From: Rhizomicrobium sp.
Lineage (GTDB): Bacteria; Pseudomonadota; Alphaproteobacteria; Micropepsales; Micropepsaceae
Reading direction: 5' to 3'
Assembly (NCBI GenBank): GCA_037200385.1
Contig: JBBCGL010000001.1
Coordinates: forward strand, 1 to 64,000
DNA length: 64,000 nt
Of the stretch, positions 1 to 64,000 are shown piece after piece (within the stretch, counting starts at the first letter, position 1; each line of letters opens with the position of its first letter). The notes below the pieces were generated by a model. It saw only the letters and a list, made by a program, of their open reading frames with translations. It had not been told where the DNA came from and searched no databases. The translations under genes and the position numbers were made by a program.

Positions 1-675
1 ATGAGCGCGCCGAAGGATGTCGTGGGTATCGGGAACGGACGCCGGCAAGGCCGCAGCGAGCGGACGCGCCGGAAGATCAAGGCGGCAACCATCGCGCTGC
101 TGAACAGCCAGAACTATTTCGACATGACGATCACCGATATCTGCCGCGGGGCAGGGGTGGCGACCGGCGGCTTTTACTTCCACTACGACAAGAAGGCCGA
201 TCTCATCGAGGAGGTCGTGCGCGAGCACAATGCGAGCTTCTGGGCGGCTTTGATGACGGCGCTCGACTATCGCGATCTCTACAGCGCCATATTCGCCGCC
301 AGCACGGCGCTCGTGCGCGCCTATTATGACTCGCCGGGTCTGGTGCGCTGCTTCAACCAGCTCGCGATGATCGACCGCGTCTATGTCAAGCTGTGGGATG
401 ACGCGGCGACGGTATGGGCCGCCCGGCTGGACGACATGGCGGCGGCCGGTGCGGCGACCGGCCGCCCCGAGGGCGCCAGCGCCTATGGCCTGCTCAGCTT
501 CGCCGACCTTTTCCTTTTCGAGCTTTTCATCGAGAAGGAGCCCGGGCTGGTCGCGTCGGCCGGAGGCACCGACGAGGTGACGGAGAATCTCGCCGTTCTC
601 TGGTATCGCGCGCTCACGGGCCGTTCGCCCGTCCCGGCGCGGCTGGCGTTGCCGAATCGCAACGTCGGCGTCTGA
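1..675 (+). CDS. TetR/AcrR-family transcriptional regulator
   Basis: The 224-aa protein has an N-terminal TetR helix-turn-helix at about residues 20-70 (RTRRKIKAATIALL, then ITDICRGAGVATGGFYFHY, the usual recognition helix with GxFYxHF-like ending) and a variable C-terminal ligand-binding half. The ATG is the first base of the window, so an upstream start cannot be excluded, but a basic tail before the HTH is normal for the family. It stands 96 bp upstream of a TonB receptor gene on the same strand, and palindromes lie in that gap. It probably represses the receptor and hydrolase genes in response to their substrate. The ligand is unknown. Confidence 0.9.
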   Translation: MSAPKDVVGIGNGRRQGRSERTRRKIKAATIALLNSQNYFDMTITDICRGAGVATGGFYFHYDKKADLIEEVVREHNASFWAALMTALDYRDLYSAIFAASTALVRAYYDSPGLVRCFNQLAMIDRVYVKLWDDAATVWAARLDDMAAAGAATGRPEGASAYGLLSFADLFLFELFIEKEPGLVASAGGTDEVTENLAVLWYRALTGRSPVPARLALPNRNVGV

Positions 676-710
676 TCGCTCTTGTGCCGTTTGACTCCCC
701 CTAAAAAACA

Positions 711-745
711 GAATTAGAATTCGGTTTATGGTCAGTCTGATGACC
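711..745. promoter_or_regulatory. Two small inverted repeats, candidate TetR operator
   Basis: GAATT-AG-AATTC (711-722) and GGTCA-N6-TGACC (730-745) lie in the 96-bp gap between the TetR gene and the TonB receptor. Paired arms in this position are typical of TetR-family operators. The assignment to the adjacent regulator is inferred from position only. Confidence 0.45.
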
Positions 746-771
746 GAGTTGCGTCATTTTTGGGGGCATCG

Positions 772-2925
772 ATGCGGGCTAGGGCATATCGCGGACTTTC
801 GACGGGGCGTCTGGCATGCGCCCTTCTGGCCGGCGCGGCGGCCGTGCCGCTGGCGACGCCGGCCTTTGCCGACGCCGCGGCGCCGGTCGACAAGGTCGAG
901 ACGGTGGTGGTGACGGCGGAAAAGCGGCCGGAAGCGCTCCAGTCGGCGCCGGTTGCGATCACGGCGCTCACCGGCGCGAAGATGGAGCAGATGGGCGGCT
1001 CCGACCTCTCCGATTTCGCGGGCGCGATCCCGGGCCTGTCGTTCCAGAACGACCGCGCGGGCGAGAACCGCACGACCATCCGCGGCATCTCCGAGATCGG
1101 CGGCACCGCGCCGTCGGTCGGCATCTATATCGACGAAATCCCGGTTACCGCCTTCACGGGCGAGCAGATCAACCTCAAATCCTTCGACGTCGACCGTATC
1201 GAGGTGCTGCGTGGGCCGCAGGGAACGCTGTACGGCGAAGGCTCGGAGGGCGGCACGATCCGCGTCGTCACCAACAAGCCCGACGCCTCCGGCTTTTCGG
1301 CCGGCCTGCGCGCGACCGTCTCCGACACCGACCATGGCGGCGCGAATGGCGACGTGGCCGGCATGGTCAACATCCCCATCATCGACGACGTGCTCGCGCT
1401 GCGTGCCGTCGCGCTGTGGTCGGATTACGACGGCTGGACGACCAATCCCGACATCGGTGCGACGCATTACAACAAGAACACGAGCTCGACGGTGCGCTTC
1501 GCGCTGCGCTTCACGCCCGACCCGAAATGGACGATCGACGCGAGCTACATCCATCAATACTCGCGGTCGGACGGGCCAAGCGTCAGCGACCTCGATTATG
1601 TCTACGCCGCGCCGACGGCCGAGCCGCGCAACGACAAGGTGGACATCTACAATCTGACCGTGGCGCGCGACCTGGATTTCGCGACGTTGACCTCGGCGAC
1701 GGGCTATTTCGTCCGCAGCTCGTTCAGCCGCAACGATTTCTCGACCGAGGCGCCGCTGGCGAGCTTCATCTTCGGGACGCCGATCGACACGGTCGCCATC
1801 CTGCGCCCGAACGACCAGAAGGTGTTCACCGAAGAGCTGCGCTTGGTGTCGAATGGCGACGGCCCGTTCCAGTGGACGCTGGGCGGCTTCTACGACAACA
1901 ACTACCTGTTCATCGCGAATTCCACCGTCACGTCGCCGGCCGAGCCCGGGGTGTTCGACCTCGAGGTCGGCGACACCTCGCGGCAATATGCGGTGTTCGG
2001 CGAGGCGAGCTATGCGATCACCGACGCCCTGCATGTGACGGGCGGCCTGCGCTATTTCGAGCAGGACCGCGACACCAAGGCGAGCGTGAGCGGCGTGGTG
2101 CCGCTCCTCTTCACCGGCGTGAACTTCACCGACCTTTCGCAGAAGGCGTCGGTCTCGCATGTCACCGAGAAGGTGTCGGTGAGCTACGACGTGTCCGACA
2201 AGGCGCTGGTCTATGCGACGGCGTCGAGCGGTTTCCGCGCCGGCGATATCAATCCATACGCCTTCATGTTCCCCGGCGCGCCGACGAGCTTCGGGCCCGA
2301 AAGCCTGTGGAACTACGAGATCGGCGCCAAGACGAGCTGGTTCGACGACCGGCTCGTGGCCGACGGCGATCTTTTCTATATCGACTGGAGCGACCTGATC
2401 GTCGATGCGGCGACGCCGAACCCGCTGTTCGGCTATTCGTTCAACGCCGGCAAGGCGCATAGCCAGGGCATCGAGCTCGAACTCACCGCGATCCCGGTCG
2501 AGGGGCTGGAACTCTCGCTGGGCGAGACCTATACCGAAGCCACGCTCGACAGCGTGAAGCCCGGCGCGGCGGCGACCGCCGGCTCGACCTTGCCCTTCGT
2601 GCCGTGGTTCAAGACCTCCGGCAGCGCGCAATATACCTTCCCGCTGTTCGGCACCGGCTTTGCCGGCCGCGTGCGGGCCGACGTGTTCAGCAATTCCGGC
2701 ACGTATTCGCTCATCTCGAACGCGCCATACTCGGTCTCGGAGGGCTATACGCAGGTGAACCTGCGGGCGGGCGTGGTCGGCGACGACTGGGACCTCATGC
2801 TGTTCGCCGACAATGTGGGCGACACGAAAGGCGAGTTGAGCGCATCGCAGAGCGAGACGGGAACCGACCAGTGGGTGCTCATCCGCCCCCGTACGATCGG
2901 CCTGACCCTGAACAAGCACTTCTAG
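772..2925 (+). CDS. TonB-dependent outer-membrane receptor
   Basis: The 717-aa protein starts with a signal peptide (arginine-rich n-region, hydrophobic core, cleavage near AFA-DA). The TonB-box-like segment KVETVVVTAEKRPE follows, then the plug domain (IRGISEIGG, IEVLRGPQGTLYGEG, roughly residues 50-170), then the 22-strand barrel ending in an aromatic residue (LNKHF), as outer-membrane barrels do. The ATG at 772 is preferred over an in-frame TTG at 760 because it gives a clean signal peptide. The gene follows a TetR regulator and precedes two hydrolases, so it probably imports the product or substrate of these enzymes across the outer membrane. The plug is of the sphingomonad/Caulobacter type that often takes up plant-derived or aromatic compounds rather than iron chelates; the substrate cannot be read. 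Confidence 0.93.
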   Translation: MRARAYRGLSTGRLACALLAGAAAVPLATPAFADAAAPVDKVETVVVTAEKRPEALQSAPVAITALTGAKMEQMGGSDLSDFAGAIPGLSFQNDRAGENRTTIRGISEIGGTAPSVGIYIDEIPVTAFTGEQINLKSFDVDRIEVLRGPQGTLYGEGSEGGTIRVVTNKPDASGFSAGLRATVSDTDHGGANGDVAGMVNIPIIDDVLALRAVALWSDYDGWTTNPDIGATHYNKNTSSTVRFALRFTPDPKWTIDASYIHQYSRSDGPSVSDLDYVYAAPTAEPRNDKVDIYNLTVARDLDFATLTSATGYFVRSSFSRNDFSTEAPLASFIFGTPIDTVAILRPNDQKVFTEELRLVSNGDGPFQWTLGGFYDNNYLFIANSTVTSPAEPGVFDLEVGDTSRQYAVFGEASYAITDALHVTGGLRYFEQDRDTKASVSGVVPLLFTGVNFTDLSQKASVSHVTEKVSVSYDVSDKALVYATASSGFRAGDINPYAFMFPGAPTSFGPESLWNYEIGAKTSWFDDRLVADGDLFYIDWSDLIVDAATPNPLFGYSFNAGKAHSQGIELELTAIPVEGLELSLGETYTEATLDSVKPGAAATAGSTLPFVPWFKTSGSAQYTFPLFGTGFAGRVRADVFSNSGTYSLISNAPYSVSEGYTQVNLRAGVVGDDWDLMLFADNVGDTKGELSASQSETGTDQWVLIRPRTIGLTLNKHF

Positions 2926-2980
2926 CCGTGGCGGGCGCGGGGCTATCCTGTCTGCGCTGCCGGTCTCGCGGGAGGGTGTG

Positions 2981-4933
2981 ATGCGCGCAACCTGGCGCCT
3001 GCTGTTCGGCGTCCTGCTGGCATGGACCGTGACGGGCGCAGCGACGGCCGCCGGCCAGGCCGCCGCGCCGGCGCTCGATCCCAAGGCCGTCGGCGCCTGG
3101 ATGGATTCCTATTTCGGCGGCGTCATGGCCAAGACGCATATTCCCGGCGCCATCCTGGTCGTGGTCGATCATGGCCGCATCGTCGTGCTCAAGGGCTATG
3201 GCGTGACGGGGATCGGCGGCAAGACGATCGATCCGCAAACGACGCTCTTTCGCCTCGGTTCGATCACCAAGACGTTGACCGCGATCGCCGCGACGCAGAT
3301 GATCGGCGAACACCGGATCGACCCGGCTGAGGATGTCAATCGCGACCTCACGCAGATCCAGGTCCCCGATAGGTTCGGGCCGGTCACCATCGGAAATCTC
3401 CTGCTGCATGAAGGCGGTTTCGGCGCCGAGCTGCGCGGCGTCGACGCGCCGACCAACCGTGGCGCGGACATCTCGCCGGCGGAGATGCAGCGCCTGCTGG
3501 TGCCGCGCGTGCGTCCGCCCGGCGCATACATGGCTTATGACAACAATGGTTGGGGTGTGCTCGGCCTGGCGCTCGCCAACGTCAGCCATGAGAGCTACCG
3601 CGACCTGATCGACCGGCGGATATTCCGTCCGCTGGGCATGACGCATGCGGTGATCGGCGTGCCGGATTCGCGGATGGCGACGGTCATCGAGGAACACTAT
3701 GTGATGCCGGACGGCACGGTGCGCCGCATCCCACACCAATTGCTCAAGCCGATGGAGCAGGGCGCCGGCGACGCGTCGGCGACCGGCGCGGACATGGCGC
3801 GCTATATGACCGCGCTGCTGCAGGGCGGTCGGATCGACGGCAAGCGTATCCTGACGCCGGCGCAGTTCGCGGCGCTGACGGATTTCGATGCGCACCGCAT
3901 CCATCCGATGCTGCCGGGCTATGGCCGCGCCTTCTACGAGGATCGCGAGGCCGGGCATGACGCGATCCGCCACGATGGCGGCATGGCCGGCTCGGCATCG
4001 TCGATGGTGCTTTATCCCGCCGAGCAGGTCGGCGTGTTCTTCGCGATCAATGCGCGGCCGTTCAATCCGTTCGACGGCGAGACGCTGACCGGCGTCGCCA
4101 CCGGCATAAGGATGTTCCTGTTCGATCCAAGGCCGAAAGTGTCGCTGGACGATTTCCTGCGCCTGCTCAAGATCCATGAGGCGTTCGCGAGGAAATTCCT
4201 GCCGCCCGCGCCGCCGGAAGCCGTGCGCACGCAGGGCATCCACCGCCTGAGCGATGCGGAGATCGCCGCGCTCGCCGGCACCTATGTCTCGACGCCATCG
4301 CAGTTCGCGAGCTTCGTCGGCAATCTGCAGGTGCGCCTGATCGAGGGTCTCGCCGTGGCGCCCGCGGGCCATGGCGATATGCGGATCGGCGGCAAACTCT
4401 ACCGCCAGATCCAACCGGGCCTGTTCGAGGATCCGCAGACGCATCTGCGCGAGGCGTTCCGTGTCACGCGCTATGGCGCGTTCATGGGACCGGCGGCGTT
4501 GTGGATCATGCGCCGCGTCGCCTGGTACGACACGCCGCTGCTGGTCGTGCTGCCGCTGATCCTGCTGCCGCTTTTCCTGCTGTTCGCGGCGTTCTATGGC
4601 CTTGGGCGCAATCCGGTCTATCGCCGATTGGGTGTCGTTGCGGCGTCGCTTGCCCTGGTCTATGCCGTCTGCCTGTTCTGTGAAGGGCAGTATGCAACCT
4701 ACGCCGTGGTGGCGAACCGGATGTGGCTGGCGTTTGTCTGGCGGGCGATCCTGCAGCTCGCGATCCTCGGCCTTGCCCTATGGCCGGTGCTGCTGCTCCT
4801 GCGCTGGCGGACGGCACCGCCGGCGCGGACGGGCGGTGGCATCGCGGCGGCATTGCATTTCGGCCTGATGGCGCTGTGCAGCTGGGCGCTGGTGCTGCTG
4901 GCGGGATATTGGAATCTGCTGGGCAGGCTATGA
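2981..4933 (+). CDS. Beta-lactamase-family serine hydrolase with C-terminal membrane domain
   Basis: The 650-aa protein has a signal peptide followed by a class C beta-lactamase/esterase fold. The catalytic SxxK is SITK (S94-K97), the second motif is YDN (Y187-N189), and an HDGG segment stands where the family has its third H/K-x-G motif. The last ~140 residues contain several hydrophobic segments, so the enzyme is probably tethered to the inner membrane with its hydrolase domain in the periplasm. The ATG at 2981 has GGAGG five bases upstream; a GTG at 2978 is less likely. It overlaps the next hydrolase by 4 bp (ATGA), so the two are translationally coupled. Members of this family cleave esters, amides or D-amino-acid peptides; the substrate is not evident. 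A true beta-lactamase is unlikely given the size and membrane domain. Confidence 0.88.
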   Translation: MRATWRLLFGVLLAWTVTGAATAAGQAAAPALDPKAVGAWMDSYFGGVMAKTHIPGAILVVVDHGRIVVLKGYGVTGIGGKTIDPQTTLFRLGSITKTLTAIAATQMIGEHRIDPAEDVNRDLTQIQVPDRFGPVTIGNLLLHEGGFGAELRGVDAPTNRGADISPAEMQRLLVPRVRPPGAYMAYDNNGWGVLGLALANVSHESYRDLIDRRIFRPLGMTHAVIGVPDSRMATVIEEHYVMPDGTVRRIPHQLLKPMEQGAGDASATGADMARYMTALLQGGRIDGKRILTPAQFAALTDFDAHRIHPMLPGYGRAFYEDREAGHDAIRHDGGMAGSASSMVLYPAEQVGVFFAINARPFNPFDGETLTGVATGIRMFLFDPRPKVSLDDFLRLLKIHEAFARKFLPPAPPEAVRTQGIHRLSDAEIAALAGTYVSTPSQFASFVGNLQVRLIEGLAVAPAGHGDMRIGGKLYRQIQPGLFEDPQTHLREAFRVTRYGAFMGPAALWIMRRVAWYDTPLLVVLPLILLPLFLLFAAFYGLGRNPVYRRLGVVAASLALVYAVCLFCEGQYATYAVVANRMWLAFVWRAILQLAILGLALWPVLLLLRWRTAPPARTGGGIAAALHFGLMALCSWALVLLAGYWNLLGRL

Positions 4934-6654
4934 CGAAGCGCCTTGTCGCCGCCGCGCTCGCGGCTTTGATCGTCGGCGCTGCCGCGCCGGCCGAGCCGGA
5001 ACGGCATGCGCTCGCGATAACGATGCCGGACACGGTGAACCTGGCGGCCGACGTCATCCTGCCGGTGGCGCGCCCGGCGCCCGCAATCCTGGTGATGACG
5101 CCCTATGGCCGCCGCTCGCGGCTCGGCAAAGGCGCGATCGGCGCGTTCACGGCCGCCGGCTTTGCGCTCGTCTTCGTCGACACGCGCGGCACCGGCGCGT
5201 CGCAGGGACACATCGACATGGTGTTCTCGCCGGAGGAGCGCGGCGATATCGCAGCGATCCTGTCCTGGATCGCGGCGCAGCCCTGGTCGAACAAGCGCGT
5301 GGTGACCACAGGCGTCTCATACGACGCCAACCTGGCGGCGCTCGCCGTCGCGTCGGGCAGTCCGGTCGTCGTGGGCGCGGTGCCGCGCTTTATCGACTTC
5401 GACACCTATCGCGATCTCGCCGTGCCGGGTGGCGTGCGCAACGAGATGCTGCTTCGCCAATGGGGCGCGTTGACCGGCGCGCTCAACAGCGGCGGACCGT
5501 GCCTGATCGACGCGTCGCGCTGCGCAGCGATGGAGAATCTGGCGCCGCTGGACGGCGACACGGACTTCAGCCTGCTGCGCGCGGCGCTGCATGATCACCA
5601 GAAAGATTGGAACGCGACCGTCGGCACCGCCCGTTACGACTTCGAAGACGATCTCGTGCCATCGGGCCGGCCGTTGCGTGACGGGTTTCTGTCTTCGCAG
5701 GTCGCAAGGCTGCGTGCGTCGCCCGTTCCGGTGCAGCTCTGGGGCAGCTGGTTCGACGCGGCGACGGCCGACAGCGCGCTCGCCTGGTATGCCGCCGCGC
5801 CGTCGGCGCCGATCTCGCTCTATCTCGGCGCCTGGACGCATGGCGGCGGCCAGCGCGTCGATCCCTTCCTGCCGTCGCCGGCGGAGGATGAGCCAGGTGC
5901 GCCGGTGCCGCCGCAGGTCTTCCTGGATTTCGCGCAACGCGCGGCGAGCGGGACCGGCACGCCGGCGCGCGGGATCACTTATTATACAGGCGGCGCTGCG
6001 GTCTGGCGCAAGACGGAGGCCTGGCCACCGGCGGGAATCGTGCCGGTGCGCCGGTATCTCGGCGCGCAGAACACGCTTCGCGACCGGGCGGACGGCGTGA
6101 ATGGCACCGACATCTATCGCACCGACTACGACGCGAGCACGGGCACGACCAATCGTTGGACGACGCAGATGGGTGGCGGGCCCGTCGCCTATGGCGATCG
6201 AGCGGCCGCCGATCGCCATCTTCTGACCTACACCTCCGCGCCGCTCGATCACGCGATCGAGGTGACGGGCGCCGCGACGGTCGGGCTGCGCCTGGCATCG
6301 ACGCACCCCGACGGCGCGGTGTTCGCCTATCTCGAAGCCGTGTCGCCGGAAGGAAAGGTGATCTACTTGTCCGAGGGCGATCTGCGACTGGCGCTGCGCG
6401 GCGGCGCCGATCCGTTTAGCCCCTCCTTCCTGCGTGCCGACACCTCGCTGCTGACGCCGGACCGTGCGATCGAGATCGCGATCCGCCTGCACAACGTCTC
6501 GGCGGTGGTGCCGAAGGGCTATCGCCTGCGGCTCGCGCTGGCGGGGGCCGACCGCGACACGTTCGGCCGTTATCCGCCGGATGGTGATCCGACATGGACG
6601 CTGTTCCGCGCGACGTCCTACATCGACATCCCGCAGGCGGCGTGGACGCGATGA
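4930..6654 (+). CDS. CocE/NonD-type (peptidase S15) alpha/beta hydrolase
   Basis: The 574-aa protein has a short signal peptide and the S15/CocE layout. An N-terminal alpha/beta-hydrolase domain carries the nucleophile motif GVSYDAN (S130), then SWFDAA (likely the acid) and AWTHGG (likely the catalytic His). A C-terminal jelly-roll domain (PLDHAIEVTG, YRLRLALAGAD) follows, as in cocaine esterase and X-Pro dipeptidyl peptidases. The usual GxSYGG has become GVSYDA, a mild deviation. The start is set by the ATGA overlap with the upstream serine hydrolase. Together with that gene and the TonB receptor it suggests uptake and stepwise hydrolysis of an ester or amide substrate. Confidence 0.88.
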   Translation: MTKRLVAAALAALIVGAAAPAEPERHALAITMPDTVNLAADVILPVARPAPAILVMTPYGRRSRLGKGAIGAFTAAGFALVFVDTRGTGASQGHIDMVFSPEERGDIAAILSWIAAQPWSNKRVVTTGVSYDANLAALAVASGSPVVVGAVPRFIDFDTYRDLAVPGGVRNEMLLRQWGALTGALNSGGPCLIDASRCAAMENLAPLDGDTDFSLLRAALHDHQKDWNATVGTARYDFEDDLVPSGRPLRDGFLSSQVARLRASPVPVQLWGSWFDAATADSALAWYAAAPSAPISLYLGAWTHGGGQRVDPFLPSPAEDEPGAPVPPQVFLDFAQRAASGTGTPARGITYYTGGAAVWRKTEAWPPAGIVPVRRYLGAQNTLRDRADGVNGTDIYRTDYDASTGTTNRWTTQMGGGPVAYGDRAAADRHLLTYTSAPLDHAIEVTGAATVGLRLASTHPDGAVFAYLEAVSPEGKVIYLSEGDLRLALRGGADPFSPSFLRADTSLLTPDRAIEIAIRLHNVSAVVPKGYRLRLALAGADRDTFGRYPPDGDPTWTLFRATSYIDIPQAAWTR

Positions 6655-7161
6655 AGGCGCTGTCCGTGCCGCCGCTGCGATCCATCGCGACGGCGGCGAC
6701 CACGCTTGCGAAACGGCCGGCGTCGCCTCGCGCATGAAGATCCGGAAGGAAAGCCGGGCGCTCAGATGGCGGGCGGGATGAGGCGATCAGCGTGATCTAT
6801 CGCGGCGGATGCCGGACTCGATCTGCGCGCAGGTCGCCGACGTGTTGCCGTCCGGGGCCGGACGGCTGATGAGCCGATCGCGGACGCTTCGTTTTCGTTG
6901 CGATGGCTCTCGCGGCGACGCGAGGCTTGTGCGTTCGGCATCTGCGAATTCCCGTGAATTGCCCGATCGTATCGGTTTTCTCCAGGGGGCACACCGCAAC
7001 GGCAGCCTCACTTGCCGCGCCGGCAACGCATCGGATCGGTTTTCTCCAGTTGGCGCATCGCTTTTCGTTCACATACTTCGACCCGCATCTATGGCGATGT
7101 TCGTCGGCTCGTCATGCGTGGTCCGTGATCGGACTTGCGCAGGGTGGAAGAGAGGTCAGCT
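6655..7161. other. 507-bp non-coding leader region of the TpsA gene with a 15-bp direct repeat
   Basis: No convincing gene is present; the short open frames have no ribosome site or recognisable product. The stretch contains ATCGGTTTTCTCCAG twice (6971-6985 and 7035-7049), exactly 64 bp apart and followed by similar bases (GGGGC, TTGGC). It probably holds the promoter and a long 5' leader of the exoprotein gene. Confidence 0.6.
6971..7049 (+). repeat. Pair of 15-bp direct repeats upstream of the TpsA gene
   Basis: ATCGGTTTTCTCCAG occurs at 6971-6985 and again at 7035-7049, identical in all 15 bases. The 64-bp spacing is about six helical turns, so both copies would face the same side of the DNA, as paired activator sites do. 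The function is unknown. Confidence 0.6.
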
Positions 7162-10100
7162 GTGCGCTTACAAAGCAAATCTTCCCGCCTGTCGCATCGC
7201 GTTGCGGCGCTGACGGCGGCTTTTGCGCTGGTGCACGGCACCGCCTGGGCGGGCGACACACTGCCCAGCGGTGGCCGCTACGTCGCGGGCCACGGCACCA
7301 TCGCCGCTTCCAACGGCAACATGGTCGTCGACCAGACGACCACTCGCGGAATCATCGATTGGAAGGGATTCTCGATCGGCGCCGGCAATTCGATGCAGTT
7401 CAACAACGGCAATGGCGCGACTCTGAACCGCGTGACCGGCGGCAGCCTCTCCTCCATAGAGGGTCGGCTCGGCGCAACCGGCTCGGTCTATGTCATCAAT
7501 CCGCAAGGCGTGGTGATCGGGCCGGGTGGCAAGGTCGTCACCAACGGCTCCTTCGTCGCCGGTACCCGTGGCGTGGACGCGGACACGTTCATGAAAAATG
7601 GTGCGCTGAGCGCGCATGGCGCCTCGGCCGGCGACGTCGCGAACAAAGGTTCGATCGCGTCGGCAAACGGCGACGTCATCCTGTTCGGCCGCAACGCCTC
7701 CAACAGCGGCAGCATCAGCGCGCCCAACGGCACGGCGGGACTCGCCGCCGGCAACACGCTCCTGCTGAGGCCCGCCGACGGCGATCCGCGCATCGCGGTC
7801 TCCGGCGGTACCGGCAGCGTGACGCAGAGCGGCAGCATCGCGGCGGCGCAGGCCGAGCTTGCGGCCGCCAACGGCAATGTCTACGCCATCGCCGGCAATG
7901 GCGGCGCGATCAATGCGACCGGTACGGCGGTACGGGGCGGCCATGTCTGGCTGACGGCAGGCGGGACCGCGCAGGTCTCCGGCACCATCGCGGCCAAGAA
8001 CGCCGACGGCGGCGGCGGCACGGTGGTGGTCGCCGGCCATGACGTGAGCATCGGCGCGACGGCGAGGATCTCCGCGGATGGTGCGCAAGGCGGCACGATC
8101 CTGATCGGCGGCGACCAGGGCGGCGGCAACGATCCCGCGACGAAGCGAGTCAAGGCTCCGGTCGCGCGCGCGCAAACCACGACCGTCGCGGCCGGCGCGC
8201 AGCTCTCTGCCGACGCGGACGGGTCCGGCGCGGGCAATGGCGGCGCGGTCGTCGTGTGGTCCGACATGCATACGGACTTCGAAGGGCTGCTTTCGGCCCG
8301 CGGCGGCGTCGCGGGCGGCGATGGAGGCTTCGCGGAAGTCTCCAGCCACGGTCTCCTCGATTTTCTCGGCGCGACCGATCTGTCGGCCGCGCATGGCACG
8401 GTGGGCAGCCTGCTGCTGGATCCGCACAACGTGACCATCGTCTCGGGGACGGGCGGCACGATCAGCAGCGGCAGCTATGCGCCGACAGTCGACGATTCCC
8501 AGCTCGGCGCGACGACGCTGGCGAATGCGCTGGCGTCGGCGAACGTCACGGTCTCCACCGGCTCGAGCGGATCGCAGGTCGGCAACATAACGGTCAGCGC
8601 CGCGGTGAACTGGACCGGTAACCACAGCCTGACGCTGACCTCGGCTTCCGGTGGTGCCATCGCGGTCAATGCCGCGATCACCGCGACCGGCACAGCGGGC
8701 AGCACCAAGACCATCACGCTGAACGCCGGCACGGGCGGCATCACGACCTCGGCGGCGATCACCACCACGTATAACGGCAGCGGCACGGGCATCACCCTGT
8801 CGACCACCGGCGCGGTCACGGTGGGCGGCGCGCTGACCGCCAACAGCGTGTCCGGCACCGGTATCGCGATCGTCGCGCCGGCCGGCATCGCGATCAACGG
8901 CGCGCTCTCCACGACCAACGGCATCGTGTCGCTCAAGGCGGGCGACAACACGAATACCGCGGCGACGGTGACGGAAAACGCAAGCGGTTCGATCACCGCC
9001 AGCAAGTTGCGCCTGTGGAGCGCCGCGACCGCGCAGGCCAATTCGGGCAGCTTCACGCTGGGCAGCGCGTCGAATGCGATCACCACGCTGGCGGCCTCGG
9101 TCGCGAGCCTCGCCTTCACCAACGACAAGGCGCTGACCGTCGGAACCGTGACGACCACCGGGATCACCGTCGCCGGCGACTCGTCGCTGACCACCACCGT
9201 AGGCGCGATCACCGAAACCAACGCCATCGGCTGGACGACCGCCAACACCTTCACGCTGACCAGCGCCGCCGGCATCGCGCTCAATGCAGCGACGACCGCG
9301 ACCGCCGGCACGCTGGTGCTCAAGCCCACCGGCGCCGTCACGCAGTCCACGACCGCGGCCAACGCCATCAAGGTCGGCAGCCTCGCGATGCTCGGCTCGA
9401 CCGGTTCGAGCTACACGCTCGCCAACACCGGCAACAAGGTCGATACGATCGCGATCAACACCGGCAGCGTGACATTCCAGGATGCGAACGCGCTCACCAT
9501 CGGCACCGTCGGCGGGCAGAGCGGCATCGTCGCGGCCGGCGCCGTCACCATCGGCGACACGGGCGGCATCACGGTCGCGCAGGACATCAGCGAGACGGGC
9601 ACGGGCGCCATCGCGATCACCGCCGACACCGGCCACACCGGCACCGGCACGATCACCTGGGGCGGCACCGGCCAGCGCGCCTTGTCGAGCAATGCGGCGA
9701 TCACGACCTTCGCCAACGGCTATGGCGGCACGACGCCGTCCTTCTCCGGCAGCGGCAGCTTCAACCCCTACACCACGATCTCCACGCTCGCGGGCCTGGA
9801 GAACATCGCGAACAACCTTTCCGGCAGCTACGCGCTGATGGCCGACATCGACGCGAGCGCGGCGGGGGACTTCGCGCCGATCGGCACCGCGGCCGATCCC
9901 TTCACCGGCGCGTTCGACGGCCAGGGCCACGTGATCTCGAACCTCAGCATCGCCGACATCTCGGGCAACGCGGTCGGCCTGTTCGGCGCCATCGGTTCGG
10001 GCGCGAGCATCAGGAACATCGGCATCGTCAGCGGCTCGATCTCGGGCGCGGGTCCGGCCGGCGCCATCGTCGGCGAGAATCTGGGCGGCACGATCGGCAC

Positions 10101-13100
10101 CGTCTTCTCGCTGGTTCCGGTGACAAGCAGCGGCGGCGCCGCGGGCGGTCTCGTCGGGCATATGCAGGGCGGCACGATCACGACGGCGTTCGCGACCGGT
10201 GACGTGAACGGCAGCATGGCGGGTGGGCTGATCGGCGCCTTCGACAGCGGCGCAGTCAGCCAGGCCTATGCCAGCGGCGCGGTCACCGGCGCGGCGGCGG
10301 GCGGACTCTACGGCACGCTCGGCAGCGGCACGACCGCCGCGAGCTATTTCGACACCACGATCGACCCCACGCTCGCCGCGACCGCAAGCGGCGCGACGTC
10401 GGGCGCCTCGGGTCTCACCAGCACGCAGTTCACCAGCGCGGGCAATTTCGCCGGCTGGACCTTCGGCACGACGGCGGGCGCCGCCGGCTGGGTGATCGTC
10501 GACACCGACAGCACGCTCAACAATGCGGGCGGCGCCGCCGGCGGCACGCGGCCGATGTTCCTCGCCTCGGCGGCGACGGGCAGCGGCACGGCCACCATCA
10601 CCAACGGGCTGCAGCTCCAGCTCGTCGCGCTCAAGCTGTCGGGCAGCTACAATCTCGGCGGCAATATCGACATGAACGCCGTCGGCATCGCCAAGGCCTC
10701 GGGCCTGTGGCTGGGGCAGGGCTTCGTGCCGCTGGGCAGCGCGACATCCGATCCCACCTCGACCCCGTCATTCGTGGTCTACGCCACCACCAACCCCTAC
10801 ACGTCGGGCACGTTCGACGGCAAGAATTTCACGATCTCGAATCTCTACATCAACCGGCCCACCCAGGATTTCGTCGGCCTCTTCGGCTATACCGATGCTG
10901 CGACCATCCAGAACCTGACGGTGACCGGCAACATCACCGGCCGCGACTTCACCGGCGGCATCGTCGGCGACGGGGGCTATCAGCCGAGTTTCACCCACAC
11001 CACCGACATCGAGAGCACCAACGCCGCGGTGAACGTCACCGGCCGCGACTACACGGGCGGCATGGTCGGCTATGCCGATAACACCACGATCAACGACTTC
11101 TTCACGCACATCATGGGTTCGACCGGCAACGTCTCGGGCCGGAACTATGTCGGCGGCTTCATCGGCTATACGAACGAGGCATCCGGCGTCCCCATCTACA
11201 ACATCTACGCCACCGGCAATGTCAGCGGCAACGACTACGTCGGCGGCCTGGTCGGCGCGCTCTACGGCACGATGTGGACCAACGGCGCGGGCTGGCAGAC
11301 CTATGCCAGCGGCAATGTCAGCGGCCACGACTATGTCGGCGGCTATGCCGGTTTCACCAGCGGCCAGGTCCAGCCCCAGGACGGCGCGGCCTATGCCACC
11401 GGCAGCGTCACCGGCAACGACAATGTCGGCGGCTTCACCGGCTATGTCGATTACGGCGCGGACATCACGCAGTCCTTCGCGACGGGCAATGTGAGCGGCG
11501 TGATGAACGTCGGCGGTTTCGTCGGCAACAACGGCAGCGCGACCACGAACGAGTCCAATCTCACCGATGTGTTCGCGGAAGGCGGCGTGAGCGGCACGAC
11601 GAATGTCGGCGGGTTCGTGGGCTACAATCTCAACGGCATCTTCAACGCCTATGCCACCGGCGCGGTCGACGGCACGACCAATGTCGGCGGCTTCGCCGGC
11701 CTGAACGACTCGCAGCTTCAGGTCTCGCCCACGAATTCTTTCACCTCCTATGTCGCATTCGGCCATATCGTGGGGTCGTATGCGATGGGCTATGTCCAGG
11801 GCGCCACCAATGTCGGCGGCTTCGCCGGCAGCAACACGGCGGACGGCTCCGGTCACAGCCAGCCCGCGACGATCTCCGGCGCCTGGTTCAACACCACGTC
11901 CACCGGCCAGTCGCAGGGCGTGGGCGCCGCGAACGGCACCACGACCACGACCCATGGCGCGACAACCGCGACGCTCGCCGCGATGTCGCTCAGCGGCTAC
12001 GGCTTCAGCTCCAGCGACTGGTCCCTGGGCGGCAGCTTCCCGGTCTTGAAATTCCTCTATCCCTCCGGTTCCGAGACGTTCTGGGGCACGGTGCAATCGG
12101 GCATCGACACCGGCAGCGGCACGTCCGTCGTCGCCGGCGCGCGCGTCGAGGCGCGCGTCAGCGGCCTCTCCGGCACCGCGCTCGCGGCCGCCGCGGGCGT
12201 CGGTTCGAGCGGTGAGGACGGCCGCTTCTGGATCAACCTGCCCATCGGCACGATCGCCGCGACGCACGACTACCTGTTCTCGACCGCCGATGGCGCGACC
12301 TTCGTCAACGACCAGTCCGGCTATGCCGACCGCACCATCACCGCCAACGCCCTGACACAGGTCGAGGCGCCCGGCGGCAGCACCACGCTGTCCGCGCTCT
12401 CCGCCGACGCCGCGACGCTGATCGGCGCCAACACCGCGCTGTCGAGCCTGCTGTCGACGCGCACCGACCGCGTCCTCGAGGTCGACAACGGCGCGACGCT
12501 CGACATCGACCAGGCGCTTTCGACCGGCACGCTGCAGATCGTCGATCCGTCGCTCGGCACCGTGACTCAGAGCAAGCCGGTGACCGCCAGCCTGCTGATG
12601 CTGAATTCCCTCACCGGCACCACCACGCTGACCGACAGCGGCAACGCGATCGGCCAGGTGCAGGGCGATCTCGGTGCCTTGTCGCTCTACACCACCGGCG
12701 CGCTCACCGTCGGCGCCGCCGGCCTGGACTCCACCGGCTATGGCGGCGATCTGACCCTGCGCAGCGCCGGCGATCTCACTTTGGCCGGCGACATTCTCCT
12801 CGATCCGAGCGAGACGCTGGTGCTCGCCACGGCCGGCCACTTCATCAACGACGTCACCGATCTGCAGGCGGTCGGCGAGGGGGCCGGCGCGCGCTGGATC
12901 GTTTACTCCGCCGATCCCGACGGCGACACCTTCGGCACATCGATGGACAGCCAACAAACGGCGATCTGGGGCGCGACCTACGACACGGCCGCGCCCGGCA
13001 CGATCCCGGCGGGCAACATCTATGTCTTCGCCAATGCGCCGACACTCACGCTGGCGGCGGGTGACATCCACAAGACCTATGGCGACGATGCGGACAGCGC

Positions 13101-14388
13101 GCTGGCGAGCTACACCGTCTCCGGCCTGGAGGCCGGCGTGGCCAACGCCTTCCTCGGCGACCGGGCGTCGGACATCCTCGACGGCACGCCGGTCCTGACG
13201 TCCGATGGCGCGGCCGCCACCGCGCAGGTGACGGGCTCGCCCTATACGATCACGCTTTCGCCCGGCAGCGCGACGGCGCTGCACGGCTACACCATCGCCG
13301 CGAGCGGCACGATCACCGTCGATCCCAAGGCGCTCACGATCACGGCGCGTGATGCGAGCAAGACCTATGGCGATACGGCCACGCTGGCGGGATTCGACAC
13401 CGACGGCCTGGTCAACGGCGACACGGTTGCGTCGGTCGATCTCAGCAGCACCGGCGCGGCGTCCACGGCGCCTGTGGCCGGCGGTCCCTACGCCATCGTC
13501 GCAAGCAACGCGCAAGGCTCGGGCCTCGGAAACTACACCATCGGCTATGCGAACGGCGCGCTGACAGTCGATCCGCGCGCCTTGACCATCACGATCCGCG
13601 ACCTCAGCAAGGGTTACGGCAACGGGTTGATCTTCAGCGGTGCGGATTTCGATACCGACGGCCTCGTCAACGGCGATTCGGTTCGCGGCGTGAACATGAC
13701 GAGCCCCGGCAACCTCGCGACGGCGACGGTCGGCCAATACGCAATCTCGGGCAGCGCCTCGCGCGGCACGGGATTGGGCAACTACGCCATCACCTATGTG
13801 AGCGGCACGCTGACCGTCACCCCTCGCGCGTTGACCATAACGATCCGCGACCTGAGCAAGGTCTATGGCGACACGCTGGTCTTCAGCGGCAAGGACTTCG
13901 ACACCGATGGCCTCGTCAACGGCGATTCGGTTCGCGGTGTGAACATGACGAGCCCCGGCAACGTCGCCACGGCGGCGACGGGCCAATACGCCATCACGGG
14001 CAGCGCCGTGCGCGGCACGGGATTGGACAACTACGCCATCACCTATGTTAGCGGCACGCTGACCGTCGATCCGCGCACGCTGACGCTCACCGTGCAGAAC
14101 ATGAGCAAGATGCAAGGCACCCTGCTCGTCTTCAGCGGCGCCAATTTCACCGCCAGCGGTCTCGTCAACGGCGACACGGTCCGCGGTGTCAATATGACGA
14201 GCACCGGCGCATCGGCGGCGGCGGGGCCCGGCCGGTACGCCATCGTCGGCACGGCCGCGCGTGGCACCGGCCTGGACAACTACACGCTGGTCTTCGCGAA
14301 CGGTACGCTGACGGTGGACGCGCGCGCCGTCAACAACGCCATCCGCCAGGCAAGCTACGTCTACGACGGCACGTCGGCGACGCAGTGA
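7162..14388 (+). CDS. Large TpsA-type filamentous hemagglutinin-like exoprotein
   Basis: The 2408-aa protein starts with a signal peptide (basic n-region, cleavage near AWA-GD) and then a hemagglutination-activity/TPS domain (about residues 30-150; hallmark segments NGNMVVDQTTTRGIIDW, IEGRLGATGSVYVINPQG). A Ser/Thr/Gly/Ala-rich beta-helix follows, then GLUG-type repeats (about residues 990-1560, motif NVGGFxG), then MBG-like repeats (about 1960-2385). The GTG at 7162 is chosen because AGAGAGG lies about eight bases upstream and it opens the signal peptide; other in-frame starts exist at 7135 and 7144. The TpsB gene follows with a 4-bp overlap. The TPS domain should be recognised by that transporter and the rest exported to the cell surface as an adhesin. 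The C-terminus ends soon after the last repeat, with no toxin or anchor domain visible. Confidence 0.92.
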   Translation: MRLQSKSSRLSHRVAALTAAFALVHGTAWAGDTLPSGGRYVAGHGTIAASNGNMVVDQTTTRGIIDWKGFSIGAGNSMQFNNGNGATLNRVTGGSLSSIEGRLGATGSVYVINPQGVVIGPGGKVVTNGSFVAGTRGVDADTFMKNGALSAHGASAGDVANKGSIASANGDVILFGRNASNSGSISAPNGTAGLAAGNTLLLRPADGDPRIAVSGGTGSVTQSGSIAAAQAELAAANGNVYAIAGNGGAINATGTAVRGGHVWLTAGGTAQVSGTIAAKNADGGGGTVVVAGHDVSIGATARISADGAQGGTILIGGDQGGGNDPATKRVKAPVARAQTTTVAAGAQLSADADGSGAGNGGAVVVWSDMHTDFEGLLSARGGVAGGDGGFAEVSSHGLLDFLGATDLSAAHGTVGSLLLDPHNVTIVSGTGGTISSGSYAPTVDDSQLGATTLANALASANVTVSTGSSGSQVGNITVSAAVNWTGNHSLTLTSASGGAIAVNAAITATGTAGSTKTITLNAGTGGITTSAAITTTYNGSGTGITLSTTGAVTVGGALTANSVSGTGIAIVAPAGIAINGALSTTNGIVSLKAGDNTNTAATVTENASGSITASKLRLWSAATAQANSGSFTLGSASNAITTLAASVASLAFTNDKALTVGTVTTTGITVAGDSSLTTTVGAITETNAIGWTTANTFTLTSAAGIALNAATTATAGTLVLKPTGAVTQSTTAANAIKVGSLAMLGSTGSSYTLANTGNKVDTIAINTGSVTFQDANALTIGTVGGQSGIVAAGAVTIGDTGGITVAQDISETGTGAIAITADTGHTGTGTITWGGTGQRALSSNAAITTFANGYGGTTPSFSGSGSFNPYTTISTLAGLENIANNLSGSYALMADIDASAAGDFAPIGTAADPFTGAFDGQGHVISNLSIADISGNAVGLFGAIGSGASIRNIGIVSGSISGAGPAGAIVGENLGGTIGTVFSLVPVTSSGGAAGGLVGHMQGGTITTAFATGDVNGSMAGGLIGAFDSGAVSQAYASGAVTGAAAGGLYGTLGSGTTAASYFDTTIDPTLAATASGATSGASGLTSTQFTSAGNFAGWTFGTTAGAAGWVIVDTDSTLNNAGGAAGGTRPMFLASAATGSGTATITNGLQLQLVALKLSGSYNLGGNIDMNAVGIAKASGLWLGQGFVPLGSATSDPTSTPSFVVYATTNPYTSGTFDGKNFTISNLYINRPTQDFVGLFGYTDAATIQNLTVTGNITGRDFTGGIVGDGGYQPSFTHTTDIESTNAAVNVTGRDYTGGMVGYADNTTINDFFTHIMGSTGNVSGRNYVGGFIGYTNEASGVPIYNIYATGNVSGNDYVGGLVGALYGTMWTNGAGWQTYASGNVSGHDYVGGYAGFTSGQVQPQDGAAYATGSVTGNDNVGGFTGYVDYGADITQSFATGNVSGVMNVGGFVGNNGSATTNESNLTDVFAEGGVSGTTNVGGFVGYNLNGIFNAYATGAVDGTTNVGGFAGLNDSQLQVSPTNSFTSYVAFGHIVGSYAMGYVQGATNVGGFAGSNTADGSGHSQPATISGAWFNTTSTGQSQGVGAANGTTTTTHGATTATLAAMSLSGYGFSSSDWSLGGSFPVLKFLYPSGSETFWGTVQSGIDTGSGTSVVAGARVEARVSGLSGTALAAAAGVGSSGEDGRFWINLPIGTIAATHDYLFSTADGATFVNDQSGYADRTITANALTQVEAPGGSTTLSALSADAATLIGANTALSSLLSTRTDRVLEVDNGATLDIDQALSTGTLQIVDPSLGTVTQSKPVTASLLMLNSLTGTTTLTDSGNAIGQVQGDLGALSLYTTGALTVGAAGLDSTGYGGDLTLRSAGDLTLAGDILLDPSETLVLATAGHFINDVTDLQAVGEGAGARWIVYSADPDGDTFGTSMDSQQTAIWGATYDTAAPGTIPAGNIYVFANAPTLTLAAGDIHKTYGDDADSALASYTVSGLEAGVANAFLGDRASDILDGTPVLTSDGAAATAQVTGSPYTITLSPGSATALHGYTIAASGTITVDPKALTITARDASKTYGDTATLAGFDTDGLVNGDTVASVDLSSTGAASTAPVAGGPYAIVASNAQGSGLGNYTIGYANGALTVDPRALTITIRDLSKGYGNGLIFSGADFDTDGLVNGDSVRGVNMTSPGNLATATVGQYAISGSASRGTGLGNYAITYVSGTLTVTPRALTITIRDLSKVYGDTLVFSGKDFDTDGLVNGDSVRGVNMTSPGNVATAATGQYAITGSAVRGTGLDNYAITYVSGTLTVDPRTLTLTVQNMSKMQGTLLVFSGANFTASGLVNGDTVRGVNMTSTGASAAAGPGRYAIVGTAARGTGLDNYTLVFANGTLTVDARAVNNAIRQASYVYDGTSATQ
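10141..11840 (+). repeat. GLUG-type degenerate repeat block inside the TpsA gene
   Basis: The encoded protein repeats the pattern [YF]ATGNVSGxxxVGGFxG about every 20-40 residues, at least ten times. The DNA repeats are diverged (for example recurrent variants of TATGCCACCGGC and GTCGGCGGCTTC). GLUG motifs are known from surface and adhesin proteins, including peptidase and S-layer associated ones. Confidence 0.75.
13321..14316 (+). repeat. Four tandem 249-bp (83-aa) repeats in the TpsA 3' end
   Basis: Repeat units begin at 13321, 13570, 13819 and 14068, exactly 249 bp apart, and the next DxRA motif falls at 14317, again 249 bp on. Units open with DP[KR][AT]LT[IL]T and continue with xxSKxYG, FDTDGLVNGDSVRGVNMTS and GTGLxNYAITYxxGTLTV. 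Units 2 and 3 are nearly identical (for example CTCGTCAACGGCGATTCGGT is shared). The unit matches the MBG-type beta-sandwich repeats of bacterial surface proteins. The identical length with no indels points to recent duplication. Confidence 0.88.
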
Positions 14389-16181
14389 AGCGGCGGCGAG
14401 CCGAGGCTATGACCGCCTTGCGCGTTGCGTTCACGGCGTTGCTGCTGGGCTTTCTGCCGCTCGCGCCCGCCGCGGCGCAGGATTTCGGCAGTGTCGCGCC
14501 GCATCAGCCGGCGGCGCCGGCACAAGCCGCCGCGCCCCAGCCGCGTGCGGCGGTGCCTGCTGCAGTGCCTCCTGCGCAAAATGTCGAGCTGATCGGCCAT
14601 CTCAAAGGCCTGACGCTCGAGCCGTCCATCGACCGCATCAACCGCAACGGCGTCGTCACGGCCGGCGTCGTCATCGAGGTGCCTTTCGCCGAAGACCCCG
14701 AATTGCGCGAAATCCTCCAGACCTTTATCGGCCGCCCGCTGTACACCGCCGACCTGACGGCCATCGCCAGGATCGTCACGGACCATTATCGCGCCCACAA
14801 CCGGCCGGTGGTCGAGGTGAGCTTTCCCGAGCAGGACGTCAGCACCGGCGTCGTGCAGGCGGTGGTCACGGAGTCGCGCGTCGGGCGGGTCCGGTTCTCG
14901 GGCAACTACTACTTCGGCAAAGGTCTGCTCGCGAGCGAACTCGGCATGCGGCGCGGCGATCCGGTCGATTTCGGCGTGCTGGGCGCCGGCCTCAATGTGC
15001 TGAACCGCAATCCGTTCCGCGCCGTGAACGTGGTGCTGCAGAAGAGCGATCAAGCCGGCGCCACCGACCTCGCGTTCACGGTCGATGAGCGGCTTCCGCT
15101 GCGCCTGTACGCATCCTTCGACAACACCGGCGTCGCGATCACCGGCCGCGACCGCTACAGCGCCGGTTTCAACTGGGGCAACGTCCTGGGCCTCGATCAG
15201 CAGCTCTCCTATCAGTTCATCACTAGCCCCGATCTGTGGCGCGAGCGCGATCGCGGGCCGGGCCTGTCGAGCGCGCCGCGCTTCATCGCGCATTCGGTCA
15301 ATTACGTCGCACCGCTGCCCTGGGGCGATCTGTTCAACCTGTTCGGTTCCTACGTCACGCAGGTGCCCGACCTCGGGCCCGATTTCGGCCAGACCGGCCA
15401 CAGCCTGCAGTTCGGCGCGCGCTATCAGATGCCGCTGCGGGGCTCGAGCCGCTTCACCCAGCAGCTCCAGCTCGGCTTCGACTACAAGCGCGCCGACAAC
15501 AACCTCGCGTTCGGCGGCACCGGCATTTTCGCCAGTGCGACCGACACCGAACAGTTCCTGCTGATCTATGACGGTACGCTCGACGACGCGCTGGGACAGA
15601 CCGGCATCGAGAGCACACTGGTCTACAGCCCCGGCGGCCTCTCGGCGGGCAACTCCACGGCGGTGTTCCAGGCCTCCGGCGTGACCGGCGCGCATGCGAG
15701 CTATCTCTACGGCAATCTGCGCCTGACGCGCCTCGTCTTCCTGCCCTGGCATCTCAGTCTCGTGGCGCGGGTGGACGGCCAGTTTGCCTCGACCGAGCTT
15801 CTGCCGAGCGAACAACTCGGCGCCGGCGGGATCGACAGTGTGCGCGGCTATGAAGAGCGCGCCGCCAACGGCAGCGACGGCTACCTTGCGAGCCTGGAGC
15901 TGCGTGGTCCCACCATCGCGCCGCTGCACGATCTGGGTTTGTCCGCAGCCGATCAGCTCCAGCCGCTGGCATTCTGGGACTACGGCAACGTCTCGTTCAA
16001 GAACGCGCAAGCGTCGGGTCCGCGAGCCGCGGAGCTGCAAAGCGTCGGCGTCGGCGCGCGCTATAGCGTCGGCCGCTATCTCGATGTGCGCTTCGACTAT
16101 GGCTGGCAGATCGAGAAGCTGCCGGTTTCCGGCGCGGGATTGGGCAACCTGGCCACCGTCTCGGTGACGCTCGGCTACTAA
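14385..16181 (+). CDS. TpsB-type two-partner secretion transporter (ShlB/FhaC/HecB family)
   Basis: The 598-aa protein (or 590 aa from the ATG at 14409) has a signal peptide ending near AAAQD, a proline/alanine linker, a POTRA domain (about residues 70-165; IEVPFAEDPELREILQTFIG, HYRAHNRPVVEVSFPEQDV) and a ShlB/FhaC barrel. It ends with LATVSVTLGY, a terminal aromatic outer-membrane signature. VRGYEERAANGSDGY matches the conserved VRGY loop of TpsB and Omp85 proteins. The GTG at 14385 overlaps the TpsA stop (GTGA) and gives the signal peptide a basic KRRR n-region, which favours it. It translocates the upstream exoprotein across the outer membrane. Its 3' end overlaps the convergent regulator gene by 4 bp. 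Confidence 0.93.
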   Translation: MKRRRAEAMTALRVAFTALLLGFLPLAPAAAQDFGSVAPHQPAAPAQAAAPQPRAAVPAAVPPAQNVELIGHLKGLTLEPSIDRINRNGVVTAGVVIEVPFAEDPELREILQTFIGRPLYTADLTAIARIVTDHYRAHNRPVVEVSFPEQDVSTGVVQAVVTESRVGRVRFSGNYYFGKGLLASELGMRRGDPVDFGVLGAGLNVLNRNPFRAVNVVLQKSDQAGATDLAFTVDERLPLRLYASFDNTGVAITGRDRYSAGFNWGNVLGLDQQLSYQFITSPDLWRERDRGPGLSSAPRFIAHSVNYVAPLPWGDLFNLFGSYVTQVPDLGPDFGQTGHSLQFGARYQMPLRGSSRFTQQLQLGFDYKRADNNLAFGGTGIFASATDTEQFLLIYDGTLDDALGQTGIESTLVYSPGGLSAGNSTAVFQASGVTGAHASYLYGNLRLTRLVFLPWHLSLVARVDGQFASTELLPSEQLGAGGIDSVRGYEERAANGSDGYLASLELRGPTIAPLHDLGLSAADQLQPLAFWDYGNVSFKNAQASGPRAAELQSVGVGARYSVGRYLDVRFDYGWQIEKLPVSGAGLGNLATVSVTLGY

Positions 16182-17104
16182 TCCATCTCGCCGATGGCAC
16201 GCAGGGCCGCGCGCGCGGCGTGGGCAAGACCCATGAAGATGGACGCGTGATAGCGGATCACGGTGTCCCGCAAGACAGTCTCCAGCACGAGGGTGGAGTC
16301 GCCGGCATTGCGGCGTACCAGGCCCGCGGCTTCCGCATCGCGCAACAGCTTGCGCACATGCGGTCGCGACACCCGGAATTCGCTCGCCAGGGCGTTGATC
16401 GAGAGCGGGATCGGCCGGGACGGCGGCAACGTGTCGTCCGGCTTGCCGGAGACGCATAGCCGGAACAGGATGCCCAGCCCGGCATTGCGCCTGTCGAACA
16501 GCGATATCTCGCTGGTGTCGCCCCGCCGCGACGCATTGGCGAGCCCGTTGCAGACGATGAGCACGAAGCTCTTATAGATTCTGGCATCGTCGAAGCGGTC
16601 GGCGATCATGAGCGCCTGCGGCTCGATCAGCGAAAGACTGATCATCTGCCGGCGGAACACTTCGTTGAAGAACTCGCGCGTCTCGCGGCTCAGGATGTAG
16701 CGGCGGGAGCGGCGGTCGGGTTGCACCGGATCGGGCACGATGTAGCCGACCATGCGCAGGTTGATCAGGATCGCGGTGGCGCGGCCGGGATTCGTCAGCC
16801 CGACTTCGACGCAGAAGTCGCGCACCGTGGCATGGGTGACGATGCCGCGCGCATCGAGATACAGGACGAAGAGGCCCAGCAATGCGCGATGGATGTCGAT
16901 CATGACCCGCGCCATCTTCGGATGAGCTTGGCTGATCGCCAGCGTGTCGCGCATCATCGTTTCGCAGGCTTCGCGGAAACGTGGATGGCCGACCATCCGC
17001 GCCAAGACCTCGTCGTCCGCTCTGACCCTGCCGACGATCGCGTCGGCCCAGTAGCCGAGCCCCCTGGGTTCGATTTCGGCGGTTTTTGCGGCAGCATTAC
17101 CCAT
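16178..17104 (-). CDS. Winged-helix regulator-like protein of unknown family
   Basis: The 308-aa protein shows a helix-turn-helix near its C-terminal third (SINALASEFRVSRPHVRKLL, then DAEAAGLVRRN, a winged-helix pattern). An earlier segment (VRDFCVEVGLTNPGRATAIL, MVGYIVPDP) looks like a second winged helix. No enzymatic domain is seen. The ATG at 17104 is chosen because the region further upstream is low in coding character and because a palindrome abuts this start. It lies tail-to-tail with tpsB, so it may control the secretion locus or the biosynthetic locus that follows; neither is proven. The family was not recognised by name. Confidence 0.7.
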   Translation of the reverse strand: MGNAAAKTAEIEPRGLGYWADAIVGRVRADDEVLARMVGHPRFREACETMMRDTLAISQAHPKMARVMIDIHRALLGLFVLYLDARGIVTHATVRDFCVEVGLTNPGRATAILINLRMVGYIVPDPVQPDRRSRRYILSRETREFFNEVFRRQMISLSLIEPQALMIADRFDDARIYKSFVLIVCNGLANASRRGDTSEISLFDRRNAGLGILFRLCVSGKPDDTLPPSRPIPLSINALASEFRVSRPHVRKLLRDAEAAGLVRRNAGDSTLVLETVLRDTVIRYHASIFMGLAHAARAALRAIGEMD

Positions 17105-17519
17105 AATGGGTTCTAACCCATCGCGGCCGGACAGGCGAGGGAAGCCTTGTTCGTGCGTCCGCCGCAGCGATACTGCACCGCAACATTCCCGCGCCATGTC
17201 ACGTTTTTTTTGGTGACTCCATCGGATCACAACAGGCTCTGGGGATGCGATCGGCCGCGGGGCATGCGGCCGAACTCGCAAGATGAAAAAAATTCTTCCA
17301 CCTCTTGACGCTCTTCGAGGACGTTCCCATCTGGTGTTCTCAGTCGCGGGCTTTCTCGCCGCGGCGTTCTCACCCGCGCCGGATGTCACGGTGCCCGACG
17401 AAATTTGAAGCCTGCCAGACGTCTTTTCCTCTCCATGCGGGAAAAGCGCGAATAAGCATATCCACCACGCCGCATGCTGCCGGCATCGCCGCGACGCGTC
17501 AGGTCGCAGATGTCAAGGA
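17105..17519. other. 415-bp intergenic region with a strong stem-loop
   Basis: No gene is seen. It contains TCGGCCGC-N7-GCGGCCGA (17251-17273), perfect 8-bp arms that would form a very stable hairpin. No T-run follows on either strand, so it is not a classical intrinsic terminator. It lies between the end of the dioxygenase gene and the start of the regulator gene, both on the minus strand, and presumably holds the regulator promoter. Confidence 0.6.
17106..17121. promoter_or_regulatory. Palindrome abutting the regulator start codon
   Basis: ATGGGTT-CT-AACCCAT forms perfect 7-bp arms one base upstream of the start codon of the winged-helix regulator gene and replaces any Shine-Dalgarno sequence. 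A dimeric regulator bound here would block transcription or initiation, so autoregulation is plausible. As RNA it would fold a hairpin over the ribosome site. Confidence 0.55.
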
Positions 17520-18740
17520 CTACCGTCCCGCGGCAGATTGGGCCTGTGCTTCTGACGCCGGGATCAGGTCGGCCGCCACGGATATCCGGGGCTCTTCGAG
17601 GCCCGTCGGCACGACGTCATGAAACAGGTGCGAGGGGAAGAGGATCAACCGGCCTTCGACCGGTTTGATGAACCTCGTGCCCCAGCACGGCCGATAGCCG
17701 CCGGTGTAGCGCTCGCATTTTCCAAGCACCAGGGAACCTCTCTCGTCGTTCGCCTCCGATACGATGCGGGGAACGCGAACATAGTAGACGCTCGAGATGT
17801 AACCGGCGCGATGGATGTGTTCGCCATTGGCGCCGTCGCGGCGCAGGACGACATTGGCGCTGAACAAGGTTCCCGCTTCGGGCGGCGGCATGACCGCATC
17901 GAGACCCAGGGCGGATAGCTGCCGGATATAGGAGTCCATGGCGTCCCGGATGAAAGCCAGGAGCGCCGTCATGGCGGGCTGCGACCGCGTTTGCGGCGCG
18001 TAGTCGATCTCGAGGCCATCGCGCTGTGCGCGGGCCGGCCTGACGTCCGCCAGGATCTCCTCCGCCAGCAGTCTGTTGAAATTGGCGAGGCCACCGAACG
18101 CGGCGGGCGGATCGAACGACATCGCCACGACGTGGCGGTCGAGGTCGACGAGCTTCGACGCCTCGCTTGTGCGGCCCAGCCGGCTGAACGCGATGGCGCG
18201 GTGCGCGCGTACGATCGCGGTGTCCTGATAACGCCGAGCCAGGCCGTCGCAGAACGCAAGCAAAGTCGTCGGATCCGGATCGGGCGCGAGCGGCGCAAGC
18301 AGGGCATGCATGGCATTCAACCGTCTGTCGCCCAGTTCGAGCACGGACAGAAACGCCTGCCGTGCCTCTTCGGAACGGCCGAGCAGCGAGAGCGCCTGGC
18401 CGCGATGAAAGGCGATCTCCGCCGTCGCAGGCACCGCGTCGCTCCGCATGCAGACGTCGAGCGCCGCTTGGCCTTCGCCGAGCTCCAGATAGCATTGCGC
18501 CAGCAAAATCCAGGCGGTGCGATCGCGCGCTTCTCGCGCTACGGCCTGCTCGAAGGCTTGCGCGGCCGCGCGAAAATCGCCCGTGGCCACATACGCCTCG
18601 CCAAGCGATGCGAAAAGCGCCGCATCGTCCGGCCGAACGGCGATCGCCTTGTGCAGCAGCGAGATGGTGATTCCGGTCGGAAGGCTTCGGCTCGTCTCGG
18701 TGGTCAGCCAATGCATGGGCCGACAATGCGGAACTTCCAC
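17520..18740 (-). CDS. TPR protein with C-terminal 2-oxoglutarate/Fe(II) dioxygenase-like domain (copy A)
   Basis: The 406-aa protein has tetratricopeptide repeats over about residues 25-190 (DDAALFASLGEAYVATGDF, RTAWILLAQCYLELGEGQAA) and a C-terminal domain of the 2OG-FeII_Oxy_5 type. Its likely iron-ligand segments are GEHIHRAGYISSVYYV and LILFPSHLFHDVVPT, followed by RISVAADLIP. The start is GTG at 18740 or ATG at 18716; neither has a good ribosome site. It is a tandem paralogue of the next upstream gene, only 27 bp away, and both read with the A-PCP-TE gene. A role in hydroxylating a peptide or carrier-bound intermediate of this locus is inferred; the substrate is unknown. Confidence 0.8.
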   Translation of the reverse strand: MEVPHCRPMHWLTTETSRSLPTGITISLLHKAIAVRPDDAALFASLGEAYVATGDFRAAAQAFEQAVAREARDRTAWILLAQCYLELGEGQAALDVCMRSDAVPATAEIAFHRGQALSLLGRSEEARQAFLSVLELGDRRLNAMHALLAPLAPDPDPTTLLAFCDGLARRYQDTAIVRAHRAIAFSRLGRTSEASKLVDLDRHVVAMSFDPPAAFGGLANFNRLLAEEILADVRPARAQRDGLEIDYAPQTRSQPAMTALLAFIRDAMDSYIRQLSALGLDAVMPPPEAGTLFSANVVLRRDGANGEHIHRAGYISSVYYVRVPRIVSEANDERGSLVLGKCERYTGGYRPCWGTRFIKPVEGRLILFPSHLFHDVVPTGLEEPRISVAADLIPASEAQAQSAAGR

Positions 18741-18767
18741 GAGCCAGACAAGGTCGCGCTCACGCGT

Positions 18768-19973
18768 CTATGTCACCACGGTCTCCCCGGCGGGATGGCC
18801 GGCTTGGGTCGGCACGACGTCGAACGCGACGCATATGCGTTCGCCGGGCACCTTGCAGGGTTCGGTGGCGTGCGTGACAAAAGAGGGGAACAGGACGATC
18901 CGCCCCGGCACCGGCTCGATCGGCGTGATGTCCCAGGGGGCCGCTGCCGAAAGGCCGCGGATGGGCGACCCGACCAGCAGCGCACCGCTATGGCGTTCCG
19001 TCTCCGGTTCCCGCGGCGCGGTGACGTAGAAGACGCCGCTCAACCAGCCCGACGGATGCATATGCGCCGTCTGGCGCCCCGTCGTGCCGTTGAAGATCAC
19101 GGCCCAGGACGAAAGGCGCACGCTCGCCGGCGGCTGCGAGACGTAAGGGTCCGCGCCGCCCTGTCGCTCGCGCGCATAGTCGTCGACGGCATGCTTGATC
19201 TGGCGCAAGAGGATATCCAGTGCCGCCTCGCCCTTGAGACCGATATGCATCGCTTGACGGCCGTTGCGTGTCGCCTTGCGCTTCGGATCCGGTATCAATG
19301 TCGGATTGTGCCGGATCTCGTCTGCCAGCGCGGCGCAAAACGACTCGCGGGAGTCGAATTCCCCCGGAATGCGCAAATCTCCGACAGATAGCAGGTTGGT
19401 GCTCGCCATCAGGGCCGTCGCCTCCGCCCGTTCGCCCAGTTGGGCGAGACCATGCGCCAGGAAACAGCGCGCACCCGCGTCGGCAGGGTTGGTCGCGAGC
19501 GCCGCGCGGCATTTCGCGACAAGCGCCCGCAGGTCGGCGTCCGACTTCGCCGTTTCCCACGCCTCATTCAGCGCGAAGCGGCTGATCTGCAAGATCTCGT
19601 CTCTTTGCACACCGAGTTCGTTCAGGCGGTCCCGGGCACCGGCCTCGGTGAGCGCGGATTTGAGCAGGGCGTATGTCTCGGCATCCTGCGGTGCATCCGC
19701 GAACAGCGCTTCGGCTTCGTCGACGGCACGGTCCAGTTCGCCCGTGGAGAGCAGGAGCGTGATGAACGACCTTCTACCCGCGAGATCTCCGCCAAGCGCC
19801 GCTGCGGCGCGCTGCAGTGAGTCTTCGATATCGGCGGCACGCCCGGCCTGGTGCTGCGTGAGGACCAGCGTCCTCCAATTGTCGGCCTTGCCCGGATTCC
19901 GCTCCGCCGCGATTTGCGCCAGTTTCAGCATGCCGTCGAGAACGCCCCAACCTGGTTCGATTTGCCAGCGCAT
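18768..19973 (-). CDS. TPR protein with C-terminal 2-oxoglutarate/Fe(II) dioxygenase-like domain (copy B)
   Basis: The 401-aa protein has the same layout as its downstream neighbour. TPR-like helices fill the N-terminal half (ADNWRTLVLTQHQAGRAADI, AGARCFLAHGLAQLGERAEA). The C-terminal dioxygenase-like fold has HMHPSGWLSGVFYVT and PGRIVLFPSFVTHATEP, which supply the expected histidines, then RICVAFDVVP. This copy keeps the family pattern HxHP..WLSGVFYV more closely than copy A, where it reads HIHRAGYISSVYYV. The start is an ATG at 19973. Two diverged copies in a row may act on different residues of one product, or one may have lost activity. Confidence 0.82.
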   Translation of the reverse strand: MRWQIEPGWGVLDGMLKLAQIAAERNPGKADNWRTLVLTQHQAGRAADIEDSLQRAAAALGGDLAGRRSFITLLLSTGELDRAVDEAEALFADAPQDAETYALLKSALTEAGARDRLNELGVQRDEILQISRFALNEAWETAKSDADLRALVAKCRAALATNPADAGARCFLAHGLAQLGERAEATALMASTNLLSVGDLRIPGEFDSRESFCAALADEIRHNPTLIPDPKRKATRNGRQAMHIGLKGEAALDILLRQIKHAVDDYARERQGGADPYVSQPPASVRLSSWAVIFNGTTGRQTAHMHPSGWLSGVFYVTAPREPETERHSGALLVGSPIRGLSAAAPWDITPIEPVPGRIVLFPSFVTHATEPCKVPGERICVAFDVVPTQAGHPAGETVVT

Positions 19974-20067
19974 CTAAACGGTCGTTCCTTCGAAATCTTG
20001 CACGGCATATCCTGGTCTTGATACGGCACGGGCCCGGCAGGGGTTCCGCCCTAGGCCTTTCGATTCT

Positions 20068-22758
20068 CTACGCGGCCTGATTGTGTTGCGTCCGGTCCGC
20101 CCCAACGAGGGTCGCGACGATCTGCGCCGACGTCGGCTCCGTCACGATCTCGAAATGATTTCCCGGCAGCTCGATGATCCGAAGCTCGGAACACCACGCC
20201 CTCCAGCCCAGGTCCGGAATGTGCCGCGATAAGCTGTAGGGAGCCGTGCTGACGAACAGCGTCAGGGGCGCCGGCAGCGGCGCGGCAAGGACGTTCTTGA
20301 ACGCTCTGACGCGCGCACGTCCCATCGCGATCCTCCGCGCGTCGAGCGCCGCCTCCTTGAGCCCCAAACGCGACAGCAGCGCGATGAAGGCGTGGAGCTG
20401 CGTGAGCATCCGGCGATTGACCATCTGGTTTGCAGCGAAACGTGCCACGCCTATGATCGCGAAGCCGACCCGCCCGCCGGCCAGCGCGATGCGCTCTTCC
20501 AGGGGCGGACGGAACGCGGCGGACATGGCCTTTTGATTATTGCGAGCGTCGATGGCCGCGTCCGTCGGACCATCGATCACACCGACGAATTCGACCGCGA
20601 TCCCGCGTTCGAGCAAGCGCCGCGCGGCTTCGACGGCGATCCGGCTGCCGAAGGAGCAGCCCACCACCCAAAGCCGGGCTGGCCGCCCCGCCGCCTCGAA
20701 GGCGCCGTCGAACTCCGCAAAAACCCGGCCGCGGTCCGCGGGGCCCAGCAGATCCGGCCCGGCGTGACGGTAGTCCATCAAGACGACGTTGAAATGCTCG
20801 CTCAGCTTGCGGGCAAAACGGGCCATCGTGAAATCGGCGCCGAAAATCCCCGGAAAGAGGATCAAGGTCGGGCGCCCATCCGTACCGCGCGCGGGCGTCT
20901 TTCCGGCAAGTGCCGACAGACGCATCGCCAACTCGCTCGGCCGCGTCGTCTCGTCGAACAGATCGTTGGGAAGATGGCGGTCGAGGCGCCGTTCGATTGC
21001 CAGGAGGAGCATCATGCCTTGCAGGGAATCGCCGCCTGCTTCCGCGAACGGCAAATCGCGCCGATACGCATCTGCGCCCAACAAGTCGCTCCACGCCTTT
21101 CCGACGATGTCGGCTTTGAGCCTGGCCTCGGTGGCGGCAGCGAAGGCCGTGCCGCGGACGCGCTCGGCATCCATGCGCTCCAACGCGATCAGGTCGACCT
21201 TGTCGGTGGCCAGTTTCGGCAGAACGTCCAACCGGATGATCTCCGCAGGATGGAACGCGGGCGGCAGATGCGCAGCGCACCACGCACGGATGGATTCCGT
21301 ACCGGGAGAAGCTTCGCAGACACAATAAGCGATAGGCTTCGTCTCGGCTCCGGTCATGCGTGCGATCACAGCTGTGTCCTGGACCGCTGGATGCGAGGCG
21401 ATGACGGCCTCGATCGCGCCCAGGTTTACGGTGTTGCCGCGCACCTTTATCTGCCGGTCGCGGCGGCCGATAAATTCGAGCAATCCATCCGGCAGCACGC
21501 GGCCGAAATCGCCCGTGTGATACTCGGTCATGCCGGGATGCCGCGCCGAGTCGACGAATTGCGTCTTCGTCAGCGCCTCGTCGCGCCAATAGCCTGGCGA
21601 AAGCCCCTGGCTGGCCACGACGATTTCGCCCACCTCGCCGGGCGCCACGGCCGCGTCGTTTTCATCGATGAGCGCGACGTGCAGGTCGGCCCGCGGAAAG
21701 CCGACGGGCACGAGAGGACGTTCGAGCGGCGTCTCGTGATCGACGAACCAAGCGGCATAGGGGCGTGTCTCCGTCGTTGCGATGTCGAGGCTGAGGCGGC
21801 ACGTTCGCGGGAATACCTTTCGGTAAAGCTCGACATCGCGCCGCGTCACCCGGTCTCCATTCAGCCGCACGATCCGGATATCGCCGGCCGCGTCGCCGTC
21901 GGTCTCCGCGCCGCCGAACAGGGCACGGAATGCGCTGGGGACCGAATGGAACACGGTGACGTTCTGCCGTCGAAGCTCGCGCAACGCCGCCGAAAGCCCG
22001 AGACGCTTCAGGTCGACGATGGCGAGCCTTGCGCCGCTCAGAAGCGCACCGAAAATATCGCGGTTCGAGATGCTGACGCTGGGAGAAAACAGCAGCGAAT
22101 GGCAGTCGCCGGGGCCAAGGCCCATGAGATCGATGAAATGCTCCATGTCGTAGACAAGGCCGGATTCGCTGTGGCAGACGCCCTTCGGCTCGCCGGTGCT
22201 GCCGGACGTGTAAAAGATCGTGGCGATCCGGTCGGCGGCGGTGCCAGGCGAGGGTGGCGGCGTGTATCCCGATGACGGGGGCGGGATTGCGATCGGCCGG
22301 ACCGAAGGGTCGAGCGCCCGGGCAATGGCGGCCGTCGCGTCGTTTACGACCACGCCGGTCATCCCCGAATGCGTAACGATGCGCAGGTTGCGCTTTTCGG
22401 GAAAGCCGCTGTCCATCGGAACATATGTCTTCCCGGCCAGCAGCATCGCCACGATGGCGACGATATATTGGGTCGAGAGGGGCAGTAGAATTCCGATCGG
22501 ATCGGCGAACGCGGACAGTGTCCCGGCCAACGCACCGGCATGCGCGATCAACTCGCCGAAAGTGATGGCCGTTTCGCCATCGTCGACGGCAACGGCCCGC
22601 GGCTGTGTCGCGGCGCGCGCGAGAATCCGCGATGCGAGCGCATTCGTGTTTTCGGCCTGCCAGATGCGGTCCAAGGGTTGGCTCTTATGACGGTCGTGGC
22701 GATTACGGGACATGCGTATATGCGTGTCAACATGCCGATCGACCCACTTGCCAGACAT
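20068..22758 (-). CDS. Stand-alone NRPS-type A-PCP-TE enzyme (locus 1)
   Basis: The 896-aa protein holds, in order: an adenylation domain (about residues 40-540), a carrier domain with GGDS (phosphopantetheine site S577), and a thioesterase (about 630-885, nucleophile in GCSFGS, S701; likely acid in VIDGP, D728; His in GNHFEIV). Adenylation motifs are YTSGSTGEPKG (183-193), YHTGDFG, GRRDRQIKVRG and K519 in TDKVD. The A4 region reads FSPSVSISNRDIFG, without the Asp that binds the alpha-amino group, and the A5 core is DIATTET instead of YGPTE. The substrate is therefore probably not an ordinary alpha-amino acid. There is no condensation domain. The start at 22758 lies 35 bp after the cupin stop; ATG 22713 is an alternative. 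A paralogue lies at 53025-55682. Confidence 0.88.
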   Translation of the reverse strand: MSGKWVDRHVDTHIRMSRNRHDRHKSQPLDRIWQAENTNALASRILARAATQPRAVAVDDGETAITFGELIAHAGALAGTLSAFADPIGILLPLSTQYIVAIVAMLLAGKTYVPMDSGFPEKRNLRIVTHSGMTGVVVNDATAAIARALDPSVRPIAIPPPSSGYTPPPSPGTAADRIATIFYTSGSTGEPKGVCHSESGLVYDMEHFIDLMGLGPGDCHSLLFSPSVSISNRDIFGALLSGARLAIVDLKRLGLSAALRELRRQNVTVFHSVPSAFRALFGGAETDGDAAGDIRIVRLNGDRVTRRDVELYRKVFPRTCRLSLDIATTETRPYAAWFVDHETPLERPLVPVGFPRADLHVALIDENDAAVAPGEVGEIVVASQGLSPGYWRDEALTKTQFVDSARHPGMTEYHTGDFGRVLPDGLLEFIGRRDRQIKVRGNTVNLGAIEAVIASHPAVQDTAVIARMTGAETKPIAYCVCEASPGTESIRAWCAAHLPPAFHPAEIIRLDVLPKLATDKVDLIALERMDAERVRGTAFAAATEARLKADIVGKAWSDLLGADAYRRDLPFAEAGGDSLQGMMLLLAIERRLDRHLPNDLFDETTRPSELAMRLSALAGKTPARGTDGRPTLILFPGIFGADFTMARFARKLSEHFNVVLMDYRHAGPDLLGPADRGRVFAEFDGAFEAAGRPARLWVVGCSFGSRIAVEAARRLLERGIAVEFVGVIDGPTDAAIDARNNQKAMSAAFRPPLEERIALAGGRVGFAIIGVARFAANQMVNRRMLTQLHAFIALLSRLGLKEAALDARRIAMGRARVRAFKNVLAAPLPAPLTLFVSTAPYSLSRHIPDLGWRAWCSELRIIELPGNHFEIVTEPTSAQIVATLVGADRTQHNQAA

Positions 22759-22793
22759 GGCGGTTCCGCCCGTCAATGGCGGCCGCAGGAGCG

Positions 22794-23654
22794 CTATGCC
22801 TTCGGTTTGCGCACCCCTGCGATGATCGCGTCGCCGAACGATAGCGCGTCGATCTTCTCCAGAAGCCGTCTTTTGACGTGCGCTTCGACCGTGTCCAATT
22901 CCGACGGATCGGCCAGCCGCGTTACGGGCTGCCGGAACAACTCCTCCGACAGCATCCCGAGAACCATGTCGTAGATCGGCCGCCACGCCACCAGGGGCTC
23001 GAAGAATATCCCGAGGTGAAGGGACCGCTCCGGTCCGTTCTCGCAGTGATGCCAGGAGCCCGCGGGCAGGAAGAGAAAGTCGCCCGGCTGCAGCACCTCA
23101 TCGAATATGGGCGCCCCTTCGGGGGGTGGGGCCTTCGGCATTCCCTTTGTCGGATTGGCCGCCGTGGCGTGGTGGATTTGCCAGCGCTTGCTCCCCTCGA
23201 GCTGCAGGATGATGAGATCTTCGTCGTCATAATGCTGCTGGAAGGCGCCGCCCGCCCCGACTGTGACAATGACGCCGACCTGTATCTTCTCGGGAATATG
23301 CGAACGGATATCGTCGCAAAGCGCTGCCAATGCCGGGATATGCGTTTCCACGGGCACCACGACAAGACTGGTGTTCCCCCGCATCTGCGTATCCAGCCGC
23401 CCAAGATCGATTCGCTTGTTGTCCGAATAGAAAATCCGCTGCACGACGACCGATTCGCGCTGAACGCGGAGGCTGTCGAGCGGAAAGTCCGGCTTTGAAA
23501 GCAGTTTGCGGAGCGTCGTCCAATCGAGGAGGCCCGCGAATCGGTTCCCGCCTGGGTTGCGCCAGAACAGCAATTCGCGGCGGCGCAGCAAAGCCAGGAA
23601 CTCAGCCACGGTCAGCGGCGCGACCAATTCCGCAAGGTTCCGGACCGTTTCCAT
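22794..23654 (-). CDS. JmjC-like cupin dioxygenase
   Basis: The 286-aa protein matches the JmjC/cupin-4 type of Fe(II)/2-oxoglutarate oxygenase. The metal ligands are visible as HYDDED (H141, D143) and SWHHCE (H202 or H203) after the turn PGDFLFLPAGS, with RWQIH between them. Bacterial members hydroxylate ribosomal proteins or peptide substrates. It is the first gene of the minus-strand group that continues with the A-PCP-TE and two TPR-dioxygenases, and it is divergent from the precursor peptide. Hydroxylation of the peptide or of the A-PCP-TE product is a reasonable inference. The ATG at 23654 is preferred because the sequence before it (to 23717) does not resemble the family. Confidence 0.85.
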   Translation of the reverse strand: METVRNLAELVAPLTVAEFLALLRRRELLFWRNPGGNRFAGLLDWTTLRKLLSKPDFPLDSLRVQRESVVVQRIFYSDNKRIDLGRLDTQMRGNTSLVVVPVETHIPALAALCDDIRSHIPEKIQVGVIVTVGAGGAFQQHYDDEDLIILQLEGSKRWQIHHATAANPTKGMPKAPPPEGAPIFDEVLQPGDFLFLPAGSWHHCENGPERSLHLGIFFEPLVAWRPIYDMVLGMLSEELFRQPVTRLADPSELDTVEAHVKRRLLEKIDALSFGDAIIAGVRKPKA

Positions 23655-23793
23655 CGTATAACCGCCACTTTGAGACCTAAATACCACAGCGAGGCGCACG
23701 CCGGCGCAGAACTGCATCGTTCACGGCAGACGCTTGTGATTTTTCTTGCGCAAAATACCAGGCTTCCGTAGGAACCATCCTGCATGCTGCCGG

Positions 23794-23844
23794 ATTACAC
23801 AACTAGGCGTAGTGTCGGTTGGATGGGTATGAGTTTTGTGTAAT
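23794..23844. promoter_or_regulatory. 9-bp inverted repeat between divergent arms of locus 1
   Basis: ATTACACAA (23794-23802) and TTGTGTAAT (23836-23844) are perfect inverted copies separated by 33 bp. They sit in the 263-bp region between the divergently read cupin gene and the precursor peptide gene. This is the expected place for a shared operator. The surroundings are AT-rich compared with the rest of the locus. Confidence 0.55.
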
Positions 23845-23917
23845 ATGCTTATCTGCGTTAACGCCGTCCACATCGCACGGGGACGGCAATGTAGTTACAA
23901 GGCTAGGAGCCAAGCGC

Positions 23918-24067
23918 ATGACGGATAATCATCCCAAGTCGGACGTGCAAAACGTGGTGCCCGTGCGCAAGGAACCCTACACGAAGCCGTCCTTTCACCG
24001 CATTGGCGCAGACGAGGCGGAAACAGGCATCCAGTTCGGTCCCGAGATTCTGATCCTCTTGAGTTGA
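23918..24067 (+). CDS. Putative RiPP (lasso-like) precursor peptide, 49 aa
   Basis: The 49-aa peptide has a charged N-terminal leader and a short hydrophobic tail. The leader contains PYTKPSFHRIG, which fits the YxxP...G recognition motif read by PqqD-type RRE proteins in lasso and related RiPP systems. A Thr follows, as in lasso leaders (segment ADEAET). The C-terminal part GIQFGPEILILLS is a plausible core: if cleaved after the Thr, Gly1 could be joined to Glu7. If the usual lasso rule (Thr at -2) applies, the ring would be abnormally small, so the exact core is uncertain. It is immediately followed by RRE and cyclase genes on the same strand. The ATG at 23918 is preceded by CTAGGAG. A short GC palindrome (24069-24078) directly after the stop may lower read-through into the enzyme genes. 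Confidence 0.72.
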   Translation: MTDNHPKSDVQNVVPVRKEPYTKPSFHRIGADEAETGIQFGPEILILLS

Positions 24068-24088
24068 TCGCCGCGGCGGTAATAGCTC

Positions 24089-24427
24089 GTGGCAGTGGAT
24101 GCAGATGAGATGGGGAACGTCGCTCCATTGCGTCCGGACTCGCGCGTCTCGCGCAGTGGCAAGATGGTCGAAGCCGAGGTCAACGGCGAGATAGTCATAT
24201 TGCATGTCGAACTGGGCACTTGCTACGGCCTGAATACGGTTGGGTCGCGCGTCTGGCAACTCATCGCTTCGCCGATGCCGGTCGCCGACATCGTCGCTGC
24301 GATCCAGAGCGAATATGTGGATGTTCCCGACGACTGCGAGCGGGATGTCCTTGAGCTGCTCGATGGTCTGCGTTCGGAAGGATTGGTCACGGTCGAGGTG
24401 ATATCGCAGGCGACCGCAGAGCAATGA
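24089..24427 (+). CDS. PqqD-family RRE (RiPP recognition element) protein
   Basis: The protein (112 aa from GTG 24089, or 105 aa from ATG 24110) shows the PqqD fold. Paired strands MVEAEVNGEIVILHVELGTC and YGLNTVGSRVWQLI are followed by helices ending in LLDGLRSEGLVTVE. Such proteins bind the leader of a precursor peptide and present it to processing enzymes (PqqD, lasso B1). It lies between the precursor and the cyclase gene and overlaps the latter by 4 bp. In lasso clusters a leader peptidase (B2, transglutaminase-like) is usually fused to or next to B1; none is found here. Confidence 0.88.
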   Translation: MAVDADEMGNVAPLRPDSRVSRSGKMVEAEVNGEIVILHVELGTCYGLNTVGSRVWQLIASPMPVADIVAAIQSEYVDVPDDCERDVLELLDGLRSEGLVTVEVISQATAEQ

Positions 24428-26358
24428 CTGCCATCGCCGGGTTGTGGCGCATCGGCGGTCCCAACGACGCCGCGGCGGCCTGTGCGCGCATGCTGGCCGC
24501 ACAAAAATTATATGGACCGCATGCGACGGACCAATGGGATGACGGTTTCGTCGCCCTCGGCAGGGCCTTGTTTCGCCTGTTGCCGGAGGACATTCACGAT
24601 CGGCAGCCACTCGTTGGTGCAGGCGGCAAGTATGTCCTCGTTGCGGATATACGTCTCGACAATCGCGAAGAGCTGTCGCGCGCCCTGAACATCGCGCCAG
24701 GACGCGCGCTGTGCGATGCCGAGATCCTGTTGGCCGCATTCGAGACTTGGGGCGAAGCGATGCTCGAACGCATCGTCGGCGACTATGCGTTCGTCGTCTG
24801 GGACTCGGCCCGGCGCCGCTTCCTGCTGGCTCGCGATCCCTTGGGACAAAGGCCGCTGCACTATCACCGCGCGCCGGGTTTGTTCGCCTTTTCCAGCATG
24901 CCGAAGGGTTTGCACGCGCTGGCCGAGATCGAACGGGCGCCGGACGTGGAGCGCGTCTCGGAATTCCTGGTCTTGTTGCCGGAGACCGGACCTCAGACGA
25001 ATTTCAAGACCATCGAACGCGTCGAGCCCGGCCACATCGTCACGTTTCACGCCGGAGGCATATCCTCCCGCCGCTATTGGGAGCCGTCGCGGCCAAGCGG
25101 GCGGCCCAGGAGTGCCGGCGATTACGCCGAGGGCGTGCGGTGGCATATGGACCAAGCGGTGCGGGCAAGGCTGCGTGGTGCGGTCCGCGCGGCCGGGACG
25201 CATCTGAGTGCGGGTCTCGACAGTTCCGTCGTCACGGCGACCGCGGCGCGCGAGATGGCGGCGACGGGCGGACGGATCGTGGCGTTCACATCGGTCCCCA
25301 GCGAAGGCTTCGCAGCGCGGCCGGGCGATGTCCGCATCGCCGACGAGGGGCCCTTGGCAGCGGCGACGGCGGCGCGCTATTCGAATGTCGAGCATGTCCT
25401 GGTCCGCGGCGACATGGCATCGGCGCTCGATCTGCTCGATCGCTATTTTTACCTGTTCGAACAGCCCGTCCGCGATCTGCCCAACGGGACATGGTTCTGC
25501 GCGATCAACGATGCGGCACGCGACCGCAAATTGTCGGTGTTCCTGCCCGCATACATGGGCAATCTGAGTTTCAGCTACAATGGCTTCGAGCTCCTGCCGC
25601 AGGATCTCGCGGGCGGTCATTGGCTGCGGTGGTCGCGCGAAGTCGCCGGCGTGGTCCGCAAGCGGCACATGACACTGCTGGCCGCCCTTGCCGCGAGCCT
25701 GGGCCCGCATATCCCGCCCGGGCTGTGGCGCTGGCTGAAGATCGCCATCCAAGGCCGGGCGCCGAGCGTGCTCACGCACACGGGCATCAACCCGCGGCAG
25801 CTTGCCGAGCTCGATCTGGCGGCACGGGCGCGGGCGCGGGACATGACGTTCGAATACCGTCCGCGCAAGGACGGCTTTTCGACACGGCTCTGGGCCTTGC
25901 GCCGCACGGATATGGGCAACATCAACAAAGGCTCGTTGGGGGGCTGGGGCGTCGATCATCGCGATCCGACGACCGATCGGCGGCTCGTCGAGTTCTGCCT
26001 CGCCACGCCGACCGAGCAATTTCTGTCCGGCGGCATCTCGCGCGCGCTTGCCCGCCGTGCCTTTTCCGACCGCGTTCCGGCGTCGGTGCTGAACGAACGC
26101 CGCCGCGGTCTTCAGGGCGCGGACTGGTACGAGGGTATTCGCACCCTTCACGCCGAGTTTGCCGAAGAGATCGCCCGGCTGGACGATTGCTCTGCCGCGG
26201 CGGAAACGCTCGATCTCGCGCGCCTGCGGGCTCTGACCGACGCATGGCCGCAGGATGGCTGGGATGGCGACGCCGTCGCGCTTTCCCATCGCATTGTGCT
26301 CACGCGCGCCCTGGCCGTCGGGCATTTTTTGCGCAAGGCGTCCGGCGGCAACCGCTAG
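24424..26358 (+). CDS. Asparagine-synthetase-like protein, probable lasso-type cyclase (McjC-like)
   Basis: The 644-aa protein has an N-terminal class II glutaminase-like domain and a C-terminal ATP-dependent synthetase domain with the PP-loop SAGLDSS (S262-S268). Residue 2 is Thr (MTAIAGLW), so the cysteine that releases ammonia from glutamine is missing. This is typical of lasso macrolactam synthetases and argues against asparagine synthesis. It would adenylate an Asp/Glu side chain of the precursor and close the ring with the core N-terminus. The start overlaps the RRE stop (ATGA). The 3' end is convergent with the TPR-methyltransferase gene, 7 bp apart. Confidence 0.86.
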   Translation: MTAIAGLWRIGGPNDAAAACARMLAAQKLYGPHATDQWDDGFVALGRALFRLLPEDIHDRQPLVGAGGKYVLVADIRLDNREELSRALNIAPGRALCDAEILLAAFETWGEAMLERIVGDYAFVVWDSARRRFLLARDPLGQRPLHYHRAPGLFAFSSMPKGLHALAEIERAPDVERVSEFLVLLPETGPQTNFKTIERVEPGHIVTFHAGGISSRRYWEPSRPSGRPRSAGDYAEGVRWHMDQAVRARLRGAVRAAGTHLSAGLDSSVVTATAAREMAATGGRIVAFTSVPSEGFAARPGDVRIADEGPLAAATAARYSNVEHVLVRGDMASALDLLDRYFYLFEQPVRDLPNGTWFCAINDAARDRKLSVFLPAYMGNLSFSYNGFELLPQDLAGGHWLRWSREVAGVVRKRHMTLLAALAASLGPHIPPGLWRWLKIAIQGRAPSVLTHTGINPRQLAELDLAARARARDMTFEYRPRKDGFSTRLWALRRTDMGNINKGSLGGWGVDHRDPTTDRRLVEFCLATPTEQFLSGGISRALARRAFSDRVPASVLNERRRGLQGADWYEGIRTLHAEFAEEIARLDDCSAAAETLDLARLRALTDAWPQDGWDGDAVALSHRIVLTRALAVGHFLRKASGGNR

Positions 26359-26365
26359 AACGCGT

Positions 26366-27880
26366 TCATGGCATGGGCTTTCGGCACCAGAAATCGTACA
26401 TCTGCGAGAATAGAAGAGGTTCGCGCCGTTCCATCTCCGCCCATGCGGCGATGTCGCGGAACAGGACATCAGCCGGATTCTCGGCGCGATACCGTTCGGC
26501 TTTTGCGCGCGTGGGCAGGCTGAAGGCCAGCAGGCGAAGTCCGACCCGCGCGATTGCCGCTGAGATACGCGGCACGTCGAAGAAGACTTCTTGCCGGTGC
26601 AGCAGCAGATCGTGAATCCCGGCAAGCGTGTAGAAGTCCAGCGAGCCGGCCACCAGGCCGGGCGCCTGTGCGATAAGCCGGCGGCGGACCGTCCGCAGCA
26701 AATCTGCGTCGACTGGAAGCTGGGCCAGGTCTGCGATGATCTTTTGCGCCGCGTGGATGCGTAGCCGCGCGGTCCTGCTGTACAGCATGACCCGCATCAC
26801 GCCGCCGGGCACGAGGGCGTCGGCGAGAGCGCCCCAGCCTTTCTCGGGATCGGGCAGATGGTGCAGCACGCCGCTGCTGACGATGGCGTGGAAGCGGCGG
26901 TCCAATGCCGAAACATCGTGCAGGTCCAGCGGCCGGAATTCGATGTTCCGCAGCCCCATGCGCGCACATCTCTCCGTGCCGTAGCGCAGGCTCGCTTCGC
27001 TAATATCGATGGCGGTGATGCGGGCATCGGGGAAATGCGAGGCCAGGATCGCCGTTTCGCGTCCTGTGCCGCAGCCGGCGACCAGGATATCGGCTGCGAC
27101 CGGAATGTTGTCCGGTCCATCCGGGTCCAGCTTCTTGACCAGTGCCGGAAGGGTCCCCTGCTTGGATACCATGATGCGAGACCACGGCGGGTAGGGCCAA
27201 CCTTCATATTGCTTCGCCACCGCGCCGGTCACCGGGTCGGCAAAATCCCGCGAGCTGCCGCTGTCATGGCGCAGCGGCGCATAGGCATGCGCGATGGGCG
27301 TTTCGCCATCGGCCTCCAGCCGCGCCTGTTCGGCCTCATCGATGAGCCAGGCTCCGCCATTGTGGACGGCCTGCGTCGCCAGCGCTTCGACCGCATTGGG
27401 GAATTCGCGCCAGCTTTCGCGCAACAGCAGCCATCGGCGCAGCGCAGTAAGGGGCAACTCGACCTCGAGGTTGCGAACGAAGGTTTCCCGGAGCAAATCG
27501 AGCGCAAGGCCGCAATGTTCGAGCCATGTCGCCAAGTCGCGGGGATCTGCCGCGATGCCGGCGCGAAGCAACGCAGACTCCCGCAACAACAGTCTCCAAC
27601 CGGCAGCACCGATGTAACCGGGATCGACCTGGGGATCGGCGAGCAACCCTCGCAATGACTGCGCCATGTCGGCGGTCACGAGATCCGGATTGTCCCGGAG
27701 CAGACGCGCGACCAGTCCCTTCGCGGCGCGGCTGCCGGGCGCCGCCGTCAACGCGCTCCACGCTGCCGCCAGGGCCTCTTGGGGGCGCCCGGATGCTTCC
27801 AGCGCATGCGCCAAGCTTTCCGATCGTGTCGTGTCAGGGCCGCTCATTGCCGGCGGCAACGGGGAGAGCATAGGCGACAT
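26366..27880 (-). CDS. TPR-containing class I SAM-dependent methyltransferase
   Basis: The 504-aa protein has a helical TPR-like N-terminal half (LAHALEASGRPQEALAAAWS) and a class I methyltransferase domain. Motif I is ILVAGCGTGRE, then ITAIDISEASL and HAIVSSGVLHHLPDPE (motif IV/post-I region). The C-terminal part resembles extended methyltransferases found near other TPR proteins (segment YEGWPYPPW ahead of the domain). The ATG at 27880 has GGGAAG close upstream; other in-frame ATGs occur at 27871 and 27847. It is read with the radical SAM gene (40-bp gap). It may methylate the peptide product; the acceptor is unknown. Confidence 0.85.
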   Translation of the reverse strand: MSPMLSPLPPAMSGPDTTRSESLAHALEASGRPQEALAAAWSALTAAPGSRAAKGLVARLLRDNPDLVTADMAQSLRGLLADPQVDPGYIGAAGWRLLLRESALLRAGIAADPRDLATWLEHCGLALDLLRETFVRNLEVELPLTALRRWLLLRESWREFPNAVEALATQAVHNGGAWLIDEAEQARLEADGETPIAHAYAPLRHDSGSSRDFADPVTGAVAKQYEGWPYPPWSRIMVSKQGTLPALVKKLDPDGPDNIPVAADILVAGCGTGRETAILASHFPDARITAIDISEASLRYGTERCARMGLRNIEFRPLDLHDVSALDRRFHAIVSSGVLHHLPDPEKGWGALADALVPGGVMRVMLYSRTARLRIHAAQKIIADLAQLPVDADLLRTVRRRLIAQAPGLVAGSLDFYTLAGIHDLLLHRQEVFFDVPRISAAIARVGLRLLAFSLPTRAKAERYRAENPADVLFRDIAAWAEMERREPLLFSQMYDFWCRKPMP

Positions 27881-27920
27881 CTTCCCGCCGAGGTTTGGCA
27901 GTGCGCGCGCCCCACGGCGA

Positions 27921-29756
27921 TCAGCTTGCCATTGCGGGAGCCGCTTCCCGGCGTGGCGCTGCCGTGCTCGCCGCGGTCCGGGATCTGGTGACGACGCTCA
28001 GCAGGAGACCTTCATGCTCGACCAGGAAATGCCGATCGAGGAGGAAACGGACGATATGCGCCGCTGCGCCTTCGAGGGCGTCGCGCGGCTGCGGACGTTC
28101 GAAATGTTTCAGCGTTTCGAACGCTTCGCGCGAAATGACGGTCAGCCCCTGCACTGCGACGCTGCGCGTGTCCGCGATCGCCAGCTGCCCTCCGCCGCCA
28201 TCCACGACGCGGAGCACCGGAAGATGATCGGGCCGGTGCCATTGATGCTTCCAGACGCCGATCGCCAGTCGCAGCTTGTCGATTGTGCCCTTGTCCTCCA
28301 GCAACGGCGTCGAATAGCTGCCGGAGAAGTGATAGGCGATATCGGATAGCGGTGCGTCGTCGGGATAGAGGCCGGTGTAGCCGGGTACGGGAACGACGTT
28401 CTCGATGCCGAACTGTTCCGGCGTGTTGTGATACGGGCTGAACCTGTCGATGATGATCCTGTTCAGGCCGGATGGCGGCTGCAGATGCGGGATTTTGGGC
28501 AACAGCCGCAGAACGGCCTCGTAATCTTCCAGGGTTTCGCCCGGAAGCCCATACAGATAGTTCCACGCGACCCTGACCCCCATCGATTTGCATGACCGCA
28601 GGAGGCTCAGATTCTGCAGTCCGGAAACGCCCTTTCGCATCAGCTTCAGCACATGGGACGACAGCGACTCGATGCCGGGTTGGATTGCGTCGATGCCCGC
28701 TCGCGCCATGCTTTCGATCTGGTCGTCGCGCAGATTGGCCTTCACTTCGTAGAAGAGCCTGGGGCGCGCCGGCCAGTCTGCCAGTTTCGGCAGCAGCGTC
28801 TTGAAATAGTTGAGCGGCATGATGTTGTCCGCCAGGAAGAAGCGTTTGGCATCCCAGGCGCTCGTCAACGCCTCGATCTCGCTCAGCACGCGGTCGGCGG
28901 GTTTTTGGCGGAATTCCATGCCCTCGCCATTGAGGCCGCAAAAGGTGCAATGGTGCTTCTCGCCCCACCAGCAGCCGCGTGACGTCTCCATGGTGAGAAA
29001 TTCCGGAAGCTCCGGCGGCAGACGCCCGTCGCGCTGCTCCTGCCGCAACGCCAAGAAATAGTCGGAAAAATCGGGCGCAAAAACGCGGCGGAAATCGCTG
29101 ATCGGCTCGCACGCGATCAGTTGTTTTGGCGGCCGGACACCATCGCGTACCAGCCGTTCGCAGAACTCCGGAAATTCGGAATCCGCCTCGCCGACGAAGA
29201 AGTGATCTATCCAGGGGAAGGCGCCGGCAAGACCGGCGCCCATGGGGCCGGCCACGTTCGCACCGCCCATGACGACGATGATGTGCGGCGCCGCGGCCTT
29301 GACCCGCCACGCCAATCCGGCGGCCGCCAAATTCTGCTGAAACGTGGACGAGATGCCGAGAATGCGCGGATTGCGCGCAACGATCCGGCGCGTCATCGCG
29401 TCTTGGTACGGACCGATCTCCGGCGCAAGCCCGTCGTAGCGTTGTTGAAACTCCCGCGGAAATCTCGCGGGCGGGGCGGCGGCCGACTTGCTGTCCTGCG
29501 GATACGCGTGTGGCCGAAAGAGATGTTCGCCCAGAAGCGCGCTCATGGGCGAATCGCAAACCGCCTTGTAGGCGTCATATCCGATCTGCGACGCCAGCAA
29601 TATGCTGCCGTAAACGATTTCCACGCTGAGGCCGCGCGCACGGCAAGCCGAAGCCAGGACCGACGTTCCGAGCGCTGGAAAATTGATGGCGTCGAAAGGC
29701 GGGACGACCAGACAGACGTCCAATTGCGCGTCGTTCTCGGGGCCGCTTCGGTCCAC
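27921..29756 (-). CDS. B12-binding radical SAM RiPP maturase (C-methyltransferase type)
   Basis: The 611-aa protein has an N-terminal cobalamin-binding-like domain (LVVPPFDAINFPALGTSVLA, VVMGGANVAGP) and a radical SAM domain. Its cluster motif is SRGCWWGEKHHCTFCGLNG (C262, C270, C273), spaced Cx7Cx2C instead of the canonical Cx3Cx2C. That pattern is the hallmark of the 'RiPP maturation radical SAM C-methyltransferase' family (rSAM_ocin_1). FYEVKANL and IQPGIESLSS follow as in that family. The GTG start at 29756 is supported by AGAGG seven bases upstream. It probably C-methylates an unactivated carbon in the locus 1 peptide. It is the strongest single indication that the surrounding genes form a RiPP cluster. 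Confidence 0.88.
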   Translation of the reverse strand: MDRSGPENDAQLDVCLVVPPFDAINFPALGTSVLASACRARGLSVEIVYGSILLASQIGYDAYKAVCDSPMSALLGEHLFRPHAYPQDSKSAAAPPARFPREFQQRYDGLAPEIGPYQDAMTRRIVARNPRILGISSTFQQNLAAAGLAWRVKAAAPHIIVVMGGANVAGPMGAGLAGAFPWIDHFFVGEADSEFPEFCERLVRDGVRPPKQLIACEPISDFRRVFAPDFSDYFLALRQEQRDGRLPPELPEFLTMETSRGCWWGEKHHCTFCGLNGEGMEFRQKPADRVLSEIEALTSAWDAKRFFLADNIMPLNYFKTLLPKLADWPARPRLFYEVKANLRDDQIESMARAGIDAIQPGIESLSSHVLKLMRKGVSGLQNLSLLRSCKSMGVRVAWNYLYGLPGETLEDYEAVLRLLPKIPHLQPPSGLNRIIIDRFSPYHNTPEQFGIENVVPVPGYTGLYPDDAPLSDIAYHFSGSYSTPLLEDKGTIDKLRLAIGVWKHQWHRPDHLPVLRVVDGGGGQLAIADTRSVAVQGLTVISREAFETLKHFERPQPRDALEGAAAHIVRFLLDRHFLVEHEGLLLSVVTRSRTAASTAAPRREAAPAMAS

Positions 29757-30241
29757 CCAAACCTCTGCTGAAAGTCACCGGTGACACTATTGCATCGCAA
29801 CCAGCAGAGCCATCGCTAAAGTTGGTCGCGCAAGGCCGCCCCCGACCGGCCAAACCCGGGAGCGCGTAGAGGGTGCTGCCTGCGATCCGATGTCCAGGTT
29901 CCCTCGCTGTTTGTCCGGCACAGTCGCTGTGGGCGGCAATCACCAAACCACCTCAAATCGGGTGGGCGAACGCCAATGCGCCGGACAATAAGATACTCAA
30001 AATATTGATATTTCTCTGGATTTCTTGTGATTCCACAAATACTGCATTTTCGCGTGAATACTATGCTGGTCGTCGCGACAATATTTCACAAATCGCCTAG
30101 GATATTTGCAGGTGGGGTACGGGGCGGTTTTTTCCAAAAAAAGTGAAGCCGAAGCGGTACGGACGCCGCCACTTCCCGCCCATTACACGGGCAGGAGGCG
30201 GCGCAGGGTCGCTTTCAAGCATAACGCAAACGGAGATTGTC
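29757..30241. other. 485-bp intergenic region with AT-rich block and promoter box
   Basis: No gene is supported. It holds the divergent promoters of the radical SAM gene (minus) and the exported-protein operon (plus). Bases about 29985-30110 are clearly AT-richer than the surroundings. The GTGGG-N4-GGGGC box follows at 30112-30125, and GGTTTTTTCCAAAAAAAG just after it is a near-perfect inverted repeat. Confidence 0.6.
30112..30125 (+). promoter_or_regulatory. Shared GTGGG-N4-GGGGC box, copy 1
   Basis: GTGGGGTACGGGGC lies 130 bp upstream of the first exported-protein gene. The same box, in coding orientation, precedes the sigma-like operon (33790-33803) and the kinase operon (41370-41357, minus strand). 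Copies 1 and 2 differ at one base of 14. It may be an activator site or an alternative promoter element. Confidence 0.6.
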
Positions 30242-30565
30242 ATGCGCAACACGCTCATTCTGGCCGCGATTACCGGCCTCCTGATGACCTCGGCTGCCAA
30301 CGCGCAGTTCTTCAACAGCAGCGCCACGGGCACGAACATCGAGGGTAACGTCAACATCACGACGAACGCCCAACAGGTCACGCAGGTCGGCATCGGCGAC
30401 AACATCCATCAGAACCAGCTGATCAGCTCGATCGCCGAAGGCACGTCCATCAAGGGCGACGTCACCATCAACACCCAGCTGCAGCAGGTGACCCAGGTCG
30501 GTATCGGCGATGATATCCACCAGAACCAGCAGATCGGCTCGATCGGCGGAGCCAAATCCAACTGA
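30242..30565 (+). CDS. Small exported protein with two curlin-like repeats
   Basis: The 107-aa protein has a signal peptide cleaved near ANA-QF. The mature part contains two copies of QQVTQVGIGDxIHQNQ, about 46 residues apart, each preceded by a GxxIxGxVxI strand pattern. The QxGxxxNxxxxQ spacing recalls curlin amyloid repeats. GGAG lies six bases before the ATG. It is the first gene of a run ending in a CsgG-like lipoprotein, the curli secretion pore homologue. A role as an exported amyloid-like subunit is inferred; formal curlin membership is not certain. Confidence 0.72.
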   Translation: MRNTLILAAITGLLMTSAANAQFFNSSATGTNIEGNVNITTNAQQVTQVGIGDNIHQNQLISSIAEGTSIKGDVTINTQLQQVTQVGIGDDIHQNQQIGSIGGAKSN

Positions 30566-30647
30566 CGGGGCGACCCAGGCATGCGCCCGGACGGCATCCG
30601 GCAGCCGGGCGCATCGTCCCGCTTCATCGGACCAAGAGGAGGTCGGT

Positions 30648-31172
30648 ATGTTCAAGAACAAGACAGCCGCCGCAGGCGCATTGATGCTCCTGATGACAGG
30701 CGCAGCGCAGGCGCAATTTTTCAACAGCGGTACTGCCGTCGACGGCAGCGCGTCCATGTCCGTCGTGCAGGGCAGCAACACCATGGTGGGCATCGGCGTC
30801 GCCGAACAGGTTTCGGGGATCGACTCGAGCGTGACGGATGGAAGCCATGTCCGCGGCAGCTTCGCCGGTCGGACGGTGACAGGCAGCGAAACGACGGTTG
30901 CGCTCGGCGCCGGTGCGCTGGCGCGCACCGTACAGGCGAGCGTCAACGACGCCAGCACCGGCGGCAACGTCTCACTCACCGCAGAATCCGGCGACGTGAC
31001 CACGGTGGCTCTCGGCGGGGGCGCCAGCGCTTGCACCAGCATCGCTTCCGTCAATCGCTCGACGGCGGGCAGCTTCCGGTCGACGGTCGTGACCGGCGGC
31101 GTCCTCAATGTCGGAATTGGCACGTTCTGGCCCGGCCGCGTCACGCTGGGCTCGCTCGGCCGCGCCTGCTGA
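30648..31172 (+). CDS. Small exported Ser/Thr/Gly-rich protein
   Basis: The 174-aa protein has a signal peptide ending AQA-QF, the same mature start (QFFNS) as the preceding gene, so the two are related. The rest is rich in Ser, Thr, Val and Gly with repeated TVALG and short strand patterns (GSETTVALGAGA, GDVTTVALGGGA), as in beta-solenoid or amyloid-like proteins. Two cysteines (in ASACTS and at the C-terminus) could form a disulfide. AGAGGAGG lies upstream of the ATG. The function is unknown; it is probably a surface or fibre component with its neighbours. Confidence 0.68.
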   Translation: MFKNKTAAAGALMLLMTGAAQAQFFNSGTAVDGSASMSVVQGSNTMVGIGVAEQVSGIDSSVTDGSHVRGSFAGRTVTGSETTVALGAGALARTVQASVNDASTGGNVSLTAESGDVTTVALGGGASACTSIASVNRSTAGSFRSTVVTGGVLNVGIGTFWPGRVTLGSLGRAC

Positions 31173-31227
31173 TGGCGCCCGGCCCCATGAATCGATCGCG
31201 CACCCATCGCAACGAAAGGAAAATCCC

Positions 31228-31590
31228 ATGATTTCGCCCAAGACCTTGCTGGCATGCACCTTCTTCGTGATGCTTGCGGGCGCCGCCCAGGCGCAGGAGA
31301 TCAACACCTTCGCGTCGGCCGATGCAGGTACGGAGGCCAGGGTCGACCGCCTGCGCGCGTTCGGCGACTCTTACAAGCAAACCTGGACGCCGACGAACAA
31401 CTTCAACTGTTCCGACATCACGCTGGGGTCGAATACCGGCCCGTCGCCCAATGATGTCTACGACGCGAGCGGTGCGATGTTGCCGCCCCGCGCGGCCGAC
31501 GCGCCTCAGAACGCCGTAGTGCAGCAGGACCCGCTGCAGACGACGGTCGTGACCGGCGTGATCAACGATCTGTGCTTCGCGCGCCCGTGA
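31228..31590 (+). CDS. Small exported protein of unknown function
   Basis: The 120-aa protein has a signal peptide (cleavage near AQA-QE) and a mature part with two cysteines (FNCSD, DLCFARP) that could form a disulfide. No known domain was recognised. GAAAGGAAAA precedes the ATG. Its place between two other exported proteins and the CsgG-like gene suggests an accessory role similar to CsgC/CsgE/CsgF, but no sequence match to those was recognised. Confidence 0.6.
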   Translation: MISPKTLLACTFFVMLAGAAQAQEINTFASADAGTEARVDRLRAFGDSYKQTWTPTNNFNCSDITLGSNTGPSPNDVYDASGAMLPPRAADAPQNAVVQQDPLQTTVVTGVINDLCFARP

Positions 31591-31667
31591 CAAGGCGGAC
31601 CATCGCGAAGCATTGCGAACTGGAAGACGGACCGGCGGCGGGATCGCCGGTCCATGAGGAGGGAAAG

Positions 31668-33191
31668 ATGTTCGATCGCATTATCGGCGGGCGCGCCTGG
31701 AAGCAGTTCACCGCGCTCTCGCTCATCGGCTCGTTGCTGGCCGGCTGTGCCACGCATGCGCCCGATGCCGCCTATGTTGTCGCGCAGCCGCAACAGACGC
31801 CGGTCGCGACGGTCACCAATTTCACCGAAGCCCTCCGCTGCATGGACGACATGTTTCTGCAGCGTGGATTTCGCTACAATATTCCAATCACCTCGGTCGG
31901 CATCCTCGACAGGACGGGCAAGGTGAACGCGGGCACGCGAGACATGCTGATCGCCGCGGTCTCGGCGATGTCCTTGCGGTCGGGTTCGTTTCGCTATGTC
32001 GACCAGGACATCAGCTTCCAGGAGGTATTCGGACCGAACCAGCGTATCCTCGCCGGCGGCTTGTTCATCCGCGGCTCCATCAGCGAACTCGACCAGGGTG
32101 TGACGGAGGACTCGTCCGGTGGCGGCATCACGGTTTCGACTTCCCTGGGCGCGGGTTTCAATCGCCAGAACATGTCGTCGCTGATGACGGTCGACATGAG
32201 TCTCGACGACATTGCGTCGCGCACCGTTCTGCCGGGCACCAGCGTCAGCAACACGCTGGCGATCGGCCGGCGTTCGAAGGGCGCCGATCTCGATGCGCGC
32301 ATCAGTTCGGTCGGACTCGACTACAGCGTCAGCATGAATGAGCAGGAAGGGACCCATGCGGGCCTGCGCACGCTGATCGAACTGACGGCGATCGAGATGC
32401 TGGGCCGCTATGCCAAGGTGCCGTACTGGCAATGCCTCGGCCTGGCCTCGACCGATCCGCGCTCCAAGACCGTGGCCTACGACCAATTCACCTCCATGCG
32501 CGACGAGCAGCGCGTTTCGTTTATCGCGTCGGCGCTGAAGAGCGCGGGCTACTACGGCGGCCCGGCGGTCACCGTGCTCACGCCCGAGTTGCGCGCTGCC
32601 GCAGCGCGGTATCAACAGGACAACAACATGCCGGCGCTGGGCTTGCTGAACTTCGAGCTCTACTACGCTCTTGTCAGTGGGCCCGCGGCCGCTTCCGCGC
32701 CGCCGCTCGAAACGCCTGGCCCGGCGCCGGGTGCCGAGATACCGCAAGCCATGGTGCCGGCTGTCGGGTTGTCGCGGCTGTCGGCCGTCACCGGCGGCGT
32801 CTATGTCGGCGAGACGATCACCTTCACGGCGGATTTGGCGCATGACGGCTATCTGGCGTGCTTCTACCAGGACGGCGACGGTCGGGTGTTCCGGACCTAT
32901 CCGAACCCGACCCAGCCCAGCGAATTCGTCGGCGAGGGACGCAAAGTGCAAATCCCCGGCGCCGGGGATTTCTTCCGCATCCGTCCAACGACGGCCGGGC
33001 GACGCGAACAATTCACCTGCTTTTCGTCGAGCCGATCGGTTCTCGCGGCGCTGCCCGAGAATCTCTCGCGACCCGTGCTCGCCCCGCTGCCGGTAGACAG
33101 CCTCAGCGCGCTATATCGCCAGCTGTCCGCCGCTTTGGGACGCGATCTTCAAACGGCCAACAACATCTATCCCGTGGCGGCCAATCCGTGA
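31668..33191 (+). CDS. CsgG-like lipoprotein with C-terminal DUF4384 domain
   Basis: The 507-aa protein has a lipoprotein signal with lipobox LLAGC near residue 26. The N-terminal domain resembles CsgG/HfaB-type pores (ITSVGILDRTGKVNAGTRDM, ILAGGLFIRGSISELDQG, YSVSMNEQEG). A peptidoglycan-binding-like helical segment and Pro-rich linker follow, then a DUF4384-like domain (GVYVGETITFTADL, GYLACFYQDGDGRVFRTYP). GAGGAGGGAAAG precedes the ATG. CsgG forms the outer-membrane pore for curli subunits and HfaB the holdfast anchor in Caulobacter. Fusion to DUF4384 is shared with the protein at 35373-36500, which ties the two operons functionally. Confidence 0.82.
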   Translation: MFDRIIGGRAWKQFTALSLIGSLLAGCATHAPDAAYVVAQPQQTPVATVTNFTEALRCMDDMFLQRGFRYNIPITSVGILDRTGKVNAGTRDMLIAAVSAMSLRSGSFRYVDQDISFQEVFGPNQRILAGGLFIRGSISELDQGVTEDSSGGGITVSTSLGAGFNRQNMSSLMTVDMSLDDIASRTVLPGTSVSNTLAIGRRSKGADLDARISSVGLDYSVSMNEQEGTHAGLRTLIELTAIEMLGRYAKVPYWQCLGLASTDPRSKTVAYDQFTSMRDEQRVSFIASALKSAGYYGGPAVTVLTPELRAAAARYQQDNNMPALGLLNFELYYALVSGPAAASAPPLETPGPAPGAEIPQAMVPAVGLSRLSAVTGGVYVGETITFTADLAHDGYLACFYQDGDGRVFRTYPNPTQPSEFVGEGRKVQIPGAGDFFRIRPTTAGRREQFTCFSSSRSVLAALPENLSRPVLAPLPVDSLSALYRQLSAALGRDLQTANNIYPVAANP

Positions 33192-33209
33192 GGCGTTGCC
33201 CGGTATCGC

Positions 33210-33779
33210 TCAGAGCAGGTTGATGATCTCGACGCGGCGATCCTTCGCCGCGTCGGATCCACCGGCACCTCTCTTGCCCAGGCCCTGGACATAGAGCCGC
33301 GACGGCGCCGTGCTGAACTTGGTCGCCAGGATTTCGAACACGGCAGCGGCACGCAGCACCGAAAGCCGCAAATTCTGGGCGTCGCTTCCCTTGCTGTCCG
33401 TGTAGCCGACAATGGCGAAATGATACCTCGCAAGCTCGGGCTTGTTGAGCGCCGATGCGAGCTCGCGCAATTGCGCCATCGATTCCGGCTTGATCGTCGC
33501 GGAGTTGAAGTCGAAGTAGACCGTGATGTCTGAGTGCGGCGCGTTCGCCTGCGGCGGCGGTGGGGGCGCAGCGGGTTCAGGCGCCTGGCCCGGCTGGACG
33601 ATCTCGAGCGACAGGTTGTGCGGATCGCCGTGCGCCCGATGCTGGCCGCCCGGCCGAAGTTCGCTGCCAATCTCGTCAGCGGGTTTGACTTGCGCAAGAG
33701 CAGGAACGCCAATCATCGCAACAGCCGTGGCGAGAATCGCCGCGAGCTGTTTTTGCATTTTTCCGACCATTACGATCAT
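33210..33779 (-). CDS. OmpA-family outer-membrane/peptidoglycan-linked protein
   Basis: The 189-aa protein has a signal peptide (MQKQLAAILATAVAMIG, cleavage near ALA-QV), a Pro-rich linker and an OmpA C-terminal domain. This holds VYFDFNSATI, YHFAIVGYTDSKGSDAQN, LRLSVLRAAAV and a DRRVEI end, with the Asp and Arg that bind diaminopimelate. Three ATGs lie within 21 bases (33779, 33770, 33758); the shortest gives the cleanest signal peptide, so the exact start is open. It is convergent with the CsgG-like gene and divergent from the sigma-like gene. It probably anchors the envelope system to peptidoglycan. Confidence 0.87.
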   Translation of the reverse strand: MIVMVGKMQKQLAAILATAVAMIGVPALAQVKPADEIGSELRPGGQHRAHGDPHNLSLEIVQPGQAPEPAAPPPPPQANAPHSDITVYFDFNSATIKPESMAQLRELASALNKPELARYHFAIVGYTDSKGSDAQNLRLSVLRAAAVFEILATKFSTAPSRLYVQGLGKRGAGGSDAAKDRRVEIINLL

Positions 33780-33789
33780 CCGTGTAAAA

Positions 33790-33803
33790 GTGGGTTACGG
33801 GGC
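33790..33803 (+). promoter_or_regulatory. Shared GTGGG-N4-GGGGC box, copy 2
   Basis: GTGGGTTACGGGGC lies 113 bp upstream of the sigma-like gene, in coding orientation, preceded by TGTAAAA and followed by TGGATTTATCG. It differs from copy 1 at a single base. It also lies just upstream of the divergent OmpA-like gene and could affect both. Confidence 0.6.
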
Positions 33804-33902
33804 TGGATTTATCGAAACAGATTCGCAGAATACTAAGGGTATTACGGTGTGTTTTTCCAGACGTACTCTTCACAACGAAATTCTACACTATTGGAAGTCG
33901 CG

Positions 33903-34802
33903 ATGGAAAAGGAAGAGATCTTACTGACCAGGGATTGGGGGCGGATTTCGTCCAAGCTGCTCAGGGTGCTCTGGGAGCACGCGGAGACGCTTTGCGGCGC
34001 GCTCATGGAGATGGGCGAAGATGGATTCGACGCGGTCTGGCCGCTCTTCCTGGACGAGACGCTTCGCGATCTGGAGCACCGCCGCAACCGGGCCGGAGAC
34101 TGGGCGCAGACCTGGGAACTGGCAATCAGTCTGATGGCTGAGAGCGATCTGCTGAAGGATGCGCTCCGGGACGGAAAAGCCATGTTCGCGCGGGGCAATC
34201 CCAAGTCGGCATTCCGCACGATCGCGAGCCGCGCGCTGCGCAAGATGCGCTGGCCGTTGCTCAATGCCCGGTCGCCGGGCCATCTCGCCGTCTGGGAACG
34301 CCTCGATAAAGTCAGCCGGGACTTGCTCAAGGAAGCCGGCCTCGGAATCTCTCGCCCCTACAATCGCTGTCAAGCGGAGCATTTCGAGGCATTGCTGGCG
34401 CGGCTGCGGGAACGGCATCCGAACGACCACAATCTGCCGCGTACCCTCGTCTCGGTTGAGGACCTGTTCCAACAATTCTGCTCCGACTGCCAACAAATGA
34501 TGGTCGAAGTCGAAGATGCCGAGGAGGTGAGTGTGCAGGACGTGGCGGTCCTTCCCGGCTTCGACCGCCGCCTGGCCTTCCTCGACGAGTGCAGCCGCCA
34601 GCTCGGAGGGGTCGAAAACGAGATCATCCAAACGGTGCTGTTGCGGAGCAAGGTGGTCGACATCAGTCCCGACGGCGACGGGCGCGTCGAAAGATTCTGT
34701 CGGGATCACGGACTCGCGCGCCGGCAATACTACAAACACCTGAATTCGGCCCAGCTTAAGATCAAGCTCTGCATCGAACGCAAACAGGAGAACGCCATAT
34801 GA
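33903..34802 (+). CDS. Sigma-factor-like/HTH protein of unknown family
   Basis: The 299-aa protein is mostly helical. The C-terminal end has a region-4-like helix-turn-helix (VERFCRDHGLARRQYYKHLN) after QLGGVENEIIQTVLL. Upstream helices (LLRVLWEHAETLCGALMEMG) do not match a standard sigma-70 region 2 that I recognise, so sigma activity is a guess. The ATG at 33903 fits a GGAAGTCG context. It is followed by a 4-bp overlapping gene and the S16-DUF4384 gene. As the likely DNA-binding member of the system it is a candidate to recognise the shared box found before three operons. Confidence 0.6.
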   Translation: MEKEEILLTRDWGRISSKLLRVLWEHAETLCGALMEMGEDGFDAVWPLFLDETLRDLEHRRNRAGDWAQTWELAISLMAESDLLKDALRDGKAMFARGNPKSAFRTIASRALRKMRWPLLNARSPGHLAVWERLDKVSRDLLKEAGLGISRPYNRCQAEHFEALLARLRERHPNDHNLPRTLVSVEDLFQQFCSDCQQMMVEVEDAEEVSVQDVAVLPGFDRRLAFLDECSRQLGGVENEIIQTVLLRSKVVDISPDGDGRVERFCRDHGLARRQYYKHLNSAQLKIKLCIERKQENAI

Positions 34803-35335
34803 ATTCGCGTAATTCGGCGGAGCTTCTTGCCGAGATCTTGAACGCCCAGGTCGAGGACGCGCCGCCCGAGGCGACGCCGACGATATGGCGCCAAGCTATT
34901 CTCGGCCAGGGAAGGCTCACTGCGCGCGAGGAGAATATCCTGTGGACGTCGCCGTCGGCGCGCGCCGCCTTCCTGCGCCTGCGTCATGAGCTGCTTGCGC
35001 CGGCCCGCGATGCGTGGCGCGACCGAGGCCATGACAACGTCGTGACGCTGCGCGCTGCGGCTTCGGAGGCCGGCGAGCAGGTCGTCGAAGGCAATGGCTG
35101 GCGTCTTTCCGTCACGCCCGTCGCAGGCGACGACTGGGTGCTTACGCTGCAGGTCGACAGCGCCGTGGCGGCACTGATCCCACCCTCGGCACAATTGCGT
35201 CTTGTCGATGGCGAGGGGCTGATATGGGGCCAGGGCGTGCCGGGCAGCGACGGCGGGCTCGACCTCGATTGGCCGCATGACGGGTCGCCGCTCGAAAGGC
35301 TGCGCCGCACCAATCTTCGGCTCGAGATCGTTTGA
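34799..35335 (+). CDS. Hypothetical protein in sigma-like operon
   Basis: The 178-aa protein has no signal peptide or membrane segment. The N-terminal ~75 residues are helical and charged (GRLTAREENILWTSPSARAA), and the C-terminal half is strand-rich (WRLSVTPVAGDDWVLTLQVD, IWGQGVPGSDGG). It overlaps the sigma-like gene by 4 bp (ATGA), so the two products are probably made in step; an anti-sigma or partner function is possible. The family was not recognised. Confidence 0.6.
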   Translation: MNSRNSAELLAEILNAQVEDAPPEATPTIWRQAILGQGRLTAREENILWTSPSARAAFLRLRHELLAPARDAWRDRGHDNVVTLRAAASEAGEQVVEGNGWRLSVTPVAGDDWVLTLQVDSAVAALIPPSAQLRLVDGEGLIWGQGVPGSDGGLDLDWPHDGSPLERLRRTNLRLEIV

Positions 35336-35372
35336 GCGCCGGACCAAGGCCGTGATTCCGACCGAAGACGAT

Positions 35373-36500
35373 ATGTCGCCGCACGAGGAGGCTGTGCTGT
35401 TTCCGACGATCGGCGACGGCAAAGCCGAGCTCTTGAGCATTGGTTGCCGGCGTATTCCGGATTGGGACAACAAGGAGCGCCCCGTGCGTGCGCCGGGCCT
35501 GCCGCAAGCGCAGGACATCCTGCTCGATGCGCGTGCCGACGAGCGTCCATCGACCATGGAGCTCGGCGTGCAGGTAGTGGCGGAGAAGCGGGATTTCTCC
35601 GGCGACAGTTTTGGTCTTGCACTCGCCGTCGCAGACAAGCTGGCGCGCTTCGGCCGGACCTATCCCGGGCGCCGCATCTATGCGACCGGCGCCATCGCGC
35701 GCGGCGGCCGGGGTATGCTGGCGCCGGTCGCGGGCTTCGACGCCAAGGCGGTCGGCATACTGGATCACGTCGCGGCATATCAGATCCAGGATGCGATTTT
35801 TCTGTTCGCGCAGGACAATCTCCCGCAGCTGAGCGAGCAGACCCGCGCCTTGCTGGACGCGGCTTATGAGGATAGCGGGCTGGAATGCATGCCGCTCATG
35901 CGCCTGTCCGACTGTTCCCGGTTGTGGCGGCAACCTATATGGCGTTCGCCGCAGACGCGGCGCGGATTCCGCTTCGCGGTGGCAACCGGCATTGCCGGCG
36001 CGATATTGCTGGCGGCCGCGGCCTTTGCATTCTGGCCGAGGCCGCAAGTGGTCGCGGTGGCTCCGACGACCGCGGACGACTGCATCGACGAAGGCAGCAA
36101 CACGCAGATTGCCGGCCCGATCGCGGTGCGCAGCCCGAGCGAGCAGGGCGAATTCGGGTTGGACGCCTGGCTCAATGGAAGGGCGGCGGTCTATGCGGTC
36201 GGCGAGGTGATGACACTGCATTTCAGCGTGACGAGACCGGCTTATGTGCAGGTGTTCGACCTCGACCGCATGGGCCGTGCGACGCGGCTCTTTCCCGATG
36301 CACACCAAGCCGGCGCGCTGCTGTCGCCGGGCGAAAAGGCCGGCTTCGCGATGAAGGCGGCGGGGCCTGCAGGCGTGGAGATGCTCAAGGTCATCGCGAC
36401 GTCCGATCCACCGGACGGCGGCGCGCGACCCGATCCGGAGTTCGCGGCCGCGCCGGGACAGTGGCAGGAACGCGCGATCTGCCTGAAGATCACGTCCTGA
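35373..36500 (+). CDS. Lon-type (S16) protease-like domain fused to transmembrane segment and DUF4384
   Basis: The 375-aa protein has an N-terminal domain with the fingerprint of the Lon proteolytic fold. GDSFGLALAVA (S79) matches the GPSAG.. motif; IYATGAIARGGRGMLAPVAG is the conserved TGE-like strand; GFDAKAVGIL (K125) supplies the lysine. The S-K spacing of 46 is close to the 43 of E. coli Lon. No AAA+ ATPase domain is present. A membrane helix follows (about residues 205-225, FAVATGIAGAILLAAAAFAF), then a DUF4384-like domain (WLNGRAAVYAVGEVMTLHFS, AYVQVFDLDRMGRATRLFP). A GTG at 35352 is an alternative start. It is read with the sigma-like genes, so cleavage of a regulator is conceivable. 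Its DUF4384 domain is shared with the CsgG-like lipoprotein. Confidence 0.72.
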   Translation: MSPHEEAVLFPTIGDGKAELLSIGCRRIPDWDNKERPVRAPGLPQAQDILLDARADERPSTMELGVQVVAEKRDFSGDSFGLALAVADKLARFGRTYPGRRIYATGAIARGGRGMLAPVAGFDAKAVGILDHVAAYQIQDAIFLFAQDNLPQLSEQTRALLDAAYEDSGLECMPLMRLSDCSRLWRQPIWRSPQTRRGFRFAVATGIAGAILLAAAAFAFWPRPQVVAVAPTTADDCIDEGSNTQIAGPIAVRSPSEQGEFGLDAWLNGRAAVYAVGEVMTLHFSVTRPAYVQVFDLDRMGRATRLFPDAHQAGALLSPGEKAGFAMKAAGPAGVEMLKVIATSDPPDGGARPDPEFAAAPGQWQERAICLKITS

Positions 36501-36504
36501 CGCG

Positions 36505-37890
36505 CTATTCGAACTTGACGTCGAATGCGAACGGCCCGAGGCGGACGACGCTTCCGGGCTTCAGCGGCGCCGGCAGGTCCTGCAGGAGGCGAATTCCGTC
36601 GGCCTGGGTGCCGTTCAGCGACTTGAGATCCTCGATCACGACTTGGCCGCCATCGAAAAAGACGCGTGCATGGCGGCGCGAGATCTCGTCATTCTCGATC
36701 AGGACGTCGACGCCGCTATGCAGCCGGCCGATGACCGCGCCGTTTTTCGTGCGCTGGAGAAGATTCCGGGTGATGTCGAAACTGTAGCGTTCCGCATCGC
36801 CGCGCCCGGCAAAGTGCAGCTTTTCGAAATTGGCGCCCTTCCGGTTATCGTTCCTTTTCGTTCCTTGCATGGCCGCCGCGAAGCCGTCGCGAGCGGGGCG
36901 GCGCGGTGCGCCGTTGCCGCTCACCCGTCGCGACAGCGCGTCGGCCGTGCGGTTGACGGTATCCAGGACGATCCGCCGCGGGCGGCGGAACGCCATGATG
37001 CCCACAAGCAGGAGGCTGAGCATGAGCAGCATGACGCCGCCGTCCATGAGGCCGCGCTGCAGGAATTGCTGGATCGCCGAGACCCTGCACTCGTCACCCG
37101 AGACGATGGCGGGGATGTTGCCGGCGTGCAGCAAGGCGACGAGATTGTCCGCCCTGCTCGCATAATACACGCCCGCGGCCGTCTTGATGTAGGCGCCGTC
37201 GCCGCCGCTCATGAGTTGGTCGAAATTGCCCCAGGTATTGACTCCGATGACGCGTCCGCAGCTGTCGAGCAGCGGTCCGCCGCTGTTGCCGTGGTTGATG
37301 GGGGCGTTGTGCTGGATGACGGGCAGGGTCTCGTCTTCGTCACTGTCGGCCAGGCGGGCTGAATAGGTGCGGCCGATCACGCCGTTCGTGACGGTCGGAT
37401 TGGCGGTCGGCGCTTTGAACAGATCGTCGGCGACACCCGGATAGCCGATGGCGTAGACCGCCGTGTTCTTGCTGAGATTGGCGGTAGAGATGGTCAGCGG
37501 ATCGATCGATACCGGGCTGATCCTCAGGATGGCGAGGTCGCGGGCCTGGGATGCCAGGATCACTTTCGCGGGATGGCCGCGGAAAAGGGCATCGAGCTCC
37601 TCGGCGCTGTCGGATTGCGGCTCTGCCTCACCTTGCAGGATGACGGCGATCTTCGTGGCCTTGGAGACCACATGATAGTTGGTGACGATATAGCCGTCCT
37701 GCGAGATGATGAAGCCGGACCCGGCCCTGAGATCGAGTTTGACCTCGTCCGTGCCGCCATAGGCCCAGACATGGACGACGGCTTGCTGCAGCTTGTCTGC
37801 ATCCGGACCGTCGTCGGCGCGGGCCGGCGCCAGCGCAGCGGCGAGCGCAATAAGGAAACACAGGGCGACCTTCCGCCATTCAGCGATCAT
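36505..37890 (-). CDS. Trypsin-like (S1C) protease with transmembrane helix and FHA domain
   Basis: The 461-aa protein has a signal peptide, a periplasmic HtrA-like protease domain with the full triad H73 (TNYHVV), D118 (ARDLAIL) and S203 (HGNSGGPL), a membrane helix at 284-301, and a cytoplasmic FHA domain at about 372-461 (IGRLHSGVDVLIENDEISRR, HARVFF, SLNGT). There is no PDZ domain. FHA domains bind phosphothreonine, so the neighbouring kinase probably signals across the membrane to the protease. Its start overlaps the PP2C gene end by 11 bp. It is the last gene of the kinase-phosphatase-protease operon and converges with the S16-DUF4384 gene (4-bp gap). Confidence 0.9.
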   Translation of the reverse strand: MIAEWRKVALCFLIALAAALAPARADDGPDADKLQQAVVHVWAYGGTDEVKLDLRAGSGFIISQDGYIVTNYHVVSKATKIAVILQGEAEPQSDSAEELDALFRGHPAKVILASQARDLAILRISPVSIDPLTISTANLSKNTAVYAIGYPGVADDLFKAPTANPTVTNGVIGRTYSARLADSDEDETLPVIQHNAPINHGNSGGPLLDSCGRVIGVNTWGNFDQLMSGGDGAYIKTAAGVYYASRADNLVALLHAGNIPAIVSGDECRVSAIQQFLQRGLMDGGVMLLMLSLLLVGIMAFRRPRRIVLDTVNRTADALSRRVSGNGAPRRPARDGFAAAMQGTKRNDNRKGANFEKLHFAGRGDAERYSFDITRNLLQRTKNGAVIGRLHSGVDVLIENDEISRRHARVFFDGGQVVIEDLKSLNGTQADGIRLLQDLPAPLKPGSVVRLGPFAFDVKFE

Positions 37891-39088
37891 CGTCGTCGAC
37901 CTCTTGTCGTTTCGGCTTCGTCTTCGCTTTCAGCTGCAAGGGTGCCGGTTTGGCTGTGCTGCTGGGCTTGGGCAGAGGCGTTGGCGTTGCGTCGCTCCGC
38001 GGCGGCCCGGAATCCAGCAGGCTCTGATCGGATGGCGGGACGACGGCCGGCTTCGGGCTGCCGGACAACGACCGCAAAGGCGCCGATGTCGACGGCGCAG
38101 CGGGGGCAGGCGCGGCGCCGATCGGTCGGGTGTGCAGACCACGCCCCGGGATCGGGCGCGGCGGGGCATCGATCCCCGCATGGGGACCGCCGCTCTGCGA
38201 CAATCCGATGCCGAGATATGCACGGAACTCGTACATCAGCGCGGCCCATAGCGACAGTGCAACCACGGCGGCAGCGACCACCATCGTCGTTCCGCGCCGC
38301 TGGCTGGCGGCGACGCCAAGATGCGTTGTGCGGCGATCGGCGTGGACATAAGCCAATGCGCTCGCATTGTCCTGATGCCGGGTGCAACGCGCCGAGATTT
38401 CCTCGAGCAGATCGTCGACGACGCGTTGCGGGCCATGGCTCGCGGCACGCGCGGCGATATCGGCGATCTCCGCATCCTCCAGCGTCTCGACCCCGTCCGA
38501 CGCGATCAGGACAAGGTCTCCATCCTTCAAGACGATATCGGTGTCGGGCGCATCGACCAAGTCGATCTCCTGGCCCGATACTGCCGAGCGCAGCGCATTC
38601 CGCCTGGGATCGTGCGCGGCGTCTGCCATGTCGAGTTGGCCGCGCGCGACGAGATCGTTGAGGATGGAGCGCATAGAATGGTCGGCGTTGAGCCGCGACA
38701 AGCGCTCCCCGCGCAACAGAAAAAGCACGGAGTCGCCGACACTGATCCAGCGCAGTCGGCCGCGGGAGATGGTTGCCGCCACGAGCGTACACCCCATGCC
38801 GTCAAGTTCGGGGTTCGACAGAATCGCGCGATTTATCGCATCGTTGGCTGCGGCGAGCGCACTGTGCAGCTTCTCGGCGGGCGGCTTGCTGCCGGCGCCC
38901 AGATGCGCGAGGACGGTGCGCGTGGCGAGCTTGGCCGCGACATCGCCGCCGGCATGACCGCCCATTCCATCCGCCAGAACGAGCGCGACCGTCCCATGTC
39001 GCCCCAACGCGGCAGAGGCAATCGCGTCTTCCTGGCGTTCGCGCTCACCGACGATCTGGCCACCGCCAATGCCGGATTGCCGGCTCAT
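37880..39088 (-). CDS. PP2C-family Ser/Thr phosphatase with C-terminal membrane anchor
   Basis: The 402-aa protein has a cytoplasmic PP2C domain with metal-binding motifs ERERQEDA, LADGMGGHAGGD (D40), GCTLVAA, SVGDS and DLVLIASDG. A membrane helix (about 269-290, TTMVVAAAVVALSLWAALMY) and a Pro/Lys-rich tail follow. The ATG at 39088 is preferred over upstream starts at 39097 and 39136 because AGAGG lies eight bases before it. Placed between kinase and FHA-protease genes, it should reverse the kinase's phosphorylations. The tail past the membrane has low complexity and ends DDDD, as cell-wall-facing tails can. Confidence 0.9.
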   Translation of the reverse strand: MSRQSGIGGGQIVGERERQEDAIASAALGRHGTVALVLADGMGGHAGGDVAAKLATRTVLAHLGAGSKPPAEKLHSALAAANDAINRAILSNPELDGMGCTLVAATISRGRLRWISVGDSVLFLLRGERLSRLNADHSMRSILNDLVARGQLDMADAAHDPRRNALRSAVSGQEIDLVDAPDTDIVLKDGDLVLIASDGVETLEDAEIADIAARAASHGPQRVVDDLLEEISARCTRHQDNASALAYVHADRRTTHLGVAASQRRGTTMVVAAAVVALSLWAALMYEFRAYLGIGLSQSGGPHAGIDAPPRPIPGRGLHTRPIGAAPAPAAPSTSAPLRSLSGSPKPAVVPPSDQSLLDSGPPRSDATPTPLPKPSSTAKPAPLQLKAKTKPKRQEVDDDDR

Positions 39089-39145
39089 TCTCGACATCCT
39101 CTGCAGCAGGCGCTCATCGGCGCGCCCGGCATGCACCGAACGGCC

Positions 39146-41242
39146 TCAACCGCAGACCTCGCCCTGCTTCTGGACCGCTCGAGTCATCGCGCAATGTGCG
39201 CGCAGGTCGGTCGTACAGGTGCTGGGAAGGTTCACGTTGACGTTCCGCTTTGTGACGAAGCCGATGACCGAGGAAAGGATCGTCGAGCCGGCCTCGCTTC
39301 CCGAGGTGTCATGGTTCTCGTCGAGCACTCTGACGCCCATGAGCCGTCCTTGGCATTGCGCCGACAATTGCTGCGTCGCTTGCTCCTGCGCCAGGCGGCA
39401 GCCTTCGTTGCCGGTGCCCCGTCCGGTGCCCTTGGCGGTTATGTCGTGCAGATCGAGGACATTCTCCATGTGAACGGTGACGTGGCACTGAGCGAGTCGC
39501 TGACGCACATCGGCATTATGTGGGCTGTCCGCAAAAGCGTGCAGGAAGGCTTCGTATGTCGCGCGATCGTGCAGCGCGATGGCGTGGTCATAGGCATCCG
39601 TCTCGCGCTGCGCGGCCTCCCGCCTTGCCTTGAGACGCTCGGCGTTGTCCTGGTCGAGCGCGGCGAGCAGCGCCGCGTCGATCCTGCCGGTCACGGGCAT
39701 GTTCTTGGATTGCTGATAGTTGCGGATCGCGGCGTTGGTCGCCTCGGTCTCGGTTCCGTCCGCCTTGCCCTTGTAGAGGCCCGCCATTGCAAGTCCATCC
39801 TGCACATGGGCAATCTGTTCGGTATGCTCGGCGGCGATCTCGGCGGTTTTCGCCTGGATCAGATGGCGGCCGGCCGGATATTGATCCATGTAAGCTTGAT
39901 AGCCTGCCGACGAATTTTGCGCCGCCGCCTTCGCCCAGTCCGCATCATCGGCAGCGGATGTCGCCTGGGCGATGCGATCCTGCGCCTCGGATGCGTAATA
40001 GCCCGCGGGCATGACCTGCAGGTAGGTCTTGTAGGCGTCGACCGTGTTGGCGGCGACGGCCTGCCGCCACTGGCTGCTGTCCTCCTCCGGAATGCGGCCG
40101 GCAACGAACCACCAGATTGCGACGGCGAGCAAAAGCACGACGACTGCCGCGCCGCCGATCATCGGCCAAAGAGACGCGAGCGGCCGGTTCATCAATCCCG
40201 TCGCCACGGGCCCCGCCGGAATCCCCGATACCGGTTGTGCGACCGCCTGGGAGACGGGTTGCGCGAAGACCGAGGCCGCTTGCGGCACACGCGTCAGCGC
40301 GTGCGAGGCTTCGGCGCTTCGCATCGTCGCGTCGACTCGCCGGGCGCGCATCGTCTTTTCGGCATCTACGGCGCCCTGCAGCGCGGCCGTCCACTCCGCG
40401 ATGCTCTGCGGGCGGTCTGCCTCATTGGGCGACAGCGCCCAATCGATGGCGGCAAGGAATTGCGGCTCCGCCCGCCCCGCGGCGATTGCCGCGATGGGCT
40501 TCATCGGATCGTCGCGGATGCGCAGCGTCGCGGCGGGCGGCGTTTCGCCGGACAGGCAGCGATATGCAACGGCCCCAAGCGCATAGATATCGGTCCAGGC
40601 CCCTTGATGGCCGGTGGACGCATACTGCTCGATCGGCGCATAGCCTTCGGTCACGACGGACGTGATCGATTTGCTTTTGGCTACGATCGCCTGGCGAGCC
40701 GCGCCGAAATCGAGCAACACCGGACCGCTGAAGGCGCGCAGGATGATGTTGCCGGGCTTGATGTCGCGATGCAGGAAGCCGAGATCGTGCACCTTCTGCA
40801 AGCCGTCGAGGATCGGTCCAAGCACGACCGAGATGCCGGCCTCGTTCAGCGTCCCGACGCGCTCCAGATGCTGCGCAAGGGTCTCGCCCTCGGCATATTC
40901 CATCACGATATAGGCGGTCTCGTTGGCCTCGAATATCTGATGGATTTCGACGATGTTCGGGTGCCGGAATTTTGCAAGGATGCGCGCTTCTTCCAGGAAG
41001 CGCGCCAAACCCCATTGGTAGTCATTGGTCGAGGATGTCGATTTCGCGGTGACGCGCGCGCCGTCGCCGCGGACGGCGAAGTCGCTCGGCATGTATTCTT
41101 TTATCGCGACAAGCTTGTCGAGAGACGTGTCGCGGGCGAGGTAGGTGACCCCGAAGCCGCCTGCCCCAAGAACGCGGATGATCTCATACTGGTTGAGCTT
41201 GTTGCCCCTCGGCAAAGCCGTCAGAAATTCTTCAGGCACCAC
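39146..41242 (-). CDS. Membrane-bound eukaryotic-type Ser/Thr protein kinase
   Basis: The 698-aa protein has an N-terminal kinase domain. The glycine loop is LGAGGFGVTY, the ATP lysine K48 lies in VAIKEYM, the catalytic loop is HRDIKPGN and the metal motif is DFGAAR. It extends to about residue 285. A linker and one membrane helix (LWPMIGGAAVVVLLLAVAIW, about 360-380) follow. The periplasmic part has helical repeats and a peptidoglycan-binding-like segment (GLYKGKADGTETEATNAAI, RNYQQSKNMPVTGRID). The GTG at 41242 (or 41239) follows GAAGGGGG. Such kinases sense the wall or envelope and phosphorylate FHA partners; here a PP2C and an FHA-protease are encoded directly downstream. Confidence 0.92.
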   Translation of the reverse strand: MVPEEFLTALPRGNKLNQYEIIRVLGAGGFGVTYLARDTSLDKLVAIKEYMPSDFAVRGDGARVTAKSTSSTNDYQWGLARFLEEARILAKFRHPNIVEIHQIFEANETAYIVMEYAEGETLAQHLERVGTLNEAGISVVLGPILDGLQKVHDLGFLHRDIKPGNIILRAFSGPVLLDFGAARQAIVAKSKSITSVVTEGYAPIEQYASTGHQGAWTDIYALGAVAYRCLSGETPPAATLRIRDDPMKPIAAIAAGRAEPQFLAAIDWALSPNEADRPQSIAEWTAALQGAVDAEKTMRARRVDATMRSAEASHALTRVPQAASVFAQPVSQAVAQPVSGIPAGPVATGLMNRPLASLWPMIGGAAVVVLLLAVAIWWFVAGRIPEEDSSQWRQAVAANTVDAYKTYLQVMPAGYYASEAQDRIAQATSAADDADWAKAAAQNSSAGYQAYMDQYPAGRHLIQAKTAEIAAEHTEQIAHVQDGLAMAGLYKGKADGTETEATNAAIRNYQQSKNMPVTGRIDAALLAALDQDNAERLKARREAAQRETDAYDHAIALHDRATYEAFLHAFADSPHNADVRQRLAQCHVTVHMENVLDLHDITAKGTGRGTGNEGCRLAQEQATQQLSAQCQGRLMGVRVLDENHDTSGSEAGSTILSSVIGFVTKRNVNVNLPSTCTTDLRAHCAMTRAVQKQGEVCG

Positions 41243-41356
41243 ATCCCCCTTCAGCGCGAGTTTCAGTATTGAGACAACCGCTCAGGTTGCCTCGTCTTCA
41301 GTCTTGCTTGGCAAATAGAGGGGGATTTCCAATGAGTTAGAAGATGCCCCCGAGAT

Positions 41357-41370
41357 GCCCCTACGCCCAC
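41357..41370 (-). promoter_or_regulatory. Shared GTGGG-N4-GGGGC box, copy 3
   Basis: On the minus strand GTGGGCGTAGGGGC lies 128 bp upstream of the kinase start, preceded by ATAAAAGTG. Both outer blocks (GTGGG and GGGGC) match copies 1 and 2 while the four inner bases differ. It sits in the 291-bp stretch between the kinase and TPP-enzyme genes, which otherwise shows no gene. Confidence 0.5.
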
Positions 41371-41533
41371 CACTTTTATCAGCCGACGGCTGAGAAAGCC
41401 TCTGTTTGTACTATGGCATAAAGGACAATTTGAAGGGAATACTTCTCTCTACTGCTTTCCGACCTGCACAGATACACAAAATGGGTAGGGATGAGACACC
41501 CGGGTCCGCCAGGGTGTGGATTCACGACGTGAT

Positions 41534-43279
41534 CTACTCGACGTTGTCGTAGTAGGGCATCACGACCTTGTCGGATTTGGCCGGTTTGGCCGCGTCCCTG
41601 GGCTCCGAAACGCCCACCATTCCCATGGTGACCGGATTGATGATGTCGCCGTCGATGCGGACATTGATGCAGGCCGGGCGGCCGCTTGCCAGTGCGTCCC
41701 GGACGGCGACGGAAATCTCCTCGCGTCGCGTGACGCGCACCCCATAACCGCCGAAGGCCTCGGCGACCTTCTCATAGGCGCTGTCGGCAAGGGTCACGAT
41801 GGCGCGCTTGTCCTTGCCGTAGATCAGGTCCTGCCCGTTCTGCGACATGCCCCAGCAGGCATTGTTCAGCACCACCGTGATCACCTTGAGGCCGTGACGG
41901 ACCATGGTGTCGAATTCCTGGATGTGGAATCCCACGCCGCCATCGCCCGCGAACAGGAAGACCGGCCGGTTCGGAAAGGCCCGAGCCGCGCCGATCGCGA
42001 AGCCCTGGCCGACGCCGAGCGTGCCGAGATAGCCCGTGATCAGCAAGCCGCCGCGACCCTGCGGGCGGACATGGTCGCGGATCCAGACCGACGACTCGCC
42101 GCCGTCGCAGACGATCACCGCGTCTTCGGGCAACGTCTCCGCAAGGGCCTTGGCGGCATGGAAGGGATGCAGCAGGCCCGCATCGCCATAGACGGGCGCC
42201 GCGAGCCAGCGCTGATGCGATGCCGTCCTTGCCGCTTGCAGGCGCTTCGCCCACTCGTCGCGCGACGGCCAGGCGGTATTGCGCGCCGCATCGCTGAGCG
42301 CCAGCAAGGCCTGGCGACAATCCGCCATGACGGCCAAGTCGATGGGACCGCCGCGTCCGGGCTCCGCGCCGTCGATGTCGATCTGAACGACCTTGGCGCC
42401 TTTCGGGATGATCCCATATCGCCCGCCGGTGAACAGGCCGACCCGCGTGCCGAGGAGGACGACCAGATCCGCGGATGCGCCCATGGCGGCCGCGATGGGT
42501 ACGCTGACGGCGCTTCCGCCATAGAGCGGGTGCGTCTGCGGCATCATCCCTTCCGCCTTCATGGCGGTCACGATGGGCGTGTGGGTCGCTTCCGCGAAGG
42601 CGGCCAACGCGCTGCCGTCGTCGCAGAGCGCCGCGCCGCCGCCGGCGATGACGACCGGTCGCTGTGCCTCGCGCAGGAGGTGGAGAACGGCTTCGATCTG
42701 TGCGCCGGTCGGCGCCGGTCCGGCTTCCAATCCGAAGTTGGAAAGGGCTTCGACTCGCGCGGGCGGTTTGACGGGCGTGAACATCACCTCGATCGGTATT
42801 TCCAGCACGACAGGTCCCGGAACGCCGGTCGTCGCTCTTCGGACGGCCTGCTCGACGATTTCCGGCAGCCGGGCGCCGCTGCCGACGCGGAACGCCCATT
42901 TGGAGACATGCGATGCGGCGGCGATCTGGTCGATGCCGCCCTGCAGGGTGTTGAGATCGGCCTCGCGGGTCGAGGGCGCGCCGATGATGAACAGGACCGG
43001 CATGCGATCGAGATAGGCGTTCGCGATCGCGGTATAGGCATTGGTGAAGCCGGGACCCGCCGTCACCGCCGCCACGCCGATGCGTCCGGTGGCGCGCGCA
43101 TAGGCCTCCGCCGCATGGCCGGCCGACGCCTCATGCCGAGTGTCGGTCAGCCGGATGCCGTTCTCGGCGCAGGCGATCAGGAAGGCGTCCAGATGGCCGC
43201 CATGCAGGGAAAAAACCTCTTGGACGCCCGCGGCCCGAAGGGTGCGCGCGAGCAACGCGCCGCCTGTGATCGGTTCCAT
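41534..43279 (-). CDS. Thiamine-pyrophosphate-dependent acetolactate-synthase/2-hydroxyacyl-CoA-lyase-like enzyme
   Basis: The 581-aa protein has the three-domain ThDP layout. The N-terminal pyrimidine-binding part carries the catalytic Glu in TRHEASAGHAAEAYAR; a central domain follows (PVVIAGGGAALCDDGSALA); the C-terminal part holds the ThDP motif GDGGVGFHIQEF...NNACWG. Its family contains acetolactate synthases, oxalyl-CoA decarboxylase and 2-hydroxyacyl-CoA lyase. The gene is divergent from a phytanoyl-CoA dioxygenase-like gene. In peroxisomal alpha-oxidation those two activities act in sequence, so a lyase function is a good hypothesis, but motifs alone cannot separate these activities. 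A role in branched-chain amino-acid synthesis is unlikely in this catabolic context. Confidence 0.85.
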   Translation of the reverse strand: MEPITGGALLARTLRAAGVQEVFSLHGGHLDAFLIACAENGIRLTDTRHEASAGHAAEAYARATGRIGVAAVTAGPGFTNAYTAIANAYLDRMPVLFIIGAPSTREADLNTLQGGIDQIAAASHVSKWAFRVGSGARLPEIVEQAVRRATTGVPGPVVLEIPIEVMFTPVKPPARVEALSNFGLEAGPAPTGAQIEAVLHLLREAQRPVVIAGGGAALCDDGSALAAFAEATHTPIVTAMKAEGMMPQTHPLYGGSAVSVPIAAAMGASADLVVLLGTRVGLFTGGRYGIIPKGAKVVQIDIDGAEPGRGGPIDLAVMADCRQALLALSDAARNTAWPSRDEWAKRLQAARTASHQRWLAAPVYGDAGLLHPFHAAKALAETLPEDAVIVCDGGESSVWIRDHVRPQGRGGLLITGYLGTLGVGQGFAIGAARAFPNRPVFLFAGDGGVGFHIQEFDTMVRHGLKVITVVLNNACWGMSQNGQDLIYGKDKRAIVTLADSAYEKVAEAFGGYGVRVTRREEISVAVRDALASGRPACINVRIDGDIINPVTMGMVGVSEPRDAAKPAKSDKVVMPYYDNVE

Positions 43280-43393
43280 CGCGATGTCTCCTCTTCCGTC
43301 AAGCCACTGGATTTTGACGACTGTTATAGATTATTCTATTGGAGTAGTATAATCGAAACCTGCTCGCAACGGGAAGCAGGCGTGGAGGCAAAG
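43280..43393. promoter_or_regulatory. Divergent promoter region between TPP enzyme and PhyH genes
   Basis: This 114-bp region is AT-rich (43309-43360) and contains ATAGA-TTAT-TCTAT (43326-43339), a perfect 5-bp-arm inverted repeat, and TATAAT-like bases at 43348-43353. It probably holds both promoters and an operator, perhaps for the TetR gene at 47966. Confidence 0.45.
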
Positions 43394-44296
43394 ATGGACG
43401 ACCAGGTGGCCGAGGCGCCCAACAAGGGCGCGGCCGACTTCATGAATCAGCTTCAGGCCGGGCGTGTCTGCGCGCCCGAGGCGAACCGGTTCGACCTGTC
43501 GCTGCTGAGCGACGCGGATGCCAGGGGATGGACGGAGGACGGCTTCTTCATCCTGCGCGGTCTTGTTCCGGCCGGAATCTGCGAAACGATGTCCGAGGCG
43601 GCAATCGATCTTTTCGCGCGGGCCGAAGCGGACGGCCAATCGTTCAGCGGCCATCACAAGGGCGAGAGCGGCGTGATCGCCGTGGAGGAAGCGGCCCGGG
43701 TCGGAAGCGGCGCTGCGGCCGATCAGAGAATGTCCAAGCTGTTCAACCTCCATCGCAAGGCGCCGTTCCAGGCGTTCGCATCGCATCCGGACGTGTTGCG
43801 GGCGGTGCATGCCATCCTGGGCGGCGACGTCTCGATCTTCAATTCGCAATACATCTTCAAGAATCCCGGCGTGTGGGGGCAGCCCTGGCATCAGGACTCG
43901 CTTTATTATCTCTTCGATCGCATGCCGCAGGTGGGCATCTGGCTGGCGACCAGCCGGGCGACGGTCGAAAACGGATGCCTGTTCGTGGCGCCGGGTTCGC
44001 ATCTGGAACCTATCCACCCGCATGTGCCGGACGCGCGCCCCGGCGCGAATCTGGGCTATGTCGAGGTCGTCGATTACGACTTCTCCCGCGCCGTTCCGGT
44101 GCTGATGGAGCCGGGCGACGTGCTCGTGTTCCACAGCTTCCTGATGCACAAGTCGAACGACAATGTCTCCGCCGCCCGGCGCTCGGCCTTGGTCTATCAC
44201 TACGCGCATTCGGCGACCGGGTTCATGGGCGCCAAATCCTCCACGATCGACTTCATGCCGGTGCTCCGCGACGGCCTGCCGGTCGCGGATGTGTAG
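43394..44296 (+). CDS. Phytanoyl-CoA dioxygenase (PhyH)-family oxygenase
   Basis: The 300-aa protein shows the PhyH fold with Fe ligands in PWHQDSLYY (H and D), a distal His in FHSFLMHKSNDN, and an Arg for 2-oxoglutarate in AARRSALVYHY. The N-terminal WTEDGFFILRGLVP is typical of the family. GGAGG lies upstream of the ATG. It is followed by an SDR (9-bp gap) and a transporter and is divergent from the TPP enzyme. It probably 2-hydroxylates a carboxylic acid or CoA ester that the TPP enzyme then cleaves. Confidence 0.88.
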   Translation: MDDQVAEAPNKGAADFMNQLQAGRVCAPEANRFDLSLLSDADARGWTEDGFFILRGLVPAGICETMSEAAIDLFARAEADGQSFSGHHKGESGVIAVEEAARVGSGAAADQRMSKLFNLHRKAPFQAFASHPDVLRAVHAILGGDVSIFNSQYIFKNPGVWGQPWHQDSLYYLFDRMPQVGIWLATSRATVENGCLFVAPGSHLEPIHPHVPDARPGANLGYVEVVDYDFSRAVPVLMEPGDVLVFHSFLMHKSNDNVSAARRSALVYHYAHSATGFMGAKSSTIDFMPVLRDGLPVADV

Positions 44297-44305
44297 GTCG
44301 TCGGC

Positions 44306-45211
44306 ATGCCGGAGATGAAAGCGGAGGCGGCGCGAGGCGGCCGGCTGGACGGCAAGGTGGCGGTGATCACCGGCGGGGCGTCGGGCATCGGCCTGGCCAC
44401 CGTCGAGCGCTTCGTCGCCGAAGGCGCGCAGGTGGTGTTCTGCGATCTCGATCCCGCGCAGGGACGGGCGCTGGCCGCGGCGACCGCGGACGGCGCGAAA
44501 CTGCACCATGCCCGCCGGATGGAGGGCGGGCCGCAGGACGGCCGCGTCATCGCCGAACGGCTGGGTCCGCGCGCTTGCTTCGTCGCTGCCGACGTCACCG
44601 ACAAGGCATCGTTCGGCGCGGTGATCCAAAGCGCGGTCGGCGCTTTTGGCGGATTGGATATCCTGGTCAACAATGCGGGCGTCGGCGGCGGGGAACTGAG
44701 CATCGAAGCCTGCACCGAGGGCACGTTCGACCGGACGATCGCGGTCAATCTGCGCGGCCCCTGGCTGGGCATGAAGCTGGCCTTTCCGCATCTGCGGGCC
44801 CGGGGCGGTGGCGCCATCGTCACGACATCATCGATCTCGGCTTTGATGGGAATGCCGGGGCAGGGGGCCTACGGCGCCTCGAAGGCGGGCGTGCTGCAAT
44901 TGACCCGCGTCGCCGCGATGGAAGGCGCCGCCGATTTCATCCGGGTCAACGCCGTGTGCCCCGGCGGGATCGTCACGCCGATCATCTACGAAAACCCGGC
45001 GCTCGGCCGAACGCTCGATGCGGAGGTTGTGCGTCAGGCGATGGCCGGCGCCCAACCCTTGCCCCGGGCCGGCCTGCCGGACGACATCGCCAATGCAATC
45101 CTCTGGCTCGCCTCCGATGAGGCGAGTTTCGTGACCGGCCAGACCATTGTCGTGGACGGCGGCCTTTCGGTCGAATTCGATTCCCGGCATCGCCGCGCGC
45201 GGCCGGGCTGA
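44306..45211 (+). CDS. Short-chain dehydrogenase/reductase (SDR)
   Basis: The 301-aa protein is a classical SDR. The cofactor motif is TGGASGIG, the NNAG motif is ILVNNAGVG, the catalytic Ser lies in VTTSSISALMG and YGASK gives the Tyr-Lys pair. It ends with the usual TGQTIVVDGG. An acidic residue after strand 2 (FCDLDP) favours NAD(H). An insertion after that strand (HHARRMEGGPQDGRVIAERL) makes it longer than the usual 250 residues. It is in line with PhyH and a transporter, so it probably oxidises an alcohol intermediate of the same pathway. Confidence 0.9.
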   Translation: MPEMKAEAARGGRLDGKVAVITGGASGIGLATVERFVAEGAQVVFCDLDPAQGRALAAATADGAKLHHARRMEGGPQDGRVIAERLGPRACFVAADVTDKASFGAVIQSAVGAFGGLDILVNNAGVGGGELSIEACTEGTFDRTIAVNLRGPWLGMKLAFPHLRARGGGAIVTTSSISALMGMPGQGAYGASKAGVLQLTRVAAMEGAADFIRVNAVCPGGIVTPIIYENPALGRTLDAEVVRQAMAGAQPLPRAGLPDDIANAILWLASDEASFVTGQTIVVDGGLSVEFDSRHRRARPG

Positions 45212-45249
45212 AATACGAGCGGAATCATCCGTCGGGACAGGGAGAGACG

Positions 45250-46764
45250 ATGGCAATCCAATCCAATGCCCGACTGCCTTTCGTCACCAAGGCGCTGTAC
45301 GGCTCGGGCACGGTGGCGTTCGGCGTGAAGGATCAGGGCTTCGGCGCGCTCCTCATGTTGTTCTACAATCAGGTGGTCGGACTGCCGGCCGTCTGGGTCG
45401 GCGCCGCGATCATGATCGCCATGGTTGCCGACGCGGTGATCGATCCGATCCTCGGACAGCTCTCGGACAGCACTCGAAGCCGCTGGGGCCGCAGGCACCC
45501 CTTCATGTACGCCGCCGCCCTGCCGGCGGCGGTTTCCTATTTCCTGCTCTGGACGCCGCCGCACGCGTCGCACGCGATACAGTTCGTCTATCTCCTGCTG
45601 GTCGCCATCGCGGTCCGGGCCTCCATCAGCCTCTACGAGATTCCCTCCACCGCGCTGCTGGCGGAGTTCACCTCCGACTATCACGAACGGACCCGCCTCG
45701 TGGGGTATCGTTTCTTCTTCGGCGTCGTCGCCGGCGTCCTGATGAACATCGTGGCCTTCAAATTCTTCCTGCGCCCCACGACAGAGCAGCCGATCGGTCA
45801 GCTCAACGCGTCAGGCTACGCGACCTATGCCTTGGTTGCGGCGGCGATCATGTTGGTATCCATCCTGGTGTCCAGTCTCGGGACCCATCGCCGGATCGCC
45901 GCGCTTCCGCCGCTGCCGCGACATGCGCGTGCCACGCTGCGGCAGATGTTCCAGTCGATGCGCGAGGTGCTCTTTCATCGGACCTATGCCTCGATCCTGT
46001 TCGCGAGCCTGTTCTTCGCGATGACGAGCGGCCTGGTTTCGTCGCTCGGCATCTACTTCTCGACCTATCTCTGGCGGCTTACCGCGGCGCAGATCGCGAC
46101 GATCAGCGGCGGGGCCTTCGTGGGGATCGGACTTGCCTTCGTGCTGGCGCTTCCGCTGTCCGCGCGGTTCGGCAAGAAGGCGACCGCGATGGCGCTGTTC
46201 GGCCTCGCCCTGCTGGTAAGCGCGGCGCCACTTGCCCTGCGGCTGTGGGGCGTCTTCCCCCAGAATGGGGATCCGCTGCTGGTTCCGCTTCTGGCCGGCC
46301 AGACGGCGTTCACCACGATGTGCACCATCGCCGGCGCGGTGCTCGCGGTCTCGATGGTCGCCGACGTAACGGAGCAGGTGCAGCTCTCGACCGGCCGCAG
46401 GGCCGAGGGCTTGCTGTTCTCGGCCGCGACCCTCGTCAACAAGGCGGTGTCCGGCATGGGCGTGTTCATTTCCGGCCTCCTGCTGGCGGCCATCCACTTT
46501 CCGGTCAACGCATCGGTCGATGCCGTGAGCACCGCGAGCCTGTCGTCCCTGGCCTTGACGTTCATCTGCGCGACGACGCTGTGCTCGGTTCTCGCGATCG
46601 CCTGCCTCGCCTTCTATCCGATTTCGAAGACGGCGCATTCCGACGCGCTGCGCCGCCTCGCCGCGGAGCCGCTTGCGCCGCACCGGGATTTCCCTGCCGA
46701 GGACGCCGCAGTGCTGACGCGCGACCTCGCAGCACTGCCGAACACAAGAGGAGTGATGCCGTGA
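45250..46764 (+). CDS. MFS transporter, GPH/MelB-like
   Basis: The 504-aa protein is hydrophobic with about 12 membrane spans. It carries the GPH (glycoside-pentoside-hexuronide) signature DAVIDPILGQLSDSTRSRWG and RRHPFMYAAALPAA. In alphaproteobacteria this subfamily also moves steroid or terpenoid acids, so sugar transport should not be assumed. GGGAGAG precedes the ATG. Its stop overlaps the following GTG start (GTGA), so the two are coupled. It probably imports the substrate of the PhyH/TPP/SDR pathway through the inner membrane. Confidence 0.88.
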   Translation: MAIQSNARLPFVTKALYGSGTVAFGVKDQGFGALLMLFYNQVVGLPAVWVGAAIMIAMVADAVIDPILGQLSDSTRSRWGRRHPFMYAAALPAAVSYFLLWTPPHASHAIQFVYLLLVAIAVRASISLYEIPSTALLAEFTSDYHERTRLVGYRFFFGVVAGVLMNIVAFKFFLRPTTEQPIGQLNASGYATYALVAAAIMLVSILVSSLGTHRRIAALPPLPRHARATLRQMFQSMREVLFHRTYASILFASLFFAMTSGLVSSLGIYFSTYLWRLTAAQIATISGGAFVGIGLAFVLALPLSARFGKKATAMALFGLALLVSAAPLALRLWGVFPQNGDPLLVPLLAGQTAFTTMCTIAGAVLAVSMVADVTEQVQLSTGRRAEGLLFSAATLVNKAVSGMGVFISGLLLAAIHFPVNASVDAVSTASLSSLALTFICATTLCSVLAIACLAFYPISKTAHSDALRRLAAEPLAPHRDFPAEDAAVLTRDLAALPNTRGVMP

Positions 46765-47795
46765 GCAAAGCCGGTCTGAAAGTGCGCCTGGATCCCATCG
46801 ACGAGTATCCCCACGATCCGGGTTCGGCGAAGAACTATAACGAAAGCATGTATTTCAATGTCTTCGATCCGGTCCGCATGGTCGGCGGCTGGTTCCGGAT
46901 CGGCAACCGGCCGAACGAGCAATATGCGGAAGCCAGCGTCTGCCTCTATCTGCCGGACGGCCGCGTCGGCTTCCTCTTCGCGCGCCCGCAGATCGCGGGC
47001 AATGACCGCTTGGCCGCCGGTGGCCTGAGCATCGAGGTTGTCGAGCCTTTCAAGCGGCTGAAGGTCCGCTACGACGGCGAGGTCCTGCTGATGAAGCGGC
47101 CGGCGGACATGGCCGAACCGCGCACCGCCTTCAAGACCAATCCCCGCGTTCGCTGCGTCGTTGAGCTCGACTATGAGGGCGTGTCGCCGATGTTCGGCGG
47201 GGAAACTGTGCGCGAGGATGGTTCGCCGCTCGAGATCGATCCGGAAAAGTCCTTCGCCAAGGCGCACTACGAGCAGCACTGCGCCGCCAAAGGATTTTTC
47301 ATGGTGGGCGACGAACGCTTCGACATCGACGGGTTCGGCCTGCGCGACAAATCCTGGGGCCCGCGCCATTGGCAGGCCATCGAATGGTACCGCTGGTGCC
47401 CGATGAATTTTGGCCGTGATTTCGGCATGATGCTGTCGACGATCGGCGATGGAAACGGCGGCGTGCGCCAGGGCGGGATGGTGTTCCGGGGCGGGCGCTA
47501 CGATCTGATCACCGAATGCCGGATCGAGAGCGATTGGGATGCGGACGGTTATCAGACCGCCTTGCGCTCCCAGGTCAAAACCGAAAGCGGCGCGACCTAC
47601 GAGATCACCGGCGAGGTCCTGTCGCTGATCCCCTTGCGCAACCGCAGGGCCCTGCCGGATGGCAGCGAGCTGCACACCCGGATCACCGAAGGCATGACCC
47701 GCTACCGCTGCGGCGATCAGGTCGGCTACGGATTGAGCGAATATCTCGATCAGATCGTCGACGGCGTGCCGAACGGAAAGGCGGCCGGCTACTAG
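46761..47795 (+). CDS. Conserved protein of unassigned function coupled to MFS transporter
   Basis: The 344-aa protein has no signal peptide or membrane segment. It is strand-rich with many Trp/Gly motifs (VRMVGGWFRIGNRPNEQY, GFGLRDKSWGPRHWQAIEWY). This resembles proteins of the lipocalin/tocopherol-cyclase-like and DUF7064 type seen near steroid or terpenoid degradation genes. The start is GTG at 46761 overlapping the transporter stop. It may bind or convert a hydrophobic substrate. I cannot name the reaction. Confidence 0.7.
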   Translation: MSKAGLKVRLDPIDEYPHDPGSAKNYNESMYFNVFDPVRMVGGWFRIGNRPNEQYAEASVCLYLPDGRVGFLFARPQIAGNDRLAAGGLSIEVVEPFKRLKVRYDGEVLLMKRPADMAEPRTAFKTNPRVRCVVELDYEGVSPMFGGETVREDGSPLEIDPEKSFAKAHYEQHCAAKGFFMVGDERFDIDGFGLRDKSWGPRHWQAIEWYRWCPMNFGRDFGMMLSTIGDGNGGVRQGGMVFRGGRYDLITECRIESDWDADGYQTALRSQVKTESGATYEITGEVLSLIPLRNRRALPDGSELHTRITEGMTRYRCGDQVGYGLSEYLDQIVDGVPNGKAAGY

Positions 47796-47965
47796 CTGCG
47801 CGATCGACGACGAACATTCGAAGGTGGGCGGCGCTCGGCACGCCGCCCGCTCGACGGAAGCGCGATCGGCATGCGAAGGGGTCGCTCTGCGCCCGTCCGC
47901 GAATCGGTGACAAATTGCCGACAATCGGTCATGGTCGCCTCGACAAGGGGGATACGGAAACGGAA

Positions 47966-48601
47966 ATGTCCAGTCGCGCTGCCGCACAGCCGGAAAAGTT
48001 TCCGCGTCGCACGATCCGCAAGCAGAAGACGCGCGAAAGGATCGTCGCCGCGGCGTCGAAGCTGTTCCAGGAACTCGGATATTCGGAGGCCACACTGGCG
48101 TCCATCGCGGACGAGGCGGATGTCCATGTCACCACGCTCTTCACGCATTTCAGCTCGAAGAAGGAACTTGCCGACGCGCTGTCGGATGCATCCCTTGATC
48201 GCCTCTCGGAGCTGATCGGCGAGGCGAAGGGCAAGGTCCCGTTTTTTCGCTTTATCCGCGAGGTCATAACCTCGACCGCCAAGTCCTATCAGGCCAATCC
48301 GTCGCCGCATGTGATTCTCGGCTTGGTCTCCCGCGGCGATCCCGAGTTGACCTTGGCCGGAAAAAACTACGAGCAGCAGCAGATCGAGCTGCTGGCCGAC
48401 TATATCGCCGCCGAATACACGTTCGATCTCGTCCGCGACTACGAGCCCATCCTCGTCGCGGGCCTGGTCATTTCCGCCACGACGATCGCGCATGCGCGCT
48501 GGGTCGACTCGAAGGGTCGAAGCAATTTGCTCAAGGAATCGCTTGCCGCCGTGGATGCGGCCGAGGCGCTCGTGAAGGGCGCCTTGAAAGCGCGCACATA
48601 A
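47966..48601 (+). CDS. TetR-family transcriptional regulator
   Basis: The 211-aa protein has an N-terminal HTH of the TetR type (KTRERIVAAASKLFQELGYS, LASIADEADVHVTTLFTHFS) and an alpha-helical ligand domain. The ATG at 47966 has GGAAACGGAA upstream. It lies between the catabolic genes and a TonB receptor and probably controls both. Candidate operators are the 14-bp palindrome at 48663-48676 and the repeat in the divergent region at 43326. Confidence 0.9.
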   Translation: MSSRAAAQPEKFPRRTIRKQKTRERIVAAASKLFQELGYSEATLASIADEADVHVTTLFTHFSSKKELADALSDASLDRLSELIGEAKGKVPFFRFIREVITSTAKSYQANPSPHVILGLVSRGDPELTLAGKNYEQQQIELLADYIAAEYTFDLVRDYEPILVAGLVISATTIAHARWVDSKGRSNLLKESLAAVDAAEALVKGALKART

Positions 48602-48662
48602 AGCCGCTCGACGCGACAACCATCCCCGGCACGCCGAACTCAGCGCACCGCTATTCCACTAG

Positions 48663-48676
48663 CAAAATATATTTTG
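48663..48676. promoter_or_regulatory. 14-bp perfect palindrome upstream of TonB receptor
   Basis: CAAAATATATTTTG is a perfect palindrome in an AT-rich promoter stretch that continues with TTTGACAGTTATACTGCCATATAATT. The TTGACA and TATAAT boxes here are only 12 bp apart, too close for a normal sigma-70 promoter, so the real promoter is uncertain. The palindrome is a good operator candidate for the adjacent TetR protein. Confidence 0.5.
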
Positions 48677-48799
48677 TTTGACAGTTATACTGCCATATAA
48701 TTACCTATGATGGTCGAATAGCGCAAAGCCTATCGGCGCATGCGACACGCGTTGCTTGCAAAAAAGCGAGTGGTTCAGCCACCGCGCAGGGGAGGCAGT

Positions 48800-51382
48800 A
48801 TGAAATCGGTTTCGGGGCTGAAGCCCCTTGCTTTGGGCGCGGCCTGTTCGGCGGCACTGATCTGGACGCCGGCCAATGCACAGGTATCGGACAGCGGCAG
48901 CCAGCCTTCCGACGGCAGGGTGGCGGGCAAGCCGGCAACGATCGAAACCGTCGTCGTGACCGCGGAGCGCAGGGAGGAAAATCTCCAGCGCGTTCCCGCC
49001 GCCGTATCAGCCTTCACGGGCAAAACCCGCGACCTCGTGGGAATCAAGTCGGTCACCGATGTCGCGAACTTCACGCCGGGCGTCAGCTACTCGGCAGGCG
49101 CCGACCGCCTTAGTGTGCGCGGCGTCGGCCGGCTGACCAACATCATCGGCAGCGATCCAGGCGTGGCCACGTATAGCGACGGATTCTACCAATCGGGCAC
49201 GACCGGCGTGAACGACAGCACACTGCTGATCGACCGCGTCGAGGTGCTCCGCGGTCCGCAGGGCACGCTCTACGGGCGCAACTCGATCGGCGGCGCGATA
49301 AATGTCATCTCGGCGCGCCCAACCGATGAATTCACGGCCGAAGCACGCGCCGGAATCGGCAACTACGGTTCGAACTTCCTGGAAGGCACGGTGTCTGGGC
49401 CGCTTACCGACTGGCTCCGCGGCCGCCTCTACGTCGATCGCACAGAGCAGGATGACGGCTACTTCAAGAACGTAAGCGGCGGCCCCAGCGAAGGGGGCGC
49501 CGGCAAATCGTTGCTCGCGCAAGCCCAGCTCGCGGCCGACATCACGAGCAATTTCGACGTCTGGCTCAAATACGAATACTCGGACGCAGCCAATCGTCCT
49601 CGCACCTCCAACGTCGTCACGCCGTACAATTTCTCCGCCCTGAGCGCGGCGGGAACGCCGCTCGTTCCGCCCGGCGGCTTCTTCCTGAAGCCGACGACGG
49701 TGGATGGGCAAGGCGGCGATCTCGTGCCGAATCCGGCTTACCTCGACCCGACCGCCAATCCGGGCGCATCCAACTATCGGGACTTCAGCGCGGACACGTT
49801 CGCGCGGGCGCATCTGAACAACGCCCATACGGTCGTCGGCCAGGCGACGTGGCACGGCGACGACGTGCAGCTGAAATATGTCGGCGGCTTTCAGACGTTC
49901 AAGTTCGAGAGCATCGGCGATCTCGACGGCACGAACCGTTCCGCCTACACCTACGACTCTCCTTATGAGGGATTTCCGTCGCCGTTCGGCGGCATCATCG
50001 GGCCGACGCAGATCTTTTCCTCGAACGTCTCCGACTACCGCCAGAAACTCACCGACTTCAGCAACGAGCTGGATTTCAGTTCGACCGGTGCCGGTCCGCT
50101 GCAATGGATCGTCGGCCTCTATCAGTATCACGAGGACAGTTCGCAACAGACGAATTACGGCACGCCGGACCAGCCGCAGATGCTGGCTCCGCTCGACGCG
50201 CTGACCTTCGCGCCGGCGGCACCCAATGCGAGCGGGCACTTCGTCGAAACGGGCGGGACGCTCAGGGCGGACGCCTACGCCGCGTTCGGGCAAGCGGACT
50301 ACGCTTTCAGCGACGCGTTCAAGATCACCGCCGGCATCCGCTATTCGCGAGACGAGAAGGAGGGCACCGAGCTCATCCGCCTCGTCCAATTCGACCCCAC
50401 GATTTACGGGTCGACCATGCCGGCGCTCGACGTGACAAGATTGTCCTTCGGCGCGATGCCGGGCGTCACGATCGCGGCGGATGGCGATGCGACGCGCGTC
50501 CTCAAAGGCTCATGGGACGGATGGAGCGGGGTCGTGGGACCGGAGTGGACGCCGGACGAAACGACCACCGTCTATGCGAAATACAGCCGCGGCTACAAAT
50601 CGGGCGGGTTCAATCTCGGCGCGTTCTCGCCGACCTCGATCGTCGAGCCGGAGACGGTCGATGCCTTCGAAGGCGGCCTGAAGAAGAACATCCTCGACAA
50701 TCTGCAGGCCAATATCGCGGCATACTGGTACGACTATGACGACATCCAGGCGCAGATGCCGGTGTCGAACGGTGTGGTGACGTTCCAGAACTTCGTGAAC
50801 ATACCGCGCGCACGATCCTACGGCGTCGAGCTCGAGACCATCTGGGCCCCGATCCCGGAGCTGCAATTCACCGGCATCTACAGCTATCTGAACACGCGCA
50901 TCGGTGAGGGCTGCTGCTATCTCGATCTCAACGATCCGTTCGCGCACGATCCCGGCGCAAAGCCATCCGGACCGGCGCTTGCGGCCGCGCCGAACGCCCA
51001 GCCGCAGACCCTGGTCGGCGATCAACTGCCGAACGCACCGCACAACCAGGTCACGTTGAACGGCGTCTATACGATCGCCCTGAACGATTGGGGAATGCTC
51101 GCGCTGTCGGGAACCTACCTGTTCCACGATCGGGCGACCTACAGCGTCTTCAACTCCGCACAATATGTGGCGCCCTCCTACCAGCAGGTGGATTTGCGCG
51201 CGACGTGGCAGGACGAGGTCCAGCGGTGGGAAGTCATCGCGTTCGTCCGGAACCTGTTCGACGAGAAGGAAATCGACGGGATCACGCGTAACGCGGGAAC
51301 GTCTGCCTATGCCTACGGCACCATCGACGATTTCAACCCGCCGCGTACGTTCGGAATTGAGGTTCATCGGAAGTTCGACTGA
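48800..51382 (+). CDS. TonB-dependent outer-membrane receptor
   Basis: The 860-aa protein has a signal peptide (ending NAQ), the TonB-box-like TIETVVVTAERREENLQ, a plug domain (LSVRGVGRLTNIIG, VEVLRGPQGTLYGRNSIGG) and a long barrel ending FGIEVHRKFD. The TonB-dependent C-terminal motif normally ends in Phe; here F is followed by D. The ATG at 48800 has GGGGAGG five bases upstream; an in-frame ATG at 48740 has none. It belongs to the preceding catabolic cluster by position, yet it also borders biosynthetic locus 2 and could import that product. Confidence 0.92.
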   Translation: MKSVSGLKPLALGAACSAALIWTPANAQVSDSGSQPSDGRVAGKPATIETVVVTAERREENLQRVPAAVSAFTGKTRDLVGIKSVTDVANFTPGVSYSAGADRLSVRGVGRLTNIIGSDPGVATYSDGFYQSGTTGVNDSTLLIDRVEVLRGPQGTLYGRNSIGGAINVISARPTDEFTAEARAGIGNYGSNFLEGTVSGPLTDWLRGRLYVDRTEQDDGYFKNVSGGPSEGGAGKSLLAQAQLAADITSNFDVWLKYEYSDAANRPRTSNVVTPYNFSALSAAGTPLVPPGGFFLKPTTVDGQGGDLVPNPAYLDPTANPGASNYRDFSADTFARAHLNNAHTVVGQATWHGDDVQLKYVGGFQTFKFESIGDLDGTNRSAYTYDSPYEGFPSPFGGIIGPTQIFSSNVSDYRQKLTDFSNELDFSSTGAGPLQWIVGLYQYHEDSSQQTNYGTPDQPQMLAPLDALTFAPAAPNASGHFVETGGTLRADAYAAFGQADYAFSDAFKITAGIRYSRDEKEGTELIRLVQFDPTIYGSTMPALDVTRLSFGAMPGVTIAADGDATRVLKGSWDGWSGVVGPEWTPDETTTVYAKYSRGYKSGGFNLGAFSPTSIVEPETVDAFEGGLKKNILDNLQANIAAYWYDYDDIQAQMPVSNGVVTFQNFVNIPRARSYGVELETIWAPIPELQFTGIYSYLNTRIGEGCCYLDLNDPFAHDPGAKPSGPALAAAPNAQPQTLVGDQLPNAPHNQVTLNGVYTIALNDWGMLALSGTYLFHDRATYSVFNSAQYVAPSYQQVDLRATWQDEVQRWEVIAFVRNLFDEKEIDGITRNAGTSAYAYGTIDDFNPPRTFGIEVHRKFD

Positions 51383-51395
51383 AAGCCCGGTGCGA

Positions 51396-52286
51396 TCACG
51401 AGCCGTCCATGGCGACTTTTTCGAGAAAGTCCCGCAGGCAATTCTCGTGCACGCAAAGAAGATCGGTTTGCAGCCCGCTGCGCAGAAGGCGGGTTGCCCA
51501 GAACCAGGCGCAATAGGGCGCGTATCGGCGGGATGGGATCGGAGGCCATGCGAAATAGATTTTCGCGCCCATCGAGGAGGGGCCTTCGAGGACGGTTTCC
51601 CAGTCCGGGATGATGCGATCGTGGCGCGGGCGAAGCCAGTTTCGAAAATAGCGGCCAGTCGCCCAGGCCATATAGGCACCATCGAAGAGGACATAGCCGT
51701 GCGCGCGCAGGAAGCGCAGAACCCGGAGCGATCCGTTGAACTCGATGTGGATGAGGTCGATCGCGGCGTCGCGCATCAAGCGTGATGCGCCCTTCAGCAC
51801 GCGCAGCTCGCCGCCCTGCACGTCGATCTTCAGAAGCCGGACGCGTTCGTTCACCTCGTCATCCAGCCTGACGACATCCACCGTCGCGTTCGCACGGCTG
51901 CGGTCGGTGGAGAGATGACCCATCGAAGAGTAACCCAGAAGGGCTTTCGCCCAGCCTGCCCCATCTTCCGTCATGATCTTCGGCACGAAGAAGTGCTCCG
52001 TGCCCCGACGATCGGCCACCGCGACGCGTCGGAGCGCGACGCGGGGGTCGTCGCCGACATTGTTCGCGAAATGAGGATGATTGCCGGCGAACGGCTCGAA
52101 AGCGATGACGCGCGATGCCGGATTCGCGTTCAGAATGCGGCGCGTGGCCCGTCCGATGGCGGCACCGACGTCCAGGCACAAACCGGGCTCCAGACGTCGC
52201 AGAAGATCGTAGGCAGCATCGCCATGACGGCCGAACCGCCGACCATCATTGATGCGATCGGGACGTATAGGCTGTTTGGAAGTCAT
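51396..52286 (-). CDS. FkbM-family methyltransferase
   Basis: The 296-aa protein has the FkbM fold: CLDVGAAIGRATRRILNA (motif I), VIAFEPFAGNHPHFANNV, then LLKIDVQGGELRVLKGA and IHIEF, all typical of the family. An upstream in-frame ATG at 52352 exists, but ATG 52286 overlaps by one base the stop of a small ORF (TGATG), which favours translational coupling at 52286. FkbM-type enzymes O-methylate natural products. It lies beside a precursor-like peptide and the second A-PCP-TE gene, so it is probably the tailoring methyltransferase of locus 2. Confidence 0.86.
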   Translation of the reverse strand: MTSKQPIRPDRINDGRRFGRHGDAAYDLLRRLEPGLCLDVGAAIGRATRRILNANPASRVIAFEPFAGNHPHFANNVGDDPRVALRRVAVADRRGTEHFFVPKIMTEDGAGWAKALLGYSSMGHLSTDRSRANATVDVVRLDDEVNERVRLLKIDVQGGELRVLKGASRLMRDAAIDLIHIEFNGSLRVLRFLRAHGYVLFDGAYMAWATGRYFRNWLRPRHDRIIPDWETVLEGPSSMGAKIYFAWPPIPSRRYAPYCAWFWATRLLRSGLQTDLLCVHENCLRDFLEKVAMDGS

Positions 52287-52531
52287 CAGGCGCCCGATGT
52301 CTCTGTCGCATGCGTGGATTTGGCCGCTGACGCAACTGCGGACGATGGACATTTCATGCCTGAATGCAACACGTCGGCTTTAGGCTGGCCCGTCTGACTG
52401 CGGACACTCGATAGTCCCGCAATGCCTGGGGCATTGCCCACCGTTTCATCCGCTGCGCGAATGGGTGGAAATACCCGGCGATGCAACCCAGGGATGCCGT
52501 CCAACGGGTGTTCCGCATTGATCGTAACCAT
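52286..52531 (-). CDS. Small ORF (81 aa) translationally coupled to FkbM gene
   Basis: The ORF starts with an ATG at 52531 preceded by AAAAGGAAAAA, a good ribosome site, and ends with TGA overlapping the FkbM ATG by one base (TGATG). No domain was recognised. The segment RRVFPPIRAADETVGNAPG echoes the leader end of the two precursor-like peptides (hydrophobic-Pro, Arg, then ET), so a third precursor is possible. The remainder is Ser/Ala/Thr-rich with one Cys. It could also be a leader ORF only. Confidence 0.4.
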   Translation of the reverse strand: MVTINAEHPLDGIPGLHRRVFPPIRAADETVGNAPGIAGLSSVRSQTGQPKADVLHSGMKCPSSAVASAAKSTHATETSGA

Positions 52532-52647
52532 TTTTTCCTTTTGCATCATGGTTGTTACGGCGGCGTGCTCCATCTTGCAGTGCACACATACTGTGTCCTA
52601 AAGTAGCTCTGGGCTATACCGGCCGCACATCAGGAGATTTTGGTTTT

Positions 52648-52815
52648 ATGACGACGAAGAGCGAGATCGAGACCTCCGTGGAGGAACTGGCCGGACAGAA
52701 TTCGAGGCCGACCCTCAAGGCATGGGGCCAGCCGACCTACCAGAAGTTCCCGCTTCGCGGGTCCGAGACGGCCAATACGAATTCGAATTTCGACGGCACC
52801 AACTATTCGTCTTGA
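52648..52815 (+). CDS. Putative RiPP precursor peptide, 55 aa (locus 2)
   Basis: The 55-aa peptide has an acidic N-terminus (SEIETSVEELAG), a middle segment with W and PTYQKFPLRGSET, and an Asn/Ser/Gly-rich tail (ANTNSNFDGTNYSS). The middle segment aligns loosely with PYTKPSFHRIG...ET of the locus 1 precursor (Y-x-K-x-x-[FL], R, G, ET), suggesting recognition by a PqqD-type protein. If cleaved after that Thr, Ala1 could be joined to Asp8. AGGAG lies 11 bases before the ATG and a hairpin follows the stop. It sits between FkbM and A-PCP-TE genes. No cyclase gene is present in this locus. Confidence 0.6.
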   Translation: MTTKSEIETSVEELAGQNSRPTLKAWGQPTYQKFPLRGSETANTNSNFDGTNYSS

Positions 52816-52821
52816 TATAGT

Positions 52822-52839
52822 GCGGTCCTGGCGGGCCGT
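52822..52839 (+). terminator. Hairpin downstream of the locus 2 peptide gene
   Basis: GCGGTCC-TGGC-GGGCCGT can form a 7-bp stem with two G-U pairs, starting seven bases after the stop codon. No T-run follows, so it may stabilise the peptide mRNA rather than act as a full terminator. Confidence 0.35.
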
Positions 52840-53024
52840 ACCTATCATTCCCGAATGTGCCGCGATGCACGGGTAGCGCCTCTCAGGAAAGCTTGCCGGA
52901 AAAATAGGGCTTTGGCATGTGCGATCAGCTCGCCGGAGGCTGTGGCTTTCTTAGCGTTCTCCGTTCTCCGATTGCGGGGTCATGAGAGAAGCGCGGCAAC
53001 ACACATACTGTGCGTGGACGCCGT

Positions 53025-55682
53025 TCAGCGATGCGCCATCTTCAAGAGCGCATCGATCACCGCGTCGCGGTGAGCCGGCTTGAAAAAGTCGAGGTGGGGG
53101 GTCTGGGTTTGCAGCGTCTCTATATCGTCGAAGCAGTCGTCCCAGCCAAGACGGGGATAGGCATCGGGTTCAAAGCGCCGCTCACCGGAAAGGACCAATA
53201 GGAGCCTCGTTGCGACGCGGCCCTTCGGAATCCCTGTGAACGCCGCGAGCCGTGTCGCGGCCATCACGCCGCGCCGGGCCTGTTGGTTCCAGCGCGTGAG
53301 CGCCGGAGGGGAAAGAAGGCTCAACAGTGCCGCCGCTGCGCGATAATGCCGGCGCGAAACGAGCCCGACCGCGAGCCGGCTTGCCAGATTGCCGCCGAGA
53401 TAATTCGCGATGCCGCCATGGCGGGTGGCGCCCTGATTCAGACGCGCCGTAAGGAGCATGCCGCGGCGCGCATCCGCCTGGAGCCTAAGGAAACGGTCGT
53501 CGCGCACGCCGTCAATGATGACCACTCCATCCACGGAAAGTCCGGCCTCTATGAGCCGGCGCGCCGCTTCCGCCGCGAGCTTGCCGCCATATGACGCCCC
53601 AAGCAGGAAGAGCCTGCGATGCGCCGCGCGCCCGGCGAGGGCCACGATGCTGTCGAAATAGGCCTCGGCTGTGAACGTCCCGGCGAACGCGTCGCCGCCC
53701 CACGCATAGTCGACGACGATTGGTGTGAAATGCGCTCCGGCATGCTCCGCGAACGCGTTGATCGTCATGTCCGCGCCGTACATGCCGGAAAAGATGAACA
53801 GCAGAGGCCGCCCATTCTCCGGTTCGATGGTCGTGCCGCTTTCCGGGGGCTGCATGAGGCGCGCGATCAAGTCGGAAGGGCGCGAGGACATGTCCAGGAC
53901 CGCCGGCGCCACGCGACGCCCGAGATGGGTCTCGAGATACAGCAGGATGTTGAGGCCCTTGAGCGAGTCGCCCCCAGCCTCTTCGAAGCTCGCATTGCGA
54001 TCGAAGGTGTCCGGTTGCAGGAACCGGTCCCAGGCGTCCTGCACGATCCTCATCGCGGCCGATACGCCGATTTCGGCTTTCGGCAAGTCTGTGTTCGGTG
54101 CCGGCGCACTTCGCTCGCGGTCGATTTGCTCTAGCGCCACATTGTCGGGCTTGCCGCTGGGGAGGCGCGGCAGGGCCGGGAGGATCACAAAGCCCGCCGG
54201 TTGCATGAAGGCGGGAAGGCGGCTCCTGCACCACGCCGCGATCGCCGCCGGCGCGATGGCGGCACCTGCCGGCGGCGCGCAATACGCGATGAGTTCGGCG
54301 GAATGTTCCCTGTGACGAACGACGACCGCTGCATCGCTCACGCCGGGACACGTCGAGAGTGCTGCTTCGACCTCGGCAAGATGCACGGTATTGCCGCGAA
54401 TCTTCATCTGCCGATCCTTGCGGCCGACGAATTCCAGAAGGCCTTCCGGCAGCAGCCGCCCGACATCGCCGGTTCGGAACTCGATCGCGCCCGTCATTTG
54501 GGAAGGAAGAAAGCGGGATCGCGTCAAGGCCTCGTCGCTCCAGTATCCCAAGGCCAGCGAGCGGCCGGTGACGACGATTTCGCCCAGTGTTCCCTCCGGG
54601 ACCTTCTCGCCCCCTTCGTCGATCAGCCGGATGGGCTTGTCCGGACGCGGATAGCCGACGGGAACGAGGGCACGGTCGAGCGGCGTATCGTGATCGAGAT
54701 ACCAGGATGCGTAGCTGTATGTCTCCGTCGTGGCGAGATCGATGCATAGCCGGCAATGGCGTGGGAAGCGCTGCCGGTAAAGCGCCACGTCCGAGTGCAA
54801 CACCCTGTCGGAGATAAGATGGACCAGGCGCACGCTATGCGAGAGGGCCTGCACGGCGCCGCTTTCTGGCGCGAACATGGCGCGAAACACGCCCGGGATC
54901 ACGTGCAGGACCGAGACGGCGGATCGCGCGAGGAACTTGGTGGCTGCGGCAAGACCGTGGCGCCTCACATCGACCACGCACAGCCGCGCCCCCGCCGCGA
55001 GACTGCCGTAAATGTCTCGCGTGGACCCGCTCACGCTGGGCGAATAGAGCAGGGCAATCCGGTCGTCTCGCGTCAGCCCGGCGCGCCAGCAATGCCGCAA
55101 GACTTCGTACAGGATCGCGCGCTGGCTCTGATAGACGCCCTTCGGCTGTCCCGTGCTGCCCGACGTATAGAAGATCACGGCGATATCATCCGGCTCCGCC
55201 GCGATATCGAGCGGATCCGGAATGGGCTCGGTGGGCATGGCGATCTGGGTCAGTTCCGGCGCCATCTCGCGTATCGCTGCCGTGGTGGATACATCGACGA
55301 TCACGGCGCGCAATCCGGCGCGGGCCGCAATGTCGGCATTCCGGGTCGCAGGAAAGCTCTCGTCGAGCGGGACATACGCAATACCGCGCGCCAGCAATCC
55401 CAGGATCGCGGCCATATAGGAACCCGACGCGGGCAACAGGATCCCGACGGGTCCCTTGCCGACATCCGCCGCATCCAGGCGCGCGGCGACCGCGGAGGCG
55501 AGGCCGCAGAGTTCGGCATAGGTCAGGTCGCGATCGGTGTCCTGTACGGCGACCGCGTTGCCATGTTCCAGGGCGTGCCGGGCGACGATATGCGCGATGG
55601 TGGTGGCGATTTCATCCGGAGACGACGGTGCCGGCATGGCCGATGAAGCCATGTCGATCTCGGAATGTGGTGGAATGCTCAT
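53025..55682 (-). CDS. Stand-alone NRPS-type A-PCP-TE enzyme (locus 2)
   Basis: The 885-aa protein is a paralogue of the one at 20068-22758 with the same order of domains. The adenylation domain spans about residues 25-515 (YTSGSTGQPKG 172-182, FRTGDVG, GRKDRQMKIRG, K511 in SGKPDN), the carrier has GGDS (S573), and the thioesterase nucleophile is S697 in GASYGGK with VIIDG after it. The A4 region is YSPSVSGSTRDIYG, again without the amino-group-binding Asp, and A5 is DLATTET. The ATG at 55682 is divergent from the acyl-ligase gene. Both copies share the rare A4/A5 signature, so they form a distinct clade that probably activates a non-standard acid. Confidence 0.88.
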   Translation of the reverse strand: MSIPPHSEIDMASSAMPAPSSPDEIATTIAHIVARHALEHGNAVAVQDTDRDLTYAELCGLASAVAARLDAADVGKGPVGILLPASGSYMAAILGLLARGIAYVPLDESFPATRNADIAARAGLRAVIVDVSTTAAIREMAPELTQIAMPTEPIPDPLDIAAEPDDIAVIFYTSGSTGQPKGVYQSQRAILYEVLRHCWRAGLTRDDRIALLYSPSVSGSTRDIYGSLAAGARLCVVDVRRHGLAAATKFLARSAVSVLHVIPGVFRAMFAPESGAVQALSHSVRLVHLISDRVLHSDVALYRQRFPRHCRLCIDLATTETYSYASWYLDHDTPLDRALVPVGYPRPDKPIRLIDEGGEKVPEGTLGEIVVTGRSLALGYWSDEALTRSRFLPSQMTGAIEFRTGDVGRLLPEGLLEFVGRKDRQMKIRGNTVHLAEVEAALSTCPGVSDAAVVVRHREHSAELIAYCAPPAGAAIAPAAIAAWCRSRLPAFMQPAGFVILPALPRLPSGKPDNVALEQIDRERSAPAPNTDLPKAEIGVSAAMRIVQDAWDRFLQPDTFDRNASFEEAGGDSLKGLNILLYLETHLGRRVAPAVLDMSSRPSDLIARLMQPPESGTTIEPENGRPLLFIFSGMYGADMTINAFAEHAGAHFTPIVVDYAWGGDAFAGTFTAEAYFDSIVALAGRAAHRRLFLLGASYGGKLAAEAARRLIEAGLSVDGVVIIDGVRDDRFLRLQADARRGMLLTARLNQGATRHGGIANYLGGNLASRLAVGLVSRRHYRAAAALLSLLSPPALTRWNQQARRGVMAATRLAAFTGIPKGRVATRLLLVLSGERRFEPDAYPRLGWDDCFDDIETLQTQTPHLDFFKPAHRDAVIDALLKMAHR

Positions 55683-55782
55683 CTCGTCCGGTTGAGGGGG
55701 CTGGCCGTTGCCTCCGCTGCTCGCTACCCCGTATAACACAATAGTATCAAGCGGAAAGCGGCACATCGGCCGGGAGACAGGA
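55683..55782. promoter_or_regulatory. Divergent promoter region of locus 2
   Basis: This 100-bp gap separates the A-PCP-TE gene (minus) from the thiazole assembly-line operon (plus). It contains AACACAATAGTATC, the only AT-rich patch, and GGGAGA, the ribosome site of the plus-strand gene. Shared control of the two arms is likely. Confidence 0.5.
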
Positions 55783-57597
55783 ATGGTGCTCGGGGGATTG
55801 CTCGCGTCTGGCAACCAAGATGACGTCGCGATCGCCGGCCCCGGCCTTCCGAGCCTTTCATATGGGGCGTTGCGCGCGCATGTTGCCGCGCTCGGCCGAT
55901 ACCTGGCCGGCCATGGGATCAGCCGCAGGGATCGCGTCGCCCTGGTGATGCAAGACGGTGCCGATATGGCCGTTGCGCTACTGGGGGTTGCGGCGCATGC
56001 CGTCGCCGCTCCGCTCAACCCCCGCTGTACGGAATCCGAGTTCGAGCGCCTTTTGCGCGATCTTCGCCCCAGAGTGCTGATGGTCGAGCGGATCGACGAC
56101 ACCGCCGCCGCAGTCGCCCGCCGACTTGGCATTCCGGTGCTCGCGCTCGCGGCAGGTCGGGAGCAGGCCGGCGTCTTCGAACGCGGCGACTCCGAAGGCG
56201 CGCCATCAACCGGTGCGGCGCCGGACGATTATGCCCTGCTGCTGCACACGTCGGGCACCACGGCGCGGCCCAAGCTCGTCCCGCTGACGCACGCCAATCT
56301 TTGTGCCTCCGCCCGCAATGTCGCCGCGTCATTGAAGCTGACGAGAGAGGATCGCGGCCTCCACATCATGCCATTGTTCCATGTCCACGGTTTTGTGGCG
56401 GGACTGCTCGCCCCGCTTTCGACCGGCGGCAGCGTCTATTGCACGGGCGGCTTCACTCCACGCGATTTCGCGACATGGCTTTCGACGGCGAAACCCAGCT
56501 GGCTGACGGCCGTACCCACCATGCACCAGGCGATCCTGGCCTGGAGTGAACGCGAACCCGCTACGGCATCTGCCGCGGGGCTGCGCCTTTTGCGCTCCTG
56601 CTCTGCGGCCCTGCCGCCAAGTGTCGCAAAGGGCCTCGAGCGCGTGTTCGGCGTGCCGGTTATTGAAGCCTACGCGATGACGGAAGCCGCGCATCAGATC
56701 ACCAGCAATCCACTGCCGCCGGCGCAAAGACGGTTCGGCAGCGTGGGTGTTGCCGCCGGTCCCGAGGTGGCGATCCTCGATCCGCAGGGGCGGCGGCTGG
56801 CGCCGGGCACGGCCGGTGAGGTGGCGATCCGCGGCGCGAACGTCATGACCGGGTATCTCGACAACCCCGACGCGAACGCCGCTGCCTTCGTCGATGGATG
56901 GTTCCGAACTGGCGACGTGGGCACGCTGGATGAGGATGGCTATCTGCGTCTTGTGGGGCGGTTCAAGGAAATGATCAATCGCGGCGGCGAAAAGATCGCA
57001 CCCGTCGAAATCGAAAGCCTGCTGCTCGGCCATCCGGCTGTCGCGCAAGCCGTCGTATTCGCAGCACCGCACAGCACGCTCGGCGAAGAGGTAGCGGCCG
57101 CGATCGTCACGAAAGCCGGCATCGCGTGCAGCGCGCGCGATCTGCAGGAGTTCCTGCTGCGTGATCTGTCGTTGGCGAAGATCCCGCGGCGCATCCTTTT
57201 TCTGCCCGAACTGCCCAAGGGTCCGACGGGAAAGCTCGTTCGCATCGGACTGGCTGAGATGTTGGGCCTTGCTGCAGAGCCTTCGCTGCCGCCGCTCGTC
57301 GCGTCTTCCACGCCGCAGGAACATGCGCTCGCGCAGATTTGGCGCGAGTCGATGGGAGCGAAGAACATCGGCGTGAACCAGGACTTCTTCGATCTCGGCG
57401 GCAATTCCCTGACGGCGCTGCGCATCATCGATGCCATTCGGGAGGCCATGGGCGTCGAGATCTCACTCTCCGATTTCCTGGCCCACCCCACCATCGTGCA
57501 ATTGTCGCTTGTCATCACCGAGCGTCGCTTGATCGCGATGGCGCCCGACGCGGCTGAAAGGCTGCTGGCCGGCGTGGAGCGCGCCCGGGCATCATGA
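55783..57597 (+). CDS. Acyl-AMP ligase fused to carrier protein (loading module)
   Basis: The 604-aa protein has an AMP-binding ligase domain (LLHTSGTTARPK, MPLFHVHGFV, YAMTEAAHQ, GWFRTGDVG, GRFKEMINRGGEKI, and the catalytic Lys in GPTGK). A C-terminal carrier domain has LGGNS (S542). The ligase reads like the AAE3/Pcs60 acyl-CoA synthetase group rather than an amino-acid A domain. GGGAGA lies five bases upstream of the ATG. It would load a carboxylic acid onto its own carrier and pass it to the Cy domain of the next protein, whose gene overlaps by 4 bp. Confidence 0.88.
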   Translation: MVLGGLLASGNQDDVAIAGPGLPSLSYGALRAHVAALGRYLAGHGISRRDRVALVMQDGADMAVALLGVAAHAVAAPLNPRCTESEFERLLRDLRPRVLMVERIDDTAAAVARRLGIPVLALAAGREQAGVFERGDSEGAPSTGAAPDDYALLLHTSGTTARPKLVPLTHANLCASARNVAASLKLTREDRGLHIMPLFHVHGFVAGLLAPLSTGGSVYCTGGFTPRDFATWLSTAKPSWLTAVPTMHQAILAWSEREPATASAAGLRLLRSCSAALPPSVAKGLERVFGVPVIEAYAMTEAAHQITSNPLPPAQRRFGSVGVAAGPEVAILDPQGRRLAPGTAGEVAIRGANVMTGYLDNPDANAAAFVDGWFRTGDVGTLDEDGYLRLVGRFKEMINRGGEKIAPVEIESLLLGHPAVAQAVVFAAPHSTLGEEVAAAIVTKAGIACSARDLQEFLLRDLSLAKIPRRILFLPELPKGPTGKLVRIGLAEMLGLAAEPSLPPLVASSTPQEHALAQIWRESMGAKNIGVNQDFFDLGGNSLTALRIIDAIREAMGVEISLSDFLAHPTIVQLSLVITERRLIAMAPDAAERLLAGVERARAS

Positions 57598-60500
57598 ATG
57601 GCGGCGGGACAGACGGATTGCGCGAACGGCTTGCGGCCCTTTCATCGGATCAGCGCGCGCGTCTCGAAGAGGCGCTCGCCAGCGGCAGCGGCGGCAACCG
57701 CTCCGGATCGTCGACAGCGGGCGAAGCAGGACATCCCTTCCCGCTGACGGAAGTACAGCAGGCATATTGGGCTGGGCGGCAGCGGAACTTCGGCCTTGGC
57801 GGCGTGGGAACGCATAGTTATACGGAATTCGATACGACCAGGGTCGATCTCGATCGCCTCTCCGAAGCTTGGAATCGCTTGATTGCGCGGCACGATATGC
57901 TTCGTGCGATTATCGATGTGGACGGCATGCAGCGCGTACTTCAGCGCGTTCCACGCTACGCCATCGCGATCGAGGATGTCAGTGCATTGTCGGAGGAGGA
58001 GCGGGAGGTCCGGCTTCGCGCGCGCCGGGACGGCATGTCGCATCAACTTCTCGCGGCGGATCGCTGGCCGGTCTTCGAAATTCGCGCGACGGTCATGGGT
58101 GAGGCGCGCGTCCGGCTTCATTTCAGTTTCGATGCTCTCATAGCCGACATGTCGAGCCGGCGGATCTTGATGCGCGAGTTGGGGCTCCTCTACCGCGATC
58201 CGGGCGCCGACTTGCCGGCTCCAACCCTGACATTTCGCGACTTCGTGCTGTCCGAGGCGTCGGCGCGCGCGTCACCGGCGTATGGGCGTGCGCGCGAATA
58301 CTGGTCGGGCCGCGATCTGCCGACAGCGCCTGCGCTGCCGGTCCGGGATGGATACGACATGCTTATGCCGCCGGTCTTCACGCGGCGCACGCTGCGCATG
58401 GCACGCGAGCCGCTGGAGCGCGTGGCACGAGGCCTGGGCATCACACTGAACGTGCTTCTGATCACTGCCTATGCCGATGTGCTCAGGCTGTGGAGCGGCG
58501 GAGAGCGATTCACGCTCAACTTGACTCTGTTCAACCGGCCACAGGCCGCGGCGAATGTGGTGGGCGATTTCACGTCGCTGACTCTGCTGGAAATCGGGCG
58601 CATGGAGGGCCTGCCGTTCGCCGCGCGCGCGCGCGCCATCCAGGAACAGCTTTGGAGGGACATCGATCACCGCGCCTTCGGCGGCGTATCGGTGCTGCGG
58701 GACATGACGCGCGCCCGAAGCGGCCATTCGCACGCTCTCATGCCGATCGTCTTCACGAGCGCGCTATCCGGCGACGAGGCCGGAGACGACGTTTCCTGGC
58801 TGGGCGAAGAGGTCTTTGGTTCGAGCCAGACGCCTCAAGTCTGGATCGACCTCGTCGCGCGCGATGCCGATGGCGAACTTGTCCTGCAGTGGAATGCCGT
58901 GGAGGACATGCTCCCGCCGGGGATGTCCGTGGACATGGTTTCCGCGCTGGCCAGGCTGCTCGCGCACCTTTCGACGGATCGGGAGGCAGGGGCGTTGTCC
59001 TGGCCCGCCACGGCCACGCTGCTTCTGCCCGACGCGATGCGGGCAACGCGCGGGGCTGCGAATGCAACCGAATTCGCGCAGCCGGACTCGCTTCTCCACT
59101 CGATGTGGAGGCAGCATGCGCGGGAGGCGGCGGATCGCATCGCGATCATCGCGTCGGAAACGACGCTCCGCTATGGCGAGCTCGCGAATATTTCCTTCGA
59201 CCTGGCGCAACGGCTGCGGTCCTTGAGTGCGATACCCAACAGCTTGGTCGCCATTGTCATGCGCAAGGGATGGGAGCAGGTGGCAGCCGTGTTGTCCGTA
59301 TTGGAGAGCGGTGCCGCTTATTTGCCGATGGACCACGATCTTCCGGCCGCGCGCCTGCGGCTTCTGCTGTCCGACGCCAATGTGAAGATCGTTCTGACCC
59401 AGCCGGATCTGGTCGGCCGCCTCGCGGTGCCGGACGGTGTGGTGGTCATCGCCGTCGACGCCACCGCGAGGCAATCCGCGGTCGCGGCACCGCAGCCCTG
59501 CCAGAAGGCTTCGGATCTCGCTTATGTCATCTACACCTCCGGCTCTTCCGGCAGGCCGAAAGGCGTTGCCATCGAACATCGAAGCGCCGTGAACACGATC
59601 GACGATATCAATACGCGTTATGCCGTCGGACCGTCCGACCGCGTTCTGGCTCTGTCGTCGCTCGCCTTCGATCTGTCGGTCTACGATATCTTCGGCGTGC
59701 TCGGTGCCGGCGGCACAATCGTCGTGCCGGAGCATGACCGTCTGCGCGATCCGGCGCATTGGGCGGAGTTGATGTCGCAGCACGATGTGACTTTATGGAA
59801 TTCCGTGCCTGCGCTGATGGAGCTGCTGATCGATTATCTGCGGGGCGGAAAACCGGGTCGCCTCGCTTCACTGCGTCTTGCGCTTCTCAGCGGAGACCGG
59901 ATTCCGCTCAAACTGCCCGATGCGATGCGCCGCGCAGGGTGTGCGGGCAGGATCGCCTGCCTGGGCGGGGCGACGGAAGCTTCGGTCTGGTCGATTCTTC
60001 ATGAGACCGGGACCGCGGCCTCGGGCCGAAATACGATCCCGTATGGCAGGCCGCTTCGAAACCAGACGATGTACGTTTTCGGACCAGGCGCGGTCGATTG
60101 CCCCGATTGGGTTCCCGGCGATATCCATATCGGGGGGAGGGGGGTCGCACGGGGCTACTGGAACGATCCGGAAAGGACAGCGGAAGCTTTCGTCTTCGAC
60201 GTTGTGCGCGGCCTGCGCCTGTACCGGACGGGCGACAGGGGCTGCTATCTGCCCGATGGCAGTATCGAGTTTCTCGGTCGCGAGGACGGTCAGGTCAAGT
60301 TGCGCGGCTACCGAGTCGAGCTTGGTGAGATCGAGGCGGTGTTGATGGAACATGAAGCCGTCGGCGAAGCGGTGGTCGTGGCCAAAGGGGAAGATTCATC
60401 GTCGCGCACGCTGGCTGCGTTTATCGTTCTCGTGGAGGGGGCCGTGCCTCCGATCGACGCTATCCACGCGCATTTGAAGGCGCGCCTGCCGGCCCACATG

Positions 60501-61601
60501 GTGCCGCCGTCCCTTACCGTGATTTCGCAGCCTCCGCTGACCGCAAACGGGAAGATTGACCGGCGTGCGCTGGCGCTTTCGCCGACTGCAATCCGGCATC
60601 TTGTCACTTCGGAGACCGCGCATGAGAATTTGGGACACATCGCGCGCATTGTGCGGGATGCCAGCCGCGTCCCGATCCCGTCTCTCGACAGCGATCTGCT
60701 CGAACTGGGCCTGAATTCGGTCGACGTCATCAGAATCGGCAATGCGCTGGACGCGGCGCTAGGCTACCGGCCGGACATCAACACGATCTATGCATCACCG
60801 ACCATTCGCGCGATTGCCCAGGGTTGCCCCATCCGGGAGCCTGCCAAGGGTCCGCCGGCGCATGCGATCCGCGCGCACGCCGCCGAGCGCAAGGCTATAC
60901 CGCTGACGCCGAAGGCCTTGCCGGATGCGGTCGGCGCGCTTTTCGCGTCTCGCCGCAGCACGCGCCGGTTTTCCCTTCGTCCCGTTTCGGCGGTATCGCT
61001 CGGCGGGCTTTTCGAAGCGTTGCGGGTCCGAGCGGACGGAACGCGCAATTATGCCTCGGCCAGTGCGCTCTATCCCGTCCGCCTCTATATGGCGGCAAGA
61101 CCCGGCCATGTGGAGGGGGTCGAGGCGGGTTCCTATGTCTATGATCCGGTCCGTCATGCCCTTCAGCGCGTCTCGGCGGATCGTCCGGACCGTTCTTTCT
61201 TCGCGCCGTCGAACATCGCCGTCTTCGAGGAGGCTGCGTTCGTCTTCTTCCTTGTGGCGCAGCTGGAGACGCTGGAGGAACGCTATGGGCCCCGCGGCTG
61301 GCATCTTGCGACCATCGAGGCGGGCTTGGTATCGCAACTGCTCGAAACGGCGGCACCTGGCTGCGGACTGGGCCTTTGTCAGATCGGCAGTGCCAAGGAA
61401 GCGGCGATCGAATCGTTGCTGGAACTCAAACCTCGCGAGCGGTTCGTTCATGCCATTTTCGGCGGCGTGCCCGACGAAGCCGCATGCTGGGAGAACGAAC
61501 ACACGGAGGAGACGCGGCTCAAGAGGTACCTGGAACGCGTCGGTCACCTCACGGCCGAAGAGACCGCTTCGCTTCGCGATGCGTATCGGCAAAGGAGATA
61601 G
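57594..61601 (+). CDS. Thiazole-forming NRPS module, Cy-A(Cys)-PCP-Ox
   Basis: The 1335-aa protein has a heterocyclisation domain (about 45-470) with the DxxxxD motif in SFDALIAD (D180, D185). The adenylation domain (about 505-1010; YTSGSSGRPKG) follows, then a carrier with ELGLNS (S1042) and a C-terminal nitroreductase-like oxidase (about 1110-1320; ASRRSTRRFS, YPVRLYMAARPG, GCGLGLCQIG). Specificity positions read D-L-Y (FDLSVYDIFG), N (LWNSVP), S (LLSGD), L, V, W (ACLGGATEASVWS), close to the cysteine code DLYNMSLIW. The module should condense the loaded acyl group with Cys, cyclise it to a thiazoline and oxidise it to a thiazole. The start overlaps the ligase stop (ATGA). Confidence 0.9.
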   Translation: MNGGGTDGLRERLAALSSDQRARLEEALASGSGGNRSGSSTAGEAGHPFPLTEVQQAYWAGRQRNFGLGGVGTHSYTEFDTTRVDLDRLSEAWNRLIARHDMLRAIIDVDGMQRVLQRVPRYAIAIEDVSALSEEEREVRLRARRDGMSHQLLAADRWPVFEIRATVMGEARVRLHFSFDALIADMSSRRILMRELGLLYRDPGADLPAPTLTFRDFVLSEASARASPAYGRAREYWSGRDLPTAPALPVRDGYDMLMPPVFTRRTLRMAREPLERVARGLGITLNVLLITAYADVLRLWSGGERFTLNLTLFNRPQAAANVVGDFTSLTLLEIGRMEGLPFAARARAIQEQLWRDIDHRAFGGVSVLRDMTRARSGHSHALMPIVFTSALSGDEAGDDVSWLGEEVFGSSQTPQVWIDLVARDADGELVLQWNAVEDMLPPGMSVDMVSALARLLAHLSTDREAGALSWPATATLLLPDAMRATRGAANATEFAQPDSLLHSMWRQHAREAADRIAIIASETTLRYGELANISFDLAQRLRSLSAIPNSLVAIVMRKGWEQVAAVLSVLESGAAYLPMDHDLPAARLRLLLSDANVKIVLTQPDLVGRLAVPDGVVVIAVDATARQSAVAAPQPCQKASDLAYVIYTSGSSGRPKGVAIEHRSAVNTIDDINTRYAVGPSDRVLALSSLAFDLSVYDIFGVLGAGGTIVVPEHDRLRDPAHWAELMSQHDVTLWNSVPALMELLIDYLRGGKPGRLASLRLALLSGDRIPLKLPDAMRRAGCAGRIACLGGATEASVWSILHETGTAASGRNTIPYGRPLRNQTMYVFGPGAVDCPDWVPGDIHIGGRGVARGYWNDPERTAEAFVFDVVRGLRLYRTGDRGCYLPDGSIEFLGREDGQVKLRGYRVELGEIEAVLMEHEAVGEAVVVAKGEDSSSRTLAAFIVLVEGAVPPIDAIHAHLKARLPAHMVPPSLTVISQPPLTANGKIDRRALALSPTAIRHLVTSETAHENLGHIARIVRDASRVPIPSLDSDLLELGLNSVDVIRIGNALDAALGYRPDINTIYASPTIRAIAQGCPIREPAKGPPAHAIRAHAAERKAIPLTPKALPDAVGALFASRRSTRRFSLRPVSAVSLGGLFEALRVRADGTRNYASASALYPVRLYMAARPGHVEGVEAGSYVYDPVRHALQRVSADRPDRSFFAPSNIAVFEEAAFVFFLVAQLETLEERYGPRGWHLATIEAGLVSQLLETAAPGCGLGLCQIGSAKEAAIESLLELKPRERFVHAIFGGVPDEAACWENEHTEETRLKRYLERVGHLTAEETASLRDAYRQRR

Positions 61602-61604
61602 GCG

Positions 61605-62420
61605 GTGGACTTTGCCAAGGACCTCGCCGCTCTCACGGAACAACAGGCCGACCTTCTCGATCTCATGTTGGACGACATGGCGTGCGGCAGCAGGATGTCC
61701 CTGGAGCCCAACGTCGTGGTCGTCCGGCAAGGCCAGTCTCCGCTTATCGTTGTGCACGGCAGCGGCGGGCGATGCCTCTTTCTTCATGCGCTCGCGCGAC
61801 ACCTGCCGAACGGATTGGGGCTGTGGGGAATCGAAGCGGTAGCCGGAGAAGCGCACGCAAATCGGGCCGAACCGTTCGGCACGTACCTCGCCGCCTTGCG
61901 CGCGGCGCAACCCTCCGGTCCCTATCGTCTCGCCGGATATAGTGCCGGTTGCGTCATTGCCTTTGAGATCGCCGCCCGCCTGGAAGAGGCAGGAGAGGCG
62001 GTCGAGAGCCTCGTTCTCATCGACCCGGTGGCACCCCCGGATGGCGACACGCCCCCGGATGACGACCGCTCGGCGCTCGCGCGCCTCAAGCGACGATTCG
62101 AGATCGCCGCGCTGGCAAGCATCACGCCGCTCAGCCCGGAATATGCCTTCGTCGCACAAGTGAACCGCGACCTCGCGGTGTCCGCTGCCGGCTTTCGACG
62201 TCGCAAGCTCGCGGCGGCTATTCGGATCGTCCATGGGACCCGCGGTCCCTATGTCTCCTCGCCGGAGACGCTGATGGCCTGGACGGACCTTTCGGCGCGC
62301 GGTACCGACTGCGCGGCCGTGGATTGCGACCATTTCGAGATCGTGCGCGAGCCCTATGTTGCCGACACCGGACGATTGATGACGCGCTGGCTCGATGCAA
62401 CGCCGCGGGACCGGGCATGA
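61605..62420 (+). CDS. Stand-alone thioesterase (alpha/beta hydrolase)
   Basis: The 271-aa protein is an NRPS-type thioesterase: nucleophile in GYSAGC, oxyanion region IVVHGSGGRC, acid in LIDPV and His in DCDHFEIV. It has a GTG start with AAAGGAG eight bases upstream and lies 3 bp after the Cy-A-PCP-Ox stop. That protein lacks its own thioesterase, so this enzyme probably releases the thiazole product or clears mis-loaded carriers. The N-terminal ~45 residues form a small extra helical segment. Confidence 0.86.
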   Translation: MDFAKDLAALTEQQADLLDLMLDDMACGSRMSLEPNVVVVRQGQSPLIVVHGSGGRCLFLHALARHLPNGLGLWGIEAVAGEAHANRAEPFGTYLAALRAAQPSGPYRLAGYSAGCVIAFEIAARLEEAGEAVESLVLIDPVAPPDGDTPPDDDRSALARLKRRFEIAALASITPLSPEYAFVAQVNRDLAVSAAGFRRRKLAAAIRIVHGTRGPYVSSPETLMAWTDLSARGTDCAAVDCDHFEIVREPYVADTGRLMTRWLDATPRDRA

Positions 62421-63091
62421 GTGCCGGCATCGTACGCTCCGAATTGTGGCGGTCGCTGCTGCCGCCGGGTGTTGTGGCGTACGAGACGCGCGAGTTCGTG
62501 CAGGCGCCGCTCTTGTTCGATGGCGAGCAAAGCCTCGTGGCAAAGGCCGTCCCGAAGCGCGTTGCGGAATTCGCGGCCGGTCGGCTCTGCGCGCGACATG
62601 CTCTTGCCGAATTGGGCCACACGGATTTTCAGCTCCTGAGAGATGCCAGCCGGCGTCCGTTGTGGCCCGACGGCATCGTGGGAAGCATCACCCACACCGA
62701 TGGCTATTGTGGCGCAGCCGTCGGAAGACAATCGGCGATTTCCAGCATCGGGATCGACGCCGAAGAGATCGTGCGGCTGGACGATTCCATCCTTCGCGCA
62801 ATCTGCACGCCCGAGGAACGGGCGCGCCTCGAGGAGGCGGATACCGCAAAGAGGCAATGCGCTACGGCGCTCGTCTTCAGCGCCAAAGAGGCATTCTACA
62901 AATGCCATTCCGCAGCCGGGGGTGAAATGCTCGGGTTTCGGGACGTCGCATTATGCTTCCACGAGAACGGATTCACTGTCGAGCCGCAAAGGGCGTTCCG
63001 ACGTTCCTGGCCCGAAGGCACGCGCCCCGCAGGCCAGTACGAAATCCGGGAAGGCCTCGTCTTCTGTGCTGTCGCATTTGTGCGCCACTGA
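62417..63091 (+). CDS. Sfp/EntD-type 4'-phosphopantetheinyl transferase
   Basis: The 224-aa protein carries the PPTase motifs GSITHTDGYCGAAV, SIGIDAE (Mg-binding Asp/Glu) and FSAKEAFYK, with an EntD-like N-terminal substrate-binding half (FAAGRLCARHALAELGH). The start overlaps the thioesterase stop (ATGA). It would activate the carrier domains of this operon and of both A-PCP-TE enzymes, the only PPTase in the window. Confidence 0.92.
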   Translation: MSAGIVRSELWRSLLPPGVVAYETREFVQAPLLFDGEQSLVAKAVPKRVAEFAAGRLCARHALAELGHTDFQLLRDASRRPLWPDGIVGSITHTDGYCGAAVGRQSAISSIGIDAEEIVRLDDSILRAICTPEERARLEEADTAKRQCATALVFSAKEAFYKCHSAAGGEMLGFRDVALCFHENGFTVEPQRAFRRSWPEGTRPAGQYEIREGLVFCAVAFVRH

Positions 63092-63133
63092 CACATCTGC
63101 GTATCGTCGCCGACGGCGGTGTTGGTGCGGCGC

Positions 63134-63412
63134 TCAGGCGCGCGTGACGATACCGTCCGCGACGAGATCGTCGAGGAATTTGCGCGTATCGTGCAGGCAC
63201 TGTTCCCGGCCGACATCAAATTGCTGTTCCAAGCCGGTCACGATTGTATCGAGACTTGCCGGCTTCTCCAGCAAGGACCAGATCGCGCTGCTGATGGGAT
63301 TGAATTCGAAGTAGTTCCAATTTCCCAAGTGCAGCAGCAGCACCACGCCGTTGACTTCGGTTTCGACAACCTCGTCCGCGCGGGAATAAAGCAGGTTCGT
63401 GTCCTCGAGCAT
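63134..63412 (-). CDS. PqqD-family RRE protein (locus 2)
   Basis: The 92-aa protein has the PqqD-like pattern VVETEVNGVVLLLHLGNWNY, FEFNPISSAIWSLLEKP, then DDLVADGIVTRA. It aligns well with the locus 1 RRE protein (VEAEVNGEIVILHVELG). The upstream bases contain GCCTCA-A-TGAGGC (63424-63436), a candidate operator. It is convergent with the PPTase gene. Its likely ligand is the leader of the peptide at 52648, 10 kb away. No protease or cyclase lies beside it. Confidence 0.83.
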   Translation of the reverse strand: MLEDTNLLYSRADEVVETEVNGVVLLLHLGNWNYFEFNPISSAIWSLLEKPASLDTIVTGLEQQFDVGREQCLHDTRKFLDDLVADGIVTRA

Positions 63413-63415
63413 GCC

Positions 63416-63646
63416 TCAAGTGTGCCTCAATGAGGCCATTGCGGCAATGTGCGGGAGCCGCGAGTCCTGGGCTGGTGCGTCGAACACCGGACCGAAGGCG
63501 GCTTTGGAGACATGCCAATGCTTGATGAGCGCCGGCCGCCAGAAATGGACGAAGATAACCCCAAGGTAATGGTGGCTATCCCGATCCGGTCGAATCGTCA
63601 GGCTATGAGCAAGGCCGCCGTTCGTGCCAAAGTACTGTCTTGCCAC
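63416..63646 (-). CDS. Doubtful small ORF upstream of locus 2 RRE gene
   Basis: The 76-aa frame has a GTG start and stops 3 bases before the RRE ATG. It is rich in His and aromatic residues ([16 protein letters not shown]). No domain was recognised. It could be a partner of the RRE gene or a remnant of a lost enzyme gene; a chance frame is also possible because GC-rich DNA yields many. Confidence 0.25.
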
Positions 63647-63668
63647 CAGCGCGACCGGAACCTATCTG

Positions 63669-64000
63669 TTGACTGAGCTTTCCATTCTCGAACTTGTTCG
63701 CGTCACCGAAGAAACCGATGCGCGCGGGGCGCTCGACAACGCTCGCGATCTCGCCGCCCATGCGGAAAACTGGGGTTATCGCCGCATCTGGGTCGCCGAG
63801 CATCACAACATGGCCGGCATCGCGAGCGCGGCGACGTCCATCGTCATCGCGCATATCGCGGCCGGCTCGAAGAGCATCCGGGTCGGCGCGGGCGGCATCA
63901 TGCTGCCAAACCATGCGCCTTACGTCATCGCGGAGCAGTTCGGCACCTTGGCGCGGCTGTTTCCCGATCGCATCGATCTGGGGCTCGGCCGCGCGCCCGG
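63669..64000 (+). CDS. Luciferase-like (LLM class) flavin-dependent oxidoreductase, 5' part
   Basis: This is the first ~110 residues of a bacterial-luciferase-like monooxygenase, cut by the window end. Diagnostic segments are [60 protein letters not shown] and [14 protein letters not shown]. The start is probably TTG at 63669 ([10 protein letters not shown] matches the usual family N-terminus); an in-frame GTG further upstream is possible. It may be a tailoring enzyme of locus 2 or the first gene of an unrelated unit. Confidence 0.82.

Follow-up and report, generated by a model that had tools for sequence, protein, structure and literature searches.

The described systems closest to the locus analysed here are the lasso clusters equipped with an HprK-type kinase, covering the paeninodin, Sphingobium yanoikuyae and BsfA types, with which it has in common the leader motif, the split B1/B2 and the cyclase C (PMC8498205; PMC10368454). 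The canucin cluster resembles it in containing a 2OG oxygenase, CanE, described in PMC9266682 as a hydroxylase acting on the precursor together with CanB1. Radical SAM C-methylation is not listed as a modification in the portions of the lasso reviews at hand.

All the genes named by a sequence-only reading of the window, i.e. the whole analysed 64-kb stretch of Rhizomicrobium sp. DNA, were found in their places: the precursor, the PqqD-type protein, the cyclase, the radical SAM protein, the oxygenases, the methyltransferase and the A-PCP-TE (Table 1). Two details had to be corrected. Concerning the TPRs, ascribed previously to both dioxygenases and the methyltransferase, they were recognised by Pfam in the first dioxygenase, but not in the second one or the methyltransferase; the A-PCP-TE gene, although present, is likelier to begin at 22713, as chosen by the gene caller, or at the ATG at 22758, than at 22986. 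No ABC exporter was seen among the window genes scanned with Pfam.

Table 1 Features of the window locus, followed by the A-PCP-TE loci linked to lasso-type genes
Feature	Position	Strand	Basis or remark
2OG-FeII_Oxy_5 oxygenase with TPR	17520..18740	-	Pfam
2OG-FeII_Oxy_5 oxygenase	18768..19973	-	Pfam
A-PCP-TE single-module NRPS	20068..22713	-	Pfam, gene caller
JmjC_2 (PF08007) oxygenase, divergent from precursor	22794..23654	-	ORF may open at 23717
Lasso-type precursor, 49 aa	23918..24067	+	Leader motif, conservation in L133, L134 and L135
PqqD-type RRE (B1)	24110..24427	+	PF05402; ORF opens at 24089 (GTG)
Asn-synthetase-type cyclase (C)	24424..26358	+	PF00733; N-terminal glutaminase Cys absent
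Class-I methyltransferase	26366..27880	-	Pfam
B12-binding radical SAM C-methyltransferase, TIGR03975	27921..29756	-	Family model
Linked loci, own genome (G000)	20 kb, 53 kb, 4818 kb		At 53 kb, B1 7.5 kb away and precursor-like ORF ~200 bp away
Linked locus, G035 (C31)			Contig ends inside gene; one TGA in matched frame; B1 adjacent
Linked locus, G065			TE unrecognised
Linked locus, G393	3710 kb		
Linked loci, G540, G486, G503 and G527			

The lasso-like character proposed for the locus is borne out by the leader motif, by B1 and C, and by orthologous loci possessing both B2 and a kinase. The leader motif of the precursor, Y21xxP24xF26xxxG30xxxxxT36, fits the lasso pattern YxxPxLxxxGxxxxxT with Phe replacing Leu and is kept in three relatives, the C-terminal part reading GIQFGPEILILLS. 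Residues 26–49 are identical in two related species; over the 25 codons concerned (stop included), 11 synonymous differences separate the gene from that of one species and 13 from that of the other, none being non-synonymous, a conservation beyond chance. Judged by these codons, the last 24 residues are under strong purifying selection. The 49-aa ORF, on whose conservation in related loci the earlier proposal depended, thus proved to be conserved there. B1 exceeds the cut-off of PF05402 (67 versus 23.4 bits) and scores 59.3 bits with the lasso-specific NF033536, under the cut-off of 80; its ATG at 24110 (MGNVAPL) corresponds to the start of the relative from the locus L133 (MGNDAPL), the gene caller having picked 24164. 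The cyclase is over the cut-off of PF00733 (92 bits), and its best NCBIfam match is the lasso cyclase NF033535 (277 bits, under the cut-off of 525); since it starts with MTAIAG, the glutaminase Cys2 is absent, in agreement with the glutaminase-dead enzyme foreseen. The B12/radical SAM protein, taken before for a RiPP maturase, reaches 566.6 bits against a curated cut-off of 281.85 in TIGR03975, a family of RiPP radical SAM C-methyltransferases resembling PoyB/PoyC. For C, B1, the methyltransferase and the radical SAM protein, dN is ~0.2–0.3 of dS.

The orthologous loci L133 and L134 share the order HprK-B2-A-B1-C / methyltransferase-radical SAM, the last two genes adjoining each other there as well, and L135 has HprK-B2-A-B1-C plus the radical SAM gene, so that in all three the HprK-type kinase and B2 lie upstream of the precursor. 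None of the A-PCP-TE, JmjC and 2OG genes occurs on the 20 kb read of these three loci, although the core that they make is identical or almost so; in the window, the kinase and B2 are absent and a divergent operon of JmjC, A-PCP-TE and two 2OG genes stands there instead. Sequence comparison shows the precursor, B1, C, the radical SAM protein and the methyltransferase to be kept together as one lasso-type module among related species.

As to the A-PCP-TE itself, its A, PCP and TE domains are all over the Pfam cut-offs and the catalytic residues—Lys in A10, Ser in PCP and Ser-Asp-His in TE—are intact; a PPTase is encoded in the window at 62417-63091. The equivalent of Asp235 of the A domain (GrsA numbering), a residue characteristic of domains that activate α-amino acids, is Ser in the alignment to LgrA, and no Asp occupies this column, read by eye, in any of 20 aligned proteins; presumably, the A domains of RalA and AtrA are also without it. 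The predicted substrate is probably a carboxylic acid other than an ordinary α-amino acid, the Asp235 rule having exceptions such as McyG (PMC11253843). With the AlphaFold model (mean pLDDT 81.4, pTM 0.57), NRPS termination modules rank first in Foldseek, EntF and SrfA-C being in the top rows, a comparison mainly of the A domain (rmsd >20 Å in the whole-length rows) that carries no substrate information. Among 387 sampled genomes of the class (E 1e-66, two candidates per genome), there was no match of more than 35% identity outside the genus; the search at order level returned the same 96 genomes as the family search. The best 25 of 2368 plasmid records were 24–33% identical, the two plasmid neighbourhoods read containing no annotated lasso genes, and a PCP-TE alignment scan of genome contigs was set aside as uninformative, with one distant match in a Chloroflexi MAG.

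From gene content and neighbourhoods, we consider it rather probable, with ample room for doubt, that the locus is a lasso cluster with leader removal in trans, C-methylation and a recurrent single-module NRPS as a putative tailoring partner. The recurrence is seen in 10 of the 27 A-PCP-TE loci examined, which adjoin lasso-type genes (Table 1), and in the fully supported own clade, all four members of which are linked; homologues of the enzyme thus do lie near RiPP genes, which the sequence-only reading had left to be checked. Its claim that the A-PCP-TE belongs to the cluster is upheld by this association, but not by the three orthologous loci or the 17 of 27 in which no lasso gene was seen on the stretch examined, three of the latter (G502, G526 and G518) ending within ~0.5 kb downstream of the A-PCP-TE gene, so that a cyclase beyond would go unseen. 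The 27 loci comprise 11 from the family search, six from the class search (G393 twice, G309, G120, G229 and G158) and 10 from further genomes, leaving out G185 and G412 (large NRPS), two of G100 (contigs of 3–4 kb), the two plasmid loci, the Chloroflexi match and three A-MT-PCP-TE loci.

The own genome has eight or nine lasso-type loci. Of its 11 Asn_synthase matches, those at 2615750 (the best by far, read as an ordinary asparagine synthetase) and 3844293 (a short piece) were set aside, and of 10 PqqD matches the three at 4670–4675 kb, where no cyclase was found. Stretches reaching up to 10 kb from a lasso-type C or B1 add up to 4.1% of the genome and hold three of its four A-PCP-TEs (P ~2.6e-4 if independent, two 70%-identical copies being not fully so).

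It is possible, albeit less probable, that two mere neighbours are involved, i.e. a lasso-type cluster and an independent A-PCP-TE/JmjC/2OG operon making its own small molecule, brought to either side of one intergenic region by an island-like insertion. A-T-TE enzymes of the RalA/AtrA type dimerise aryl keto acids, and the lack of Asp235 in 20/20 aligned proteins is a feature of keto-, hydroxy- and aryl-acid enzymes; the orthologous lasso loci are without the operon, and most A-PCP-TEs are located elsewhere, such as one clade lying by two-partner-secretion genes and another set lying by ABC-transporter-like genes. A lasso-specific role of the JmjC protein is not supported, C, B1 or A-PCP-TE being nearby in 0/8 loci of its relatives, a count covering those of 42–50% identity. 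At one of the eight, L218, there is a 2OG relative at a distance of 7 kb. Against mere vicinity, besides the complete linkage in the own clade, speak the A-PCP-TE-type enzymes at lasso-type loci on four tree branches, counting the A-MT-PCP-TE of G120, with G065 and G120 as long branches of unsure placement, and the order A-PCP-TE/C/B1/precursor/NTP-transferase on the same strand in three G393-family genomes, which belong to another family of the same class. The A-MT-PCP-TE of the G120 type, an enzyme beside lasso genes, is conserved in 3/3 genomes; in the stretches examined, G229 was without a called lasso gene and G309 had precursors only, which makes this link a loose one.

The acceptor Asp or Glu of the lasso ring is usually found at core position 7–9. 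The candidate acceptor of the window precursor, Glu43, is core position 6, 7 or 8, as set by the cut site: the canonical cut with Thr at −2 makes it residue 6, and a 7-residue ring requires a cut after Thr36. As this acceptor is too near the canonical leader end, C might form an unthreaded macrolactam or another amide, which we regard as rather unlikely. In both the paralogue precursor at 4516443 (L016) and the L136 precursor, an acidic residue likewise stands 19 positions past the leader proline, which agrees with such a product; on the other hand, the orthologous loci hold lasso genes with B2, and leader processing can depart from Thr(−2) (PMC10368454).

The leader peptidase stated to be missing is indeed missing from the locus, no relative of B2 or HprK having been found in the window by tblastn (chance-level pieces, E 0.3–0.7) or HMM, but not from the genome: two B2 genes are present elsewhere, one at 4520079 and one at 4225271 (4225229-4225654). 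With the 13/13 further genomes checked, at least one B2 is present in 14/14, including all nine with a linked A-PCP-TE or A-MT-PCP-TE locus; in G120 and G309, no C or B1 was called in the ~9 kb on either side of the sole B2 found, which fits a supply in trans. A local B2 accompanies 0/9 C loci with an A-PCP-TE versus 23/37 without (P 0.0015; for HprK in the same table P 0.015), both values being indicative only, since the rows are related to one another. The rows were entered by hand, some contigs being short, and leave out L047 (C at 73.6 kb), L017 (identical with the L053 locus) and L197 (contig begins at B2); L050 was scored without B2 though one sits ~9 kb from its cyclase, beyond the stretch read, L095 without kinase despite a weak match 8 kb away, and L068 with kinase on a fragment alone. 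That the A-PCP-TE system took over the B2 step, be it leader removal or core release, making the peptide independent of B2, would suit these counts and the two lineages in which orthologous or sister loci have a local B2 and those with the A-PCP-TE have none, but it is very improbable given a B2 in every genome checked, the 14/37 loci without A-PCP-TE that are likewise without local B2, the non-independent rows and the fact that we know of no leader-peptide cleavage by A, PCP or TE domains.

Under the favoured explanation of a lasso cluster with a tailoring A-PCP-TE, the linear precursor, presented by B1, would be C-methylated by the radical SAM enzyme and hydroxylated by the oxygenases, and a B2 encoded elsewhere would remove the leader in trans, the best candidate being 4519995-4520432, which lies in the locus of the closest paralogue cyclase (52%). 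C may then activate Glu43 and close the macrolactam with the new N terminus, while the A-PCP-TE would load a carboxylic acid, the acyl group being handed by the TE to the peptide as a strain-specific decoration. The only evident acyl acceptors in the core would be Ser49 or a hydroxyl made by an oxygenase. A C-terminal Ser ends 23 of the 26 precursor-like ORFs among those listed; it is not a general acceptor, since the G393-family precursors at A-PCP-TE loci end differently. For the same reason, the idea of the A-PCP-TE replacing HprK to acylate this Ser is weakened; it is weakened also by the presence of both enzymes at the G065 and G503 loci and by the L068 fragment, which is related to the kinase-like protein of G503. 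It should also be noted that the A-PCP-TE operon lies on the opposite strand from the precursor, B1 and C, which counts against the favoured explanation. Only tentatively do we propose that this clade could be a dedicated lasso tailoring enzyme acylating a ribosomal peptide with a non-α-amino carboxylic acid, which the enzyme would activate on the carrier protein that it contains.

If true, the lasso peptide would be acylated as well as C-methylated and hydroxylated, through a ribosomal/non-ribosomal hybrid route that arose several times in the class and in which leaders are removed in trans as a common step, joining two normally separate biosynthetic logics on the strength of recurrence rather than of one odd neighbourhood. 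Acylated, C-methylated lasso peptides would then be overlooked by mining for complete A-B-C-D clusters, because B2 is often absent locally, and the supply of many precursors by one B2 could be tested in the genomes whose sole B2 is an orphan.

Compared with the HprK-kinase-type clusters, the likeness in the kinase holds for the orthologous loci and the C-terminal Ser is common, whereas the window locus is without B2 and kinase and has the radical SAM protein, methyltransferase, two 2OG enzymes, JmjC and A-PCP-TE. In comparison with canucin, the window has two PF13759 proteins plus JmjC. The radical SAM protein matches the TIGR03975 enzymes, but sits in a conserved lasso-type cluster. Finally, the A-PCP-TE shares with RalA, AtrA, EntF and SrfA-C the domain order and the intact catalytic residues, and differs in being without a condensation domain and adjoining lasso-type genes.

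The genome of Rhizomicrobium sp. (G000) is a single contig of 5.0 Mb, its first 64 kb being the window, where genes for a precursor, a PqqD-type RRE (B1) and an Asn-synthetase-type cyclase (C) lie together with tailoring genes and one for a single-module NRPS enzyme, the A-PCP-TE protein. The radical SAM protein scores 566.6 bits against TIGR03975, twice the model cut-off. The sequence-only reading had described these genes correctly overall, except for the TPRs, which Pfam recognises in one oxygenase only.

Features of the window cluster, the second locus and related loci
Feature	Position	Strand	Remark
TPS/ShlB pair	7135-16181		just beyond window cluster
A-PCP-TE	20068-22713	-	divergent from precursor
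JmjC_2 protein		-	divergent from precursor
Two PF13759 2OG oxygenases		-	divergent from precursor
Precursor, 49 aa	23918-24067	+	
B1	24089-24427	+	
C	24424-26358	+	
Methyltransferase		-	convergent with cyclase gene
B12-binding radical SAM protein		-	convergent with cyclase gene; TIGR03975
Second lasso/NRPS locus	window 51396-63412 and G000 60000-79999 (L047)		
Second locus, precursor-like ORF P0010	52648-52815		ends NFDGTNYSS
Second locus, A-PCP-TE	53025-55637		
Second locus, A-PCP; C-A-PCP-nitroreductase NRPS; TE; PPTase; luciferase-like; MFS			
Second locus, B1	63134-63412		
Second locus, cyclase and another precursor-like ORF	73.6-75.8 kb		beyond window
Own-genome B2	4520079		locus also with precursor, kinase, B1 and cyclase 52% identical to window C
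Own-genome B2	4225271		
Tandem ~175-aa genes	G000 1588-1591 kb (L048), 4614-4616 kb (L051)		also L098, L141, L143, L144, L145
Related precursors	L016 5444-5590; L136 11113-11274		
Lasso-type locus L097	G120 C13:24000-43999		

Judged by its conservation, the 49-aa ORF is a real precursor gene, and the same module is present in related species. At the orthologous loci L133 (G066) and L134 (G067), an HprK-type kinase, the leader peptidase B2, the precursor, B1 and C follow in this order, with the methyltransferase and radical SAM genes on the opposite strand; L135 (G026) has the same series with the radical SAM gene on the other side, no methyltransferase relative being found within the stretch read. 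The cyclases of L133, L134 and L135 are, respectively, 68, 67 and 61% identical to that of the window. Precursor residues 26-49 are identical between the window, L133 and L134, the 25 codons (stop included) showing 11 and 13 synonymous and 0 non-synonymous changes; the L135 precursor has four non-synonymous changes, and the region ahead of the leader motif is diverged among the relatives. Searched for the kinase and B2 found at these loci, the window gave chance-level pieces only (tblastn) or nothing (HMM), and relatives of the A-PCP-TE, JmjC and 2OG proteins are absent from the three orthologous loci (20 kb read); the A-PCP-TE operon thus occupies the place of kinase and B2 in the relatives, and the precursor core is common to strains without the operon at that place. 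Both related precursors listed in the table carry, like the window precursor, an acidic residue 19 positions after the leader proline, this distance being 20 or 22 in most other own-genome precursors.

Concerning the leader peptidase, its reported lack holds for the locus itself, by both tblastn and HMM, but not for the genome, which carries two B2 genes elsewhere, both scoring over the threshold of the lasso B2 model NF033537. Nine cyclase and seven B1 genes of lasso type are spread over eight or nine loci of this genome, and in the stretches initially read, seven of the nine cyclases lack a B2. B2 exceeded the cut-off also in 13/13 further genomes, all picked for holding such loci. The single B2 found in each of G120 (L199) and G309 (L200) is an orphan: the genes called up to ~9 kb away include neither C nor B1, and cyclase genes lie elsewhere in both genomes. 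Since B2 occurs elsewhere in these genomes, in some as an orphan, and since an excerpt of PMC10885120 describes out-of-cluster peptidases for other RiPP classes, the economical reading is that B2 would be supplied in trans.

A local B2 accompanies none of the nine cyclase loci with an A-PCP-TE versus 23 of the 37 without it, in a set of mutually related loci picked by similarity searches; within this set the two are mutually exclusive locally, which we treat as a lead. This does not show the NRPS enzyme to replace B2, since every such genome checked retains a B2.

The association of the A-PCP-TE enzyme with lasso-type genes recurs in several lineages, although not universally: of 27 A-PCP-TE loci read with flanks, 10 have such genes nearby. 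In the tree of 22 rows, the window protein forms a fully supported clade with its 4818-kb paralogue (70% identical), the 53-kb protein of the second locus and the G035 protein, and all four are linked, the paralogue adjoining a cyclase, the 53-kb protein a precursor-like ORF (with B1 7.5 kb off) and the G035 protein a B1. Linked representatives on other branches are those of G393 (3710 kb) and G065, the latter and the A-MT-PCP-TE of G120 being long branches of unsure placement. In G393, G540 and G486, the A-PCP-TE, C, B1, precursor and nucleotidyltransferase genes share one strand; in the same family, G527 has A-PCP-TE, C and precursor, and a 6-kb contig of G503 combines an A-PCP-TE with C and a kinase-like gene. 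All four precursors found there have the canonical leader motif, and a sister locus uniting kinase, B2 and C exists in four of the five genomes, its contig beginning at B2 in the fifth. Other A-PCP-TEs of this family have no lasso genes seen nearby, and a separate clade of six lies in different surroundings, with two-partner-secretion-like genes near five (L018, L020-L023); the link is thus recurrent but not universal. The lasso-type locus L097 holds two precursors, an A-MT-PCP-TE, a TPR-methyltransferase, two 2OG oxygenases and a methylase of PF00590, to which borosin N-methyltransferases belong. Seven of the lasso loci read adjoin three tandem ~175-aa genes (such as MSxxYLGEIRMF..FPSRN), whose products we take to be tail-collar-like, a ~98-aa protein ending in YxAVFN or similar accompanying them at several loci.

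With regard to the enzyme itself, sequence and predicted structure concur on the NRPS type. In Foldseek, the model is matched best by termination modules, EntF, SrfA-C and ObiF1 among them, with the domains placed differently relative to one another. The A10 lysine, the PCP serine and the TE serine, aspartate and histidine are all present. The Asp235 position, by alignment to LgrA, is occupied by Ser; a by-eye reading of 20 aligned A-PCP-TE-like proteins gave Ser in 5, Val in 1, Ile in 12, Asn in 2 and Asp in none. According to an excerpt of PMC11253843, enzymes for hydroxy acids and some of those for hydrophobic substrates have a small or aliphatic residue here, and an aryl-acid enzyme has Asn, McyG being an amino-acid-activating exception.

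From the families of the enzymes, B1 would bind the leader, the radical SAM enzyme would C-methylate the core, the oxygenases would hydroxylate it, B2 acting in trans would cut off the leader, and C would link the new N terminus with Glu43. As the cleavage site is uncertain, the ring size would be six with Thr36 at -2, seven for cleavage after Thr36 and eight after Glu35. A C-terminal Ser occurs in 23 of the 26 motif ORFs surveyed near cyclases, and the window precursor retains it without a local kinase; HprK-type lasso kinases phosphorylate this residue, as stated in an excerpt of PMC8498205. Acylation by the A-PCP-TE may target Ser49 or a residue that has been hydroxylated, but the four precursors at the G393-family A-PCP-TE loci have no C-terminal Ser. 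A product made jointly by the lasso genes and the A-PCP-TE is hypothetical.

As to known systems, among the openly accessible papers listed by full-text searches on lasso peptides, no title or abstract opening points to an NRPS-type partner or to a lasso peptide C-methylated by a radical SAM enzyme, and a literature search on A-T-TE enzymes returned nothing on them. The terms 'radical S', 'nonribosomal' and 'thioesterase' are absent from the text of PMC13352647 (2026), as is 'radical SAM' from that of PMC8498205, and the excerpted RiPP methyltransferase review PMC11285071 mentions lasso peptides only for C-terminal methyl esters. Overall, the window locus is a genuine lasso-type cluster that carries unusual tailoring genes, its B2 being absent only locally.
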